NCBI GenBank assembly: GCA_903923925.1
Contig: CAIXZF010000063.1
Coordinates: forward strand, 1 to 64,000
DNA length: 64,000 bases
Direction: 5' to 3'
From: an uncultured Bacteroidales bacterium
Lineage (GTDB): Bacteria > Bacteroidota > Bacteroidia > Bacteroidales > CAIXZF01
The position numbers and the translations under genes were made by a program. Below the pieces are notes generated by a model. It was given only the letters and a program-made list of their open reading frames with translations, searched no databases and had not been told where the DNA came from. Shown here one piece after another: positions 1-64,000 of this stretch; positions within the stretch are counted from its first letter, which is position 1; each line of letters opens with the position of its first letter.

Positions 1-243
1 ATCACCAGCGATTACCACCCAGCCATTTTTATAATTAAATATATAATAATAGGCTTGGTCGTATTTATCACCGATATTTACCAGCGACAGTAGGTTTGAT
101 GTTTTCACATCACTAGTCACCTTTGATAAGAAATTAAAGGCAACTTTTTTGGCTGTTACTTCACTCACAGGAGTGGACATAGCCACATTGCTTGTAGCCA
201 TCGCCACTAGCAGCATCAGAATTAGTCTGAATTTGTTTTTCAT
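1..243 (-). CDS. N-terminus of a secreted C10 (streptopain-like) peptidase/propeptide protein, truncated by window edge
   Basis: Reverse strand from ATG at 243 reads MKNKFRLILMLLVAMATSNVAMSTPVSEVTAKKVAFNFLSK...YYYIFNYKNGWVVIAGD: signal peptide plus the 'A..VA.NFL...GWVVIAGD' pattern typical of C10 peptidase propeptides. Confidence 0.6.
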   Translation of the reverse strand, partial: MKNKFRLILMLLVAMATSNVAMSTPVSEVTAKKVAFNFLSKVTSDVKTSNLLSLVNIGDKYDQAYYYIFNYKNGWVVIAGD

Positions 244-510
244 AGGTTTGATTAGTCTCGGTTTTGGGATACATGTTCGGTCGTGACCGAACAGCAAGGT
301 TAAGGCCTTGAAGCAGGACGATTCATATATGCCTGGTAAACAATTAGTTGAATTGTTTCTATGTATGGACATGACATGTAATATATTGATTATTAATTAG
401 TTGCCTTGAATGTCGGTAATAATTCATTATCCAAATATAAGTTATTTACGTTTGATATTCATGTATTCCAGAATATTTTGCCATTTGCCATAGCGTATTT
501 CGTGGATTAT

Positions 511-817
511 CTTGCATCCCTACGGGACGCTATAATTCGGTGGGCATCGCGTTTCTACCGACGTTTTGTGCCTGCGGCACTGGGTGGAATTTTGGGGATC
601 TTGCATGGTTCCTTGATCCCGTTGGGATATTGATGTCGGCAGAAAGGGCAGAATTTAGCATTTTACAAGACCTTTTTAGTGTGCTGGTTTGCTGGTTTGC
701 TCGTGTGCTGAGTGTGGCATTGTGCTTGTATATATAATCCCATGAATCAGTGCCGTAGGCACAAAATGTCGGTAGAAATGCCATGCCCCCTAAAATGTGC
801 CGTCCCTTTAGGGTAGT
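511..817. repeat. Intergenic inverted-repeat element (about 65-nt arms, about 165-bp spacer)
   Basis: Left arm about 518-582 (..gggcatcgcgtttctaccgacgttttgtgcctgcggcactg) matches the reverse complement of right arm about 748-813 (..gggcatggcatttctaccgacattttgtgcctacggcactg). Confidence 0.8.
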
Positions 818-930
818 AAGCTAAAAGCCAGGCCTTGACCGAGTAGATTATGCTGCCCTTTTTCGTATATGTAATTTGAGTCGAAATAAGCTGTACCTTT
901 GCCGGCTCAATTGAAACCAAGTAATTTTTC

Positions 931-2733
931 ATGCAAAACATTAAGAATATTGCGATTATCGCACACGTCGACCACGGAAAAACAACCCTAGTCGACAGAA
1001 TTTTACACCAGGTGAAGCTTTTTCGGGAGAATGAAGATGTTGGAGATCTGATTTTAGACAGCAACGACCTTGAACGTGAAAGAGGAATTACAATTTTAGC
1101 AAAAAATGTAAGCGTTCGTTATAAAGGCGTAAAAATCAACATTATAGATACTCCTGGTCACAGCGATTTCGGCGGTGAAGTGGAAAGAGTATTAAATATG
1201 GCCGATGGCGTTCTGCTTTTGGTTGATGCTTTCGAAGGACCAATGCCTCAAACTCGCTTTGTTCTTCAAAAAGCACTCGAGTTAGGATTAAAGCCTATAG
1301 TGGTAATAAACAAAGTTGATAAACCCAATTGCCATCCTGATCATGTTCAGGAAGCTGTTTTTGAGTTGATGTTCAATCTTGAGGCTACCGACGATCAGCT
1401 GAATTTCCCAACGGTCTATGGATCCTCCAAACATGGATGGATGTCGGAGGACTGGCGTAAAGAAACCACTGACGTTACCCATTTACTGAATGTTATTATT
1501 GAAACTATTCCTGAACCAATTATTCAGGAAGGGAATCTTCAGTTACAGATTACTTCTATTGATTACTCCTCCTACGTAGGCCGTATCGCGGTAGGCAGGG
1601 TGCAGCGCGGATTTATAAAGGCCGGAACTACAGTTGCTTTGATGAAAAGAACTGATGGGGAAATAAAAAAGAATTATATCAAAGAATTGTATCTGTTCGA
1701 AGGTCTTGGTAAAGAAAAAACCAAGAATGAAATTCATGCAGGTGAGATAGTAGCGATTGTTGGTCTCGAAGATTTCGATATCGGAGATACCGTTGCGGAT
1801 TGGGAGAATCCTGAAGCTCTGATTCCTATTAAAGTTGATGAGCCTACAATGAGTATGCTATTTACAATCAACAACTCTCCGTTTTTCGGAAAAGATGGTA
1901 AATTTGTAACTTCCAGGCATTTACGCGATCGTTTATTCAGAGAAATTGAAAAAAACCTTGCCCTTAAGGTAATGGAAACTGATTCCTCTGATTCCTATCT
2001 TGTACATGGAAGGGGTATTCTGCATCTTTCGATTCTTGTAGAAACAATGCGTCGCGAAGGCTTTGAATTCCAATTAGGTCAGCCACAGGTAATTCTCAGA
2101 CAAGTAGAAGGAGAAACTCTCGAACCAATTGAATACCTGACGATTCACGTTCCTGAAGCATTCTCCGGGAAGGTAATCGACATTGTTACCAGCCGTAAAG
2201 GTGAAATATTAAATATTGAAACCAAAGGCGATCGTATTATTCTGGAGTTTAATATTCCTGCAAGATCGCTGATTGGTTTAAGAAATATTATCCTTACCAG
2301 TACTGAAGGTGAAGCCATTATGGCACACCGTTATAAAGGATATGAACCATGGAAAGGTGATGCAGCTGCACGCAGAAACGGAGCCTTAATAGCTATGGAT
2401 ACAGGACAGTCAATCCCCTACTCTATTGATAAACTGCAAGATAGAGGATCATTTTTTATCATTGCCGGCGAAGATGTTTATGCTGGCCAGGTAATTGGTG
2501 AACATATCCGTCAGGATGATTTAGTGATCAATGTTTGTAAGACCAAGAAACTCACAAACATTCGTGCTTCTGGTACAGATGATAAAGCTTCTTTGACACC
2601 TCCTATTCGTTTCTCTCTGGAAGAGGCTATGGAATATATCCGTCAGGATGAATACCTGGAAGTAACACCAAAAAACATTCGTTTACGTAAGGTTCTGCTT
2701 GATGAAATTGAGCGGAAACGACAGAAAAAATAA
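931..2733 (+). CDS. typA: Ribosome-associated translational GTPase TypA/BipA
   Basis: 600-aa ORF; NIAIIAHVDHGKTTLVDRIL, ERERGITILAKN, DTPGHSDFGGEVERVL, VINKVDKP; TypA length and C-terminal domain. Confidence 0.96.
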   Translation: MQNIKNIAIIAHVDHGKTTLVDRILHQVKLFRENEDVGDLILDSNDLERERGITILAKNVSVRYKGVKINIIDTPGHSDFGGEVERVLNMADGVLLLVDAFEGPMPQTRFVLQKALELGLKPIVVINKVDKPNCHPDHVQEAVFELMFNLEATDDQLNFPTVYGSSKHGWMSEDWRKETTDVTHLLNVIIETIPEPIIQEGNLQLQITSIDYSSYVGRIAVGRVQRGFIKAGTTVALMKRTDGEIKKNYIKELYLFEGLGKEKTKNEIHAGEIVAIVGLEDFDIGDTVADWENPEALIPIKVDEPTMSMLFTINNSPFFGKDGKFVTSRHLRDRLFREIEKNLALKVMETDSSDSYLVHGRGILHLSILVETMRREGFEFQLGQPQVILRQVEGETLEPIEYLTIHVPEAFSGKVIDIVTSRKGEILNIETKGDRIILEFNIPARSLIGLRNIILTSTEGEAIMAHRYKGYEPWKGDAAARRNGALIAMDTGQSIPYSIDKLQDRGSFFIIAGEDVYAGQVIGEHIRQDDLVINVCKTKKLTNIRASGTDDKASLTPPIRFSLEEAMEYIRQDEYLEVTPKNIRLRKVLLDEIERKRQKK

Positions 2734-2753
2734 AGACTTAATATATTGATTAG

Positions 2754-2790
2754 AAGGGCAACAGGAAATTTTCTGTTGCCTTTTTTGTTT
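2754..2790 (+). terminator. Rho-independent terminator after typA
   Basis: GGCAACAG-gaaattt-CTGTTGCC followed by a T-run. Confidence 0.75.
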
Positions 2791-2945
2791 TTAAATTAAT
2801 TCCAGGAAGGTCAGTTTTTTAGTTTATTATTTTGAATATCAAATTGGTAAAAACCAGGGAAGGCATTTGAAATGTAGAAATGCAACAAATTGTTTTTTTT
2901 AAATGGCAATAAATAAATTTAATAACTTTACCAAAAACAATAACA

Positions 2946-3182
2946 ATGAGCACAATAGAGCTTAGAAATCTGATAATTAGCCAATTAGCTCACATTAATG
3001 ATACATCTTTTTAAAAAGCAATAAAAACTTTAGTTGACTCTAAAGTTGAAGAAGAAGGATATAAACTTTCAGACTATCAAAAAGAAAGAATCCTTGCAGG
3101 CAGGGAACAGTTGTTAGCAGGGAAGACTATTTCACATGAGGAAATACAAAAAGAAATTGACCAATGGCTAACATCAAAATAG
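2946..3182 (+). pseudogene. Antitoxin-like gene interrupted by an in-frame TAA
   Basis: Reads MSTIELRNLIISQLAHINDTSF*KAIKTLVDSKVEEEGYKLSDYQKERILAGREQLLAGKTISHEEIQKEIDQWLTSK*; stop at 3012-3014, same frame on both sides. Confidence 0.65.
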
Positions 3183-3208
3183 TCTGGATCCGACAGAAAG
3201 AAAAATAA
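3164..3208 (+). pseudogene. 5' remnant of a RelE/ParE-type toxin gene overlapping the antitoxin end
   Basis: MANIKIVWIRQKEK* starts in an overlapping frame at the antitoxin 3' end, in the usual position of a partner toxin, and stops after 14 codons. Confidence 0.4.
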
Positions 3209-3305
3209 TTTCACGAAAAAAATAATTTCCACTTTTGCAAAAAGCGTTTCTTAAACGTTTTCTCATCAATAGGTAAACCATATCTTTATTTATATATATT
3301 AAATA

Positions 3306-3879
3306 ATGCGACCATCCCTCCTCTTTCTCTTCCTGTTTCTCACAAATTTCCTTTTCGCCCAGATAGTTGATTATGGCAATAATGAAAGTGCAGGCAATTA
3401 TTATAATGTTAGAGGCATAAAAATTTACACTGAAGAATATGGTAAGGGGAAGCCACTAATTCTTCTTCACGGAAATGGTGGAAATATATCCTCATTTTCG
3501 GGCATAATCCCCTATTTTTCAAAATCTTACCGCACAATTGCCATTGACAGCCGTGCCCATGGAAAATCAGAGGATACAGGCGATTCGCTGAGTTTTGAAA
3601 TGATGGCAGATGATGTAGCATCTTTGATTGATCAGATGAAAATTGATTCGGCCTACGTTATCGGGTGGAGTGATGGAGGAATCATTGCCCTGGAAATTGC
3701 CATGCGGCATCCTGAAAAAGTAATAAAACTGGCATCAACCGGTGCGAACTTATGGCCTGATCTACCAGAACATCCCAAAAGCACAACTCTGGGTTTTACC
3801 AAATTCAAGCCATGGTACACTTATTGAATATCCCAGGGAATTCTGCAATACTGTAGACCATTTTTTTAAATCAAAATAA
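3306..3879 (+). pseudogene. Alpha/beta hydrolase with internal deletion and frameshift
   Basis: ORF 3306-3827 has LILLHGNGGNISSF, SRAHGKS, VIGWSDGG (nucleophile elbow) then ends; the +1-shifted frame gives IPKAQLWVLPNSSHGTLIEYPREFCNTVDHFFKSK* (catalytic-His C-terminus) ending at 3879. Confidence 0.75.
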
Positions 3880-3899
3880 AACAAAACAAAAGTCTAAAG

Positions 3900-4562
3900 A
3901 TGAGCAAAATCATAAAGTTCGGAGAAGATGTTCAGGGATATTCTATTCCGGTAGTAAATGAAAGAGAAGTAAGAGCCGCTGCAGGAATATTATTCCTGGC
4001 CACCTTTCTGTCTCTGATGTTTATTTTGTTTAAAGGGAATTTTGTTCCGATAAAATATGTTGTCACTGTGTTTCTTACAGATTTTATCATCAGGGTTTTC
4101 ATAAATCCAAAATTTTCGCCTACCCTTATCATTGGCCGCCTTATTGTGCGGAACCAGACTCCGGAATATGTTGGAGCCATGCAGAAAAAGTTTGCCTGGA
4201 TTATTGGAGTCATCCTTGCAGCCACTATGTTTATTTTCCTGGTAATTGTAAATGCTTACAGTGCCGTAACTGGTATAATCTGCCTGATTTGCCTGATATT
4301 TCTGTTCTTTGAATCAGCCTTCGGAATCTGCCTGGGATGTATGGTTTATCCTCTTATCTATAAAGAAAAGGCTCAATATTGTCCGGGAGAAGTTTGTGAC
4401 ACGAAAGCAAAGCAGGATATTCAGAAAACATCATGGGTGCAACTGCTTGTTATTGTGTTTTTTATCCTTTTCATTTTGCTTACAGCCTTTTTCCTTAATA
4501 CTGAATTCGGTAAAAAGCCCTACGATTTGTTTGGAGGGAATAATACAGAACAACCAAAATAA
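3900..4562 (+). CDS. DUF4395-family membrane protein
   Basis: VVNEREVRAAAG, NPKFSPTLIIGRLIV, QKKFAWIIGVILA, FESAFGICLGCMVY, CPGEVC; multiple hydrophobic helices. Confidence 0.75.
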   Translation: MSKIIKFGEDVQGYSIPVVNEREVRAAAGILFLATFLSLMFILFKGNFVPIKYVVTVFLTDFIIRVFINPKFSPTLIIGRLIVRNQTPEYVGAMQKKFAWIIGVILAATMFIFLVIVNAYSAVTGIICLICLIFLFFESAFGICLGCMVYPLIYKEKAQYCPGEVCDTKAKQDIQKTSWVQLLVIVFFILFILLTAFFLNTEFGKKPYDLFGGNNTEQPK

Positions 4563-4631
4563 TTCGTATTAATTAATCAGGAGATTAAAACAATATAAAT
4601 TTCATAGAACCAGCATCCGATGCACTGTTGC

Positions 4632-7496
4632 TTATGGAAAGAACGACCCGTTAACGTCCCCATAACAAACTCCAAGTATAAGAACTGGCTGAATCAGTGT
4701 ACTCTGAATATGCAGCTGTTTGCTTTGGAAAAGCCAGTCGCCGGATGGAAATGTGTTTATTAATCCTACGTAACGTTTTGCGATCATGAGCGCATCAATG
4801 GTGTTGATAGTGGTATTCTGGTCGACATCGGCGGCTTGAAGAAACAAGTTGGAAAGGTTTGTGAGATGGACAAAATGTTTTAAAACGATGAGCGCATCTG
4901 CTGAATTAACTCCACCCCACATCTTTGATGTTGAACAACTTACAACAAATTGACCAGTATCAGTTACCGGAAACTGGAATCCACCACTACTGTTAGTAAG
5001 GGTTTGCCCTAGTAAAGCACCATTCTTATATAGATAAACTGTTATGCTATCAAGTTGTGAAAAAACATCATTACTATAATAAACAGTGCCCTGAAGTTTT
5101 CTGCTGGTAATTTCAACAGAATGATTTCCTGAACTCAATCCAAACAGTGTTTTCAGAATACCGTTGGAATCGGTAGGCATTGAAGTTAAAATTATGTTAT
5201 CTACCTTAACATCAAACCATTTGGATTTCTTCATATCAGCAGCAAAAACAGTAACTCCTCTGCCACCCGGGATATTAGTCAGATAATGACGGTCAATACC
5301 GGTATCTCCCGGAGAACTAAAACAGTATAAAGTATTATCCCAATCGGCCATAATTGTAGTTCCATTTTTCTGACCGCTGCCACCAGCCACAGAAGGAGCA
5401 TTATTATCGCCAATTTTAATGGTATGCAGAAAAACAAGGCTATCGCTTACTTCTGTTGGAGAAACTTCAATTCTCCAATTCCCCGGTGTGGTATGAACCG
5501 TGTCCATTGTACCACCCACTGGGTAATTGATTCCATTTACATAAAATTGATAAGCACTCCCTCCTATCCGTTTTGTTGTAGTGTTAGTTGGAAACAGGGT
5601 ACGAACAGCTACATTACCATTGCCATTAGTTTGTGTAATATCTTTGCCTGAAAATATTTCAATATGATTGGGAACCAATGTATTAAGCAAACCTCCACTT
5701 ACTAATGGTTTGTTTTGAAAATGAAGAATCCACCGGGCATCACGCTGTTTATTCGCTGTATTTACCAAATGTACATGGTCCAGAATGATTACATGATCAG
5801 GTTTTGCAAATAAAACCCTCCGGCGAAACCGGTCAAGTTTAGCAGGATTATAACTTTTTTCAGCATCTGTAATGGTGTAAGAATAATTATTCCCACTTCC
5901 CCATTTTACCCATTTCCCCTTTTGAAACTGCGGCAAAGTAAACTCAGTGTGATTTGATAAGGTTGGTGATTCATTCTGACCACCGTCGTTACTAACGTTT
6001 ACGCCCCAGTTGATATATTGCTCAGTGGAATCGAACACGCAAATACTGTTGTTTGAAACAGTCCTCATATAATAGTTCACATAATGCTGATCTCCATAGG
6101 AAAGGTAATACCCAGAGTTTATTATCTGCGGTTTATTCTTGAAAATACAGAACGAATTGTTGTCGCGATGTTCATGAGCTGCCTTTTTAATTGGGGAGTT
6201 AGACACCCACAACAATGCTGCATCCGTTTGCCAGCTGCTGCGACTTACTGATAAACCTGATTTGTCGCTCCACCAATCATGAGCAATATCAGGTTTGGTA
6301 ACAATCGGCATATTGAAGTCCTTGTACATCAACTTATTATAAATTGGAGCAGTATAACCCATATTTGCAGGCAGCGAATAATACTGGGCCAACCATAAGC
6401 TCCTCGGATCATTGAAATATCTGGTGTGGAGGTAAATTACCCTGTCGCCGCTCATATTAGTGAATCCATCACCCCAGTTAATTGTCCATCCATCAGGCTG
6501 GATAAAATACCAATACTGATTGATTGAGTTCAGTACCCAGGGAAGATCTGAATAATAATTTTTATTGGTTGCAATCCGCATATTTTCAAATAGTTGAAAC
6601 TGATCTACAAGGCTCCACATGGAATATGCTGCTGTCCAGTTCCAGCCTCCATCATCATCCCTGAAATGAGCATAACAAGGTTCGAAACCATTGGTCCATT
6701 TATCCACTGTAATGCGATACCACTGTTGAACAGTATCCTGCTGCTGCAGCGTTAAGCCATCAGCATAGGCCAAAACAAGTGCATACTGATTTGCATAAAA
6801 CGTATTCCAGGCATTATGACTGGAAACATAACTGTTTCCGGCAGAAGAAGTTATATATGAATTCATAAAATATCGATCAACTTTATAAAGATTCAGTACC
6901 AATTGCTGCCGCATCGACTGAGGTATATCATTATAACACCAGTCGAGTAACATACCTCCCATATCAGCAAGCCCCCGGATAGTATTCTCATTCGTATACC
7001 AGTCGTAATTACTGAAGTTCAAGGTATCAAAACGGTTGTTAATCCAGCTGATAATAAACCTGCAGCGTTTAAGAGCGAGAGGATCATTCGTAATTTTAAA
7101 GAGCGAAACTGTATAAATTGCCTCAGAGCTTGCCCACGCTGAATTAAAGTTCCAGGTCCATAATGAACTATCACTACCTAAGAGGTAAAGTTGAGGATCG
7201 TTGTACCAATTATTGTTTAAGGCATTTTGGAAACTTGTAAATGTGCTGCCACAATCACCAGTAGTTCTATTAAGCTGCAGCCATGCAAATCGGGTGGAAT
7301 CAATATAAATTCTTGGTCTGGAAGATTTTATTACTGGATATTCCTGAGCATCAAGTGAGCAGGCGAAAAGCACTAAAATTAGAATTATTGATTCAATCTC
7401 CTTAATTACGAGCATTTTGCTGAAGATATTTTTTAAATTGGAGATACTGTTTGTAAGAAGTTTATTCAGAAAATGCCATTTTTTGTCGTATGTCAT
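4632..7496 (-). CDS. Heparinase II/III-like secreted protein with dockerin-like C-terminus
   Basis: 954 aa; heparinase II/III-like core (AHEHRDNNSFCIFKNKPQIINSGYYLSYGDQHYVNYYMRTVSNNSICVFD); C-terminal VNSADALIVLKHF...AADVDQNTTINTIDALMIAKRYVG...GDVNGSFFP. Confidence 0.7.
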   Translation of the reverse strand: MTYDKKWHFLNKLLTNSISNLKNIFSKMLVIKEIESIILILVLFACSLDAQEYPVIKSSRPRIYIDSTRFAWLQLNRTTGDCGSTFTSFQNALNNNWYNDPQLYLLGSDSSLWTWNFNSAWASSEAIYTVSLFKITNDPLALKRCRFIISWINNRFDTLNFSNYDWYTNENTIRGLADMGGMLLDWCYNDIPQSMRQQLVLNLYKVDRYFMNSYITSSAGNSYVSSHNAWNTFYANQYALVLAYADGLTLQQQDTVQQWYRITVDKWTNGFEPCYAHFRDDDGGWNWTAAYSMWSLVDQFQLFENMRIATNKNYYSDLPWVLNSINQYWYFIQPDGWTINWGDGFTNMSGDRVIYLHTRYFNDPRSLWLAQYYSLPANMGYTAPIYNKLMYKDFNMPIVTKPDIAHDWWSDKSGLSVSRSSWQTDAALLWVSNSPIKKAAHEHRDNNSFCIFKNKPQIINSGYYLSYGDQHYVNYYMRTVSNNSICVFDSTEQYINWGVNVSNDGGQNESPTLSNHTEFTLPQFQKGKWVKWGSGNNYSYTITDAEKSYNPAKLDRFRRRVLFAKPDHVIILDHVHLVNTANKQRDARWILHFQNKPLVSGGLLNTLVPNHIEIFSGKDITQTNGNGNVAVRTLFPTNTTTKRIGGSAYQFYVNGINYPVGGTMDTVHTTPGNWRIEVSPTEVSDSLVFLHTIKIGDNNAPSVAGGSGQKNGTTIMADWDNTLYCFSSPGDTGIDRHYLTNIPGGRGVTVFAADMKKSKWFDVKVDNIILTSMPTDSNGILKTLFGLSSGNHSVEITSRKLQGTVYYSNDVFSQLDSITVYLYKNGALLGQTLTNSSGGFQFPVTDTGQFVVSCSTSKMWGGVNSADALIVLKHFVHLTNLSNLFLQAADVDQNTTINTIDALMIAKRYVGLINTFPSGDWLFQSKQLHIQSTLIQPVLILGVCYGDVNGSFFP

Positions 7497-7757
7497 AATA
7501 AATTTATGTTAAATAATTACGAATTCAAAACCTCTCCGTATTTTGAATTAAAATAAATCGTAATTTTGCACCCCTTTTTGAGAGTACATTTATCCTGTAT
7601 TTTTTGAAATAATTTTCAAGTTAACAATAATTTCTACACGAAAATGAAGTAATTGTTAACATATTATCAATAAAGCATTTACAAAATATTAATATTAAAT
7701 TAACCTTTAAAAAAACCATTCTCATACGCGTTTGGTTTAGAAAACGAAAAACAAAAT

Positions 7758-9839
7758 ATGCCATTAAGAAAACTTAGAAACATCGGTATTGCAGCACATA
7801 TTGATGCCGGTAAAACAACTGTAACTGAAAGAATTTTATTTTTCACTGGTACTAACCGTAAAATCGGTGAAGTTCATGATGGACAGGCCACTATGGATTT
7901 TATGAAACAGGAGCAGGAAAGAGGTATTACAATTGCTTCGGCTGCTATTTCCTGCACCTGGAAAGATTCTCAGATAAATATTATTGACACACCAGGACAC
8001 GTTGACTTTACTATTGAAGTAGAGCGTTCACTGAGGGTTATCGATGGTATGGTTGCATTATTCTGTGCAGTAGGTGGTGTTGAGCCTCAAAGCGAAACTG
8101 TTTGGAATCAGGCATACCGCTACAAAGTACCACGCATCGCCTTTGTGAACAAGATGGATCGTACAGGTGCTGATTTTCAGGATGTTGTAGCACAAATGGA
8201 TGAAAATCTTGATGCCAATGCTGTTCCATTTCAACTGCCTATCGGTTCAGAAGAAGATTTCGAAGGGATTATCGATCTTATTGAAAATAAAGCATATACA
8301 TTTGAAGGCACTCAGAGTATCGAAATGCCTATTCCTGCTGATTATGTTGAACAAACAATTACAGCCAGGGCTTATTTAATGGAAAAAATAGCTGAAGTTG
8401 ATGATGCTGTTATGGAATTATTCCTTGAGGATAAAGAAGTTAGCAAAGAAATGCTTAAAAATGCAGCAAGGAATGCAACACTTAAACTGATGATTACTCC
8501 GGTTTTCTGTGGAGCAGCTTATAAAAACAAAGGAGTTCAACTTTTACTGGATGCAGTTATTGACTATCTGCCTTCACCACTTGATATTGGTGCAGTTGTT
8601 GGTCAGGATATTGATGATCCGGAAAAGTCACATTCACGTGCTCCATCGGATAAACAACCCTTTGCAGCCCTGGCATTCAAACTTATACACGATCCTTTCG
8701 TAGGCCAGCAAACCTTTATCAGAATTTATTCAGGTAAGATTACTAGTGGAATGGCTCTGGCGAATACAACCAGAGATAAATCTGAACGTGCAGGACGAAT
8801 CCTGAGAATTAGTGCAAAAGACAGAGAAGATATCCAGGAAGCTGGTGCCGGCGATATTGTTGCACTCATTGGTATGAAGTTCACCAAGACCGGTGACACA
8901 CTATGCGATGCATTACATCCAATCCTTTTGGAGAATATTAATATTCCACCTTCTGTTATTGAACTTAAGGTTTCTCCTCAGACCAGAAAAGATCAGGAAA
9001 AACTCGGAGAAGCCTTACATAAACTTACCAACGAAGATCCTTCGTTTGGTGTACGTTTTGATGATGAAACAGAGGAGACGATTATTTCCGGAATGGGAGA
9101 ACTCCATTTGGAAATTATGATTGACCGCTTAAAACACGAGTTTAACCTTGAAGTTGTTGTTGGCGAACCAGCTGTTGCTTATAGAGAAACAATCACGAGC
9201 GAAACTGTAAGCGACTACAAACACTCTAAACAAACAGGTGGTAAAGGTCAGTTTGCACATACTATTATCAGGCTTGAACCTAATGAAGATAATGGTTATG
9301 AATTTGTTGAGAGAATTAAAGGTGGTGCAATTCCGTTAGAGTATATTCCATCTGTTGATAAGGGTATAAAGAAAACTATGGAAAGAGGTATTCTGGCAGG
9401 GTTCCCGGTTGTTGATGTTAAAGCGGTTCTTCTTGATGGTCGCTACCATCCGGTAGATTCTTCTGATTTGGCATTCCAGACCTGTGCTTCTATCTGTTTC
9501 AGGCAGGGATTTATGAAGGCAAATCCAATCCTTCTGGAACCTGTAATGAAAATTGAAGTAAATACACCAGACGACTATATTGGAGATATTGTTGGTAATC
9601 TGAACAAACGTCGTGGCAGAATAGAATCTATGCGCAGACATCGTAAGGGTTCACAAAAACTCGTTGGTTTTGTTCCGCTTAGCGAAATGTTCGGATATGC
9701 AACAACCTTACGCAACCTTTCGAGCGGGCGTGCAAATTACTCAATGGATTTCTTCAAATACCTGCCTGTTACAAAAGCAATTCAGGAAGAAGTTTTGAAA
9801 AAAATTGCCGATAAGAAAAAAGAAGAAGCAGGTAAATAA
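7758..9839 (+). CDS. fusA: Elongation factor G
   Basis: 693 aa; [63 protein letters not shown]. Confidence 0.97.
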
Positions 9840-9897
9840 TTGCTTGCATTAATTCCATAAGGGACTACACTCTTATGATTTTCGATTCCATATTTAA

Positions 9898-9937
9898 GTA
9901 CCGTGAACTTGTATTTCCAGCAATTCACGGTACTTTT
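9898..9937 (+). terminator. Probable terminator after fusA
   Basis: ACCGTGAA...TTCACGGT inverted repeat followed by a T-rich stretch. Confidence 0.5.
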
Positions 9938-9972
9938 GCTTATAAATACTTTTATCCATTAAATCTCTGATT

Positions 9973-11697
9973 ATGAAGACCAATATTCTTGTGCTATTTA
10001 TTACACTACTCGTATTCAATAATTTACCTTCATATTCCTGCACAAACATTATTGTTACAAAAGGAGCAAGTTCCAGTGGATCAAGCATGATATCCTATGC
10101 AGCTGATTCGCATACAAGGTATGGGAGTCTGTTCTTTTACCCGGCAGCTGATTATCCCGCAGGATCAATGCTGGACATAATTCATTATGAAAACGGGAAA
10201 CTTCTTGGCAAAATCCCGGAAATCGCTCATACTTATTCTGTTGTGGGATTCATGAATGAACATCAGGTTGCAATTGGAGAAACTACTTTCGGAGGATTAG
10301 ATTCACTTGCCTCACAGCCGGGAGCTATACTCGATTATGGTTCGTTGATGAAAATTGCACTGCAAAGATCCGTCACTGCAAGAGATATGATTAAAATTAT
10401 TTCCCAGCTTGTAAATGAATATGGATATGCATCCGGGGGGGAATCATTTTCCATAAGCGATAAAAATGAGGCATGGATAATGGAAGTCATTGGAAAGGGA
10501 AAATATGAAAAGGGAGCTGTTTGGGTTGCTCTTCAGATTCCGGACGGATATATTTCAGGGCATGCAAACCAGGCAAGAATTCAAACATTTACCTTCCAGA
10601 AACAAAATAACTGGTTTGACTTGAAACAAAACTGTTTCCATTCTCCGGATGTTATCTCTTTTGCAAAAGCACACGGTTTTTATAAAGGCATTGATCTTGA
10701 TTTCAGCTTTTCAGATGTGTACAATCCAATAAATTTTGGAGGCGCCAGGTTTTGTGATGCACGCATTTGGTCTGTTTTCAGAAAAACAAATACTGAAATA
10801 CGCGAGAATGCTTTCTATACTGATTATGCGGAAGGAAAAATCTATCGTTCATCGATGTTGAATGGTAAGCCTAACGCAAACAACTTTGCCACAAACCGTT
10901 TACCACTATGGATAAAACCAGACAGCAAGATCGATTTAAAAGATGTGATGGCTTTTATGCGCGATCATTATGAAGATACTCCTCTCGATATGCGAAAGGA
11001 TTTTGGTGCTGGTCCGTTCGGACTTCCATATCGCTGGCGCCCGATGGAATTCAAAGTTGATAGTACAGAATATCTGAACGAACGTGCAATAGCAACTCAG
11101 CAAACAGGTTATGTATTTGTAGCTCAATCGCGAAGTACACTCCCCGACCCCATCGGCGGAATTTTCTGGTTTGGCGTTGATGACGCAGATGGTTGTGTTT
11201 TTGCTCCAATGTATTGTGGCATTACAGAGGTACCGGAATCCTATAAAACGGGCAATGGAACTATGATTCAATGGTCTGATAATTCGGCATATTGGACATT
11301 CAGCCTGGTGAATAACTGGGCTTACACCAGGTATAATCTCATTCATCCTGAAATAGAACTCTATCAGCAAGAACTCGAAAACAAATTCATTAAAGAAAGT
11401 GTTAGTACGGATAAGAAAGCTTTAGAAATATATAACAGTAATAAAGCGGAAGGCTTAAACTTTATTACTCAATTCTCAGTAAACACAGGAAACCAGCTTG
11501 TTAGTGACTGGATGCAATTCTTTCGTTATTTGTTTATGAAATATGTTGATGGGAATATGAAGAAAACTGCAGACAGAAAATTACTAGATAACGGAAATGG
11601 AAAGGGAATTCCTCCAAAACCAGGGCATCCGGGTTATGGTAAAAATTGGGAACGAAAAATAGTAGAAAACACCGGGACAAGGTTTATTGTTCGTTAG
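9973..11697 (+). CDS. C69-family dipeptidase
   Basis: 574 aa; signal peptide then CTNIIVTKGASSSGSSMISYAADSH with N-terminal-nucleophile Cys, FGGLDSLASQPGAILDYGSL, GESFSISDKNEAWIMEVIGKG. Confidence 0.88.
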   Translation: MKTNILVLFITLLVFNNLPSYSCTNIIVTKGASSSGSSMISYAADSHTRYGSLFFYPAADYPAGSMLDIIHYENGKLLGKIPEIAHTYSVVGFMNEHQVAIGETTFGGLDSLASQPGAILDYGSLMKIALQRSVTARDMIKIISQLVNEYGYASGGESFSISDKNEAWIMEVIGKGKYEKGAVWVALQIPDGYISGHANQARIQTFTFQKQNNWFDLKQNCFHSPDVISFAKAHGFYKGIDLDFSFSDVYNPINFGGARFCDARIWSVFRKTNTEIRENAFYTDYAEGKIYRSSMLNGKPNANNFATNRLPLWIKPDSKIDLKDVMAFMRDHYEDTPLDMRKDFGAGPFGLPYRWRPMEFKVDSTEYLNERAIATQQTGYVFVAQSRSTLPDPIGGIFWFGVDDADGCVFAPMYCGITEVPESYKTGNGTMIQWSDNSAYWTFSLVNNWAYTRYNLIHPEIELYQQELENKFIKESVSTDKKALEIYNSNKAEGLNFITQFSVNTGNQLVSDWMQFFRYLFMKYVDGNMKKTADRKLLDNGNGKGIPPKPGHPGYGKNWERKIVENTGTRFIVR

Positions 11698-11721
11698 AAA
11701 TAATTTAAAAAACTGATTAGA

Positions 11722-13194
11722 ATGTTGACAAAAACAAAAGTAACAGTTGCTAATGGCGATGGAATTGGTCCTGAAATCATGGCTGCTGTAATAAATATTC
11801 TTGAAAATGCAGGTGCAAATATTGAATACGAATTTATTGATATTGGAGAAAAGGTCTATAAGGAAGGGTTTACATCTGGTATCCGGCCTGAAGCCTGGGA
11901 TTCAATCCGGCAAAACGGCGTTTTTCTTAAAGCGCCTATAACAACACCACAGGGTGGTGGATATAAAAGTCTTAATGTAACCATTCGCAAGGCTCTCGGA
12001 CTTTTCGCCAATGTAAGGCCATCTAAGGCAATGGCGCCTTTCATCAAAACACATTACCCTAACCTGGATGTTGTTATAGTCCGCGAGAATGAAGAAGATC
12101 TTTACGCAGGAATAGAATACAGGCAGACCAACGATGTAGTGCAGGGGCTAAAACTAATAAGTTACCCCGGTTCCGACAGGATTATCCGTTATGCTTTTGA
12201 ATATTGTCGCAGCAATGGCCGTAAAAAGCTCACTTGTATGGCCAAGGATAACATCATGAAGATAACAGATGGTTTATTTACTTCACTATTCAAGGAAATT
12301 GGCAAGGAATATCCAGATATTGACCAAGATATTAAAATTATCGACATTGGCGCGGCACTTCTTGCTGAACGTCCGGAAGTGTTTGATGTAGTAGTGACTC
12401 AGAATCTTTATGGAGACATAATTTCAGATATTGTTGCCCAGGTAAGTGGTTCAGTCGGCTTAGGTGGTTCGGCAAATATTGGCCCTACAGTTTCCATGTT
12501 TGAAGCTATTCATGGTTCTGCGCCAGATATTGCAGGAAGAAATCTTGCAAATCCTTCCGGGCTTTTAAATGGGGCAATAATGATGCTGGTGCATATTGGT
12601 CAGCACAAAATTGCTGAAAAAATCATGAATGCATGGCTCAAAACAATTGAAGAAGGTATCCATACCGGAGATATTTTTGTTGAAGGTAAAAGTAAGCAGA
12701 GAGTGGGCACTCAAGAATTTGCCTCAGCTATTATTGAAAGACTTGGACAGAAACCTGAACATTTTGCAACTGTTGAATATGCCGAAGGGGGCAAGCCAAT
12801 TGTAATTGCTGAATATATCAGCAAGCCAGCAGTTAAAACCCTAATGGGTGTGGATGTTTTTGTTGACTGGAAAGGGAAAGATCCTGATGAACTTGCTTCT
12901 AAGTTAATACAAACAGCATCAGGAATCCTGAAATTAAAAATTATTACCAATAGAGGTGCTAAAGTTTATCCCGGAAATATGGAAGAAACTTTCTGCAGCG
13001 ATCATTGGCGATGTCGTTTTGTAGCACAAGATGCTAATGTTGATTACGAGACTCTGCACTACCGGCCAGTTTCCTACACTTCTGTTATGGCACTTATGTC
13101 GATCCTGCACGACCGGGGAATTGACATCATAAAAACGGAGAACCTCTACTATTTTGATGGTGAAAGAGGTTTTACTCTCGGGCAAGGAGAGTAA
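11722..13194 (+). CDS. icd: NADP-dependent isocitrate dehydrogenase (long type with C-terminal extension)
   Basis: 490 aa; NGDGIGPEIM, IVRENEEDLYAGIEYRQT, TQNLYGDIISDIVAQVSGSVGLGGSANIG, AIHGSAPDIAGRNLANPSG. Confidence 0.88.
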   Translation: MLTKTKVTVANGDGIGPEIMAAVINILENAGANIEYEFIDIGEKVYKEGFTSGIRPEAWDSIRQNGVFLKAPITTPQGGGYKSLNVTIRKALGLFANVRPSKAMAPFIKTHYPNLDVVIVRENEEDLYAGIEYRQTNDVVQGLKLISYPGSDRIIRYAFEYCRSNGRKKLTCMAKDNIMKITDGLFTSLFKEIGKEYPDIDQDIKIIDIGAALLAERPEVFDVVVTQNLYGDIISDIVAQVSGSVGLGGSANIGPTVSMFEAIHGSAPDIAGRNLANPSGLLNGAIMMLVHIGQHKIAEKIMNAWLKTIEEGIHTGDIFVEGKSKQRVGTQEFASAIIERLGQKPEHFATVEYAEGGKPIVIAEYISKPAVKTLMGVDVFVDWKGKDPDELASKLIQTASGILKLKIITNRGAKVYPGNMEETFCSDHWRCRFVAQDANVDYETLHYRPVSYTSVMALMSILHDRGIDIIKTENLYYFDGERGFTLGQGE

Positions 13195-13224
13195 TTGGCA
13201 GAAAGCAGTCGGTAGGTAATTGGT

Positions 13225-13950
13225 TTATTTCACTATTAGCTTTTTTATCTTTATTGTATTTCCACGAATGTATTTTACCAGGTAATATCCTTTTTCGAGG
13301 TGAATGATAATATCTGAATTACCTTGAATTGTATCGAATTCACTAATAATCTTACCATGAAGATTATAAATCAGAATTCTGTTGGACGAGTTTTGTATAA
13401 ATGATACAATTCCGCTTGAAGGATATGGGGAAATCTCAAAGTCATCTTTTTCTGATTGTTGCTGAATTCCTATTGTTAAATAGCCTTTACCCTCAACAGC
13501 AACCGGAAGGGGATTTGTAGACGAGGCATTGTGGCTAATATTTATAACTCCTGCTATAATTCCAGGTCGAGAAGATGTAAATGCTACATCAACTGTTTGA
13601 TTTCCACCTGCCGGAATTGTAAAATTCGCGGGAGAGGCAGAAAAATCCGGGTTAGCGGATACAATGTTGGTTATATTCAGATCGGCTGTGCCAGTGTTTG
13701 AAACAATAAGATTCTTATGATCTGTATTGTAAAGTTCTGTACTATCAAACTGTATTAAACTGGTAGCGATACTTATAGACGGGGCAGTAAATGCAGTTGA
13801 ATCTTCCATTCTCCAGATCATCCCCTGGGAACCACACACATATTGTTTATCCGGTGTTTTGAAGAAACAGAACATTCCAGAATCTCCAAGGTAATCGGTA
13901 TTCGTAAAGGTAAGTCCGCCATTTGTACTTTTGTAAATGGAATCATTTCA
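13225..13950 (-). pseudogene. 5'-truncated T9SS-cargo protein (BNR-like repeat end, choice-of-anchor domain, C-terminal sorting domain)
   Basis: Minus frame reads *NDSIYKSTNGGLTFTNTDYLGDSGMFCFFKTPDKQYVCGSQ...VSNTGTADLNI...ISPYPSSGIVSF...LEKGYYLVKYIRGNTIKIKKLIVK*; in-frame stop at 13948-13950; no signal peptide or plausible start. Confidence 0.6.
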
Positions 13951-13969
13951 TCTTTATAGAACTTTATTC

Positions 13970-15217
13970 TTAGATACTGATAGAGAATAATTTGGACATC
14001 AATAAAGCGGGAAGAAATCGAACCTTTTTATCTTTTAAATTCAAATTTTCGTTTATTAAAAATGATTTTGCAACATCAAATTCACTGTTGAAGGCATTTA
14101 ATCCTCTAAAGTGTTTTGGTCTGGCAAAATTGGTCGCTTTCACTTCTATTGACAATATTTTCAGGAAATCATTCACGATAAAATCAATTTCCAGGTTGTC
14201 ATAGGTTCTGTAGAAATTGATTTGAGTATGAGCCGGAAAACTCTTAAGAATCTCAAGCAGCACATAATTTTCAAGCAGAAAAGGATAATCTGTTCGCTGT
14301 TCAGGGGCATTCAAATTCCTTGCAATTAAATTCCTCAGGCCAGTATCCAGAAAATAGATCTTTTTCATTTTTGTAAGATTTCTTCTTCCACTACCTCCAA
14401 TTGGTTCAATTAACTTTACGATATACATCTGTTCCAGTAACAATAAATATTCATCACATTTTTTGTTAATAAGACCAGATGTACGACTTAACTCATTGAC
14501 ATTTAATAAATTTGAATTTTGAAGACTTAACAAGCGAAGCATCTTATTAAACCCAGCTACATCTTCATTCCTTACATAACTTCTGACATCACGAACGAGA
14601 TAGGTTTGGAAAATATCATTAAGAAGATTAATTTTCTCTTCACCTGAACTGGTTAAAGCCAGTCTGGGAAAACCACCATAGATAATGAAGTTTTTTAAAT
14701 GTGCAAAAAGCGTTTTATCAATTGCTGCATATTCAATATCAGGGTTATATAATCCATATTTATAAAAAGAATCTTCATCACAGAAGTTGAGATATTCTGA
14801 AAAAGACAATGAAAAGACTTCCACAATCCGGACTCTGCCAGCAAGGGATTCTTCAACTTTTTGTCTTATATCAAGACTTGAACTTCCAGAACAAAGAATT
14901 TTAAAATCCGGAAAATGATCAGTTATCAACTTTATCATCAAGGAGATATTGGGTATGAACTGAAATTCATCCAACAATAAAACACCTTTTTCTGGTAGTA
15001 AAAAAACAGAATTCATCCATGATTTTACTGAACTGAATGATTGGAATAACTCAGCATTTTCAGGATCCTGGCCATTCAGAAATTGTGTTTGTGTGTCGAA
15101 CTCATGCATCCGCATAAGCGTAGATTTACCAACTTGTCTTGCGCCTATCAATACAACAACAGGAACTAATTTAAAAGCGCTAATAATTTGTTCTTGATAA
15201 AATGGGCGAGGAATCAT
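13970..15217 (-). CDS. AAA ATPase with DUF4143 C-terminal domain
   Basis: VVVLIGARQVGKSTLM, GVLLLDEFQFIPN, ILCSGSSS, C-terminal FYRTYDNLEIDFIV...IEVKAT; start set to MIPRPFYQEQ (15217), because the longer ORF start (15277) runs through an operator-like palindrome. Confidence 0.85.
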   Translation of the reverse strand: MIPRPFYQEQIISAFKLVPVVVLIGARQVGKSTLMRMHEFDTQTQFLNGQDPENAELFQSFSSVKSWMNSVFLLPEKGVLLLDEFQFIPNISLMIKLITDHFPDFKILCSGSSSLDIRQKVEESLAGRVRIVEVFSLSFSEYLNFCDEDSFYKYGLYNPDIEYAAIDKTLFAHLKNFIIYGGFPRLALTSSGEEKINLLNDIFQTYLVRDVRSYVRNEDVAGFNKMLRLLSLQNSNLLNVNELSRTSGLINKKCDEYLLLLEQMYIVKLIEPIGGSGRRNLTKMKKIYFLDTGLRNLIARNLNAPEQRTDYPFLLENYVLLEILKSFPAHTQINFYRTYDNLEIDFIVNDFLKILSIEVKATNFARPKHFRGLNAFNSEFDVAKSFLINENLNLKDKKVRFLPALLMSKLFSISI

Positions 15218-15222
15218 AATAA

Positions 15223-15290
15223 CCCGTAAATTTATACATATTTGTACAAATTTACGCGTAATTTTACTTAAAATCAAATATTTTTACGGG
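15223..15290. promoter_or_regulatory. Operator-like palindrome upstream of DUF4143 ATPase
   Basis: cccGTAAATTTATACatatttGTACAAATTTACgcg plus a third half-site ttttACGGG at about 15282-15290. Confidence 0.45.
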
Positions 15291-15351
15291 ATAATTTAAA
15301 GAATTATACATTTCTACCAGATGCAGAAACATATCATTTTTTAATTTATGT

Positions 15352-15761
15352 TCAATATTTTAGAAGAATAACATAAACCCCTATTATTCTGAGTGATTTG
15401 CCATTCTCAAGACTTATTTTTGTATTAATTTTTGTTGATGATCTTTCAGTTAGAGTTCGCATCCTATTTGATTTATTATAAATAGACATGCCCCAGGCTT
15501 CCCAGCGTGACAATGATAGGTGCCTACCATCATGGAACACCTTTAATTACTATACATGATAAACTGGTTCTTCGAGTTGAAAATGAGCTTTTTACAAATT
15601 GAATCAGATGGTATTTTTAATTCTGCTACAGAAATACTATCCGGATAAAAGATACCAAAACAGCTTTTTTGTGCTGAAGCCGCAAAACCAAATGTTAAGC
15701 TTATTATAAGCAGAAGTATTATGGTTTTCTTTGATTTTATAATTGGTATATTCCTATACAA
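15352..15761 (-). pseudogene. Possible degraded secreted-protein gene
   Basis: 15761-15543 encodes an N-terminal signal (IILLLIISLTFGFAASAQ); the adjoining, differently framed 15540-15352 ORF resembles a T9SS tail (MSIYNKSNRMRTLTERSSTKINTKISLENGK...GVYVILL). Confidence 0.35.
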
Positions 15762-15969
15762 AGGGATTCATTTTTATCTGCATAGTACAATTTCTCTCAA
15801 ACAAAATTATTGTTTATTCTGTACAGAAATCATCATCAAATCTAAAATTTTTCAATGTTCGTATTAAGAAATAAATAGAAACAATTGTTTTAATTTCATC
15901 AAACCTTATCCTTTTGGTCAGGTCAGGATAATAAAATTTCAAGAATCAAGGTCTGAAAGACCTGAAAAT

Positions 15970-16000
15970 GAATAACCCCAGGTGAAGCCGGGGGTTATCT
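15970..16000 (-). terminator. Hairpin after the DUF2249 gene
   Basis: ATAACCCC-aggtgaagcc-GGGGTTAT; T-rich on minus strand (attcatttt). Confidence 0.55.
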
Positions 16001-16018
16001 GGTGTTCTAAATCAAACG

Positions 16019-16285
16019 CTACTTCACAAAATAGCTTACAAACAAGCCATCGACTTCTCTTGTGAAAACTTCGAGTCCAGCATCTTTTACTTTTACAATG
16101 AGAGGTTCAGGCAAAAATGGTGTTGTAAACTCCATTACTTCTCCAGCTTTCAGGCTTCCAATTAATCCAAGTACTTCTCCAACCGGATGGCCACCAGCAG
16201 CCAGGGTTGGCCTGGCATCGAAACGGATTTTAATTCTATCTGTCTGCTCCCAGATGGTCAGATTACTTTTTTCAGTTATATTCAT
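16019..16285 (-). CDS. DUF2249-like small protein
   Basis: 88 aa; DARPTLAAGGHPVGEVLGLIGSLKAGEVMEFTTPFLPEPLIVKVKDAG. Confidence 0.65.
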   Translation of the reverse strand: MNITEKSNLTIWEQTDRIKIRFDARPTLAAGGHPVGEVLGLIGSLKAGEVMEFTTPFLPEPLIVKVKDAGLEVFTREVDGLFVSYFVK

Positions 16286-16288
16286 TGA

Positions 16289-17521
16289 TTAATCATTTTT
16301 AGAATAAGATAATAATCGTTGTTCTCCTTCCAAAGCACGAAGGTGTGTAAGGTCCTGGGAATATTCAAGTGTTCCCATATAATTTCCTGCTTTGTCGCGT
16401 AAAGCAAAATACTCTATGTAGATAAAAGTGCCATGCATATTTATCCAGAAGGGAGCTCTGCTTTCTTTACCACTTTTAAAATCATCAAGAATTTTCTCTA
16501 CCACATCAACACTTGAGGGAGGATGACACATTCTGACGTCACGACCGATAATAGCCCGGCTTCTTGGAAAAATCCGATGTTCTCCCATGGAGAAGAAACG
16601 TACTTTATCATCTTTATCGACGAAAGTTACATCAATTGGCATTGTATTAAGGATGATTTCCAGTTCTTCAAGGTTGAAATTTCCGCTAGGGAACTGGATT
16701 AATCCAGGAGCAGATGTGAGTTGCTCATTATCAATCCCTTCTGGATTCCAATCAATTTGAGGATCGTAAAGGCAATATCCAAACTCCATTGTCTGAGTAT
16801 AGATATTGTACCAATCCGAATCCGAAAGTTTATCCATTGTCATTGGGAACATGATTTCCTCTTCCTTCAGAGTCATATCGCTGATGGCTTTCATGGCCGG
16901 TAAAAGTGTGTTCTCAATTATTTCAGGTAAGGCAGCTATTGCAGGAAGCACATCTGATGCCAAAGATGCTATTGCAGATTTAAGCAAAACACGGGTTTCA
17001 TCATGTTTGCCCCACATTACTTTAGGCGGGCCGGTAATTCCATAACTTTCTAGGTAAGGGAACAGAAGATATTCTTTACGTTTATAATGTTTATCAACAT
17101 CCATAAGGCTGTTAAACATTGCACGCATTTGCATCAGATAAGGAACAAGCTGATCATCAGTAAGTTTAATTGCCTGAGGAAAAAGCAGTTCAATATTATT
17201 AATTACGTTAAGCAATTCCCTGTTCTCCATTAGAAATGTATCAACAGGATGCCCTTGCGGAATTTGTTTAGCCCCTGAGTGATCGATAATTCCATCGAGC
17301 GCCATAGTATGAATGTCGCAGAATTTAAGTACTTCTTCTGCAGGCAAACCTTCATCTATTAATTCCTGTTCAACCTCCACAACTTCATCGTATGGAATTT
17401 CTTTAAGCAGAGAAACTAATCGGGTTCTAACCATATCTGGTGCTTCACCCTTGTGTAACTGCAGTATCATATGCTTAAGTAATTCCCTGCGCTTCTGTGA
17501 ATTGTTAATGAGTTCGCTCAT
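16289..17521 (-). CDS. DUF438 protein with hemerythrin-like and PAS domains
   Basis: 410 aa; QIPQGHPVDTFLMEN, DVDKHYKRKEYLLFPYLE, WGKHDETRVLLKSAIA, MTLKEEEIMFPM, PAS-like MPIDVTFVDKDDKVRFFSMGEHRIFPRSRAIIGRDVRMCHPPSSV. Confidence 0.88.
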   Translation of the reverse strand: MSELINNSQKRRELLKHMILQLHKGEAPDMVRTRLVSLLKEIPYDEVVEVEQELIDEGLPAEEVLKFCDIHTMALDGIIDHSGAKQIPQGHPVDTFLMENRELLNVINNIELLFPQAIKLTDDQLVPYLMQMRAMFNSLMDVDKHYKRKEYLLFPYLESYGITGPPKVMWGKHDETRVLLKSAIASLASDVLPAIAALPEIIENTLLPAMKAISDMTLKEEEIMFPMTMDKLSDSDWYNIYTQTMEFGYCLYDPQIDWNPEGIDNEQLTSAPGLIQFPSGNFNLEELEIILNTMPIDVTFVDKDDKVRFFSMGEHRIFPRSRAIIGRDVRMCHPPSSVDVVEKILDDFKSGKESRAPFWINMHGTFIYIEYFALRDKAGNYMGTLEYSQDLTHLRALEGEQRLLSYSKND

Positions 17522-17533
17522 TTTTTTACGATT

Positions 17534-17866
17534 TTAATTTTCTTTAATCATGATCAGCAACATCTTAAATTTTGTAATAGCATTAACTGCATGCGGATGG
17601 TTTGCAGGCATGATAATACTTTCGCCAGCAACCAGGTGGAAAGGAATGTTTTCAATAACAATTTCTGCCTCTCCTTCAATTACCTGAACCATTGCATCAA
17701 AAGGGGCTGTATGCTCACTCAATTTCTGATCTGCATCAAACGAAAAAAGAGATACATTCCCGGTATTTTTCTGGATAACCCGTTTGCTGATAATCCCATT
17801 TTCAGAATATTCAACAAGCTTGGTGAAATTTAAAATTTTTGCTGTTTCGAAAAGATTTGTTTCCAT
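17534..17866 (-). CDS. Cupin-domain protein
   Basis: 110 aa; LSEHTAPFDAMVQVIEGEAEIVIENIPFHLVAGESIIMPANHPHAV. Confidence 0.88.
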   Translation of the reverse strand: METNLFETAKILNFTKLVEYSENGIISKRVIQKNTGNVSLFSFDADQKLSEHTAPFDAMVQVIEGEAEIVIENIPFHLVAGESIIMPANHPHAVNAITKFKMLLIMIKEN

Positions 17867-17976
17867 AACATCTTAGTTTTATAAGTTTTTTCCTTGAAAT
17901 GAAATGCAAAGATAATTTTAATTCGGTATTCTATTACCTAATTGCTGTAATTATTTTTATTGTATTGATTATCTCC

Positions 17977-19164
17977 TTATATAAATTTTAATCTGACCTC
18001 TTTCAGGTATTTATCTTCCAGTATTTTGGCGATTCGTTTTACCACAGTCCTCCGGATTTCGAGTTCCACCGGCAGGCTGGGATCCTGGTGTGCAATGTTA
18101 ATTCGGGTTCCGATCAGAAATTCAATTTCGTCGCTTTCAAGGAAAAGTTTAACAATCTGATCAGCAGGACCTTTACCCAAACGGGTTGTGCTATTGTAAC
18201 GTTTGAGTATTTCAGCTACCTTTCCGAGCGTCAGTATTCCCTCAGTGATTAGATCAACTCCATCCATAAAAGACAGCGGTGGAAGGTCGGGGTCGTGAAA
18301 TTCGAAAGAATCAGTAATTTCCCGTTTTAGTTCCCTGCCAATTATCTCTACAGTTGTTGCTCCGCAGATAATCTTTTTACCGTCGTATTCTCCCACCCTG
18401 CTGGCAAGTTCCAAATCATTGTCCTTTTCAAAAGGCGGACCTGTGCAAAGCAATAATTTTCTTGGATTCCGGAAATACAGTACTGCCGCAGTAGTATCAT
18501 CTTTAGGCAGATGCTGGTCGTTTGCCGAAGACATATTAACCAATTTTAAGGCCAATCGTGCTGCTGAAATATCAGGTGTTAAAGTAATCAGTCGTTCAAT
18601 ATACTCCATGAGATTTTCACGCCCCCAGCCGAAAGGATATTTTGCAGTCCCCATTCCGGATTGAACAACTCCATCCGAACAGATTATCATTCGGTCCTCT
18701 TTCTCCGGTTTAAAACTGCAACAGCGAAGTTCCTTACCTTTCGTTTTGTCACTTAAAAGCAGAATATCAGACCAAACCGGATCATAAATCGCATTGCCTC
18801 TAAAGATTATACATTGTGGATTGTCATATTCCAGAATGCGCGTTTCGCCATCGAGTTCTATGTCGATAATGGTAAACGTTGAATAGCTAATTTGCCGCTC
18901 GCTGTCAACAGGCAATGTATTCATAATAATTTCAGCTATTTTCCTGAATTCCTTGTGTTCATTCGTAAAATTGTATGCCATTGTTGCAGTGAGGGTTGCA
19001 AGTACATTCGCTTTAATTCCATGCCCAAGACCATCAGAAAGGACAACAATAAGCCTGTTTTCTTCACGTACACGACTGGAAATAAATACATCTCCACAAA
19101 TTTTACTTTCCCAGTGATTTACATGCTGGTTGCTAATTTCGACAAATGGAAGGTCAGACATCAA
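17977..19164 (-). CDS. SpoIIE-family PP2C-like phosphatase
   Basis: 395 aa; VVLSDGLGHGIKANVLATLTA, MIICSDGVVQSGMG, DDTTAAVLYFR. Confidence 0.85.
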   Translation of the reverse strand: MMSDLPFVEISNQHVNHWESKICGDVFISSRVREENRLIVVLSDGLGHGIKANVLATLTATMAYNFTNEHKEFRKIAEIIMNTLPVDSERQISYSTFTIIDIELDGETRILEYDNPQCIIFRGNAIYDPVWSDILLLSDKTKGKELRCCSFKPEKEDRMIICSDGVVQSGMGTAKYPFGWGRENLMEYIERLITLTPDISAARLALKLVNMSSANDQHLPKDDTTAAVLYFRNPRKLLLCTGPPFEKDNDLELASRVGEYDGKKIICGATTVEIIGRELKREITDSFEFHDPDLPPLSFMDGVDLITEGILTLGKVAEILKRYNSTTRLGKGPADQIVKLFLESDEIEFLIGTRINIAHQDPSLPVELEIRRTVVKRIAKILEDKYLKEVRLKFI

Positions 19165-21020
19165 AGTTCTTTCTTATCATTATTATGAAACTCAATGATT
19201 GAGTTAAGGATTTTTTCGGTCCGCGATGCCCCTTCTCCAAGTATAAACGCAATTTTCTGGACAAATTCGAGGTTTTCGTCTATAGCCTCTGAAACCCGGC
19301 GGATAACTTCTTCTTTCCGGATTTCGGGAAGGAACATATCGCGGATAACGGCGCCGACAATTTTATTTTTTCTGATCGTAAATACGGAAACGTTTAAGAT
19401 TCTATCTTCATAATGCACATCTCTGTTCAGCACATCATCATCATTCTGAAGCACATATGAGAATAAATTGTAAAACTGATACGGCAACAATGTCTTCAAA
19501 TCTGCACCTTTCAGTCCTGGTATTATATCGCTGATTTCTTCTGCTTCCTTGCCGAGTGTTTCGATAAATGTTTTATTCGACTGGATAATTTTCAATTTAT
19601 CATCAACTATTACCACACCTGATGGAAGTTTTTGAAGCATCGCAGTAGTCATCTCCATTGCCTCTCTCGCAAGCTGTTGCTCAATGCGGGCGGTTCGTTC
19701 CGACTCTTTAAGGGCATCCTGGGTTTTAGCAAGCTTTTCGTTGGTTTGTTTAAGGGTTTTAATATATTCCTGACGATTTTTAAGGGAATATGTGAGGCAC
19801 ATCTCTGTTTTTGCAAGTCCTTGAGCCACAGCTATTGCAAACTCCCGGCAAGAAGTATAACCACATGTACCACAACCTTTTTCATCATTCTCATGAACTT
19901 TACCAAGCACTTTTAAAATTTCCTGGATATTTTCCTCTGGAGGAAACTCAATACGCTGATCGTCAACCTTATATTTTCTCGACAGATCGAGATCACCGTA
20001 TTCAATCATCTGTTCTGACCAGTCTTCCTTGTCAAAATCTGCAAAACGTTTGTTTGCATAGTCTACAACTCTCGTCCTTCTTACAAATTTGCTCGCATTG
20101 GTCGACATTCCAGGACCCATCATACATCCCTGACAGTAGAAAATATTCATATGGTGCCTGATTGAATCCAATTCATGCTCAAAAGAATTCAAGGCATCGA
20201 TAATTGATTCTCTTCCATCGGCAGTAATTATTTTTCCTGATTGAAGATTTTCACTGATATTGGCAATTTCGAGAATTCCATTGCTAATCGGGTAAAGTGC
20301 TCCTTTATATCCATGGGGTGAATCAAATTCAGAAAACTCAAGCGTACTTTCCGAGATAGAGAACTCTTCGAAGAGTTTTCTCAGTTCAGGGAAAGTTAAA
20401 ACACAATCAACTTTACCATCACCTTCGCTATTGATAGCTTCAACCTTGCTGTCAATACAAGGTCCAATGTAAACAATGCGCATTTCTTTTCCATGCCGCT
20501 TGTGCATAACCTTAGCCATTGCAATCATCGGAGAAACAATAGGTGCCAGGTTGTCAGCAAGTAAAGGATGGAATTTCTCCACGAAATGAACTATTGCCGG
20601 GCAATTTGCAGTTATATAATATTTGCCTTTAAAATTTGAAAACAGCTCTTCATATTTTTTAGCAACCAGATCTACACCAAAAGAAACTTCGTTTACAAAC
20701 TCAAATCCAATTTGTTTGATCATATTTACAAATTTCCTGTAGTCTGTAACATCAGCAAATTCAGCTGCAATCTCAGGAGCAAGTAGGGCTGCTACCCTTT
20801 GTCCCGATTTTACCAACTGCTTTACTTCCGGAGTAGAATCATAATAATTAATTGCAGATTGTGAGCAAACATCTATGCAAGAACCACAACCAATACATCT
20901 GCTCTGAACTACATTTGGAAATTCCTGATCAGCTTTCACCTCAATAGCTTTCACCGGACAAATCCTAACACAAGCATAACTCTGTTTACATTTATCCTTG
21001 TTGATTTCTATAATATTCAT
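19161..21020 (-). CDS. Sensory-type [FeFe]-hydrogenase C-terminal-domain protein with 4Fe-4S and PAS domains
   Basis: 619 aa; CKQSYACVRICPVKAI, CIGCGSCIDVC, ITANCPAIVHFVEKFHP, YIGPCIDSKVE, FYCQGCMMGPGMS, CGTCGYTSCREFA, PAS-like region (VVIVDDKLKIIQSNKTFIETLG). Confidence 0.85.
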   Translation of the reverse strand: MNIIEINKDKCKQSYACVRICPVKAIEVKADQEFPNVVQSRCIGCGSCIDVCSQSAINYYDSTPEVKQLVKSGQRVAALLAPEIAAEFADVTDYRKFVNMIKQIGFEFVNEVSFGVDLVAKKYEELFSNFKGKYYITANCPAIVHFVEKFHPLLADNLAPIVSPMIAMAKVMHKRHGKEMRIVYIGPCIDSKVEAINSEGDGKVDCVLTFPELRKLFEEFSISESTLEFSEFDSPHGYKGALYPISNGILEIANISENLQSGKIITADGRESIIDALNSFEHELDSIRHHMNIFYCQGCMMGPGMSTNASKFVRRTRVVDYANKRFADFDKEDWSEQMIEYGDLDLSRKYKVDDQRIEFPPEENIQEILKVLGKVHENDEKGCGTCGYTSCREFAIAVAQGLAKTEMCLTYSLKNRQEYIKTLKQTNEKLAKTQDALKESERTARIEQQLAREAMEMTTAMLQKLPSGVVIVDDKLKIIQSNKTFIETLGKEAEEISDIIPGLKGADLKTLLPYQFYNLFSYVLQNDDDVLNRDVHYEDRILNVSVFTIRKNKIVGAVIRDMFLPEIRKEEVIRRVSEAIDENLEFVQKIAFILGEGASRTEKILNSIIEFHNNDKKEL

Positions 21021-21037
21021 ATCACTATATTGAAGAA

Positions 21038-21292
21038 TTAAAGCCCCGCCATCACTTTATCAAGAATTTCCACTACCGAATTTTCCGTAACATGCTCGTA
21101 GAAATCGTCATTAATTTTTAATACTGGTCCGTTTTGGCAATGATCGAAGCAACGGGCTCCTCTAAAAATAATTTTTCCACTTAATCCATTTTCCCGGATA
21201 TAATCTTCTATAGCCTTACGCGTATGATTGTTACCTCTTGCAAAACAGGCACTTCCAAGACAAATTGTAATGTCTACTTTAACTTCTGACAT
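21038..21292 (-). CDS. 2Fe-2S thioredoxin-like ferredoxin
   Basis: 84 aa; CLGSACFARGNN...RGARCFDHCQNGPVLKIND. Confidence 0.88.
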   Translation of the reverse strand: MSEVKVDITICLGSACFARGNNHTRKAIEDYIRENGLSGKIIFRGARCFDHCQNGPVLKINDDFYEHVTENSVVEILDKVMAGL

Positions 21293-21312
21293 ATTTTGAT
21301 TTTCTAGTACTT

Positions 21313-21343
21313 CAAAGATAAAAAGATTTCAATCAAAATACAA
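21313..21343 (-). promoter_or_regulatory. Bacteroidota-type promoter for the leftward sensory operon
   Basis: On minus strand TTG (21343-21341), N20, TATCTTTG (21320-21313), about 20 nt before ATG at 21292. Confidence 0.6.
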
Positions 21344-21347
21344 TTTT

Positions 21348-21369
21348 CATAAATCATTGATTTTATGAT
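21348..21369. promoter_or_regulatory. Imperfect palindrome adjacent to leftward promoter
   Basis: TCATAAATCAtTGATTTTATGA. Confidence 0.35.
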
Positions 21370-21423
21370 ATTTAAAGCATTATATTGATTATTGTACCTT
21401 TTCTTATTGTTATTTATATAACA

Positions 21424-21441
21424 CTGTTAATAAATTAACAA
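21424..21441. promoter_or_regulatory. Candidate Rex operator
   Basis: cTGTTAATAAATTAACAa, perfect TGTTAA-N4-TTAACA core matching the Rex consensus TTGTTAANNNNTTAACAA except at the first base. Confidence 0.75.
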
Positions 21442-21446
21442 ATAAA

Positions 21447-21478
21447 TTTGTCTCTTTTTTACAAGAATTGTATCTTTG
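21447..21478 (+). promoter_or_regulatory. Bacteroidota-type promoter for the hydrogenase operon
   Basis: TTTG (21447-21450), N20, TATCTTTG (21471-21478): consensus TTTG-N19-21-TAnnTTTG. Confidence 0.75.
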
Positions 21479-21518
21479 TAAAATGGTTAACATTTATTCA
21501 TCAAATTAAAGCATCGGA

Positions 21519-21977
21519 TTGATGGAAGGTTTGGAATCTATTCTTGCCCGTTATCCAAAATATCAGAGGGATAACCTGATTCCCATTCTTCAGGATGTGC
21601 AGGAAGCATATGGTTACATCACTGAAGAAGCTATCATTTATATTGGCAGGCATTTACTCCTTTCCACAACCAAGATTTATGGAACTGCATCTTTTTATTC
21701 TAACCTTCGATTTTCCTCTAAAGGCAAATATCATTTTGAAATCTGCCATGGAACCAGTTGCCATCTGATTGAATCTGGTTCAATAATCTCTGAAGCTGAG
21801 CGAATTATGAAAATAAAAGCTGGACAGGTAAGCCGCGATGGAATGTTCAGTCTTGAAAAAAGTGCTTGTCTTGGTGCCTGTGGAGCAGGACCACTTTTAA
21901 CAATTAATGGCGAATATCACGAAAATATTAATATTTCAACACTCACCCAACTCATTGCTAATTTAAAAAATAGCTAA
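21519..21977 (+). CDS. NuoE-like subunit of NAD-linked [FeFe] hydrogenase (HydC/HndA type)
   Basis: 152 aa; LIPILQDVQEAYGYI, YGTASFYSNLRF, CHGTSCHLIES, SACLGACGAGPLLTING. Confidence 0.92.
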   Translation: MMEGLESILARYPKYQRDNLIPILQDVQEAYGYITEEAIIYIGRHLLLSTTKIYGTASFYSNLRFSSKGKYHFEICHGTSCHLIESGSIISEAERIMKIKAGQVSRDGMFSLEKSACLGACGAGPLLTINGEYHENINISTLTQLIANLKNS

Positions 21978-21989
21978 GCTCGACTACGA

Positions 21990-23939
21990 ATGGAAAATGG
22001 GTATTATCTGCCAATGCAAAGATTCCTTACCCGGGAGATTCTGTCCCGACAGTCAGAACCTCCCGATAAGGAAGAACTTGAAATTATTTCATTTTTCCGG
22101 CACGAAAGAATCAAAAATCCCATTTTATTTCTCGGAAGTGCAAGCTGCGGAAAAGTATCCGGGGCATCGAAATTACATGAGGAAATCCTCGAGTATCTTA
22201 ATATATATGGTATTAATGGAGAAATTCATGAAGTTGGCTGTATTGGTCTTTGCTCAATGGAACCCTTGCTTGATATTCAGATTCCAGGAAAGACCCGCGT
22301 TTCGTTTGCCAAAGTTAATAGCGACAATCTAACTGATATTCTGGATGGGGTTTTTAACAATACAATAATTTCTGATTTTGTTTTAGGACAGTACAGAAGT
22401 GATTTCCTTGAGCCCTGGCCTCATACTCCATTTATTGAAGAACTCCATTTTTTTAAATACCAGAAAAGACTTATTCTAAGAAATTGTGGAATTATTTCGC
22501 CTGGTATTATTGAAGAATACATCGCCAAAGATGGATATCGCAGATTTATTAAAGCGATCAGAACGTATGCACCTGAGAAGGTCTGCAGTATTATTGAAGA
22601 GAGCGGTCTTCGTGGCCGTGGGGGCAGTGGTTATCTGACCGGACAGAAATGGAGAGCAGCATTAACTACAGCTGATGATCAGAAGTACCTGATCTGTAAT
22701 GCAGATGAAAGCGATCCCGGAGCATTCATGGATAGAGCTATTATGGAAAGCGACCCGCACACCGTGATCGAAGGGATGGCAATCGCTGCTTATGCAATTG
22801 GAGCCTCAAGGGCTATTCTATTCATGAGAGAAGAATATAAACTTGCTAAAGAAAGAATGCAACTAGCTTTGCAGCAAGCTAAAACTTATGGAATTCTTGG
22901 TGAGGATATTTTTAAAAGTGGATTTAACCTGACAATTACCATACGAACTGCACCTGGCGCATTCATTCTTGGAGAAGAAACTGCACTGATAGCTTGCCTG
23001 GAAGGAAAACGGGCCAATCCCAGGCAGAAACCACCCTACCCTGCTCAATCGGGATTTCAAAAAAAACCAACGGTGGTTAACAATCTGAAAACTCTTGCCA
23101 ACATTCCTCTGATAATGCAGAATGGACCATTGTGGTTCCGCTCGATAGGCACAGAAGAGAGCAAAGGCACAAAAGTATTTTGCCTTACCGGAAAAACTGT
23201 AAATACCGGCATTATTGAAGTTGCAATGGGTACAACACTTAAAGAAGTAATTTTTATCATAGGGGGTGGAATTCCGGAAAATATACCCTTCAAAGCAGTG
23301 CATGTTGGCGGACCATTAGGGACAGCTCTAACCGAAGATAAACTTGATACAGCACTCGATTACGAAGGTCTCCGCAAAGTAGGTGCGAATATGGGATCGG
23401 GTGGGCTTGTTGTAATCGACCACAATGGGTGTATGCTCGACCTTGCCAGATTCTACATGGAGTTTCTTCAGCATGAAAGTTGTGGAAAATGCATTCCATG
23501 CAGAGAAGGTACAAGAAGAATGACAGAGATTCTTACAAGTATTACCAAAAGGCCTGCCAATGAAAGTTCTCATGAAACACTCGAACGTTTTAAAGGAATA
23601 ATGCAGCTTGAAAGCCTGGCTGGGGTAATAAAAGAAACTTCACAATGCGGACTCGGCCAGAATGCTTCTAACCCGGTGCTTAGCATACTTCAGCAATTCA
23701 GAACAGAAGTAGAAGAACACATATTTGATAGAAATTGTAAGGCAGGTGTATGTAAGGAACTGAGGGTGTTTTTTATTGACACCGACAAATGTACAGGTTG
23801 CACAGTTTGTGCAAAAAAGTGTCCTACTAACGCTATAATAGGAACTCCAACTAATCCACATTTTATTGTAGAGAATAAGTGCATTGGATGTGGTATCTGC
23901 TATGAGACCTGCAAATTCGTTGCCATTTTCGTAAAATAA
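21990..23939 (+). CDS. NuoF-like subunit of NAD-linked [FeFe] hydrogenase (HydB/HndC type)
   Basis: 649 aa; SGLRGRGGSGYLTGQKW, NADESDPGAFMDRAIMESDPH, GAFILGEETALI, ESCGKCIPCREGTRRM, two C-terminal 4Fe-4S motifs (CTGCTVCAKKCP, CIGCGICYETC). Confidence 0.95.
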   Translation: MENGYYLPMQRFLTREILSRQSEPPDKEELEIISFFRHERIKNPILFLGSASCGKVSGASKLHEEILEYLNIYGINGEIHEVGCIGLCSMEPLLDIQIPGKTRVSFAKVNSDNLTDILDGVFNNTIISDFVLGQYRSDFLEPWPHTPFIEELHFFKYQKRLILRNCGIISPGIIEEYIAKDGYRRFIKAIRTYAPEKVCSIIEESGLRGRGGSGYLTGQKWRAALTTADDQKYLICNADESDPGAFMDRAIMESDPHTVIEGMAIAAYAIGASRAILFMREEYKLAKERMQLALQQAKTYGILGEDIFKSGFNLTITIRTAPGAFILGEETALIACLEGKRANPRQKPPYPAQSGFQKKPTVVNNLKTLANIPLIMQNGPLWFRSIGTEESKGTKVFCLTGKTVNTGIIEVAMGTTLKEVIFIIGGGIPENIPFKAVHVGGPLGTALTEDKLDTALDYEGLRKVGANMGSGGLVVIDHNGCMLDLARFYMEFLQHESCGKCIPCREGTRRMTEILTSITKRPANESSHETLERFKGIMQLESLAGVIKETSQCGLGQNASNPVLSILQQFRTEVEEHIFDRNCKAGVCKELRVFFIDTDKCTGCTVCAKKCPTNAIIGTPTNPHFIVENKCIGCGICYETCKFVAIFVK

Positions 23940-23950
23940 ACCCGCGCCAG

Positions 23951-25675
23951 ATGCTTTTTACAATTGAAGTCAATAATAAACAGATTAAGGCACTCAAGGG
24001 TGAAACAATTCTCTCAGCACTTAACCGTAATGGCATTAGTGTTCCAACGCTTTGTTATATGCCCAAACTCAGTCCCACCGGAGCCTGCAGGATGTGTGTA
24101 GTTGAAATTGAAGGAAAATCAGACCTGATACCCTCATGCTCTTTTCCTGTTGAAGAATGGATGAAAATCAGGACACATTCTCCAAGAGTTATTAAAGCCA
24201 GAAAAACGCTGGTGGAGCTTCTTCTGGCAAACCACCCTGATGATTGTCTTTATTGTGTTAGAAATACTAATTGTGAGCTTCAAAAACTTGCCAGTGAACA
24301 TAATGTTCGGGAACGGAGATTCCATGGACGAAAAAGTGTGTTGAAACTAGACCAGAGTTGCGCACCTATAGTTCGGGACCCCTCTAAATGTGTCCTTTGC
24401 GGTCGTTGTGTCAGGGTTTGTTCTGAAATCATTGGTGTGTCTACATTTGAATTTACAAATAAAGGAATAGATACTGCCGTTGGAACAACATATGGAAAGC
24501 CATTAAACCTCTCAAATTGCATAACATGCGGACAGTGTATTCTGGAATGTCCAACGGGAGCTCTCTATGAAAAAGAAAGCTTCAGTCTTCTGCAGGAAAC
24601 TTTGCATAATACAGAAATTTATCCTGTAATTCAATGCAGTCCTTCGGTTTCTGTTGCAATAGCTGAAGAATACGGGATCAAAGCAGGTAAGGATTTCCAG
24701 GGATTATTGTTCGCAGCCCTGAGAAAAATAGGTTTCAGAAAGGTGTATGATACAGGATTCGGGAATGACATAAACGCCTTGAATGTAGCAACAGAACTCG
24801 CAGACAGAATTCGGAACAATGAAAAACTTCCAATGTTTAACAGTTGCTGCCCTGCCTGGGTTAAATATGCTGAACAATATCTGCCTGAATTGCTCCCTCA
24901 GCTTTCGCAACAACGGTCGCCACAGCAATTAATGGGACGGCTTATTAAGCAGAATCTTTTCACTGCAAATTCAATTTCACCAGAAAAAATATTCTCTGTT
25001 TCAGTAATGCCATGTACCGCTAAAAAATTTGAAGCTCAACGTCAGGAAATGACATTTAATAGTGTTAGTGATGTAGATATGGTTTTAACTACACGGGAAT
25101 TAGCTAAATTATTCAGGTTAAACGGGATCGATTTTACCGCTGGTGAATCAGAACTTGCAGATTCCCCATTTGGAATTAAAAGTACAGCCTCCAGGTTATA
25201 TGGAATCAGCGGTGGTGTAGCAGAATCTGTACTTAGAAGTCTACACTTTCAACTTACCGGCATTGAAATGCCTCAGGTGAAAGTTCCTAAAATACGCGGT
25301 TTAAAAGCCAGAAAGGATGTTAGAATTCAGATGGGGGATTTTGAAGTCGGAGTTATTGCCGTGAGCACGGTTATCCAATTACAGCAAGTTCTTAAAGAGA
25401 TCGAATCAGGAAAATCCGTATACCATTTGATCGAAGTAATGGCATGTCCGGGAGGATGTATTAACGGTGGTGGGCAGCCTTTTACAAAGGACGAAAATGC
25501 TCTTACTGCAAGAATGAAAGCTATTTATGATTCTGATGAAAAAGACTCTGTTAAATCTGCCCATAAAAACCCTGGAATTAATGAAGCGATGAGGCTGATT
25601 ATTAAAGAATTGGAAGGAAATGAAACTCACAATAAATTCGTAGCGACTTTCGAAAAAAGAAGTGTTTTATTATAG
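23951..25675 (+). CDS. Catalytic [FeFe] hydrogenase, group A (HydA/HndD type)
   Basis: 574 aa; 2Fe-2S CYMPKLSPTGACRMC, CVLCGRCVRVC, CITCGQCILECP; H-cluster motifs FNSCCPAWVKY, VMPCTAKKFE, EVMACPGGCINGGGQP. Confidence 0.96.
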   Translation: MLFTIEVNNKQIKALKGETILSALNRNGISVPTLCYMPKLSPTGACRMCVVEIEGKSDLIPSCSFPVEEWMKIRTHSPRVIKARKTLVELLLANHPDDCLYCVRNTNCELQKLASEHNVRERRFHGRKSVLKLDQSCAPIVRDPSKCVLCGRCVRVCSEIIGVSTFEFTNKGIDTAVGTTYGKPLNLSNCITCGQCILECPTGALYEKESFSLLQETLHNTEIYPVIQCSPSVSVAIAEEYGIKAGKDFQGLLFAALRKIGFRKVYDTGFGNDINALNVATELADRIRNNEKLPMFNSCCPAWVKYAEQYLPELLPQLSQQRSPQQLMGRLIKQNLFTANSISPEKIFSVSVMPCTAKKFEAQRQEMTFNSVSDVDMVLTTRELAKLFRLNGIDFTAGESELADSPFGIKSTASRLYGISGGVAESVLRSLHFQLTGIEMPQVKVPKIRGLKARKDVRIQMGDFEVGVIAVSTVIQLQQVLKEIESGKSVYHLIEVMACPGGCINGGGQPFTKDENALTARMKAIYDSDEKDSVKSAHKNPGINEAMRLIIKELEGNETHNKFVATFEKRSVLL

Positions 25676-25678
25676 CAA

Positions 25679-27676
25679 ATGGTAATCGATAAAAATTGTG
25701 TAAGGCGACAATTGGTTTTCACCGTAAAGGACAGGTGCAGAGTTTGTTATACCTGTCTGAGGGAATGTCCTGTTAAAGCCATTAAAATAATAAACGGCCA
25801 GGCAGAAGTTATTCATGAACGCTGCATTGGGTGTGGTAATTGTATAAAAGTGTGCAGCCAGGATGCAAAAGTCTACCTTAAAGGTATTGACGAAGCTTTT
25901 GTTTTGTTAGGAGGTGGAAAAAAAATTATCGCTTGCATTGCACCTAGTTTCCCTGCAGAATTTGCTGAATTTGAAGATCATAAAATTCTTGTGGGAATGA
26001 TTCGTGAACTTGGATTCGACTACGTTACAGAAGTTGCATTTGGTGCCGACCTGGTTGCAAAAGAATATCGGGATCTATTGTCTAATGGAAATGAATCACC
26101 AAGTATTTCATCAGATTGTCCAGCTATCGTATATTACATTGAGCATTACTATCCTGAGTTTGTCCCTTATCTGGCAGGAATTGCTTCCCCAATGGTTGTA
26201 ATGACCAGAGTTGTTAAAGAAAAGTATGGCAATGATTGTTATGTGATCTTTATTGGTCCTTGTATTGCAAAAAAAGCTGAAACCAACGAAGTGGATGAAG
26301 TATTGACATTCAGAGAATTAAGAAAAATGTTCGAGATTAGAAATATCCTTCCCTCTAACATTATCCCTACTGAATTTGACCCTCCTCTCGCTGGCAAAGG
26401 AGCTATTTTCCCGATGAGTGGCGGACTGCTTTCCACCTCTGAACTTCATACTGATTTGTTTGAAGGCGATATTCTTATAGCTGAAGGACGAATAAATATT
26501 CGGGATGCCGTGAAGGAATTTGAGGAAGGGCTGGTTAATACCAGGCACCTTGAATTGCTTTGCTGTGAAGGTTGTTATATGGGTGCTGGCATGTCGCCTG
26601 AAGGCCGTAAGTTTTCCAGAAGAAATAGAATCAGCAACTATGTAAGCAAAAAGCTTCAGGCACTTGATGTAGAAGAACACAAAAAAAACATTGAACTTTA
26701 TACAAATCTGGACCTCAGAACCAGCTTCATTCCACGCGATCGACGGATAATTAAGCCTTTGGAACCAGATATAGAAATAGTACTGCAAACAATGGGGAAA
26801 TATTCTGCTAAAGATCTGCTTAATTGTGGTGCTTGTGGGTACGATACCTGTGAGGATCATGCAGTTGCAATTTTTCAGGGTTTGGCTGAAAATGAAATGT
26901 GCCTTCCCTATACCATAGAAAAACTCCACAACTATATCGGAGAACTAAACATCTCAAACGAGAAACTGGCAACAGCCCAACAGGCTTTGCAGCAATCTGA
27001 AAAGCTCGCATCCATGGGGCAACTTTCAGCAGGGATTGCACATGAACTTAACAATCCATTGGGAGTTATCACTATGTATTCCAATATTTTAATGGATGAA
27101 GTTCCTGCTGAGCACCCAATGCGAACCGATCTTCAGCTCATCGTCGATCAGGCTGACCGTTGTAAAAAAATTGTTGCAGGATTGTTGAATTTTGCCCGCA
27201 AGAACCAGGTAAATTTTTGCGACGTAAATGTTTGCACAATTATCGAACACAGCATATCCAGTGTAGTTGTACCAGATAACATTAACATCTCCCTTGAAGT
27301 AAGTATTTCGGATCCTGATGCCCGCATCGATTCAGACCAGATGACGCAGGTATTTACGAATCTGATTAAAAATGCTATTGACGCAATGCCATATGGAGGG
27401 GTATTGAAAATACTTATAGATGGTGACGAAAATGAGGTGAGTTTTTCCTTTTCCGATACCGGTACAGGAATAAATCCTGAAGATATGGGAAAATTGTTTA
27501 CTCCATTTTTTACAACTAAAGGCATTGGGAAAGGAACAGGGCTGGGACTCCCTATTATTTATGGAATCGTAAAGATGCATAAAGGCAACATTAATGTGAT
27601 TTCAAATATTGATCCAGTTAAAGGTAAAACAGGAACTACTTTCACAATAAGTATACCTCGGATTGGAAATATCTGA
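25679..27676 (+). CDS. Sensory-type [FeFe]-hydrogenase domain fused to histidine kinase
   Basis: 665 aa; CRVCYTCLRECP, CIGCGNCIKVC, SSDCPAIVYYIEHYYP, FIGPCIAKKAE, LLCCEGCYMGAGMS, CGACGYDTCEDHA; HisKA GIAHELNNPLGVI and HATPase NLIKNAIDAM, DTGTGI, GTGLGLPI. Confidence 0.93.
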   Translation: MVIDKNCVRRQLVFTVKDRCRVCYTCLRECPVKAIKIINGQAEVIHERCIGCGNCIKVCSQDAKVYLKGIDEAFVLLGGGKKIIACIAPSFPAEFAEFEDHKILVGMIRELGFDYVTEVAFGADLVAKEYRDLLSNGNESPSISSDCPAIVYYIEHYYPEFVPYLAGIASPMVVMTRVVKEKYGNDCYVIFIGPCIAKKAETNEVDEVLTFRELRKMFEIRNILPSNIIPTEFDPPLAGKGAIFPMSGGLLSTSELHTDLFEGDILIAEGRINIRDAVKEFEEGLVNTRHLELLCCEGCYMGAGMSPEGRKFSRRNRISNYVSKKLQALDVEEHKKNIELYTNLDLRTSFIPRDRRIIKPLEPDIEIVLQTMGKYSAKDLLNCGACGYDTCEDHAVAIFQGLAENEMCLPYTIEKLHNYIGELNISNEKLATAQQALQQSEKLASMGQLSAGIAHELNNPLGVITMYSNILMDEVPAEHPMRTDLQLIVDQADRCKKIVAGLLNFARKNQVNFCDVNVCTIIEHSISSVVVPDNINISLEVSISDPDARIDSDQMTQVFTNLIKNAIDAMPYGGVLKILIDGDENEVSFSFSDTGTGINPEDMGKLFTPFFTTKGIGKGTGLGLPIIYGIVKMHKGNINVISNIDPVKGKTGTTFTISIPRIGNI

Positions 27677-27714
27677 CGTTAAAATTTCACTTATAAGCAT
27701 GAAAAATAAAAAAA

Positions 27715-28101
27715 ATGCAAAAAACAGTTTTAATAGTAGATGATGACCCTGACTACCTCATAATTATGAGGTTGAAAGTTCAGCAGTTTGGTTTTGATGT
27801 AATTACAGCTGAAGGACAAAAAGAAGCAGAACGAATTCTGGAAACGCTTAAACCAGATCTGGCAATTCTCGACCTGATGATGGAAACTGAAGATAGTGGC
27901 TTTATTCTTGCCTATAAAATGAAACGGAAATATCCTGATGTACCTGTTATAATTGCAACTGCAGTAACTGCAGAAACCGGAATGAGCTTTGATCCTTCAT
28001 CCGAAAGTGATAAGGAGTGGATTAAGGCCGATCTTTTCCTCGATAAAGGAATTCGAACTGACCAACTTCAAAAAGAAATAAAAAAACTACTAAAACTTTA
28101 A
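27715..28101 (+). CDS. Single-domain response regulator
   Basis: TVLIVDDDPDYLIIM...LAILDLMMETEDSG...PVIIATAVTAE. Confidence 0.88.
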   Translation: MQKTVLIVDDDPDYLIIMRLKVQQFGFDVITAEGQKEAERILETLKPDLAILDLMMETEDSGFILAYKMKRKYPDVPVIIATAVTAETGMSFDPSSESDKEWIKADLFLDKGIRTDQLQKEIKKLLKL

Positions 28102-28111
28102 CTACCAACAA

Positions 28112-29239
28112 ATGTCTACTTTTAAAATCCTGGTGGTTGACGATGAACCCGGAATCAGGTCGGGAACAAAACGAATTCTTCAAAACTTCAAAGTTGATTA
28201 TCCATTTATGGATGAATCTGTTGATTTTGAAATACTTGAAGCAGCAACAGGAGAGGAAGCTATTGAGATTATTGATGCAATTCAGCCTGATATTGTCCTA
28301 TTAGATAATAAATTACCAGGCATTCAGGGGATAGAAGTTCTGGAATACATTAAACAGAAAGCATATGATATTCTTGTAGTAATGATTACATCGTATGCCT
28401 CACTTGAGCTGGCTGTAAAGGCTACCCGCGACGGTGCCTTCGATTTTATTCCAAAACCATTTACACCCCAGGAACTTCGATCATCACTCGAAAATATTGC
28501 CAAACAACTGTTTCTGAAACGAATGACTCAAAAGCTCAACACAGAAGGTAAACATATCCGGTTTCAGTTTTTATCTGTTTTGTCGCATGAACTTAAAGCC
28601 CCTTTAAATGCAATTGATGGCTACCTGAATATTATTAAAGAGAAGCAAATGGGGAACGATCTGAGTTCCTATATGGAAATGATCGACCGTTCATTGGAAC
28701 GTATTAAAGGTATGCGCCTGCTAATTCTGGATCTTTTGGATCTTACCAGGATTGAATCGAATAAACCAATTAAAGAATTTGAGGAAGTACCACTTAATGA
28801 TATTGCAAGATCAGCCCTTGACACTTTACGTCCTTATTCAATTCAAAAGGATGTAAATATGTACCTGAATATTAATGAAAGACTCACATACCTGTCTGAT
28901 GCCAATGAGATGCAGATAATTTTCAATAATTTAATCTCAAATGCAGTAAAATATAATAAAAATGGTGGCAGAGTTGATTGTACTATAAAATCTGACAAAG
29001 ATTTTATATATATTTACATTGCTGATACTGGGATTGGAATCGTTAAAGATGATTTCGAAAAAATATTTAATGATTTTGTAAGAATAAAAAGTGCTCAAAC
29101 CCATAATATTTCAGGCAGTGGACTGGGTTTAGCCATTGTAAAAAAAATCGTTGAAAAGTATAAAGGTACGATAGATGTTAAGAGCAAATTAGATGAAGGT
29201 AGTATCTTTACTGTGACTTTGCCTAAAAATAGAACCTGA
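28112..29239 (+). CDS. Receiver-histidine kinase hybrid
   Basis: 375 aa; ILVVDDEPGIRSG, DIVLLDNKLPGIQGIEVL, FIPKPF, VLSHELKAPLNAI, NLISNAVKYN, DTGIGI, GSGLGLAI. Confidence 0.92.
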   Translation: MSTFKILVVDDEPGIRSGTKRILQNFKVDYPFMDESVDFEILEAATGEEAIEIIDAIQPDIVLLDNKLPGIQGIEVLEYIKQKAYDILVVMITSYASLELAVKATRDGAFDFIPKPFTPQELRSSLENIAKQLFLKRMTQKLNTEGKHIRFQFLSVLSHELKAPLNAIDGYLNIIKEKQMGNDLSSYMEMIDRSLERIKGMRLLILDLLDLTRIESNKPIKEFEEVPLNDIARSALDTLRPYSIQKDVNMYLNINERLTYLSDANEMQIIFNNLISNAVKYNKNGGRVDCTIKSDKDFIYIYIADTGIGIVKDDFEKIFNDFVRIKSAQTHNISGSGLGLAIVKKIVEKYKGTIDVKSKLDEGSIFTVTLPKNRT

Positions 29240-29266
29240 AAAACAGAACCTGAAAAACTATATCGC

Positions 29267-29908
29267 ATGATAATGCTAAACAAATTACCAGAAAAAACTA
29301 TTGAGAGACTAAGTCAGTACAGAAGAGCTTTACTAATAAGTTTAAATAATCTGAAGCATCATATTTACTCTCATGAACTTGCTGCCATGCTGCACATTAC
29401 ACCTGTTCAGGTAAGGAGAGATATAATGCTCATTGGCTACTCAGGGACTCTGCGGCACGGATATGAAATTAAAGAGCTGATCAATCTGATAGGTGCAATA
29501 ATTGATTCCGAGGAAGGCCAGAAAGCTTGTGTAGTTGGTTCAGGAAATCTTGGAAAAGCAATCGTAAGCTATTTCAATGGAAAAAGAACTAAACTTACTA
29601 TAGTTGCAGCTTTTGATATAAACCCTGACAAGGTAAACAGGGTTTATGCCGGGGTGCCCTGCTACCATATTGATCAGATGAGTAAGATTATAAAATCAGA
29701 CAATATCACAATGGCAATTATGACTGTACCTGGCAGTGAGGCTGCCAGAGTTGCTGAATCACTTGTTATTGTGGGTATTAAAGGAATACTTAACTACACA
29801 CCTACTCCTGTTAATGTTCCTGATAATGTGTATTTACAGGAATATGATATGATTACATCTCTTGAAAAAATTGCATATTTTGTAAAGAAAAACTCCCAGG
29901 AATTCTGA
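29267..29908 (+). CDS. rex: Redox-sensing transcriptional repressor Rex
   Basis: 213 aa; LPEKTIERLSQYRRAL, ITPVQVRRDIMLIGYSG, CVVGSGNLGKAIVSYF, AAFDINPDKV, GIKGILNYTPTPVNVPDNV. Confidence 0.95.
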   Translation: MIMLNKLPEKTIERLSQYRRALLISLNNLKHHIYSHELAAMLHITPVQVRRDIMLIGYSGTLRHGYEIKELINLIGAIIDSEEGQKACVVGSGNLGKAIVSYFNGKRTKLTIVAAFDINPDKVNRVYAGVPCYHIDQMSKIIKSDNITMAIMTVPGSEAARVAESLVIVGIKGILNYTPTPVNVPDNVYLQEYDMITSLEKIAYFVKKNSQEF

Positions 29909-29921
29909 TTATTTGCCTTAA

Positions 29922-30863
29922 ATGAAAATTTTTCATGATCCTGAAGAAATAAAAGATCTTTCCAGAACAGTTGTTACTACTGGCTCCTTTGATGGAGTCC
30001 ATATTGGTCATAAAGCTATCCTCAATCGCCTGCAAAACCTTGCGAGAAAAATTGATGGAGAATCTGTTTTAATTACTTTTCACCCACACCCCAGAAAAAT
30101 ATTATTCCCTGAAACTGCCGGGAAAAACCTTTTCCTGATAAATTCACAACAGGAAAAGATAGAGCTTCTCAAAAAAACCGGTCTGGATAATCTTTTGATA
30201 ATCAATTTTACACCTGAGTTCTCCCGAATGTCATCTTTTAATTTTATCCGAAAAATTCTGGTTGCTAAACTTAACGCAAAAAAAGTCATTGTTGGTTTTA
30301 ACCATCATTTCGGACATAAGCAGGAAGGTGGATATGAGGTACTCTATGAGTTAGGCAAATATCATGATTTTGAAGTAGAAGAGATTCCAGAGCAGGATAT
30401 TGAGAATGAGACAGTTAGTTCTACCAGAATTCGCAAAGCCTTACTTGAAGGAAAAATTCAGAGAGCAAACGCATATCTCGATCACTACTACATGATTATA
30501 GGAACGACAGAACAAATATTCCTTTCAGGAGTAGAAAGCAAACTACCTGTTTATCATGTCTCAATAGACGAAGATTGCAAGCTCATTCCACCTGAAGGAA
30601 CCTATGCAGTTAGTATTAAAATAGAAAACAATGCATATAAAGGGCTAATTTATATTGAAAATCGTGAGCAAACAGGATATACTCAAAACATTGGCAGATA
30701 CGTAGTTCTAATTCCGCTTGAGGAATTTGAATTAGCAAACCACAGACTGATAAAAATTTACTTTCATAAAATGATAAGAGAAATTCATCAGACAAACACT
30801 AAAATACCACTGAATGAAATACTTACAAACGACAAACCTATTGTTGAAGAACTGATTTTCTAG
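29922..30863 (+). CDS. ribF: RibF-like FAD synthetase; riboflavin-kinase domain divergent
   Basis: 313 aa; TTGSFDGVHIGHKAILNRL, ITFHPHPRKILFP, VGFNHHFGHKQEGGYEVL, VSSTRIRKAL; C-terminal domain lacks the GR.LGFPTAN and GxRPT motifs. Confidence 0.8.
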   Translation: MKIFHDPEEIKDLSRTVVTTGSFDGVHIGHKAILNRLQNLARKIDGESVLITFHPHPRKILFPETAGKNLFLINSQQEKIELLKKTGLDNLLIINFTPEFSRMSSFNFIRKILVAKLNAKKVIVGFNHHFGHKQEGGYEVLYELGKYHDFEVEEIPEQDIENETVSSTRIRKALLEGKIQRANAYLDHYYMIIGTTEQIFLSGVESKLPVYHVSIDEDCKLIPPEGTYAVSIKIENNAYKGLIYIENREQTGYTQNIGRYVVLIPLEEFELANHRLIKIYFHKMIREIHQTNTKIPLNEILTNDKPIVEELIF

Positions 30864-30893
30864 ATTATTGGTATAAATACAAATTAGTCGATA

Positions 30894-31688
30894 ATGCAGA
30901 TTTTTCCTGAGAAGCAGGCCAAAATGAAAATCGTATTTCTTGGAACCGGAACTTCTACCGGTGTTCCTGTTGTGGCTTGTGATTGTGTTGTTTGTAAATC
31001 TAAAGATTCCCGGGATACCAGGCTCAGAACCTCTCTCCTTTTATATATTGATGATCAGTGCTTTGTAATCGATTGTGGTCCCGATTTCCGGTATCAGATG
31101 ATAAGGGAAAATGTGGAAGATATTCACGGTATTCTGCTTACACATCAACACAGAGATCACATATCAGGTTTGGATGATGTTAGAGGATTCAACTATGTTT
31201 TAAACAAACCGATTGATGTTTTTGCAGCTGAAGAGGTAATCAAGGCTATTTACACCGAATATCCTTACATTCTGAGCGAAGCCAGATTCTTTGGTGCACC
31301 TCAGCTTATTTTTCATCGAATTGATGAACAGCCTTTTATGGTAGGTGATTTTGAATTCACAACGATAAGTGTAATGCATAACCAACTAAAGGTCTTTGGT
31401 TTCAGAATAGGAAATTTCACATATATTACCGATGCCAGTTTCATTAGTGTTGAGGAAAAAGAGAAAATACGCGGTTCTAAGGTAATAGTAATCAATGCCT
31501 TAAGGAATTCTCATCATGTTTCACATTTTTCATTGCAAGAGGCAATTGACATAGTCCAGGATCTGAACCCTGATCAGGCCTACATAACTCATATGAGTCA
31601 TTTTATCGGTTTGCATTCTGATGTGGAAGAAAAACTTCCGGCAAATATACATTTGGCTTACGATACTCTAAGTATCGAGATTAATTGA
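30894..31688 (+). CDS. MBL-fold metallohydrolase (PhnP-like)
   Basis: 264 aa; FLGTGTSTGVPVVACDCVVCKSKDSRDTRLRTSLLL, LLTHQHRDHISGLDDVRGF, YITHMSHFIGLH. Confidence 0.88.
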   Translation: MQIFPEKQAKMKIVFLGTGTSTGVPVVACDCVVCKSKDSRDTRLRTSLLLYIDDQCFVIDCGPDFRYQMIRENVEDIHGILLTHQHRDHISGLDDVRGFNYVLNKPIDVFAAEEVIKAIYTEYPYILSEARFFGAPQLIFHRIDEQPFMVGDFEFTTISVMHNQLKVFGFRIGNFTYITDASFISVEEKEKIRGSKVIVINALRNSHHVSHFSLQEAIDIVQDLNPDQAYITHMSHFIGLHSDVEEKLPANIHLAYDTLSIEIN

Positions 31689-34600
31689 TTTTCTGACCTC
31701 CTTCAGGACCACTCCCAGGTCCTAATACAATCACCTGGTTCGCGATTCCTGTCATCATTGGATTGTGCTCGATGAATATCAGCGTATTTCCTCTGTCAGC
31801 CAGATCATTGAATACCGAAATTAATTTCTCAACATCAAGATAATGAAGCCCTGTAGCTGGTTCATCAAACATGTAAAGGTTTGTTCCCTTATGTTGATGA
31901 ATTAGTTCAGAGGCAAGTTTTAAACGCTGGACCTCGCCTCCCGAAAGTGTATTTCCTGCCTGACCAAGTTTAATGTGTCCAATTCCAACATTGTGTAAAA
32001 TCTTTAATAAGGGATATGCTCTATTATGATATTCAAAAATAATAAGTACCTGATCAACAGTCTTTTCTAAAACATCACCAATGGAATAACCCTGAACTAA
32101 ACACGACAACACAACCTCTTTATAGCGGCTTCCATTGCAAGTTTCACATATGGTCCAAATATCGCTCATGAAATCCATGCTGCTACGTTTCTGTCCATAA
32201 CCATTGCAATCTGCACATTTGCCTTCCTTATTCATGTAAGAAAAAGCAGATTTACTCAATTTTAGTTTTTGCGCAGCTTCTGTTTCTGCAAAAATGTCGC
32301 GCAACACATCCATTAATCCTGTGAAAGTAGCTGGTGTACTCAGTGAATTATCACTTATTGGAAGCTGATCAACATATTGAATTCTGCTGAATTGCTCTAA
32401 GCCATATACTGCGTCACAACCAACAGGGTGCTTTACCTGGGCTGACTTCCACAAAACATCTCGAATCAAGGTACTTTTTCCGCTGCCTGAAACACCTGTT
32501 ACTGCAATAATTCCTCCGGAAGAAAACCGTATATCTATATTTTTTAAATTATTTCTTGAAGCATTTATTATACCAAAAGAATTGATTTTTAACAACCTGT
32601 GTGAAGGTTGTATAAGCCAGTTATCTAAAAGAATTTTCGAAGTTAATGAATGTTTTTGTTTAAGAATTTCATCTGGGCTTCCGTAGGCGGTTACCATGCC
32701 TCCCTTTGCCCCGGCTCCTGGCCCCATCTCAATTATGGTGTCTGCCTGGCGAATGAATTGTTCATCATGCTCAACAACAACAACAGTATTTCCACTGGAA
32801 ATCAGTCTTCTGATTATACTAACGAGAGAAATAGTATCTTTCGAATGTAGACCTATTGTTGGCTCATCAAGAATATAGGTTACACCAAACAATCTTGCAG
32901 AAAAAGCTCCTGCGATACGCAAACGCTGGCCCTCCCCTCCCGACAAACTACCTGATGACCTGTTAGCTGTGAGGTATCCGAGACCAAGTTCCTCTATTAT
33001 CTTCAAAAGATCTGTAACACCAAAACTGATTTCCCTAACAACTGCCACCTCAGCAATATTACTATTCTCCAATGCAAACTGCTCAAAGAACTTTAAACTC
33101 TCGTTCACAGTTAATGAGGTAATTTCTGCAATATTTTTCCCAAGATACCTTACTTCCAGTAATTTGGGGTTGAGTCTGCTACCTCCGCAGGCTGAGCAGG
33201 TTTGCTCACTAAATAAAACTTCAATATCTCTTGTGTTTTTGTTCAGGTATTTTCGTTTGTACTCATCATTTATTAGATTGCAGAATCCAATCCAGGTAGT
33301 TGTCATTCGATGATCTCCGCTACGGGTTTTATTTTTGAACGTCCAGGTAACATCCCAGATTGCTGATCCGGTGCCATACAAGGCTATTTCTTTAGCTGCT
33401 TGATCCAGTAAATACCATGGTCCGGAGAAATTAACACCCATCTTAGCCGCAATCTCCTTTAAAGCAGCAACATACTGCCCAAAAGGATCCCCATAGAATT
33501 TACCTGTTTTATGACCAATCATAGCGCCATCCAGTATCGACCTCTCCGGATGAGTAATAAGCTGCTCCGGATCGCAATTTAAGTTCACTCCCAGCCCATC
33601 GCAAACCGGACAAGCACCCAGCTGATGATTAAATGAAAAGTGTTGGGCACTATAGTCGAATCCCTGTTGTTGTGAAAGCCGTGAAAACATCAACCGGTAA
33701 TGATCATAAAGGCCAGTGAGAGTCCCCATGGTTGATCGGGAAGAATTTGAGTGATACTTCCGGTTGATTGCAACAGCTGGCCCCAAACCACTGCAGAAAT
33801 TAACTTTGGCAGGATTTGCCAGCTTTAAAAGACTCCTTGCATATGTTGACAAACTCTCGGAGAACCTGCTCTGAGCTTCAGCAAACAAAGTATCGAAGGC
33901 AAGTGAAGATTTTCCTGAACCAGAAACTCCGGTAATTACCGTTAGTTTATTCCGTGGAATACTCACGTTAATATTTTTAAGCTGATGCGTCTGAACGCCA
34001 TTAAGCACTATCGAATTCAAATCGATATCGCTATCTTCAAACTTTTTAACATGAACATCTTCCCGCATTATCGATCTGGCTGTTAAGGAATCCTGGCTAT
34101 GAATAAATTCGTTTGGAAACCCTTGAAACATTAAATTTCCTCCCAATTCACCATTCCCGGGCCCAAGATCAATAACCCAATCAGCCTGCCGGATAACATC
34201 TGAATCATGTTCGATGCAAATTACTGTATTGCCATTTTTAATAAGTTTTTGCAAAGCCTTCAGCAATGTTTCAATATCACTGATATGCAATCCAATAGTA
34301 GGTTCATCGAGAATATAAAGTGTATTTCCAGTATCGGTTTGCTGAAGTTCAGTAGCTAGTTTTATTCGTTGAGCCTCACCTCCAGACAGCGTTGTGGATG
34401 CTTGTCCAAGATGAATATAACCAAGCCCAACATCTTCTAGTGTTCGAAGTTTTTTAAGGATTGCTGCCTGATCACTAAAGAAAGTAATTGCTTGTTCTAC
34501 AGTAAATTCCAAAACTTCTAGTATTGATTTCCCTTGATATTTTATTTTCAGTGTCTCTTCATTGAAACGTTTACCACTGCATACCGGACAAATAACATCT

Positions 34601-36507
34601 ACATTACCAAGAAAATGCATACCTATCTGAAGGCTTCCGGCACCTAAACAATTTTCACAACGCCCTCCTGTTGTATTAAAAGAGAATCTGCTTTTTCCAA
34701 AACCTGCTAACTTAGCTTCATCCGTTTTTGCAAAAAGATCTCGCAGTTTATCTGCCAGTCCAGTGTAAGTAGCAGGATTACTTCGTGGTGTGCGTCCGAT
34801 TGGTTGTTGATCAATGGTGATAAGCTTATCAATGGCCTCTGTTCCGGAAACTTCATTAACTCCATGAATTATAGTTCCATTTTCATGTGGTTTCGACAAA
34901 ATAGCACTTTCCAAAATACCATGTACTAAAGAGTTCTTTCCGGAACCAGATACTCCGGTAACAACATTTAATGCCGATAACTGAAAGCGCACATCAATGT
35001 TTTTCAAATTATTAAGGCAACAATTTTTAATGCTGATAAACCGCTTATCCGGATGAGAACTTCCTGCATTAAATTCACTCTTATTTTCAGCAGTCAGCGA
35101 CCTGTATGTTGGGCTTACTTCTTCAAGTGATGTATCAGTAAGAAAGTGCTTTATACTACCGTTAAAGAGCAATTTTCCGCCATGCTCTCCGGCTCCGGGA
35201 CCAATATCAATTATCCAGTCTGCATTCCTGATAAAAGTCTCATCATGCTCAACAACAATAACAGTATTACCGTTTTTTACCAGAATCCTCAGTATCTCAA
35301 GCATATTTTGCTTATCGGAAGGATGAAGACCGATTGAAGGTTCATCAAATACATAAAGTATGTTGCATAAAACAGATGCCACCTGATTTACCAGCTTTAA
35401 ACGCTGGGACTCGCCAGCCGATAATGATCTGGTGCTGCGTTCTAAAGTAAGATGCCCCATACCAAGATTCTCCATGAGGGAGATTTGTCTGATCATTTTT
35501 TCAATTACTGGTGTTGCAATTGGGAATTCAAAACTTGACCATTCCTGATTTAAGAGCCAAGTTTTAAGGTTCCTGACCTCCATTTCAGAAAGCTGATCAA
35601 TAGTTTTAGAATGTAACGTAACACTCAGTGCCAGTGAATTAAGCCGTTTACCTGAACAAGCACTACAACTAACTGATTCAACATATTTCAGAATATTATC
35701 ATTTCTATCGCGCTTAAGGATTTCAGACATTACAGGCATCAAACCTCTGTAAAATCCCTCTTCTCTTGGTTTGGCTGTTATTCCTGTCCATTTTAACCTG
35801 TTTTCAAGTGGATGTTTACCAAAAGGAACTTTAATCAGTGTGCTTCCATACAAAACGACCTGCCGTTGTATTTCGGTTAAATCCTTCCAGGGAATATCAA
35901 CACTAAACCCATGAGCATCACACACCTGATTGAGGACATCTAAAGTAACTTGCGAATACATTATATATCCATTTGGAAGGCTTGGTGCCAGTACGCCTTC
36001 ACGCAACGTTTTCCCCTGATCAGTTATTAATTTCTCTTCGGAGATTTTCTCTTCAAGTCCGAGACCATTACACACAGGACAGGCTCCAATAGAAGTATTG
36101 AAAGAAAACAGACTGCGGCTTAATTTTAACCCTTCTGAAGAAACTCCGAGTCTTGCATATAAGAGGCGAAGAAAATCATACAGATCAGATATCGTACCTA
36201 CAGTAGACCGTGGATTAATGATCAGTGTTTTTTGCACCAGACTTATTACAGGAAATAATCCATCAATGGAATCTACAGCTGGTCGTGATAGCTTACCAAT
36301 AAACTGACGCGAAAACGAGGAATACGTTTCAAAAAATCGACCCTGACCTTCTTTTGTAATTACATCAAAAGCCAGGGAAGACTTCCCTGAGCCTGAAACA
36401 CCTGTAACAACAATCAACTGATTATGAGGAATATCAAGAGAAATATTTTTCAAGTTATGCTCGCAGGCATTCCTGATACGGATGAAATTTTGTGCTTTCG
36501 AATTCAT
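31681..36507 (-). CDS. Tandem-fused UvrA-like ABC ATPase (two UvrA units, four nucleotide-binding domains)
   Basis: 1608 aa; four Walker A-like motifs ([36 protein letters not shown]), four signatures ([32 protein letters not shown]), UvrA zinc motifs; [22 protein letters not shown] without UvrB-binding insert. Confidence 0.93.
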
Positions 36508-36609
36508 GACGTTAAATTACTAAAAGTCGGACGGTGTAAGCGAACAGGCTTTTAAAAACCTTATCTTTGTTAAACTGTAATACTTATCATTAGATTAACT
36601 GCCCTTACT

Positions 36610-38040
36610 ATGATATTCACCCCCGAAAAATGTAGAATCCCTGATAAACGAATGACCCCATTTATCGATCCGGATGAAATCTGGGATTTGATTAATAATA
36701 CAAAGTCTACCCTCCGGCGTGTCAGAGAAATTATCGCTAAGTCACTTGATAAACAAAGACTTACACTCGAAGAAACCGCTGTATTGATAAATACTGTGGA
36801 TCCAGAACTTATTGAAGAAATTAAAGAAGGTGCCAGAGAATTAAAGAAAAAAGTATACGGTAATCGAATTGTTCTGTTTGCACCTCTTTATGTTGGAAAC
36901 AAGTGCATAAACAATTGCCAGTATTGTGGTTTCAGAACATCAAATAGTGAAGCAGTAAGGAAAACACTTTCCGATAGCGAACTCATTTCAGAAGTAGAAG
37001 CACTTGAAGATACTGGTCAGAAACGACTCATTCTTGTATATGGAGAACATCCTCATTATTCTCCTGAATACATTGCACATACTGTAAAAATAGTGTACAA
37101 TGTTAAGAAAGGGCAGGGAGAAATCAGGAGGGTAAATATTAATGCAGCACCATTGGAAATAGAAGGCTTCCGGATAATTAAAGATGCCGGTATTGGCACC
37201 TACCAGATATTCCAGGAAACCTATCATCCTGACGCCTATAAAAAATATCACCTTGGTGGAGTGAAAAGAAATTATGAATACAGGCTTACGGCTCTCGACC
37301 GTGCTCAGGAAGCTGGAATCGATGATGTAGGAATCGGCGCACTGTTTGGTTTATATGACTGGCGATTTGAAGTACTTGGTCTTGTACGTCATGCTAATCA
37401 TCTTGAAGCAGTTTACAATGTCGGGCCGCATACTATCTCATTCCCGCGAATTCAAGCTGCTTCAATGGGCGATCTTGATAAATCGTATATTGTTAAAGAT
37501 GATGAATTTGTAAGACTAGTTGCCATTTTAAGACTTGCTGTACCTTATACAGGGATGATATTAACCGCAAGAGAAACTCCAGAAATAAGAAAGGAAGTTA
37601 TCCGCTTTGGTGTATCTCAAATAGATGGAGGTACCAAACTCGAATTAGGTTCTTATCACGACGATAACACCCTTATTGCTCAGGATCTTAACAAGGAACA
37701 ATTCTTTATCAATGACTCCCGTACACTTGACAAGATAATCGACGAGCTACTCGACAATGATTTTCTTCCCTCCTTTTGTACTTCCTGCTACAGGCGTGGT
37801 AGAACTGGTGAACACTTTATGGAATTTTCTGTTCCAGGTTTTATTAAAAGATTTTGCTCTCCAAATGCAATCCTCACTTTGGCCGAATACCTTGAAGACT
37901 ATGCCCCACCTTCAGTGAAAGAGAAAGGTTACAAGGTAATTGCCCATAACATTGAGGAACTCGCTCTTAATTCTAATATTGAGGATCTCAAAGAAAGACT
38001 AGAAAAAATAAAACTGGGACAACGCGACCTTTATCTTTAA
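36610..38040 (+). CDS. hydG: [FeFe] hydrogenase H-cluster radical SAM maturase HydG
   Basis: 476 aa; FAPLYVGNKCINNCQYCGFRTSN, LVYGEHPHYSPEYIAHTV, TYQIFQETYHPDAYKKYHLGGVKRNYEYRLTALDRA, TSCYRRGRTGEHFM. Confidence 0.95.
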   Translation: MIFTPEKCRIPDKRMTPFIDPDEIWDLINNTKSTLRRVREIIAKSLDKQRLTLEETAVLINTVDPELIEEIKEGARELKKKVYGNRIVLFAPLYVGNKCINNCQYCGFRTSNSEAVRKTLSDSELISEVEALEDTGQKRLILVYGEHPHYSPEYIAHTVKIVYNVKKGQGEIRRVNINAAPLEIEGFRIIKDAGIGTYQIFQETYHPDAYKKYHLGGVKRNYEYRLTALDRAQEAGIDDVGIGALFGLYDWRFEVLGLVRHANHLEAVYNVGPHTISFPRIQAASMGDLDKSYIVKDDEFVRLVAILRLAVPYTGMILTARETPEIRKEVIRFGVSQIDGGTKLELGSYHDDNTLIAQDLNKEQFFINDSRTLDKIIDELLDNDFLPSFCTSCYRRGRTGEHFMEFSVPGFIKRFCSPNAILTLAEYLEDYAPPSVKEKGYKVIAHNIEELALNSNIEDLKERLEKIKLGQRDLYL

Positions 38041-38057
38041 TCTCAAAAAATCATTTA

Positions 38058-38315
38058 ATGACAGAAATGAAAATCTTAGGCATTCTGATCAGGGACAGGA
38101 TCAAGGAAGCCGGCAGAACACAGGCTGTTTTATCGAAACATGCCCGAATTATTAAAACCAGACTGGGTTTTCATGAACTTTCTGAAGAAAAAAACAGCAG
38201 AACCGGTATCATTCTTCTTCAACTTACTGCAGTTCACGAAGAATGTGAACTGCTTGAAAGGGAACTTTCTGAAATTGGAGGTCTCGAAGTAAAAGAAATG
38301 TCTTTTATCTTCTAA
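38058..38315 (+). CDS. TM1266-type iron-only hydrogenase system regulator (copy 1)
   Basis: 85 aa; MKILGILIRDRIKEAGRTQAVLSKHARIIKTRLGFHEL...GIILLQL; directly after hydG. Confidence 0.82.
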   Translation: MTEMKILGILIRDRIKEAGRTQAVLSKHARIIKTRLGFHELSEEKNSRTGIILLQLTAVHEECELLERELSEIGGLEVKEMSFIF

Positions 38316-38328
38316 AACAAAACTACAA

Positions 38329-38586
38329 ATGGATTCGATTATAATTCTCGGAATTAATGTGAAGGAAGGCTTTTCAGAAAGTGTTAAACTACAGTATTTA
38401 CTAACTAAATATGGTGGTATTATCAGAACCAGGCTCGGTTTACACGAAGTAGCAGAAGATCACGCTAAACCCGGCGGATTAATAATTCTTGAACTTGATG
38501 GCGAAGCAAAAGAAATTCTAAATATTGAAAACGAGTTATTTACACTTAAAGGAGTTGAAATTCAAAAAATGACTTTTAGTAAATAA
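38329..38586 (+). CDS. TM1266-type iron-only hydrogenase system regulator (copy 2)
   Basis: 85 aa; IIILGINVKEGFSESVKLQYLLTKYGGIIRTRLGLHEV...GGLIILEL; paralogue of the preceding gene. Confidence 0.8.
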   Translation: MDSIIILGINVKEGFSESVKLQYLLTKYGGIIRTRLGLHEVAEDHAKPGGLIILELDGEAKEILNIENELFTLKGVEIQKMTFSK

Positions 38587-38655
38587 CAAGTTCCTCGTTT
38601 TATTTACCTTTATAATTGCAATGGGAATTCCTTTGCTCAAATCAATGAAATATAA

Positions 38656-39909
38656 ATGATTAACAGGATTTTTCTAATAGTAATTTTCATTCTTATTGAA
38701 GAAATTCTCCTGAGGATTCTTCTGAGGAATTTCAGAAGAGTTTCCCCTGGCAATTCATATCCTGCTGTTCTTAATATTCTGAACAACCTAATAAATGTTG
38801 GATTTGCTATAACTACAATAGTTTATTTCATCCAGAATCAGGATCCGGGGAATAACTTTGTTGCTTACCGAAATTATTTTGGGTTGTTTAATGTATTTAT
38901 TCTCATTTATTTTTCAAAATTCATAATAGTAATTATTTTTTTATTGGGTGAACTATTCCGATTAACATTATGGATGTGGCACCGATGGTTTTCATCCTTA
39001 AAAAAATTACCTCTAACGCGCGCTTTTCATATCAGAAGAGGTTTTGCTCTTGGAGGGATACTTGCCGGGCTGGTATTTTTTGCTTTTGCTCTTTATGGTA
39101 TTTTAGGAGGAGTGAATCGGTTTGTTGTTAAACATGTCGATTTATATTTTCCCGACCTTCCTGCTGCCTTTGAAGGATTTACTATTGCTCAGATTTCTGA
39201 TATCCATCTTGGTAGCTGGACTCATCAGGAAGATGTCGCGAAAGGTATATATTTGCTTGAAAACCAGAAGCCAGATATGGTTTGTATCACAGGCGACATT
39301 ATTAATGTTAATTCTGATGAAACATTTCCTTATAAAAATCTTTTTGCAGAAATTAAAGCAGCTTACGGGAAATTTGCAATTTTAGGCAATCATGATATGG
39401 GCGATTATACCCGTTTTGGCCGAAGAGATTTTTCTGAACACAATATTCCGGGTATAAAATCCTTTTTCGATTCAACAGGTTTTGTTCTTATTAGAAATAG
39501 TCATGTGTATATTCACAAAGGGAAAGATTCCTTTGCCTTGCTTGGCACAGATAACTGGAGTATGAGAAAATTTAAGCGATATGGAAAGTTAAATGACGCC
39601 TTGCGAGGAACTAAACGATCTGATTTTAAAGTACTTATGAGTCACGACCCCTCACATTGGCGAGCTCAGGTTATGGATTCAACTTCTGTCAATCTTATGC
39701 TTTCTGGCCATACTCATGGAATGCAACTTGGCATCGACCTTCCCTGGCTTAGATGGAGTCCGGTGGCATTGGTCCTTAAAGAATGGATGGGGCTGTATCA
39801 AAACAGAAAACAATACCTTTATGTTAATGCCGGCTTTGGTTTCCTCGGATTTTCAGGAAGAATAGGTATCCCTCCGGAAATAACAATTATTACCTTACAC
39901 AAGCAGTAA
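38656..39909 (+). CDS. Membrane-anchored metallophosphoesterase
   Basis: 417 aa; N-terminal TM helices, IAQISDIHLGSWTH, VCITGDIIN, ILGNHDMGDY, LMLSGHTHGMQLG. Confidence 0.9.
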   Translation: MINRIFLIVIFILIEEILLRILLRNFRRVSPGNSYPAVLNILNNLINVGFAITTIVYFIQNQDPGNNFVAYRNYFGLFNVFILIYFSKFIIVIIFLLGELFRLTLWMWHRWFSSLKKLPLTRAFHIRRGFALGGILAGLVFFAFALYGILGGVNRFVVKHVDLYFPDLPAAFEGFTIAQISDIHLGSWTHQEDVAKGIYLLENQKPDMVCITGDIINVNSDETFPYKNLFAEIKAAYGKFAILGNHDMGDYTRFGRRDFSEHNIPGIKSFFDSTGFVLIRNSHVYIHKGKDSFALLGTDNWSMRKFKRYGKLNDALRGTKRSDFKVLMSHDPSHWRAQVMDSTSVNLMLSGHTHGMQLGIDLPWLRWSPVALVLKEWMGLYQNRKQYLYVNAGFGFLGFSGRIGIPPEITIITLHKQ

Positions 39910-40051
39910 CAAGTCAAAAAGACAGCCAGAAATAAGTGTAACTGACTTTATTTCAGCATTTTTGATTTATTTAGCTTAGGTACAGTCTTTGAAAAGGATT
40001 GATATATTGAAAAACTGGCTATTTAGGTCAAATACGTAATTTATCAAAATA

Positions 40052-42664
40052 ATGAACCTCTCAAATCTTACAATAAAATCGCAGGAAGCTCTTCAGAAAG
40101 CCCAGGAAATTGCCTCGGCCTGTCAACATCAGGCAATTGAAAATATTCACCTTTTGAAAGGATTGTTAACAGTTGATGAAAACCTTATTCCCTTCCTTCT
40201 TAAAAAGCTTAATGCAAATCCGGGCTTAATAAGCTCAGTTATCGACCGGATGCTTCAATCAATGCCAAAAATAAGTAGTAAAGATCAATATTTTTCACAG
40301 GAAACGTTAAACTGCTTACAAAGAGCATCCAATTACTTGTCTGAATTTAAAGATGAGTTTGTTTCATTGGAACACATCTTACTTGGAATATTATCAGGAA
40401 GTGATAACGCATCAAAACTGCTAAAGGACAACGGTGTTAATGAAAAAGATCTTATTTCAGCAATTCGGGAGATTCGTAAAGGCTCCACAGCAAATAGTCA
40501 TAATTCTGAAGGTACCTACAATGCTTTAAATCGTTATTCGCTTAATTTAAACGAAATGGCAAGAGCGGGCAAACTTGATCCGGTTATTGGCCGGGATGAA
40601 GAAATCAGACGAGTACTTCAAATTCTTACCAGGCGAACGAAAAACAATCCTATTCTTATTGGAGAACCTGGCGTTGGTAAAACAGCAATTGCGGAAGGCC
40701 TTGCACAACGTATTATAAATGGGGATATCCCTGAAAACCTTAAAAGCAAACAGATTTTTTCGCTCGATATGGGTTCATTGATTGCAGGGGCAAAATATAA
40801 GGGTGAATTTGAGGAAAGACTCAAAAGCGTAATTAAAGAAGTAATTAACTCAGAAGGAGAAGTCATCCTCTTCATCGACGAGATACATACACTGGTGGGC
40901 GCAGGAGCATCAGAAGGTGCAATGGATGCCGCAAATATCCTGAAACCCGCCTTGGCCAAAGGCGAGCTCAGGGCTATTGGAGCTACTACTTTAACAGAAT
41001 ACCAAAAATATATAGAAAAGGATAAAGCTCTTGAACGCAGATTTCAGACTGTACTTGTTGATGAGCCAGATACTTTGGCAACAATATCCATTCTCAGAGG
41101 ATTAAAGGAAAGATATGAAACCTATCATCTGGTTCGTATTAAAGATGAGGCAATTATCGCTGCTGTGGAACTTTCACAACGTTATATTTCTGATCGATTT
41201 CTTCCGGATAAAGCAATAGACCTGATCGATGAGGCAGCTTCTAAATTACGGATGGAAATTAATTCTTTACCCGAACCATTAGATGAAGCTGAACGGAAAA
41301 TCCGGCAGCTGGAAATCGAAAGAGAGGCTATTAAAAGAGAAAATGACCCTTCAAAACTTAAAGATTTGAATTCAGAAATCGCCAACCTTTCTGATTACAG
41401 GAACAAACTTAAAGCAAGGTGGCAAAGTGAAAAAGAAATTGTTGATGAAATTCAGCAGTTAAAAAAGAACATAGAGAATTACAAATTTCAGGCTGAACAA
41501 GCTGAAAGAGAAGGAGATTATGGACTGGTTGCTGAGTTAAGATATGGTAAAATAAAGGCGACTGAACTATCTCTTGAAGAATGTAAAAAGAAACTTTCTG
41601 AGATTCAAGGCGATACTCCAATGATTAACGAGGAAGTTGGAACAGAAGAGATTGCCGAAATCGTAGCTCGTTGGACAGGTATTCCTGTTAAACGAATGCT
41701 CCAGAGCGAAAAAGAAAAACTGTTGAGTCTTGAATCCGAATTGCATAAAAGGATAGTTGGACAGGATGAGGCTATTGAAGCTATTGCTGATGCTATCCGC
41801 AGAAGCCGTGCCGGTTTGCAGGATGCAAAACGTCCGATTGGTTCATTTATTTTCCTCGGGACAACGGGCGTAGGTAAAACTGAACTTGCAAAAGCACTTG
41901 CTGAATTCCTCTTTAATGATGAAAATTCGATGGTCAGGATTGATATGTCAGAATATCAGGAAAGGCATACAGTTTCAAGATTAATTGGGGCTCCTCCAGG
42001 TTATGTTGGCTATGAAGAAGGTGGTCAATTAACTGAAAAAGTTAGAAGAAAACCCTATTCCGTGGTACTTCTTGATGAAATCGAGAAAGCACATCCTGAT
42101 GTATTCAACATTTTGCTTCAGGTTCTTGATGAAGGCAGACTTACAGATAATAAAGGAAGAACTGCTGATTTTAAAAACACTATCATTATAATGACCTCAA
42201 ATATTGGATCAGATCTGATTCAGGATAATATTGCCAAAATATCCGGTTCAAATGAAAACACCATAATGGAATTCATAAAAGTTGAAGTTTTTGGCTTATT
42301 ACGAAAAACAATTCGCCCCGAATTTTTAAACCGGATTGATGAGATTATTATGTTCAAACCGCTTAATAGAAATGAGATCAGTGGAATTGTTGTAATCCAG
42401 CTTGAAAAACTAAAAAATATTCTGTCGGAAAGTGAGATTAATCTATATTACACAACTGATGCAGTTGAATGGCTGGCTGAATTGGGATATGACCCCTTAT
42501 ACGGCGCCAGACCTTTAAAGAGAGTTGTACAACGAAAAGTTCTGAATGAGCTGTCGAAGATGATCTTAGCAGGATCAATTCAGAAAGATATTGAAATTTG
42601 GCTTGATGTTATTGATAAACAAGTAGTTTTCTATAATAAAAGTAAAACTAAACCAGAAGATTAG
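40052..42664 (+). CDS. clpB: ClpB disaggregase
   Basis: 870 aa; [60 protein letters not shown], middle coiled coil, [55 protein letters not shown]. Confidence 0.97.
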
Positions 42665-43914
42665 GCTAAATTTAATACCTCTCTTACTTTCCCGACAATG
42701 GTTTTTCTATCAAAGGGTTTTGCCAAATAATCGGTACATCCTCCTTGCAGCATTTTTTCTTTGTCACCACTCATTGTATATCCTGTTACAGCAACAATCG
42801 GAGTTTCAAGGTAACCGGGTAGTTTTCGGATTTCAGCAGTAGCTTCTAGTCCATTCATACCCGGACCAAGATTGATATCCATAAGTATAACATCATATTT
42901 TTTATTTGAAGCTAGTTTTATTGCTGTCATTCCATCCTTTGCTCTGTCTGTTCTGCATACTCCTTTCAAAAACATAACAGTTAATTCCATGTTTACCATA
43001 TTATCCTCAACAATCAGCAAATCAGGAATATCCTTCTTTATTTCTGAATCAGCTATTCCCTTTATCTCATGCAGACCCGATTTTACCTCATTCTGATTTT
43101 TTTCTACCGAGATTTCCTCAGCTAATAAAAACCGAACAAAATATGAAGTGCCTTTCCCTGGCTCATTTTCAATGGAAATCTTACCATTCATTAATTCAGT
43201 TATTCCTCTTGAAAGAGTCAGACCAAGAACAGATCCATCATCAGTACTCCTATAATTTACCTGCCCGAATTCCTGAGAAATTAGTTCCTGCTGTTCCGTT
43301 TGAATTCCATTAAAAAGATCATTTATTTCTATTTCAGCATACTTCTTCAGGTCAATTACAGATTCTCTTACATAAATATTAATAATTCCGGAAGTTGCAG
43401 ATTTTATTGCATTTTCGATCAAATACTTGCATACCTGTGCTAGGAGAATTTCGTCAATGTTGGCATATACTCCTTCTGGAAGGTCTGTTTTGCAGTTAAT
43501 AACTTTTTCTTTAAAATCTTGAGTATAGGTGACTATAACCTTAGCAATTGATTTAGAAACATCAGTCTTTGTAATGTTGAGATTGGTACTCCTTGGATCA
43601 ATTTCTGAAAGATACATTATTGAATCAAGAGCCGATATTAATCTTGTACTGGAATTGAGAATTGAATTCGCCATGGAATTCAATTCCACTTCTTCAATAC
43701 GATCTTTAAGAATACCTGCATAACTAAGAATCCCTTTAATCGGGATCCGGAATTCATGAATTATATTTGCTAGTAATGTTGATTTAGCTATGCCTGATGC
43801 CCTTGCTGCATTTTTTGCTTTATCCAATTCATCTTTCATCGAATTGAATTCATCCTGCAAGCGAGCATTTTCAGCAATTAATTTCTTTAGTATAGGATTA
43901 TCCTCTGACATCAA
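42661..43914 (-). CDS. Hybrid histidine kinase-like protein with C-terminal receiver
   Basis: 417 aa; LLANIIHEFRIPIKGIL, LIENAIKSA, degenerate G boxes (DLFNGI, GSVLGLTLS), receiver DLLIVEDNMVNMEL...VILMDINLGPGMNGLEAT...LAKPF. Confidence 0.85.
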   Translation of the reverse strand: MMSEDNPILKKLIAENARLQDEFNSMKDELDKAKNAARASGIAKSTLLANIIHEFRIPIKGILSYAGILKDRIEEVELNSMANSILNSSTRLISALDSIMYLSEIDPRSTNLNITKTDVSKSIAKVIVTYTQDFKEKVINCKTDLPEGVYANIDEILLAQVCKYLIENAIKSATSGIINIYVRESVIDLKKYAEIEINDLFNGIQTEQQELISQEFGQVNYRSTDDGSVLGLTLSRGITELMNGKISIENEPGKGTSYFVRFLLAEEISVEKNQNEVKSGLHEIKGIADSEIKKDIPDLLIVEDNMVNMELTVMFLKGVCRTDRAKDGMTAIKLASNKKYDVILMDINLGPGMNGLEATAEIRKLPGYLETPIVAVTGYTMSGDKEKMLQGGCTDYLAKPFDRKTIVGKVREVLNLA

Positions 43915-44110
43915 TAATCTAACAATTAATTATCCCTCAATATAGTTCCGAAATCAATAAAATAGATACAAAAAACAAAGTTAATACAATCGAAAATCAA
44001 AATTGCAACGAATTAGAATTAAATTGAATTATTTACACATGATTAATATCAGCTTTTCAAATTTACATTAAATATATAAAAATAGCTTTAGTTAATCATT
44101 AAGAAGTTGA

Positions 44111-45055
44111 TCATACATAATTGTTAATAAGCCTCTCAATACCATTTGATTGTAGCGGATGAAACCAGTGGTAATTCTTTTCTTTCCTCAGCCATGTCAT
44201 TTGCTTTTTAGCATACCGGCGGGTATTAATTTTTATATTCCCGACAGTCTGATTTTCATCGACTTTACCATCATAGAACTCAAAGATTTCTTTATATCCA
44301 ACAGTATTCAATGCCTGTAAACTTCTATATGGCAGCAATTCAATTGCCTCTTCAAACAATCCTGATTTACACATTTCATCCACCCGATTATCTATCCGAT
44401 TGAATAAACAACTTCTATCCATACTGAGTGCGATTTTTAAAATTCTGAAAGGTCGCTCACGAACTTGCCTGGTTCTGAACGAAGTGAACGATTTCCCGGT
44501 TTGAATGCAAACTTCTAAAGCGCGTATTAAGCGTGCAGGATTTTTTATATCCACTAAAGAATAATATTCCGGATCAAGAATATTTAATTTTTGCTGAAGG
44601 GATTCCAAACCAAAATTCTCGTAATCAATTACTAACTTGGTTCTTATTTCTGGTTCTGGATCGGGTAATTCATCAATACCATCACAAATTGCCCGTATAT
44701 AGAGTCCCGATCCTCCAGTCAGAATTGTAACAGCATTTGTCTCCAATAACTCATTAATCGTTCTAACAGCTTCATATTCAAAACGATAAACATTGTAAGC
44801 ATCTGTAACAGAATGCGTTCCAATAAAATGATGCTGCACCTTAGCTAACTCATCCATCGTAGGAACTGCGGTCCCAATTTTCATCTCCTTATAAAATTGC
44901 CTTGAATCAGCTGAAACGATTTGGGTATTAAACCTTAAGGCAAGTCCGACAGATAGCGAAGTTTTTCCAATTGCTGTTGGGCCAGATATTACAACTAATA
45001 ATGGAAGTGAGGCTGACAAGCTGGAGTTAGTTCCTGCCACCTTCTTCGAAATTCC
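44111..45055 (-). CDS. miaA: tRNA dimethylallyltransferase MiaA
   Basis: VVISGPTAIGKTSLSVGLALRF, IVSADSRQFYKEMKIGTAVP, HHFIGTHSV, LTGGSGLYIRAI, RYAKKQMTWLRK; start chosen at MGISKK (the ORF opens at 45073). Confidence 0.94.
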   Translation of the reverse strand, partial: GISKKVAGTNSSLSASLPLLVVISGPTAIGKTSLSVGLALRFNTQIVSADSRQFYKEMKIGTAVPTMDELAKVQHHFIGTHSVTDAYNVYRFEYEAVRTINELLETNAVTILTGGSGLYIRAICDGIDELPDPEPEIRTKLVIDYENFGLESLQQKLNILDPEYYSLVDIKNPARLIRALEVCIQTGKSFTSFRTRQVRERPFRILKIALSMDRSCLFNRIDNRVDEMCKSGLFEEAIELLPYRSLQALNTVGYKEIFEFYDGKVDENQTVGNIKINTRRYAKKQMTWLRKEKNYHWFHPLQSNGIERLINNYV

Positions 45056-45686
45056 CATCAAATCTCTCGTCAATATTCATATCAGCGGTTTGATCTGATT
45101 CAATTTCAAAACCATCTCCAATATTCTTTGAAAAACCATCGTCGATTTCATCTTCGAACTCTATTTCATCTACCTGCATTTCCTCGAACAACCCAATATC
45201 AGCGAGATCTTCCATACCTGTTGAAGCAATCGGTTGAACCTTTTTAGGCAGACTCCCCTCTGATTTAACACAACGAGGATATTCTGCCCCATCCTCAGCC
45301 TGAACAATTTTTGCCAATTCAAGGTAAAAAGTTTTCAGCTTTAAAAAATCATATTCATAAATAATCCGTTGATGAGGATCTTCAATAAAATTCTTTATTC
45401 TGCTTTCGGACATCAGGTATGTCTTCATTTTCGGTTTACTGGCAAGCTCTTCATCTTCAAAATCATCAGTTTGTTCTTCAAACCGCATATCAATAAGTGT
45501 TATCTCACTTAATTTAAACCACTTACCATTACAAATAGAAAAAGAAGCAAGTTCATTGCTTTCAAATTCGAACAAGCCCATAAGGTACTTGTGAAATTCT
45601 TCGAATGTGTGGGTTGCAAGGACTTCCACATCCCGTAAAAAGTCATCCTGCTCTTCTGATAAAATTCTAAACCTGTATGCGTGCAT
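45027..45686 (-). CDS. PRiA4_ORF3-like (IS1096 TnpR-family fold) protein
   Basis: 219 aa; AYRFRILSEEQDDFLRDVEVLATHTFEEFHKYLMGLFEFESNELASFSI; acidic tail. Confidence 0.65.
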   Translation of the reverse strand: MHAYRFRILSEEQDDFLRDVEVLATHTFEEFHKYLMGLFEFESNELASFSICNGKWFKLSEITLIDMRFEEQTDDFEDEELASKPKMKTYLMSESRIKNFIEDPHQRIIYEYDFLKLKTFYLELAKIVQAEDGAEYPRCVKSEGSLPKKVQPIASTGMEDLADIGLFEEMQVDEIEFEDEIDDGFSKNIGDGFEIESDQTADMNIDERFDGNFEEGGRN

Positions 45687-45763
45687 GCTGGATAATGTTT
45701 ACTTGGGTTATCTAATTTCAACACGATAAAAATAAAAAAATATTCCCCTCCTAAGATGAAAAT

Positions 45764-47200
45764 TTATTCAATTTTTTTCAATCCTAACTTTTTACCTTCT
45801 TCAAGCATGAGCCTGAAGGCGTTATCAAATTCATTTGGAATTATTCCATCAAGAATTGCCTCCCTTATTGCATTTTTTATGATTCCAACTTCCATTGAAG
45901 GCCCAATTCCAAAAACCTCCATGATCATTTCACCACTAACCGGAGGTTGCCAGTTGCGTATTTTATCCTTTTCTTCAATCTCTTTTAATTTCCTCCTCAC
46001 AACTTCAAAATTCTTCATATAACGTTTTACTTTGTCGGCATTTTTCGAAGTAATATCTGCCTCACAAAGCAACATTAGGTCATCAATATCGTCACCGGCT
46101 TCAAATAAAAGTCGTCGTACAGCAGAATCAGTAACAACATCTTCCGACAGAACGATTGGACGTAAATGTAATTGTACAAGCTTCTGAACATATTTCATCT
46201 TTTCATTAAGTGGCAACTTCAGCTTTGTAAAAATACCAGGAACCATCTTTGAACCCTTAAACTCATGTCCATGAAACGTCCACCCAATTCCTGATTCGAA
46301 TCGCTTAGTTGCAGGTTTTGCAATGTCATGCAATAGTGCAGCCCATCTTAACCACAGATTATCAGTTCTTGCCGACAATTTGTCAAGGACTTCCAATGTA
46401 TGGAGGAAATTATCTTTATGTCCCTTGCCATCAATATACTGAGCTCCTTTTAGTTCAACAAATAATGGGAAAATAAGGTCGAGAAGGCCTGATTCATAGA
46501 GCATAATGAAACCCCGGGATGGCACTTCCGAAAGAATAATTTTATTTAATTCTTCAACAACACGTTCCTGAGATACAATCTCAATTCGTTTGCAATTTCT
46601 TTTGATCGACAGAAAGGTTTCAGGAAGAATATCAAAACCAAGCTGTGCAGCAAATCGAATTGCCCGCATCATTCTCAAGGGATCATCAGAAAAAGTGATA
46701 TCTGGCTCAAGTGGTGTCCTTATAATCATTCTCTTCAAATCATCAAGACCCTTGAATGGATCTACCCATTCGCCTCTCTCTGGATTATTTAATCTGACTG
46801 CCAAGGCGTTAATTGTAAAATCACGACGATTCTGGTCGTCAGCTATCGTTCCATTTTCAACGATTGGATTCCGTGAATTCGACCTGTATGATTCTTTTCT
46901 GGCACCTACCAACTCAACAACTGAATCATGATACCTGAAGTGTGCAGTGCCAAAATTTTTATACACCTTAACATCTCCCCTGATATTCAACTCTGCTGCT
47001 AACTCCTCAGCATACAGTATTCCACTACCAACAACCACAATATCAATATCCTGTGATGGTCGGTTAAGAATAATATCGCGAACAAACCCTCCAATAATAA
47101 ATGCCTGGCAGCCTAAACGGTCAGCAACAACTGTGGCTGCCTTAAACAGCGGTTGCTCCAGAAGGAGCTTAATTTGAACTTTATTATTTTCGAAATCCAC
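45764..47200 (-). CDS. CCA tRNA nucleotidyltransferase-type enzyme with HD domain
   Basis: 478 aa; [73 protein letters not shown]. Confidence 0.92.
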
Positions 47201-47329
47201 GCTGCAAAATTAACAAAAGCGCAAACTAAGCCTGAATAATTTTTTTTCATTTTTTAACGCAATCTATGTCCTTTTTGTAACTTTGTTTATTGATTAACAA
47301 AACGTTTTATTAAACCTAATGGCTTAACT

Positions 47330-48520
47330 ATGGCAAAAAGAACTATTGTTGCGATGCCGGGTGATGGAATCGGCAAAGTTGTACTGGAGGAGGCTATCCG
47401 TGTGTTGGATGCAGCCGGATTTGAAGCAGAATATGTACAGGGAGACATCGGTTGGGAATTCTGGTGTAAAGAGGGCAATCCTCTTCCTGAGCGTACAAAA
47501 GAACTTCTGGCAAAACACAAGATTGGCCTTTTTGGTGCAATTACGTCAAAACCCAAAGACAAAGCAGCTGCTGAACTCTCTCCCGAACTAAAAGACCAGG
47601 GATTTAACTACTACAGCCCCATTGTAAGTATGAGGCAACATTTTGATCTTGATATCTGTATGCGACCTATTCTGACGTTTAAAGGAAATCCTTTGAATTT
47701 CATCAGACGAGGTGCTGGCGGAGTAATTGATGAACCAGTTATTGATACTATGATATTCCGTCAGAATACTGAAGGTTTATATGGTGGCGTTGAATGGACG
47801 AATCCCGGAGATCAGGTTTATGATGCCCTGATGACACACCCGAAATTCAGAGAAAACTTCGCATGGTGTCCCCGCCCTGAATTGGCGGTCTCAACGCGTA
47901 TTTTTACTAAAAAATATGTAACACGCATTGTAAAAAGTGCTTTCGAATATGCAAAACTGAGAGGATTTTCTACAGTTTATGTTTGTGAGAAACCTAATGT
48001 TATCCGCGAAACATCAGGCATGATGCTTAAAGTTGCTCAGGAAATGAGTAAAAATGAATATCCTGGAATCAAAGTTTCTGATGTGAACATCGATGCAATG
48101 ATGATGTGGCTTACAAAGAATCCTGAAATTTATAATGTTATTGTTGCCGGCAATATGTTCGGAGACATTGTTTCCGACGGTTTTGCCGGACTAATTGGAG
48201 GCCTTGGATTTGCCTGCAGTGCCAATATCGGACCAGAAGTTGCTGTTTTCGAGCCTACACACGGTTCTGCCCCTAAATATGCAGAGTATGAAACTTCTAT
48301 TGTAAATCCTTGCGCAATGGTACTTTCTGCATGTATGATGCTTGAACATATTGGTGAGAATGAAATTTCATCAAGAATTAAAATAGCAGTAGCAAAAGTT
48401 ATTGAAGAGGGAAAGGTGAAAGCCTATGATATGCTTAAACTTTCAGGATCTCCTGAGGTTATTAAGAATGGCGCCGCTTCTACCAGACAAATGGCTGATG
48501 CTATTATTGCGAAGCTTTAA
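47330..48520 (+). CDS. Isocitrate/isopropylmalate dehydrogenase-family protein
   Basis: 396 aa; VAMPGDGIGKVVLEEAIRVL, FRQNTEGLYGGVEW, NVIVAGNMFGDIVSDGFAGLIGGLGFACSANIG, EPTHGSAPKYA. Confidence 0.88.
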   Translation: MAKRTIVAMPGDGIGKVVLEEAIRVLDAAGFEAEYVQGDIGWEFWCKEGNPLPERTKELLAKHKIGLFGAITSKPKDKAAAELSPELKDQGFNYYSPIVSMRQHFDLDICMRPILTFKGNPLNFIRRGAGGVIDEPVIDTMIFRQNTEGLYGGVEWTNPGDQVYDALMTHPKFRENFAWCPRPELAVSTRIFTKKYVTRIVKSAFEYAKLRGFSTVYVCEKPNVIRETSGMMLKVAQEMSKNEYPGIKVSDVNIDAMMMWLTKNPEIYNVIVAGNMFGDIVSDGFAGLIGGLGFACSANIGPEVAVFEPTHGSAPKYAEYETSIVNPCAMVLSACMMLEHIGENEISSRIKIAVAKVIEEGKVKAYDMLKLSGSPEVIKNGAASTRQMADAIIAKL

Positions 48521-48540
48521 CAACAAAATTGATAGTTAAA

Positions 48541-48577
48541 AAAATCCCCTTTGTTGTCTGATAAAGGGGATTTTTTT
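48541..48577 (+). terminator. Rho-independent terminator (or attenuator) after the dehydrogenase gene
   Basis: ATCCCCTTT-gttgtctgat-AAAGGGGAT-TTTTTT. Confidence 0.8.
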
Positions 48578-48642
48578 AAGGATTTTTAACATTTCCCTAT
48601 ATCCTGAATAAAAGATTATTTGAATTTGAAATAAACTGTATT

Positions 48643-49209
48643 ATGAACATTGAAACAAAATTTATTGACCAGGCGAATCAATTATGGCCTGAATTGGAAT
48701 GGATCACAGATGGAGATCTGCGTGAAAAAACTTTAAAAACCTGGGCGCTGGCTCTTGAGAAAAGCGTTCTCTCGCCTGATGATCTGAATACTATTCCATT
48801 TACATTACTTGCCGGACCAGATCTGAAAGTTACTTTTATGGGACATAAAAGGGCTGTTGTGCATATTGCAAGGGATTGCGGTAATCAGATGAATTTGTTC
48901 TTTAAAAATGATTTACCCGTTAATATGGATGTTCTTATTGCAGGTGCTATTCTTGCTGATGTTGGGAAATTACTTGAATATGAATTGAAAGATGGGATAT
49001 CAGTTCAGGCTGCTTATGGAAAATATGTTCGTCATCCATTTTCAGGGGTTTCTTTGGCTGAGATGTGCGGTGTTCCTGCAGAAGTTTGCCACATAATTGC
49101 CACACATGCAGGTGAAGGTAACATGGTTAAGCGTACAACTGAAGCTTATGTTGTTCATCATGCCGATTTCATGACTTTCGAGCCATTCCGTGAACGATTA
49201 AAAATCTAA
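48643..49209 (+). CDS. HD-domain protein
   Basis: 188 aa; HKRAVVHIARDC, VLIAGAILADVGKLLEYE, RHPFSGVSLAEMCGVPAEVCHIIATHAGEG, VHHADFM. Confidence 0.75.
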   Translation: MNIETKFIDQANQLWPELEWITDGDLREKTLKTWALALEKSVLSPDDLNTIPFTLLAGPDLKVTFMGHKRAVVHIARDCGNQMNLFFKNDLPVNMDVLIAGAILADVGKLLEYELKDGISVQAAYGKYVRHPFSGVSLAEMCGVPAEVCHIIATHAGEGNMVKRTTEAYVVHHADFMTFEPFRERLKI

Positions 49210-49244
49210 CAAGCACAAATTCACATTATTAACCACCTATCAAT

Positions 49245-51059
49245 TTGATTATGAATATTATAGAAAAAATAATTGCAAACCATTCCGGAAAATCTATTGT
49301 TCATCCAGACGAAATCGTTGATGTTGTAATAGATGCCCGTGTAGCCAGAGATTTTGGTGGAGCCAATGTTGTTAAAAATATCATTGATAATGGGCTAAAG
49401 GTGGAAGACCCCGATAAAACCTACTTTACATTCGATTGCAACCCTGGCGGATCTGATCAGAAATACGCTGCAAATCAGCAATATTGTAGACAATTTGCCA
49501 GACAGGCAGGAATAAAAGTTTATGATATTAATACAGGTGTTGGTACACATCTGGCAATGGATCAGGGACTGGTTTGGCCTGGCAGCACTTTCGTGTCAAC
49601 TGATTCGCATGCTAATATTATGGGGGCTATCGGAGCATTCGGGCAAGGAATGGGAGATCAGGATATCGCTGCAGCCTGGGCAAATGGTTCTGTATGGTTT
49701 AAGGTGCCTAAATCAGCAAAAATCACAATCAATGGGAAACGCCCGTCAAATGTAAGCGCTAAAGACATTGCTCTCAATTTGTTAAGTGTTTTTGGGGCAA
49801 ATAAACTTCTTAGTTATTCAGTCGAAATTTATGGTGAAGATGTAGATAAACTCACATTGGATGAGCGTATTACAATTTCTTCGATGGGGACAGAAATGGG
49901 AACTATTATTGTTTTCTTCACCCCTTCTGCTGAAATTATTTCATTTTGCGAAAAAACAACTGGAAGAATATTAGAACCAATTTTTGCTGATGATGATGCT
50001 CATTATGAAGAAATACATGAGCTTGATTTTTCAACATTTGTTCCAATGGTGGCTAAACCAGGCCATCCACACGACAATACTTCTGTTGAGAGTGTTAAGA
50101 AAACAAAGATTGATTCCGCAATTATAGGGAGCTGCACAAATGGTCGAATGGAAGACATGCGTATTGCGGCATCCATCTTCAAAGGACGAAAAGTAGCCCC
50201 TGGTGTTGTAATGAAAATTGTGCCTGCAACTGATGAAATCTGGAACCAATGCCTGGAAGAAGGCCTTGTAAGCATTTTTAAAGAAGCCGGAGCAATGGTT
50301 TCAAATGCTGGTTGCTCAGGCTGTGCCGCTGGACAGGTAGGACAAAATGGACCTGGCGAAGTTACAATTTCAACTGGAAACAGAAACTTTGAAGGTAAAC
50401 AGGGAAAAGGATTTGTTTATCTGGCATCTCCCGCTGTTGTAGCTGCATCTGCCGTAGCTGGATATATCACAACTCCTGATGATATCCCTGCTATTGCAGC
50501 TGTATTCGAAAGAAAAGAAACAATAAAAGCGAGCATTAAAGAATCAACAGTTTATCAGGAAAAACCCTTAGTCGTTGAAGGTCGCGCCTGGTTAATTTCA
50601 AAGGATGATATTGATACTGATATGATTTACCATAACAGGTATCTTACAATTACCGATATCAAAGAAATGGGACAATACACTTTTGATAACCTTAAAGGCT
50701 GGGAAGATTTTGCTAATAAAGCTCAATCAGGAGATATCGTTGTTACAGCCAAAAATTTTGGTGCCGGCAGCTCTCGTCAGCAGGCTGTTGATTGTTTTGC
50801 TTCTTTAGGTATACAATGTATTGTAGCTGAATCATTTGGTGCAATTTATGAACGGAATGCAATAAACGCAGCTATGCCTATCCTGACGTATCAGCCAGGA
50901 ACTTTGGAAAGTATTGATTTAGCAGATGGGGATAATATCACAATTGATATGGTTGGCGGTACTATTACAAACCAAAGAAATGCACTAACCGCGACTATTA
51001 ATAAATTCAATGATGTACAGATTTCTATTTTCAAAAAAGGTGGATTACTAGGCAAATAG
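49245..51059 (+). CDS. Aconitase-superfamily hydratase, LeuC-like domain fused to LeuD-like swivelling domain
   Basis: 604 aa; TFVSTDSHANIMGAIGAFGQGMGDQDIAAAWANG, IIGSCTNGRMEDMRIAA, NAGCSGCAAG, then ISKDDIDTDMIYHNRYL...AKNFGAGSSRQQAVDCFASLGIQCIVAESFGAIYERNAINAAMP. Confidence 0.9.
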   Translation: MIMNIIEKIIANHSGKSIVHPDEIVDVVIDARVARDFGGANVVKNIIDNGLKVEDPDKTYFTFDCNPGGSDQKYAANQQYCRQFARQAGIKVYDINTGVGTHLAMDQGLVWPGSTFVSTDSHANIMGAIGAFGQGMGDQDIAAAWANGSVWFKVPKSAKITINGKRPSNVSAKDIALNLLSVFGANKLLSYSVEIYGEDVDKLTLDERITISSMGTEMGTIIVFFTPSAEIISFCEKTTGRILEPIFADDDAHYEEIHELDFSTFVPMVAKPGHPHDNTSVESVKKTKIDSAIIGSCTNGRMEDMRIAASIFKGRKVAPGVVMKIVPATDEIWNQCLEEGLVSIFKEAGAMVSNAGCSGCAAGQVGQNGPGEVTISTGNRNFEGKQGKGFVYLASPAVVAASAVAGYITTPDDIPAIAAVFERKETIKASIKESTVYQEKPLVVEGRAWLISKDDIDTDMIYHNRYLTITDIKEMGQYTFDNLKGWEDFANKAQSGDIVVTAKNFGAGSSRQQAVDCFASLGIQCIVAESFGAIYERNAINAAMPILTYQPGTLESIDLADGDNITIDMVGGTITNQRNALTATINKFNDVQISIFKKGGLLGK

Positions 51060-51089
51060 GTTGTTCTGTTGAATGTATTATTTTTTTTA

Positions 51090-51125
51090 TAAAAGACTGA
51101 CCCTCAATGGTCAGTCTTTTTTTTA
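51090..51125 (+). terminator. Rho-independent terminator
   Basis: AAAAGACTGACC-ctcaat-GGTCAGTCTTTT-TTTT. Confidence 0.88.
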
Positions 51126-51207
51126 ACAATTTTTAATAGTAATTCGTTGCACTAGGTGGATTATTAATTCTAATTTAGAACTCTTCTTAATTACTTAAAT
51201 TTAGTTT

Positions 51208-53139
51208 ATGAAAAAGCTTCAGATTATTTTAATTATGGCTGGAATGGCCATATTCTCAAATTTTGCTTACTCACAAAATTCAAAACCCAGAGATTGTGGT
51301 ACTCAGGAACATCTGGCCTGGATGATACAACAGGATCCGAACCTGGAAACAAAAATGAAAGCTGAGGAGGCTAAAATTCAGGCCTATATCACCACTCACG
51401 AACAAGAGTTAACTTCTGCTAAAACTGTTGTTACCATCCCTGTTGTTATTCACATTGTTTACAGTACAACAGCCCAGAACCTTGCTGACTCTAGAGTTAC
51501 AGAGCAATTGAATGTATTGAATACTGATTATGCAGGTTTAAATATTCATTCAATGTTTGGTTTCTCCCCCAGCCTGAAAGCTAATTGTGAAATTCAGTTC
51601 TGTCTGGCACAAAGGAAAGCGGATGGAACAGCCACAACTGGAATTGAAAGAAGGCAGACCACTGTTTCATCATTTTCTACAAACGATGCTGTAAAACATT
51701 ATTCATCAGGTGGTTTAGATGCCTGGGATCCAACGAAATATCTCAATATCTGGGTTTGTAACCTCAGTGGAGGTGTACTTGGATATGCGCAATTTCCTAC
51801 ATCTGGTATTAACAGTACCTATGGAGTTGTTATTATGTACAATGCATTTGGTGTAACCGGTGCTGCTGCACCTTTTAACCTGGGTGGAACTGCAAGTCAT
51901 GAAGTAGGTCATTGTTTAAACTTATATCATATCTGGGGTGATGATGGCACAGCCTGCACTGGTACAGACAATTGTGGAGATACTCCAAATCAGGCAGGTT
52001 ATAACAGTGGTATGCCTGCATATCCTCATGTTACCTGCAGCAACTCTCCTACTGGTGATATGTTCATGAATTTCATGGATTATACTGATGATGCCGGTTA
52101 TTCTAATTTCACTCCTGGTCAGAAAGTAAGAATGCAGGCTCTTGTAGTTTCAGGTGGTGCACTTTACAGCCTCATCAATTCAAATGGCTGTCAGCCTCCG
52201 GCAACAGGCGGTTGTAATCCCGCTTCAGGGCTTAATGCAACTGCTATTGCAACTACCACAGCTACATTGAATTGGGTTGCAGTTACAGCTGCTCTGAGTT
52301 ACAATCTTCAATATAGAATTGTTGGTGCAACAAGCTGGACTTCTGCCGGAAATCTAACAACAACAAGCAAAAATCTTACAGGTTTAGTTGCTGCCAGTAA
52401 CTATGAATTCCAGGTGCAAACTGTTTGCAGCAGTGGCACTGCAAGTTTCTCAGGTTCAGGAACTTTCTCAACAACTTCTGCAGGCTGTATTGATGTATAT
52501 GAATCAAATGAAAGTCTTACTGCTGCTAAACTTATTGCTGTAAATTCTAACATTATTGCTAAGATTGGTACTGCTACTGATGTTGATTGGTTCCAGTTTG
52601 CAAATACTACTTCTCAGAAAAAGATTAAAATTACACTCACTAATCTCCCTGCCGACTATGATGTTATTTTATATAAATCAAACGGAAACCAGGTTGGTAT
52701 TTCACAAGCAGCCGGAACAACAAATGAATCAATTGTTTACAATTCAGGTGCAGTTGGCACATATTATGTAAAGATATTTGGTTATAATGGCGTATTTAAT
52801 TCAGCAAGTTGTTATACTTTAAATGCTGCAATTGGTGCAACAAATTTCAGAGGAACAGATGATAATTTCGAAGAAGCATCAACTACAATGGATTTGAGCG
52901 TGTATCCTAATCCTGCAACAAACCAGTTAAATCTTGATTTCAACACTTCACTTTCTGAAAAAACTATGATCCGGATGATGGATGTTACAGGTCGTGTTGT
53001 TAGAACTGACACTTACGATTCCACAAAGGGAATGAACCAATATTCCATCGACCTTTCAGGTTTGGGCAATGGAATCTACTTTGTTGAGTTAACCAGCGGA
53101 AGCCAACGATATTCAAGAAAAGTTACGATTAGTAAATAA
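51208..53139 (+). CDS. M43-family zinc metalloprotease with FnIII, pre-peptidase-like domain and T9SS sorting tail
   Basis: 643 aa; signal peptide, GGTASHEVGHCLNLYHIWGDD, MNFMDYTDD, FnIII-like repeat, VYPNPATNQLNLDF...GIYFVELTSGSQRYSRKVTISK. Confidence 0.92.
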   Translation: MKKLQIILIMAGMAIFSNFAYSQNSKPRDCGTQEHLAWMIQQDPNLETKMKAEEAKIQAYITTHEQELTSAKTVVTIPVVIHIVYSTTAQNLADSRVTEQLNVLNTDYAGLNIHSMFGFSPSLKANCEIQFCLAQRKADGTATTGIERRQTTVSSFSTNDAVKHYSSGGLDAWDPTKYLNIWVCNLSGGVLGYAQFPTSGINSTYGVVIMYNAFGVTGAAAPFNLGGTASHEVGHCLNLYHIWGDDGTACTGTDNCGDTPNQAGYNSGMPAYPHVTCSNSPTGDMFMNFMDYTDDAGYSNFTPGQKVRMQALVVSGGALYSLINSNGCQPPATGGCNPASGLNATAIATTTATLNWVAVTAALSYNLQYRIVGATSWTSAGNLTTTSKNLTGLVAASNYEFQVQTVCSSGTASFSGSGTFSTTSAGCIDVYESNESLTAAKLIAVNSNIIAKIGTATDVDWFQFANTTSQKKIKITLTNLPADYDVILYKSNGNQVGISQAAGTTNESIVYNSGAVGTYYVKIFGYNGVFNSASCYTLNAAIGATNFRGTDDNFEEASTTMDLSVYPNPATNQLNLDFNTSLSEKTMIRMMDVTGRVVRTDTYDSTKGMNQYSIDLSGLGNGIYFVELTSGSQRYSRKVTISK

Positions 53140-53159
53140 TCATTTTTTTGGTATTTTAA

Positions 53160-53200
53160 CAAAGAGGCTGAATCAAAAGTTGATTCAGCCTCTTTGTTAT
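53160..53200 (+). terminator. Strong hairpin terminator
   Basis: AAAGAGGCTGAATCA-aaagt-TGATTCAGCCTCTTT. Confidence 0.85.
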
Positions 53201-53297
53201 TTATAGAATAAATCCAGACTTCCTGACCCTGCAACAAATTAAAATGTTTATTCCAGAATCTTTAATTACAGTACTCCCTTAAATTTTACTCCCTTTT

Positions 53298-54551
53298 TCA
53301 GAATAACCACTTCCAGGCAGGAACAATCTGAATAGTCAGTTCGTTGATGTTAAGGTTCTCTTCTTCATCGTCGGTAATGATGATTCCCGTCTGCAATTGG
53401 TATTGTTTCATCGCCTCAAGAAGTCCATTGATCTCCCTACTTCTTGTTTCCGGCTGCTCCATCGATTTGCAAACCTGAATGGCATTGACTATTTTCCCGT
53501 TTTCGCGAATAACAAAATCACATTCATGTTTACCTTTATGGTAGTAAATTTCACTCCCGTTTCTTTTTAATTGAAGAAAGATCACATTTTCCAATTGTCG
53601 TCCGTAATTTTCACTGAATTGAAAAGATATAGAATTTGCCAGGCCTGTATCGATACAATAGATTTTTTTGGGATTAGCAAGTTGCTTTTTTAACGAATAG
53701 TCGAATTTATTGATCGAAAAGATCAGGTAGCAATCTTCAAAGTAGGCGATGTATTCTTTGACAGTAATTGCGTTTGATAATCCGAATATTTTTTTTAATC
53801 CATTATAGCTTGCCTCTTTTGAAACATTGCTGATCAGATAATGAATCATCTCCACTATAGTCCTAACATTCCGGATGTTGTATCTTGCAATCACATCTTT
53901 GTAGAGGATGCTTTCATATAAATTCTTCAGATATCCAGGATGATCTGTTTGCAAGTATTCAGGAAATCCGCCATTCAAAATATAATTTCTGAAAGTTTTT
54001 TTCAACTGGTTTGATTTTTCAGGAGAATAGATATCATTTCTCTGAACCTCGATTCCTTTGAACCGGAGATACTCTCTGAATGAAAACGGGAATAATTCAG
54101 ACTGAATTGTCCTGCCGGTTAATCGTGTTCCCAGTTCCTTGCTAAGCATGGTGGCATTGGAACCAGTTACATAAATTTTACATCCCTCGTTATACAATCG
54201 CCGGACAAATCTTTCCCATCCTTCAATATTCTGAATCTCATCAAAATAGTATGTCTTCTGAGATTCAAACAGTTCATGGAAAGCATCATTCAATTTCTCA
54301 AAATCATCTATTGTAAATCCTGTTAAACGGTTATCATCAAAGTTTATGCTGTAATCTTGTTCAGGATTATTCTCCCTGATATGCTGAACCATTGTCGATT
54401 TTCCACTTCTTCTTACTCCTGAAACAATTTGAATGAAGGGATCTGCATAGTTGACAACTGTAGAAATTGAATAATCTCTTTGTATGAAACGTAATTTCCT
54501 GATCACCTCATTCTGAGCGATAATCACCTTTTTAATATCCTCTTTGTTCAT
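53298..54551 (-). CDS. AAA ATPase with DUF4143 (second copy in window)
   Basis: 417 aa; IVSGVRRSGKSTMVQHI, YYFDEIQNIEGWERFVRRLY, IYVTGSNATMLS, YYHKGKHECDFVI. Confidence 0.9.
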   Translation of the reverse strand: MNKEDIKKVIIAQNEVIRKLRFIQRDYSISTVVNYADPFIQIVSGVRRSGKSTMVQHIRENNPEQDYSINFDDNRLTGFTIDDFEKLNDAFHELFESQKTYYFDEIQNIEGWERFVRRLYNEGCKIYVTGSNATMLSKELGTRLTGRTIQSELFPFSFREYLRFKGIEVQRNDIYSPEKSNQLKKTFRNYILNGGFPEYLQTDHPGYLKNLYESILYKDVIARYNIRNVRTIVEMIHYLISNVSKEASYNGLKKIFGLSNAITVKEYIAYFEDCYLIFSINKFDYSLKKQLANPKKIYCIDTGLANSISFQFSENYGRQLENVIFLQLKRNGSEIYYHKGKHECDFVIRENGKIVNAIQVCKSMEQPETRSREINGLLEAMKQYQLQTGIIITDDEEENLNINELTIQIVPAWKWLF

Positions 54552-54735
54552 CTTATACTAATTTACAATTAGCAAATTTAATCAATATTACTATTTACTG
54601 CTTAGTAATCCTAAAAACTATTTAGCACTTTAATCATTCCTGAGGACATCTGGAAAAACATTGCTCAAACTGACAAGCAACAAATTAAAATGTCGTTATT
54701 TTTAAGTCAAAGAGAAATCTGTTTAAGCAATTGTG

Positions 54736-54795
54736 CCAAACTAAAGCTTAGTGAAACTATTTACCAAATAATTGTTAAATTAAGCTTTAGCTTGG
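54736..54795. repeat. Short inverted repeat in non-coding gap
   Basis: ccaaaCTAAAGCTTA (54736-54750) versus TAAGCTTTAGcttgg (54781-54795), 14/15 matches, 30-nt spacer. Confidence 0.55.
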
Positions 54796-54930
54796 TTTCC
54801 ATGCTTCATTCAGACCGCCGCCAAGTGGTTTGAAACCGGGAATCTTTCATCCATCGCTACATAGAGAGGGGCTGCAGAGTAGCTACTTTAAAACTGAATT
54901 CGAATTCCAGAATTAAACTCCACAATTTTA

Positions 54931-55110
54931 CTATATATAATGATCGTAATTCCCCTCTATTTTCCTCTTTTTGCAATTTTCAATCACTGCAAGCTTCTCT
55001 TCATCACTATAGACTAACCATTTAAGTATCTCTTCCCGGGTTCTTTTACACCCGATGCAGACCATATTTTCATCCAAAACACAAATATCCTCACATGGAC
55101 TTTCTATCAT
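54931..55110 (-). CDS. DUF1289-family protein
   Basis: From internal ATG: MIESPCEDICVLDENMVCIGCKRTREEILKWLVYSDEEKLAVIENCKKRK; CxxxC...CxGCxRTxxEI pattern. Confidence 0.82.
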   Translation of the reverse strand: MIESPCEDICVLDENMVCIGCKRTREEILKWLVYSDEEKLAVIENCKKRKIEGNYDHYI

Positions 55111-55384
55111 ATTTTTTTTATTATACAAATTTAACAGTTTAACACCTCCTAAACACGCTTTGATACATGATTTTTTTAAGGGTTGCCAAGGTTCCTTACA
55201 CTTTATCTTAACAATTAAAAAAATAATCCTCAATAATAATATGTTGAAGATTAATCAACTGACTCTAAATACTCCTGCTAAAAGAGCATTCTATTTTAAG
55301 ACATGATTCGGTTATTATTTGCGCCCTTTGCGCCTTCTTTCCGTTCATTGCGTTTAGAAAAGAGTGATTTGTTATTGCCACAAA

Positions 55385-55420
55385 AAAGAGAGGTTGACTT
55401 AAAAAGCCAACCTCTCTCAA
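55385..55420 (-). terminator. Terminator for rpsA (minus strand)
   Basis: gagaggttg(act)-taaaaa-(gc)caacctctc inverted repeat, T-run on minus strand. Confidence 0.75.
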
Positions 55421-55465
55421 TTTATCAGGATTAACCTGAATTATGAACTATTCTTAAGAAGCAGT

Positions 55466-57838
55466 TTAAGCTTTTGGCTCTTCTGTTTCTTCAGTAGTTT
55501 CGGTAGTTTCAGCAACTGCTTCTTCGGTTACTTCGGCAATTGTCTCTTCGGCTACTTCTGCAGCAGACTCTGCTACTTCAGCTACTTCAGCAACTTCAGC
55601 AACTTCAGCAACTTCAGCAACTTCTTCAACCTCGGCAACCTCGGTAACTTCAGCAACTTCGGCAACTTCGGCAACCGGCTCTAACATGGCAGTATGAGCT
55701 TCGATGAATTCAGCTTTTGCATCCTCCTTCTTTTTGCGCTCAGATCTTTCCATATCTTCTTTCAAAGATGAAAGTGCCTCAAGGTCACCCAAAGTTGTTT
55801 TTTCAATGCTGTCTTTTATTTTCTTAACAGCACGTTTAGTGTTATTCTCTTCAACTTTTCCGGCAGCTGTTTCTTTTGCTTTTTCAGCAGCAGCAGCATC
55901 CTGGTATACCTTTGAATGTGAAAGGATAATTTTTTTGTTTTCTTTCGAGAACTCAATTACCTTAAAATCGAGAGCTTCCTCTAAACGAGCAGTAGTATTA
56001 TCCTCTTTAATAATATGACGCGAAGGAGCAAATCCTTCAACACCATATGGAAGAGCAACAACGACACCCTTTTCAGCCTGATTTACAATAGTTCCTTTGT
56101 GAACAGAACCTACTTCAAAAACAGATTCGAAAACATCCCATGGATTTTCTTCAAGTTGTTTGTGACCAAGACTCAAACGACGGTTCTCTGAATCAACATC
56201 AAGTACAATAACTTCGATGCTCTCTCCGATCTTCGTGAATTCAGCTGGATGTTTGATTTTTTTCGACCAGCTCAAATCAGAAATGTGAATAAGTCCATCA
56301 ACACCTTCTTCAAGTTCTACGAAAATACCAAAATTGGTAAAGTTCCTGACAACTGCAGTATGCTTGGAGTTTGCCGGATATTTCTGCATGATATTTGCCC
56401 ATGGATCTGGGATTAATTGCTTAATACCCAAGGACATCTTGCGCTCGTCGCGATCAAGAGTCAGAATAACTGCTTCAACAGTATCCCCAACTTTTAAGAA
56501 ATCGTGTGCAGTGCGCAAATGCTGTGACCATGACATTTCTGAAACGTGAATAAGGCCTTCAACGCCTGCAGCGATTTCAACAAATGCACCATAATCGGCA
56601 ATAACAACAACTTTGCCCTGTACCTTATCACCAATTTTTAGATTTTGATCAAGGCTATCCCATGGGTGAGGTGTAAGTTGTTTTAAACCGAGGGCAATAC
56701 GTTTTTTGTTTTCATCGAAGTCAAGGATAACAACTTTAATCTTCTGATCAAGCTGTACAATTTCTTCAGGATGATTTATACGGCCCCAGCTAAGGTCTGT
56801 AATATGGATCAGACCATCTACGCCACCAAGGTCGATAAATACACCATATGAGGTGATATTTTTAACTGTACCTTCGAGTACCTGTCCTTTTTCAAGCTTA
56901 GAAATGATCTCAGCTTTCTGCATTTCGAGTTCGTCTTCAATCAATGCTTTGTGTGATACTACAACATTCTTATATTCATGGTTGATTTTTACAACCTTGA
57001 ATTCCATCGTTTTATCAACATAAATATCGTAATCACGAATTGGCTTAACATCAATCTGTGAACCAGGCAAGAATGCTTCAATTCCGAATACATCTACTAT
57101 TAAACCACCTTTTGTACGACATTTAACATAACCGGTGATAATTTCCTGTGTTTCAAATGCTTTATTAATGCGTTCCCATGAACGGAGAATTCTGGCTTTT
57201 TTATGTGAAAGTACAAGCTGACCACTTATATCTTCCTGGCTTTCAACATAAACTTCTACTGCGTCTCCTACTTTAAGATTAGGATTATACCTGAACTCAG
57301 AGGCCGGAATAACAGCATCGGATTTAAATCCAATGTTTACAACGATTTCGCGGTTGTTTCTTGCAACTACTGTTCCATCGATAACTTCGTGTTCTACGAT
57401 TGAACTTAAGGTCTTATCGTACATCGACTCCAGCCTTGCATGCTCATCTTTAGAATAAACCTGGTGCTTTTTGTTGATTGAATCCCAATCGAAATCTTCA
57501 GGACTAACTTGTACCGGAGGTACGTAAGCAAATGCTCTCTTCAATGCCATTGGTTCATCTGGTACAAATGTTTCAGCAACCGGAGTTTCTCTTACATTTT
57601 GTACAAATTCAGCTGCCTCATAGGCTGCTTCAACTTCAGCATTTTCTTGTGATACAACGTCTTCTTCTACTTCTACTTCTTCTTCTACTTCTACAACAAC
57701 TTCTGCTTCAGTTTCGATTTCGGTTTCAGTTTCATCTACAACAACTTCTGTTTCAACTTGTTCCTCAACAGAATCAACCTGTTCAACAGATTCGTTTAAA
57801 TTTTCAGGCTCATTCACCTGATCGGGGTTAATACTCAT
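55466..57838 (-). CDS. rpsA: 30S ribosomal protein S1 with acidic, repetitive N- and C-terminal extensions
   Basis: 790 aa; multiple S1 repeats (VQGKVVVIADYGAFVEIAAGVEGLIHVSEMSW, VLEGTVKNITSYGVFIDLGGVDGLIHITDLSWGRI). Confidence 0.95.
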   Translation of the reverse strand: MSINPDQVNEPENLNESVEQVDSVEEQVETEVVVDETETEIETEAEVVVEVEEEVEVEEDVVSQENAEVEAAYEAAEFVQNVRETPVAETFVPDEPMALKRAFAYVPPVQVSPEDFDWDSINKKHQVYSKDEHARLESMYDKTLSSIVEHEVIDGTVVARNNREIVVNIGFKSDAVIPASEFRYNPNLKVGDAVEVYVESQEDISGQLVLSHKKARILRSWERINKAFETQEIITGYVKCRTKGGLIVDVFGIEAFLPGSQIDVKPIRDYDIYVDKTMEFKVVKINHEYKNVVVSHKALIEDELEMQKAEIISKLEKGQVLEGTVKNITSYGVFIDLGGVDGLIHITDLSWGRINHPEEIVQLDQKIKVVILDFDENKKRIALGLKQLTPHPWDSLDQNLKIGDKVQGKVVVIADYGAFVEIAAGVEGLIHVSEMSWSQHLRTAHDFLKVGDTVEAVILTLDRDERKMSLGIKQLIPDPWANIMQKYPANSKHTAVVRNFTNFGIFVELEEGVDGLIHISDLSWSKKIKHPAEFTKIGESIEVIVLDVDSENRRLSLGHKQLEENPWDVFESVFEVGSVHKGTIVNQAEKGVVVALPYGVEGFAPSRHIIKEDNTTARLEEALDFKVIEFSKENKKIILSHSKVYQDAAAAEKAKETAAGKVEENNTKRAVKKIKDSIEKTTLGDLEALSSLKEDMERSERKKKEDAKAEFIEAHTAMLEPVAEVAEVAEVTEVAEVEEVAEVAEVAEVAEVAEVAESAAEVAEETIAEVTEEAVAETTETTEETEEPKA
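55535..55680. repeat. Tandem short repeat encoding (Val-Ala-Glu)n
   Basis: Iterated 'ttcagcaac'/'ttcggcaac' units encoding VAEVAEVTEVAEVEEVAEVAEVAEVAEVAEVAE. Confidence 0.85.
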
Positions 57839-57956
57839 GAAATTTGCTTTGTGGCCCCTTTCAGGACCGGGTTAATAATTCAGTTAACTACCTAAAAATA
57901 GGGGTGCAAAGGTAGAAATAATTATTAAATAATTGAAAGGGAACAAAAGTAAATTA

Positions 57957-59654
57957 TCAGATTTTGTTGATTTTAGTTGTATAAATTTGAGATTTTGAGT
58001 GAAGTCTGATGATATAGATTCCCTTTCTAAAACTTGAAGAAATTTCTACTCTCACTTTACTTCCTCCGGGTGAAGCAGGAATCCCGTCTTTTACATATAC
58101 TAATTTCCCAGCAATATCATAAACTTCAATCTTAACATTTTGACTATCAGTAACATTGAAGCCTACCTGAAATTCATCCCTGAAAGGATTCGGAAATACA
58201 ACAGGATGCATACCTAAATCGATATTGGGGAAATTTTTGACTGATAAAATCATCAAGGCAAGCGAAAAGTCCGGTATGCCATAACCAAGCAGTGAATCTG
58301 GAGTATAATATTGGCTTGCACTTTGTTTAATCGCCTGAATAATTTCCAGATTGCTTAATCCCGGACTGGCCTGCCACAAGCATGCCGACATTCCAGCTAA
58401 AACCGGACTCGAAAAGGATGTTCCATTGCCAGGAAATACATTCCCATTGGAACTTGCAACATAAGTTCCCTCACCCTGAGCTGCAACATCAGGCTTAACC
58501 CTGCCATCTGCAGAAGGACCTGTGGAACTGAAGTATGCATAGGATCCCATATTATCAACTGCTCCAATAGCAAGAATACTATCCGCATCTGCCGGAGCTC
58601 CGATGTATTGCCAGGATGAACCACCCGAGTTTCCTGCACTATTCACAACCAGGATCCCTTTTGATGAGGCTGTTGCCGCCCCCCGGGTCACAACTGTTGT
58701 CATCCCATCCATCTGTGAATACGTATGATTCAATGAAATATCATTAAATTCAGTGTATCCAAGCGATGAATTAATAACGTCAACTCCAGCACTATCTGCA
58801 AATTCAGCAGCACTAACCCAATTGTATTCTTCCACAGGAAATTCAGTAGTCTCATCCTCTGAGCGCAATAACCAATATTTTGCCTTAGGAGCTGTTCCTA
58901 CCAACTGCCCTGGAAGATTCCCTCCCATAGTGGATAAAACCATCATACCATGAGTGCTTTTTTCAAAAACATTTCCACCTGGCTCTGCAAAATCATGATT
59001 CCCAATAATTTGATTATTAGCATACAAACTATCAAAGGCAGCAATTGTGTTTACATGGAAGAATCCTGCATCAATAACTGCTATTATCATACCTTCTCCT
59101 TTATATCCATAATCATGCAACTGCTCTCCATTCATCATGTGAATCTGGTTGTATGCAGCTCCATAATCCAAAACACTTATCGATTTGGGCTTATGTAAAA
59201 TTGGTTTGACTGTTGTATTCGAAAAATTATTCAGCTTATCAAATAGCACCCATTTACTCCCCCGTTCATCCGACGAAGTTTTATCCTTGGCTAATGGAGC
59301 TGTATATTTTGTTATTGCAACGTATGGTAGCTGATTAATTGCAGATAATTGAGATAAATTAGTAATTGCTACCATCACTCCATTCATCCATTTTGATTTG
59401 TTGAGCAGTATTGCTCCAGTGGCAAAAACACCGTTAACGTAAACCTGATTTACTGGCAAATCATTGATTAATACAGGAATTCCCTGAACCGTTCGCCTTG
59501 TTATTGCTCGTGAAGACAAAAATGCCGCAGGATTGGAAATTGAATAGGTCGAATTATTTTTATCAGAAAATTGAACCCAATACCTTCCAGTCTGGCTGAA
59601 AACAGGGATGCTGATTATCATGACAATCAATAAAATAAGTAATCGGATCTTCAT
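57957..59654 (-). CDS. S8 (subtilisin-like) serine protease with T9SS sorting tail
   Basis: 565 aa; signal peptide, GMIIAVIDAGFF, STHGMMVLSTMGG, GTSFSSPVLAGMSACLWQ, VVFPNPFRDEFQVGF...GIYIIRLHSKSQIYTTKINKI. Confidence 0.92.
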   Translation of the reverse strand: MKIRLLILLIVMIISIPVFSQTGRYWVQFSDKNNSTYSISNPAAFLSSRAITRRTVQGIPVLINDLPVNQVYVNGVFATGAILLNKSKWMNGVMVAITNLSQLSAINQLPYVAITKYTAPLAKDKTSSDERGSKWVLFDKLNNFSNTTVKPILHKPKSISVLDYGAAYNQIHMMNGEQLHDYGYKGEGMIIAVIDAGFFHVNTIAAFDSLYANNQIIGNHDFAEPGGNVFEKSTHGMMVLSTMGGNLPGQLVGTAPKAKYWLLRSEDETTEFPVEEYNWVSAAEFADSAGVDVINSSLGYTEFNDISLNHTYSQMDGMTTVVTRGAATASSKGILVVNSAGNSGGSSWQYIGAPADADSILAIGAVDNMGSYAYFSSTGPSADGRVKPDVAAQGEGTYVASSNGNVFPGNGTSFSSPVLAGMSACLWQASPGLSNLEIIQAIKQSASQYYTPDSLLGYGIPDFSLALMILSVKNFPNIDLGMHPVVFPNPFRDEFQVGFNVTDSQNVKIEVYDIAGKLVYVKDGIPASPGGSKVRVEISSSFRKGIYIIRLHSKSQIYTTKINKI

Positions 59655-59711
59655 TATTATTTTTTTGAATTTGTTTGTAATTGAACGTCTACTTCTAAAT
59701 TCTGTTAATTA

Positions 59712-60380
59712 TTAGTCACTCCAATCTATAATTTCAGCATTGTAAGTATAACCGGTTTTGGAAGCAAGTAAATTCGAAAGATGTTCTTTATGAATATAAA
59801 CACTCCCTATTCCAACAGCATATACCTCCTCACTAAAATCCTTTGAAATCAATGTTGAGAAATCCTGCTGATTAACTTTTAGGAGTGAATCAAAAACAAA
59901 ATTACCAATTATTCCACCTTGATTTATCCATTTATAAGTAAATACCTGCTCTGGTTCACCATTATAATAATTTCCATTCCATTTTAACCCATTTTTAATG
60001 GGGAACTCCAGTTTTACATAACGAATATTGTCTTCTACTTTTTCAGCAGTAATGCTACTTAATGAAACATTCCAAACTACAGGCGGAATATTCCATGCTG
60101 GGTTCTCTGCAGAGGTGCTGTACCTTTTGACTATTCCATTTGTAACGCCCTGACCATCAGTATAAATACTATCAATTACCTCTTTCATTAACCATGATGA
60201 ACTATCTGTGCCAAATGGAGAATAAAATACAGAATCAACCTTATACAGTATCCAGCTTCCTTGCTTTAGCGGAAAATAATCATAACCAATAAATATATTA
60301 CTTACTTCACTAGACTTATGGCAGGAAGTAATACTTGCAGCCAGAAATAGTAGAATTAATATGTATTTAAATCTTTTCAT
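59712..60380 (-). CDS. Hypothetical lipoprotein
   Basis: 222 aa; lipobox-like ILLFLAASITSCHKSS; YFPLKQGSWILYKVDSVFY. Confidence 0.65.
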   Translation of the reverse strand: MKRFKYILILLFLAASITSCHKSSEVSNIFIGYDYFPLKQGSWILYKVDSVFYSPFGTDSSSWLMKEVIDSIYTDGQGVTNGIVKRYSTSAENPAWNIPPVVWNVSLSSITAEKVEDNIRYVKLEFPIKNGLKWNGNYYNGEPEQVFTYKWINQGGIIGNFVFDSLLKVNQQDFSTLISKDFSEEVYAVGIGSVYIHKEHLSNLLASKTGYTYNAEIIDWSD

Positions 60381-61231
60381 TATAGACTATTCTTCATTTG
60401 CCTTCTCAAACTAAGCCCTACCGCAAGATACCTTAATAACTTCGACAGTAAAAACACTAATACAAAAACACAAATAATTGAAGGGCCGGACGGAATATTA
60501 AACCTGTAAGAAACCAGTAAACCAACAACAGAACCCAATAATGCAAAAATGACAGATAATACCAACATTCCTTTAAATTCCTTAGTGAAAATATTCGCAG
60601 TCACCTGTGGAATAGTCAGAAAGGATATCAATAAAATTACACCTACTATTCGAATATTTAGCACTATTGCAAATGAAATCAGCGATAACATAAGATAGTT
60701 AATAAAATCGACAGGTAACCTGCGAGTTCTTGCATATTCATCATCAAATGCTACATAAAGTATTGTTCTGTAGAAGAATACAAAAATAAAAATTACAACA
60801 ATTGCCAAAACCAGCATGGCTATAAGATCATAACTGGCAACTGTAAGGATACTTCCAAACAAGTACGTCATTAAATTGGGCGAGTATCCGGGGGTAGCTG
60901 CAATAAAAATTATCCCCAATGCCATTCCAATTGTCCAGATCATTCCTATTGCAGAATCTTCACGCAGGTCGGAGCGTTTTGATAAAAATTCAATACCAAA
61001 AGCCGATAACAGGCTGAATATTAAAGCACCAATAATCGGGTTAAACCCCATGAAATATGCAAGGCCAATACCACCAAAGCTCGAGTGGGTTATTCCTCCA
61101 CTAATAAATACCAGCCTTCTGCTAACAATATAGGTACCTATTATTCCACATACAATACTTGATAAAAATGCGGCCAGCAAAGCATTACGAAAAAAATCGT
61201 ATTGCAGTAAACCCAATACATCATTCTCCAT
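60380..61231 (-). CDS. Metal (Zn/Mn-type) ABC transporter permease
   Basis: 283 aa; IVCGIIGTYIVSRRLVFISGGITHSSFGGIGLAYFMG, multiple TM helices, operon with ATPase and SBP. Confidence 0.92.
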   Translation of the reverse strand: MENDVLGLLQYDFFRNALLAAFLSSIVCGIIGTYIVSRRLVFISGGITHSSFGGIGLAYFMGFNPIIGALIFSLLSAFGIEFLSKRSDLREDSAIGMIWTIGMALGIIFIAATPGYSPNLMTYLFGSILTVASYDLIAMLVLAIVVIFIFVFFYRTILYVAFDDEYARTRRLPVDFINYLMLSLISFAIVLNIRIVGVILLISFLTIPQVTANIFTKEFKGMLVLSVIFALLGSVVGLLVSYRFNIPSGPSIICVFVLVFLLSKLLRYLAVGLSLRRQMKNSL

Positions 61232-61991
61232 GATTCACGTGTTCATGTTCTTTTAAAACCCTGTGAGGAAGATCGCCATGGGCAATCAGATCGATAGGGC
61301 AATTATAGGATTCTAAAACTTTTTCTGTAATTGCATTCGAATGATGATAATGCAGTCCCCGGTTTACACAGGCAATAGTTTTAACATACGATGAAATTGT
61401 TCCCAAATCGTGCGACACCATTATAATAGCCATTTCTTTATTAAGCTCTTTAAGTAATTCATAAAGATCCCGCTCAAAATTATTATCAACAAATGTGTCT
61501 GGTTCATCCAGTACCAATAATTCTGGCAATGAAATAATTGCCCTGGCCAGTAAAACTCTTTGCATTTGACCTCCTGATAAATCCCCCACTATTTTCTCAC
61601 AAAGATGCTCTCCTCCCACTCTCTCTAATAACGATCTGGCTTTAAGTTTTGCTTCTTTTGTGGTAATTTGGTTTTCACCTGTTTGTGGTATTATCCCTGA
61701 AATTACAACGTCAAGTACTGAAATAGGAAATTTCTTGTCAATTTTCGTAATCTGAGGAAGATATCCAAAAACATTCCCGTTTTTCCTCTTACTGCTTTTT
61801 GAAATCGTGATAGTCCCACTGTATGGTTTAATGAGACCCATCATAACTTTGAGCAAAGTAGTCTTCCCTCCTCCATTAGGACCAATAACCCCAATAAAAT
61901 CATTATCGTTTACGGTCAGATTTACATCCTTCAACACCAGATCGTCTCCATATCCAGCTGACAATGAAAATATTTCAATTATTTTACTCAT
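61221..61991 (-). CDS. Metal ABC transporter ATP-binding protein
   Basis: 256 aa; GVIGPNGGGKTTLLKVMMGL, LSGGQMQRVLLARAI, LLVLDEPDTFVD. Confidence 0.94.
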   Translation of the reverse strand: MSKIIEIFSLSAGYGDDLVLKDVNLTVNDNDFIGVIGPNGGGKTTLLKVMMGLIKPYSGTITISKSSKRKNGNVFGYLPQITKIDKKFPISVLDVVISGIIPQTGENQITTKEAKLKARSLLERVGGEHLCEKIVGDLSGGQMQRVLLARAIISLPELLVLDEPDTFVDNNFERDLYELLKELNKEMAIIMVSHDLGTISSYVKTIACVNRGLHYHHSNAITEKVLESYNCPIDLIAHGDLPHRVLKEHEHVNHGE

Positions 61992-62853
61992 TAAGTGATG
62001 TTGTAATTTTATCTGTCATTCTGTACATGTTCCCTAACCAATCTGCATCTAAAGGATCTATAGTAACAACTTTCCCTTTAATTTCATTGGCAATTGCTTC
62101 TGTATTATGAACATCAAACTGAGCCTGAAGAAAAATTGTTTTAATTTCTTCTTTTCTGATCAGGTCAATCAAAGACCTTATATGTGAAGCTGAAGGACTC
62201 TTTCCTTCCGCTTCCAGGGCAATTTGATTTAAATGATAATCCCTGGCATAATATCCCAATGAAGGATGATACATTACAAAAGTACTTCTTTTTGCACCTT
62301 TTAGCTTATTTTTAATGTAAACATCAAGGCTGTCAATTTCAGTAATTAGTTTTGAATAATTAGTCTCAAATTCTGCTTTGTGTTCTGGAAATTTGTTTGA
62401 TAATTCTTGCAATATATTGTTTATCATTACTTTAGAAGTTGAGATCCCTGACCAAATATGAGGATCAACGCCTCCACAATGTGAAGCATGTCCTTCTTCC
62501 TGAACCTCTTTAATAATATCTGCACCTTTCGATAAATCTACAACAGTCAGGTCTTTATTCATATCTTTCAGCTTAACCGAAAGGAGATTCTCAATTTCGT
62601 AATATCCTGTTTTAAAGAATAGTACGGAATTACTCACACGAATCATCTCCTGAGGACTTGGCTCATATGTTTCAGGTCCAGAACCTGGTGGCACCAGAAC
62701 ATTTACATCGAAGAAATCAGCTCCTATTCTTTCAACAAAAAACTTTAGCGGCAGTATACTCACCGTAACTAAAGATTTGTTGCTTTTTACGGCTCGCTGC
62801 TGGCAACCAAACAATAAAAACAGCAGCATAAAAACTATGGAAACTCGCTTCAT
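61984..62853 (-). CDS. Zinc/metal ABC transporter substrate-binding lipoprotein
   Basis: 289 aa; lipobox LLFGCQQ, VPPGSGPETYEPSPQEMIRV, DPHIWSGIS, MYHPSLGYYARDY. Confidence 0.92.
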   Translation of the reverse strand: MKRVSIVFMLLFLLFGCQQRAVKSNKSLVTVSILPLKFFVERIGADFFDVNVLVPPGSGPETYEPSPQEMIRVSNSVLFFKTGYYEIENLLSVKLKDMNKDLTVVDLSKGADIIKEVQEEGHASHCGGVDPHIWSGISTSKVMINNILQELSNKFPEHKAEFETNYSKLITEIDSLDVYIKNKLKGAKRSTFVMYHPSLGYYARDYHLNQIALEAEGKSPSASHIRSLIDLIRKEEIKTIFLQAQFDVHNTEAIANEIKGKVVTIDPLDADWLGNMYRMTDKITTSLNE

Positions 62854-62934
62854 TAAACCTGATTATTTAGGTCAAATTTAAACCAAAATACAATAGGAAT
62901 AGCACTCTCGCGATTTTACTTACCTTTGCAGCAT

Positions 62935-64000
62935 ATGCATGAATTGAAACTTACAATCGTAATTGTAAACTATAACGTTAGGCACTTTCTTGAACAATGT
63001 CTTCATTCTGTAATGCATGCCTGCGAAGGAATCACTTCGGAAGTTTTTGTTGTAGATAATAATTCTGTTGATGGATCTGTAGAGATGATCCGGGAGAAAT
63101 TTTCATCAGTTATTCTTATTGAAAATAAGGAGAACCTTGGCTTTTCGAAGGCAAACAACCAGGCAATGAGAATTGCAAAAGGAGAATATATCCTTTTACT
63201 TAATCCTGATACGCTTGTAGAAAGCGATACACTCTCTAAAACTGTAGCTTTTATGGAAAACCATCCTGAAGCAGGAGCTTTGGGGGTTAAAATGATCGAT
63301 GGAAAAGGACAGTTCCTACCTGAATCAAAACGAGGTTTGCCAAAACCTGATGTTGCATTTTACAAAATCGTTGGACTGTCGAAAATATTTCCGAAATCAA
63401 AGATTTTTGGAAGGTATCATTTGGGATTTCTTGATAAAGACAAAGTCCATGAAGTAGATATTCTATCCGGTGCCTTTATGCTGATACGCAAGGAAGCCCT
63501 GGAAAAGTCAGGATTGCTTGATGAAACCTTTTTTATGTATGGAGAAGATATTGATCTCTCCTACCGCATCATTAAAGCGGGATACAAAAATTATTATTAC
63601 CCTTTAACACGAATTATTCATTATAAAGGCGAAAGCACTAAAAAAAGCAGCGTAAATTATGTATTCACTTTTTACAATGCAATGATCATTTTTGCCGGGA
63701 AACACTTCTCAAGTAAAAATGCAAAAATTATCTCCATTTTAATTCATATTGCAATATACCTGAGAGCATTCGCCGCTATTGCTTCCCGATTTCTGAATGC
63801 TATTTTTCTCCCATTGCTGGATACAGCTGTTATTTTTACCGGAATTTATAGCATTGAAGGTTTTTGGGAAACCTATATCTTCCCCGGTGGTGGCCATTAT
63901 CCACCGGAATTTACCTTTATTTCAATACCGGCATATATTGTCTTCTGGCTGTTTAGCATTTATCTTGCTGGAGGATATGATAAACCAATCAATATCCTCA
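62935..64000 (+). CDS. Family 2 glycosyltransferase, truncated by window end
   Basis: MHELKLTIVIVNYNVRHFLEQCLHSV...FVVDNNSVDGSVEMI...NLGFSKANNQAM...LLLNPDT...FFMYGEDIDLSYRI; open to base 64000. Confidence 0.9.
   Translation, partial: MHELKLTIVIVNYNVRHFLEQCLHSVMHACEGITSEVFVVDNNSVDGSVEMIREKFSSVILIENKENLGFSKANNQAMRIAKGEYILLLNPDTLVESDTLSKTVAFMENHPEAGALGVKMIDGKGQFLPESKRGLPKPDVAFYKIVGLSKIFPKSKIFGRYHLGFLDKDKVHEVDILSGAFMLIRKEALEKSGLLDETFFMYGEDIDLSYRIIKAGYKNYYYPLTRIIHYKGESTKKSSVNYVFTFYNAMIIFAGKHFSSKNAKIISILIHIAIYLRAFAAIASRFLNAIFLPLLDTAVIFTGIYSIEGFWETYIFPGGGHYPPEFTFISIPAYIVFWLFSIYLAGGYDKPINIL

Follow-up and report, generated by a model that had tools for sequence, protein, structure and literature searches.

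A conserved Bacteroidota gene island joining two sensory-type [FeFe]-hydrogenases, Rex and a probably slow HydABC trimer

The window analysed here, a stretch of 64,000 nucleotides from an uncultured Bacteroidales bacterium, contains an island in which a leftward arm (ferredoxin, group C3-like sensory hydrogenase or HydS, SpoIIE-type phosphatase) diverges from a rightward arm (NuoE, NuoF, HydA, group C1-like HydS, two receiver proteins, Rex and RibF). This island is real. We read it as a conserved H2/NADH control island with two HydS and Rex, in which the trimer is probably slow and to which the adjoining cupin-DUF438-DUF2249 trio is unrelated; for this reading as a whole we estimate a probability of about 0.6.

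Gene content and conservation of the island

The named open reading frames had the positions and strands given in the initial annotation and matched their families in Pfam, except that DUF2249 scored below the cut-off and the PAS assignment was made by eye. The features are listed below.

16019–16285, minus: DUF2249, neighbour judged outside the island (23.9 bits; Pfam cut-off 29.5)
16289–17521, minus: DUF438+hemerythrin+PAS_10 protein (Pfam), neighbour judged outside the island
17534–17866, minus: cupin, neighbour judged outside the island
17914–17907, minus: TATCTTTG, Bacteroidota-type -7 element in the SpoIIE–cupin gap
17977–19164, minus: SpoIIE-type Ser/Thr phosphatase (PF07228, 3.1e-12)
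19161–21020, minus: group C3-like HydS, hydrogenase::PAS (PF02906, 2.6e-40)
21038–21292, minus: 2Fe-2S thioredoxin-like ferredoxin, similar to the NuoE C-terminus, first gene of the leftward arm (PF01257, 2.4e-12)
21313–21320, minus: TATCTTTG, Bacteroidota-type -7 element of the leftward arm
21407–21441, between both arms: tandem Rex-type double operator, TTGTTA-N6-TAACA-N-TGTTA-N6-TAACAA (22/23 matches)
21471–21478, plus: TATCTTTG, -7 element of the rightward arm, right of the Rex double site
21519–21977, plus: NuoE/HydC, 2Fe-2S subunit, likely start ATG 21522 (PF01257, 2.4e-42)
21990–23939, plus: NuoF/HydB, FMN/NADH subunit with C-terminal 2x[4Fe-4S] (PF01512, PF10589)
23951–25675, plus: HydA of the trimer, 574 aa (PF02906, 3e-80)
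24785–24787, plus: HydA codon 279, at the CpI E279 position, Val (alignment)
25679–27676, plus: group C1-like HydS fused to HisKA-HATPase (PF02906, 3.6e-48; PF00512, PF02518)
27715–28101, plus: single-domain response regulator (PF00072, 2.6e-15)
28112–29239, plus: receiver::histidine kinase hybrid (PF00072, PF00512, PF02518)
29267–29908, plus: Rex (PF06971, PF02629; NCBIfam Rex, 192.9 bits)
29922–30863, plus: RibF, for FMN/FAD synthesis, the rightward arm's last conserved gene (PF06574, 7.6e-48)
36610–38040, plus: HydG maturase, beyond the range first annotated (TIGR03955, 498 bits; Radical_SAM+BATS)

T9SS tails, a sign of Bacteroidota, were also seen.

The HydS(C3)|NuoE–NuoF–HydA–HydS(C1) core was found in a further 34 genomes, gene for gene in most of them, so that its arrangement is not due to chance. 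This dual-sensor unit measures about 13 kb and occurs in 21 families in all, within the same Bacteroidota order; the leftward ferredoxin gene and the RibF gene are kept in most islands. HydS loci were identified with a HydS profile and not from the general PF02906 listing. Each dual-island genome has at least four PF02906 matches, and hence at least one more hydrogenase. C1-only operons also occur, with genes that read by eye as hydG, hydE and hydF directly downstream.

The proposal of a single leftward operon held for its genes and their strand, but one transcription unit is not needed, given the -7 element in the 110-bp gap between SpoIIE and cupin. The window holds five TATCTTTG copies, a total that equals chance expectation; four of them precede a start by 28-51 bp. 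Scans for sigma70-type promoters and terminators performed no better than shuffles.

The trio had been suggested to feed O2/NO signals into the island as a functional third input. It does lie on the strand of SpoIIE, 110 bp downstream of it in the window; at genome level, DUF438 and HydS occur together (33/43 versus 94/203, Fisher p=3e-4 with kinship ignored); and in G156 some 10 kb separate the trio from the C1 operon, while in G158 a HydS is about 15 kb from DUF438. Neighbourhood comparison, fixed beforehand as a test of this idea, found no conserved linkage: in the stretches read the trio accompanies 0/34 of the other dual islands, and the nearest relative (G094) holds both island and trio, 74 kb apart. 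Moreover, 7/43 DUF438 genomes have no [FeFe]-hydrogenase among the matches listed, and the trio has its own promoter-like element. DUF2249 adjoins DUF438 in 40/45 loci, and in other genomes the trio sits elsewhere, often beside nitrite/NO genes; its recurrent neighbours NrfH, NrfA, Hcp, NorB, ScdA and Rrf2 argue against a role as third input. From its sequence context we judge the trio to be a probable nitrite/NO-type neighbour unrelated to the island, and such a role to be very unlikely.

Sensory hydrogenases and Rex

The presence of two sensory-type hydrogenases next to a trimeric HydABC was confirmed, one of the C1 histidine-kinase type and the other of the C3 phosphatase type. HydDB defines group C1 as histidine kinase-linked and group C3 as phosphatase-linked [FeFe]-hydrogenases and lists the roles of both as undetermined (PMC5037454); H2 sensing by [FeFe]-hydrogenases is still 'putative'. 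The protein at 25679–27676 combines the H-domain, the four H-cluster cysteines and a histidine kinase in one chain, and differs from CpI by C299D, M353G and M497L, alterations of the kind set out for HydS (PMC10055695). The protein at 19161–21020 comprises 2x[4Fe-4S], the H-domain, a C-terminal FeS domain and a PAS-like region read by eye, with no Pfam PAS match; here the changes are C299N, M353G and M497F, and the ligand cysteines are kept. Its gene is overlapped by 4 bp by the SpoIIE gene on the same strand, and in the tree it is monophyletic with 34 others, the C1 and C3 types forming separate clades. We regard it as C3-like on this phosphatase linkage and separation from C1, rather than on a formal HydDB classification. 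The C-terminal region of SpoIIE, about 165 aa, matches no known family and is conserved in 33 loci; an AlphaFold model of this region alone (pLDDT 37) was not used.

Both HydS would read H2, the fused histidine kinase of the C1 type feeding both receiver proteins and the C3 type acting on the SpoIIE phosphatase. Neither the response regulator nor the receiver::histidine kinase hybrid has a DNA-binding domain, which we count against our main reading.

Rex, for which a single gene was found in the genome, would read NADH/NAD+, and its proposed place as the redox input was upheld by the presence of the gene in the island and by the predicted operators. The consensus of Rex operators is of the TTGTTAA-N4-TTAACAA type. 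A double Rex-type operator was significant in 20/33 islands (p<0.01 against shuffles), and the absence of a significant double site from the 13 others counts against the main reading. The operator core TAACANTGTTA was present in 14/33 islands, where 0.05 were expected. The 4.6 Mb genome has 5 perfect sites (control 0): this 16-bp core is among them, as are an identical core before HydB of the second HydABC cluster and a site before a gdh-like gene. Rex may thus bind both the tandem operator between the arms and the site upstream of the second HydB, as a Rex gene with a predicted palindromic operator at its putative target would suggest.

The island trimer and its proton pathway

The island had been described as holding one catalytic module. 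A trimer is indeed present, and its subunits (21519–25675) are those of group A3: HydC, HydB with FMN/NADH motifs and C-terminal clusters, and HydA with the [2Fe-2S], [4Fe-4S] set; the NCBIfam A6 model gave 649 bits, under its cut-off of 765. Its catalytic status is doubtful, since HydA lacks the group-A proton pathway R286-E282-S319-E279-C299. The residue equivalent to the proton relay E279 of CpI is Val, in a region aligned without gaps to CpI and to HydABC HydA chains, and in CpI the E279A/Q substitutions leave <1% activity (PMC6226526). Motifs L1-L3 of HydA had been considered as proof of catalysis and were overturned by the E279 column. All 19 Fe-S/H-cluster cysteines are kept; with C299, M353 and M497 of HydA and the NADH/FMN motifs of HydB also intact, the window trimer is less altered than most.

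The loss is general among dual islands. Across the 35 islands retention is 100% for the 19 cysteines, only 49% for C299 and only 14% for E279; all five path residues are kept in 0/35. C1-only operons, in which the five residues are intact in 32/39 cases (6/6 discovery, 26/33 hold-out), provide natural controls beside the dual-sensor islands. The 7 that are not intact all belong to genomes with a further HydS. On the other hand, four hold-out genomes (G167, G070, G174 and G171) have at least two HydS matches and an intact HydA, and are counted against our reading. In the HydA tree the altered sequences are set apart by a single deep split (support 100), so that the association of the broken path with the C3 arm represents one evolutionary event, not many.

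The second HydABC locus of the genome, on contig C25, is canonical and its HydAs keep E279 and C299. Catalysis is more likely to take place there than in the island trimer. A Ser at CpI C300 in the C25_7532 HydA was considered as a defect and dismissed, because 7q4v_A, a HydABC HydA of known structure, has the same residue.

Loss of the pathway implies that the island trimer, although wired for electrons, probably turns over H2 slowly, and it may act less as the main hydrogenase than as a low-capacity enzyme or an NADH-connected sensor of redox/H2 poise. In a stronger form, which we offer tentatively and consider somewhat unlikely, the trimer would be a third, NADH-connected hydrogen/redox sensor that kept its clusters, lost fast proton transfer and, with the C1 and C3 HydS and Rex, sets expression of the canonical HydABC. 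It could also be an ordinary NAD-linked, possibly bifurcating A3 hydrogenase using another proton route, with its expression tuned by the HydS pair and Rex. This has a substantial chance, though well below even: all cluster cysteines are kept, the HydB motifs are intact in the window, HydB (7q4v_B, 7e-178, its best PDB match) and HydA are closest, among known structures, to bifurcating HydABC, and other proton routes can evolve, as seen in group D (PMC10407848), a point that we count against the main reading. But E279 or E282 is lost in 35/35 dual islands through many different replacements, no compensating acidic or His residue is conserved within the altered clade in the alignment columns, and the same genome holds a canonical HydABC pair.

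That second cluster could instead have relaxed selection, leaving the island HydABC to decay by drift with no new role. Canonical-column retention is lower in the altered clade (0.797 versus 0.995), its branches are longer, and the HydB NADH/FMN motifs deviate in 28/35 dual islands. Against this stand the long open reading frames in 35 genomes of 21 families, the 19/19 cysteines, and the gene order held with both HydS and Rex; no decayed or lost trimer copies were seen among the islands examined, in a search for losses that was not systematic. Decay is improbable in our view.

The island, found across many families, brings together in one unit the C1 and C3 sensor types, an NADH sensor whose operator can be recognised, and a trimer that carries a natural defect in its proton path. 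If the trimer is slow or regulatory, HydABC annotations would overstate how many hydrogenases of these bacteria produce H2, and the islands would offer a natural series of E279 variants for the study of proton transfer.

Relation to known systems

We found no paper on a divergent C1/C3 pair. In group C1 (PMC5037454), as here, the fused hydrogenase-kinase adjoins NuoE-NuoF-HydA, and Petrimonas mucosa ING2E5A_0849, beside hnd genes, as described resembles our C1-only variant (L179-L184) (PMC7768429). In contrast to both, the island adds the C3 arm, Rex and RibF, and its HydA has lost the proton path. Group C3 (PMC5037454) likewise has a HydS with a PAS-like region whose gene overlaps that of a SpoIIE-type phosphatase; here this pair is divergent to a C1-containing operon and shares the Rex double operator with it. 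The Caldicellulosiruptor bescii Rex regulon similarly places a bifurcating [FeFe]-hydrogenase under an NADH-responsive Rex (PMC8579813), whereas the island encodes its own rex, its divergent promoter holds a 35-bp tandem double site, and an identical core stands at the second HydABC. Group A3 HydABC of T. maritima, A. woodii and related structures has the same subunit set and Fe-S ligands but differs at E279V of the island HydA, the proton path being kept in 0/35 of the island type. Finally, TmHydS and TamHydS (PMC10055695, PMC10407848) have lost group-A proton-path and second-sphere residues and kept the ligand cysteines; these are single-chain HydS, whereas the island shows a loss of this kind in the HydA of an NADH-linked trimer.

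Composition and conservation of the island

The coordinates, strands and families that the initial annotation had assigned to the genes of the island were borne out for every gene. The genes for HydS(PAS), the C3-like sensory hydrogenase of the left arm, and SpoIIE overlap by 4 bp, and NuoE through RibF form a near-contiguous run. The genome holding the window (G000) amounts to 4.6 Mb in 117 contigs. It contains five genes with PF02906: the island accounts for three, and contig C25 carries the other two, within two NuoE/NuoF/HydA sets. A Bacteroidota origin is indicated by T9SS sorting domains encoded in the window. Features of the window:

13970-15277 (-), AAA_14/DUF4143 ATPase gene
16019-17866 (-), cupin-DUF438-DUF2249 trio
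17977-18477 (-), SpoIIE C-terminal ~165 aa
21407-21441, candidate tandem Rex-type operator TTGTTATTTATATAACACTGTTAATAAATTAACAA, in the gap between ferredoxin and NuoE
31681-36507 (-), UvrA-like protein, 1608 aa
36610-38040, HydG
53298-54551 (-), second AAA_14/DUF4143 ATPase gene

The UvrA-like protein matches the UvrA DNA-binding domain twice and ABC families several times, and resembles a fusion of two UvrA proteins. Neither Pfam nor NCBIfam gave a match for the C-terminal stretch of SpoIIE, yet it is strongly kept across 33 island phosphatases.

When the 246 genomes of the order were searched with a HydS profile, 127 proved to contain sensory hydrogenases; 80 of the HydS loci were then read. 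The dual arrangement, in which HydS(PAS) is divergent to NuoE-NuoF-HydA and the C1-like HydS(HK), was seen in 35 genomes including the window's own, spanning 21 families by their labels, usually with SpoIIE and ferredoxin leftward and RR, RR/HK, Rex and RibF rightward. One such island (L178, G186:C24) has ~8 kb of other DNA separating ferredoxin from NuoE. The second type is a C1-only operon, NuoE-NuoF-HydA-HydS(HK)-RR-RR/HK, which lacks the left arm and, in the loci inspected by eye, is followed by genes reading as hydG, hydE and hydF. HydS(PAS) and HydS(HK) form two separate clades whose pairwise similarities correlate (Spearman 0.62), as is expected under co-inheritance, although host kinship alone would yield part of this correlation. 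The island is a conserved unit.

The cupin-DUF438-DUF2249 trio

The initial annotation had also placed the trio in the hydrogenase island, and here the gene-neighbourhood comparison led to the opposite result: the island does not include the trio. DUF438 is present in 43 of the 246 genomes; among the 45 DUF438 loci read, counting the window's, 40 have DUF2249 and 13 have a cupin as a direct neighbour, and none outside the window adjoins a HydS island. In the stretches read, the other dual islands likewise have no trio; a feature that does recur on the downstream side of SpoIIE is a convergent canonical HydA/NuoE/NuoF set, present in up to nine loci. The closest relative has both island and trio, 74 kb apart. 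Across the phylum, DUF438 and HydS were never close neighbours in the genomes that had both (smallest distance ~110 kb). Seven DUF438 genomes have no PF02906 gene, and the trio in the window is preceded by a -7-like element of its own. DUF438 and HydS do show an association at the genome level (p=3e-4, uncorrected for kinship), which is association and not linkage. Since the neighbours recurring around DUF438 are NrfH, NrfA, Rrf2, Hcp, NorB and ScdA, the most likely role of the trio is in nitrite/NO metabolism.

In one genome (L179 16845-18600, G156:C26) about 10 kb separates the trio from a C1-only hydrogenase operon, and between them lie a Crp-like regulator and genes that read as HydG/E/F; its sister genome G046 has the trio and no [FeFe]-hydrogenase.

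The proton path of the island HydA

We aligned the window HydA with the reference hydrogenase CpI and three HydABC HydA chains using phmmer. In a region where these alignments are gap-free, the stretch NDINALNVATEL aligns to ADMTIMEEATEL in CpI, that is, E278N and E279V; CpI carrying E279A or E279Q retains <1% activity (PMC6226526). The hypothesis of a lost proton path was fixed after 40 loci (discovery), and 40 further loci were then fetched as a hold-out. In the discovery set, R286, E282, S319, E279 and C299 were all kept in 0/34 dual islands versus 6/6 C1-only operons; in the hold-out, in 0/1 dual island and 26/33 evaluable C1-only loci. The seven broken C1-only loci, sorted after being seen, all come from genomes where HydS has two or more matches. 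In five of them a second HydS of PAS-type length lies on another contig, beside SpoIIE in G158; G164 and G071 are placed here by their HydS count. The path is intact in every one of the 22 hold-out genomes that have one HydS, yet so it is in four with at least two matches (G167, G070, G174, G171).

Across the 35 dual islands, conservation is 100% for each of the 19 cluster cysteines, 49% for C299 and 14% for E279, and no compensating acidic or His column was seen in the altered HydAs. HydB has intact NADH/FMN motifs in the window; the strict pattern deviates in 28/35 dual islands, which is weak evidence because it also flags 3/7 canonical controls. As the altered HydAs fall on one side of a single branch of the HydA tree (support 100), the association of the C3 arm with a broken path is a single event in their history, after which position 279 acquired various replacements.

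The HydA of the first C25 set (L113 7532) and its relative (L112 6913) have Ser at the CpI Cys300 position, as does the HydA 7q4v_A.

Rex-type operators and a proposed division of labour

Scoring of 33 islands with a 35-bp tandem consensus placed 20 above Markov shuffles at p<0.01; the consensus was partly built from these same sequences, so that the test lies in the shuffles and not in the match itself. The joint core TAACANTGTTA occurs in 14/33 islands against 0.05 expected. TGTTAANNNNTTAACA has five occurrences in the whole of G000 and its reversed control has none; an identical 16-bp core is shared by two of the five, the window island and C25:42769. The latter (L113 9770) is a tandem Rex-type site in front of the HydB gene that belongs to the second HydABC set. 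A third site (L188 3201, G000:C35:532200), also tandem, precedes a gdh-like gene reading by eye as glutamate dehydrogenase. The rex of the island is the only one found in G000.

Starting from the observed parts, conservation, operators and residue loss, a mechanism can be proposed by analogy with known families. The C1 HydS would signal to the receiver proteins, the C3 HydS would act on SpoIIE, and Rex would respond to NADH/NAD+. The island trimer may be slow, or a NADH-connected sensor, and catalysis would be performed by the C25 HydABC, whose proton-path residues are canonical and which also has a Rex site. Dual-island genomes each have at least one further PF02906 gene. Of the single-HydS C1-only genomes, 28 were read (6 from discovery and 22 from the hold-out), and 15 of them have no PF02906 gene besides HydS and the operon HydA; these counts fit a division of labour between the island trimer and a further hydrogenase but do not prove it.

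In the literature searched, which covered a minority of the subscription papers, we found no description of a paired C1/C3 divergent island, of its tandem Rex operator or of proton-path loss in its HydA, which is a weak negative. Its elements do have known counterparts: C1 beside HydABC-type genes has been published for Bacteroidales (PMC7768429), C3 with a phosphatase is a HydDB class (PMC5037454), and in C. bescii Rex controls a bifurcating [FeFe]-hydrogenase (PMC8579813).
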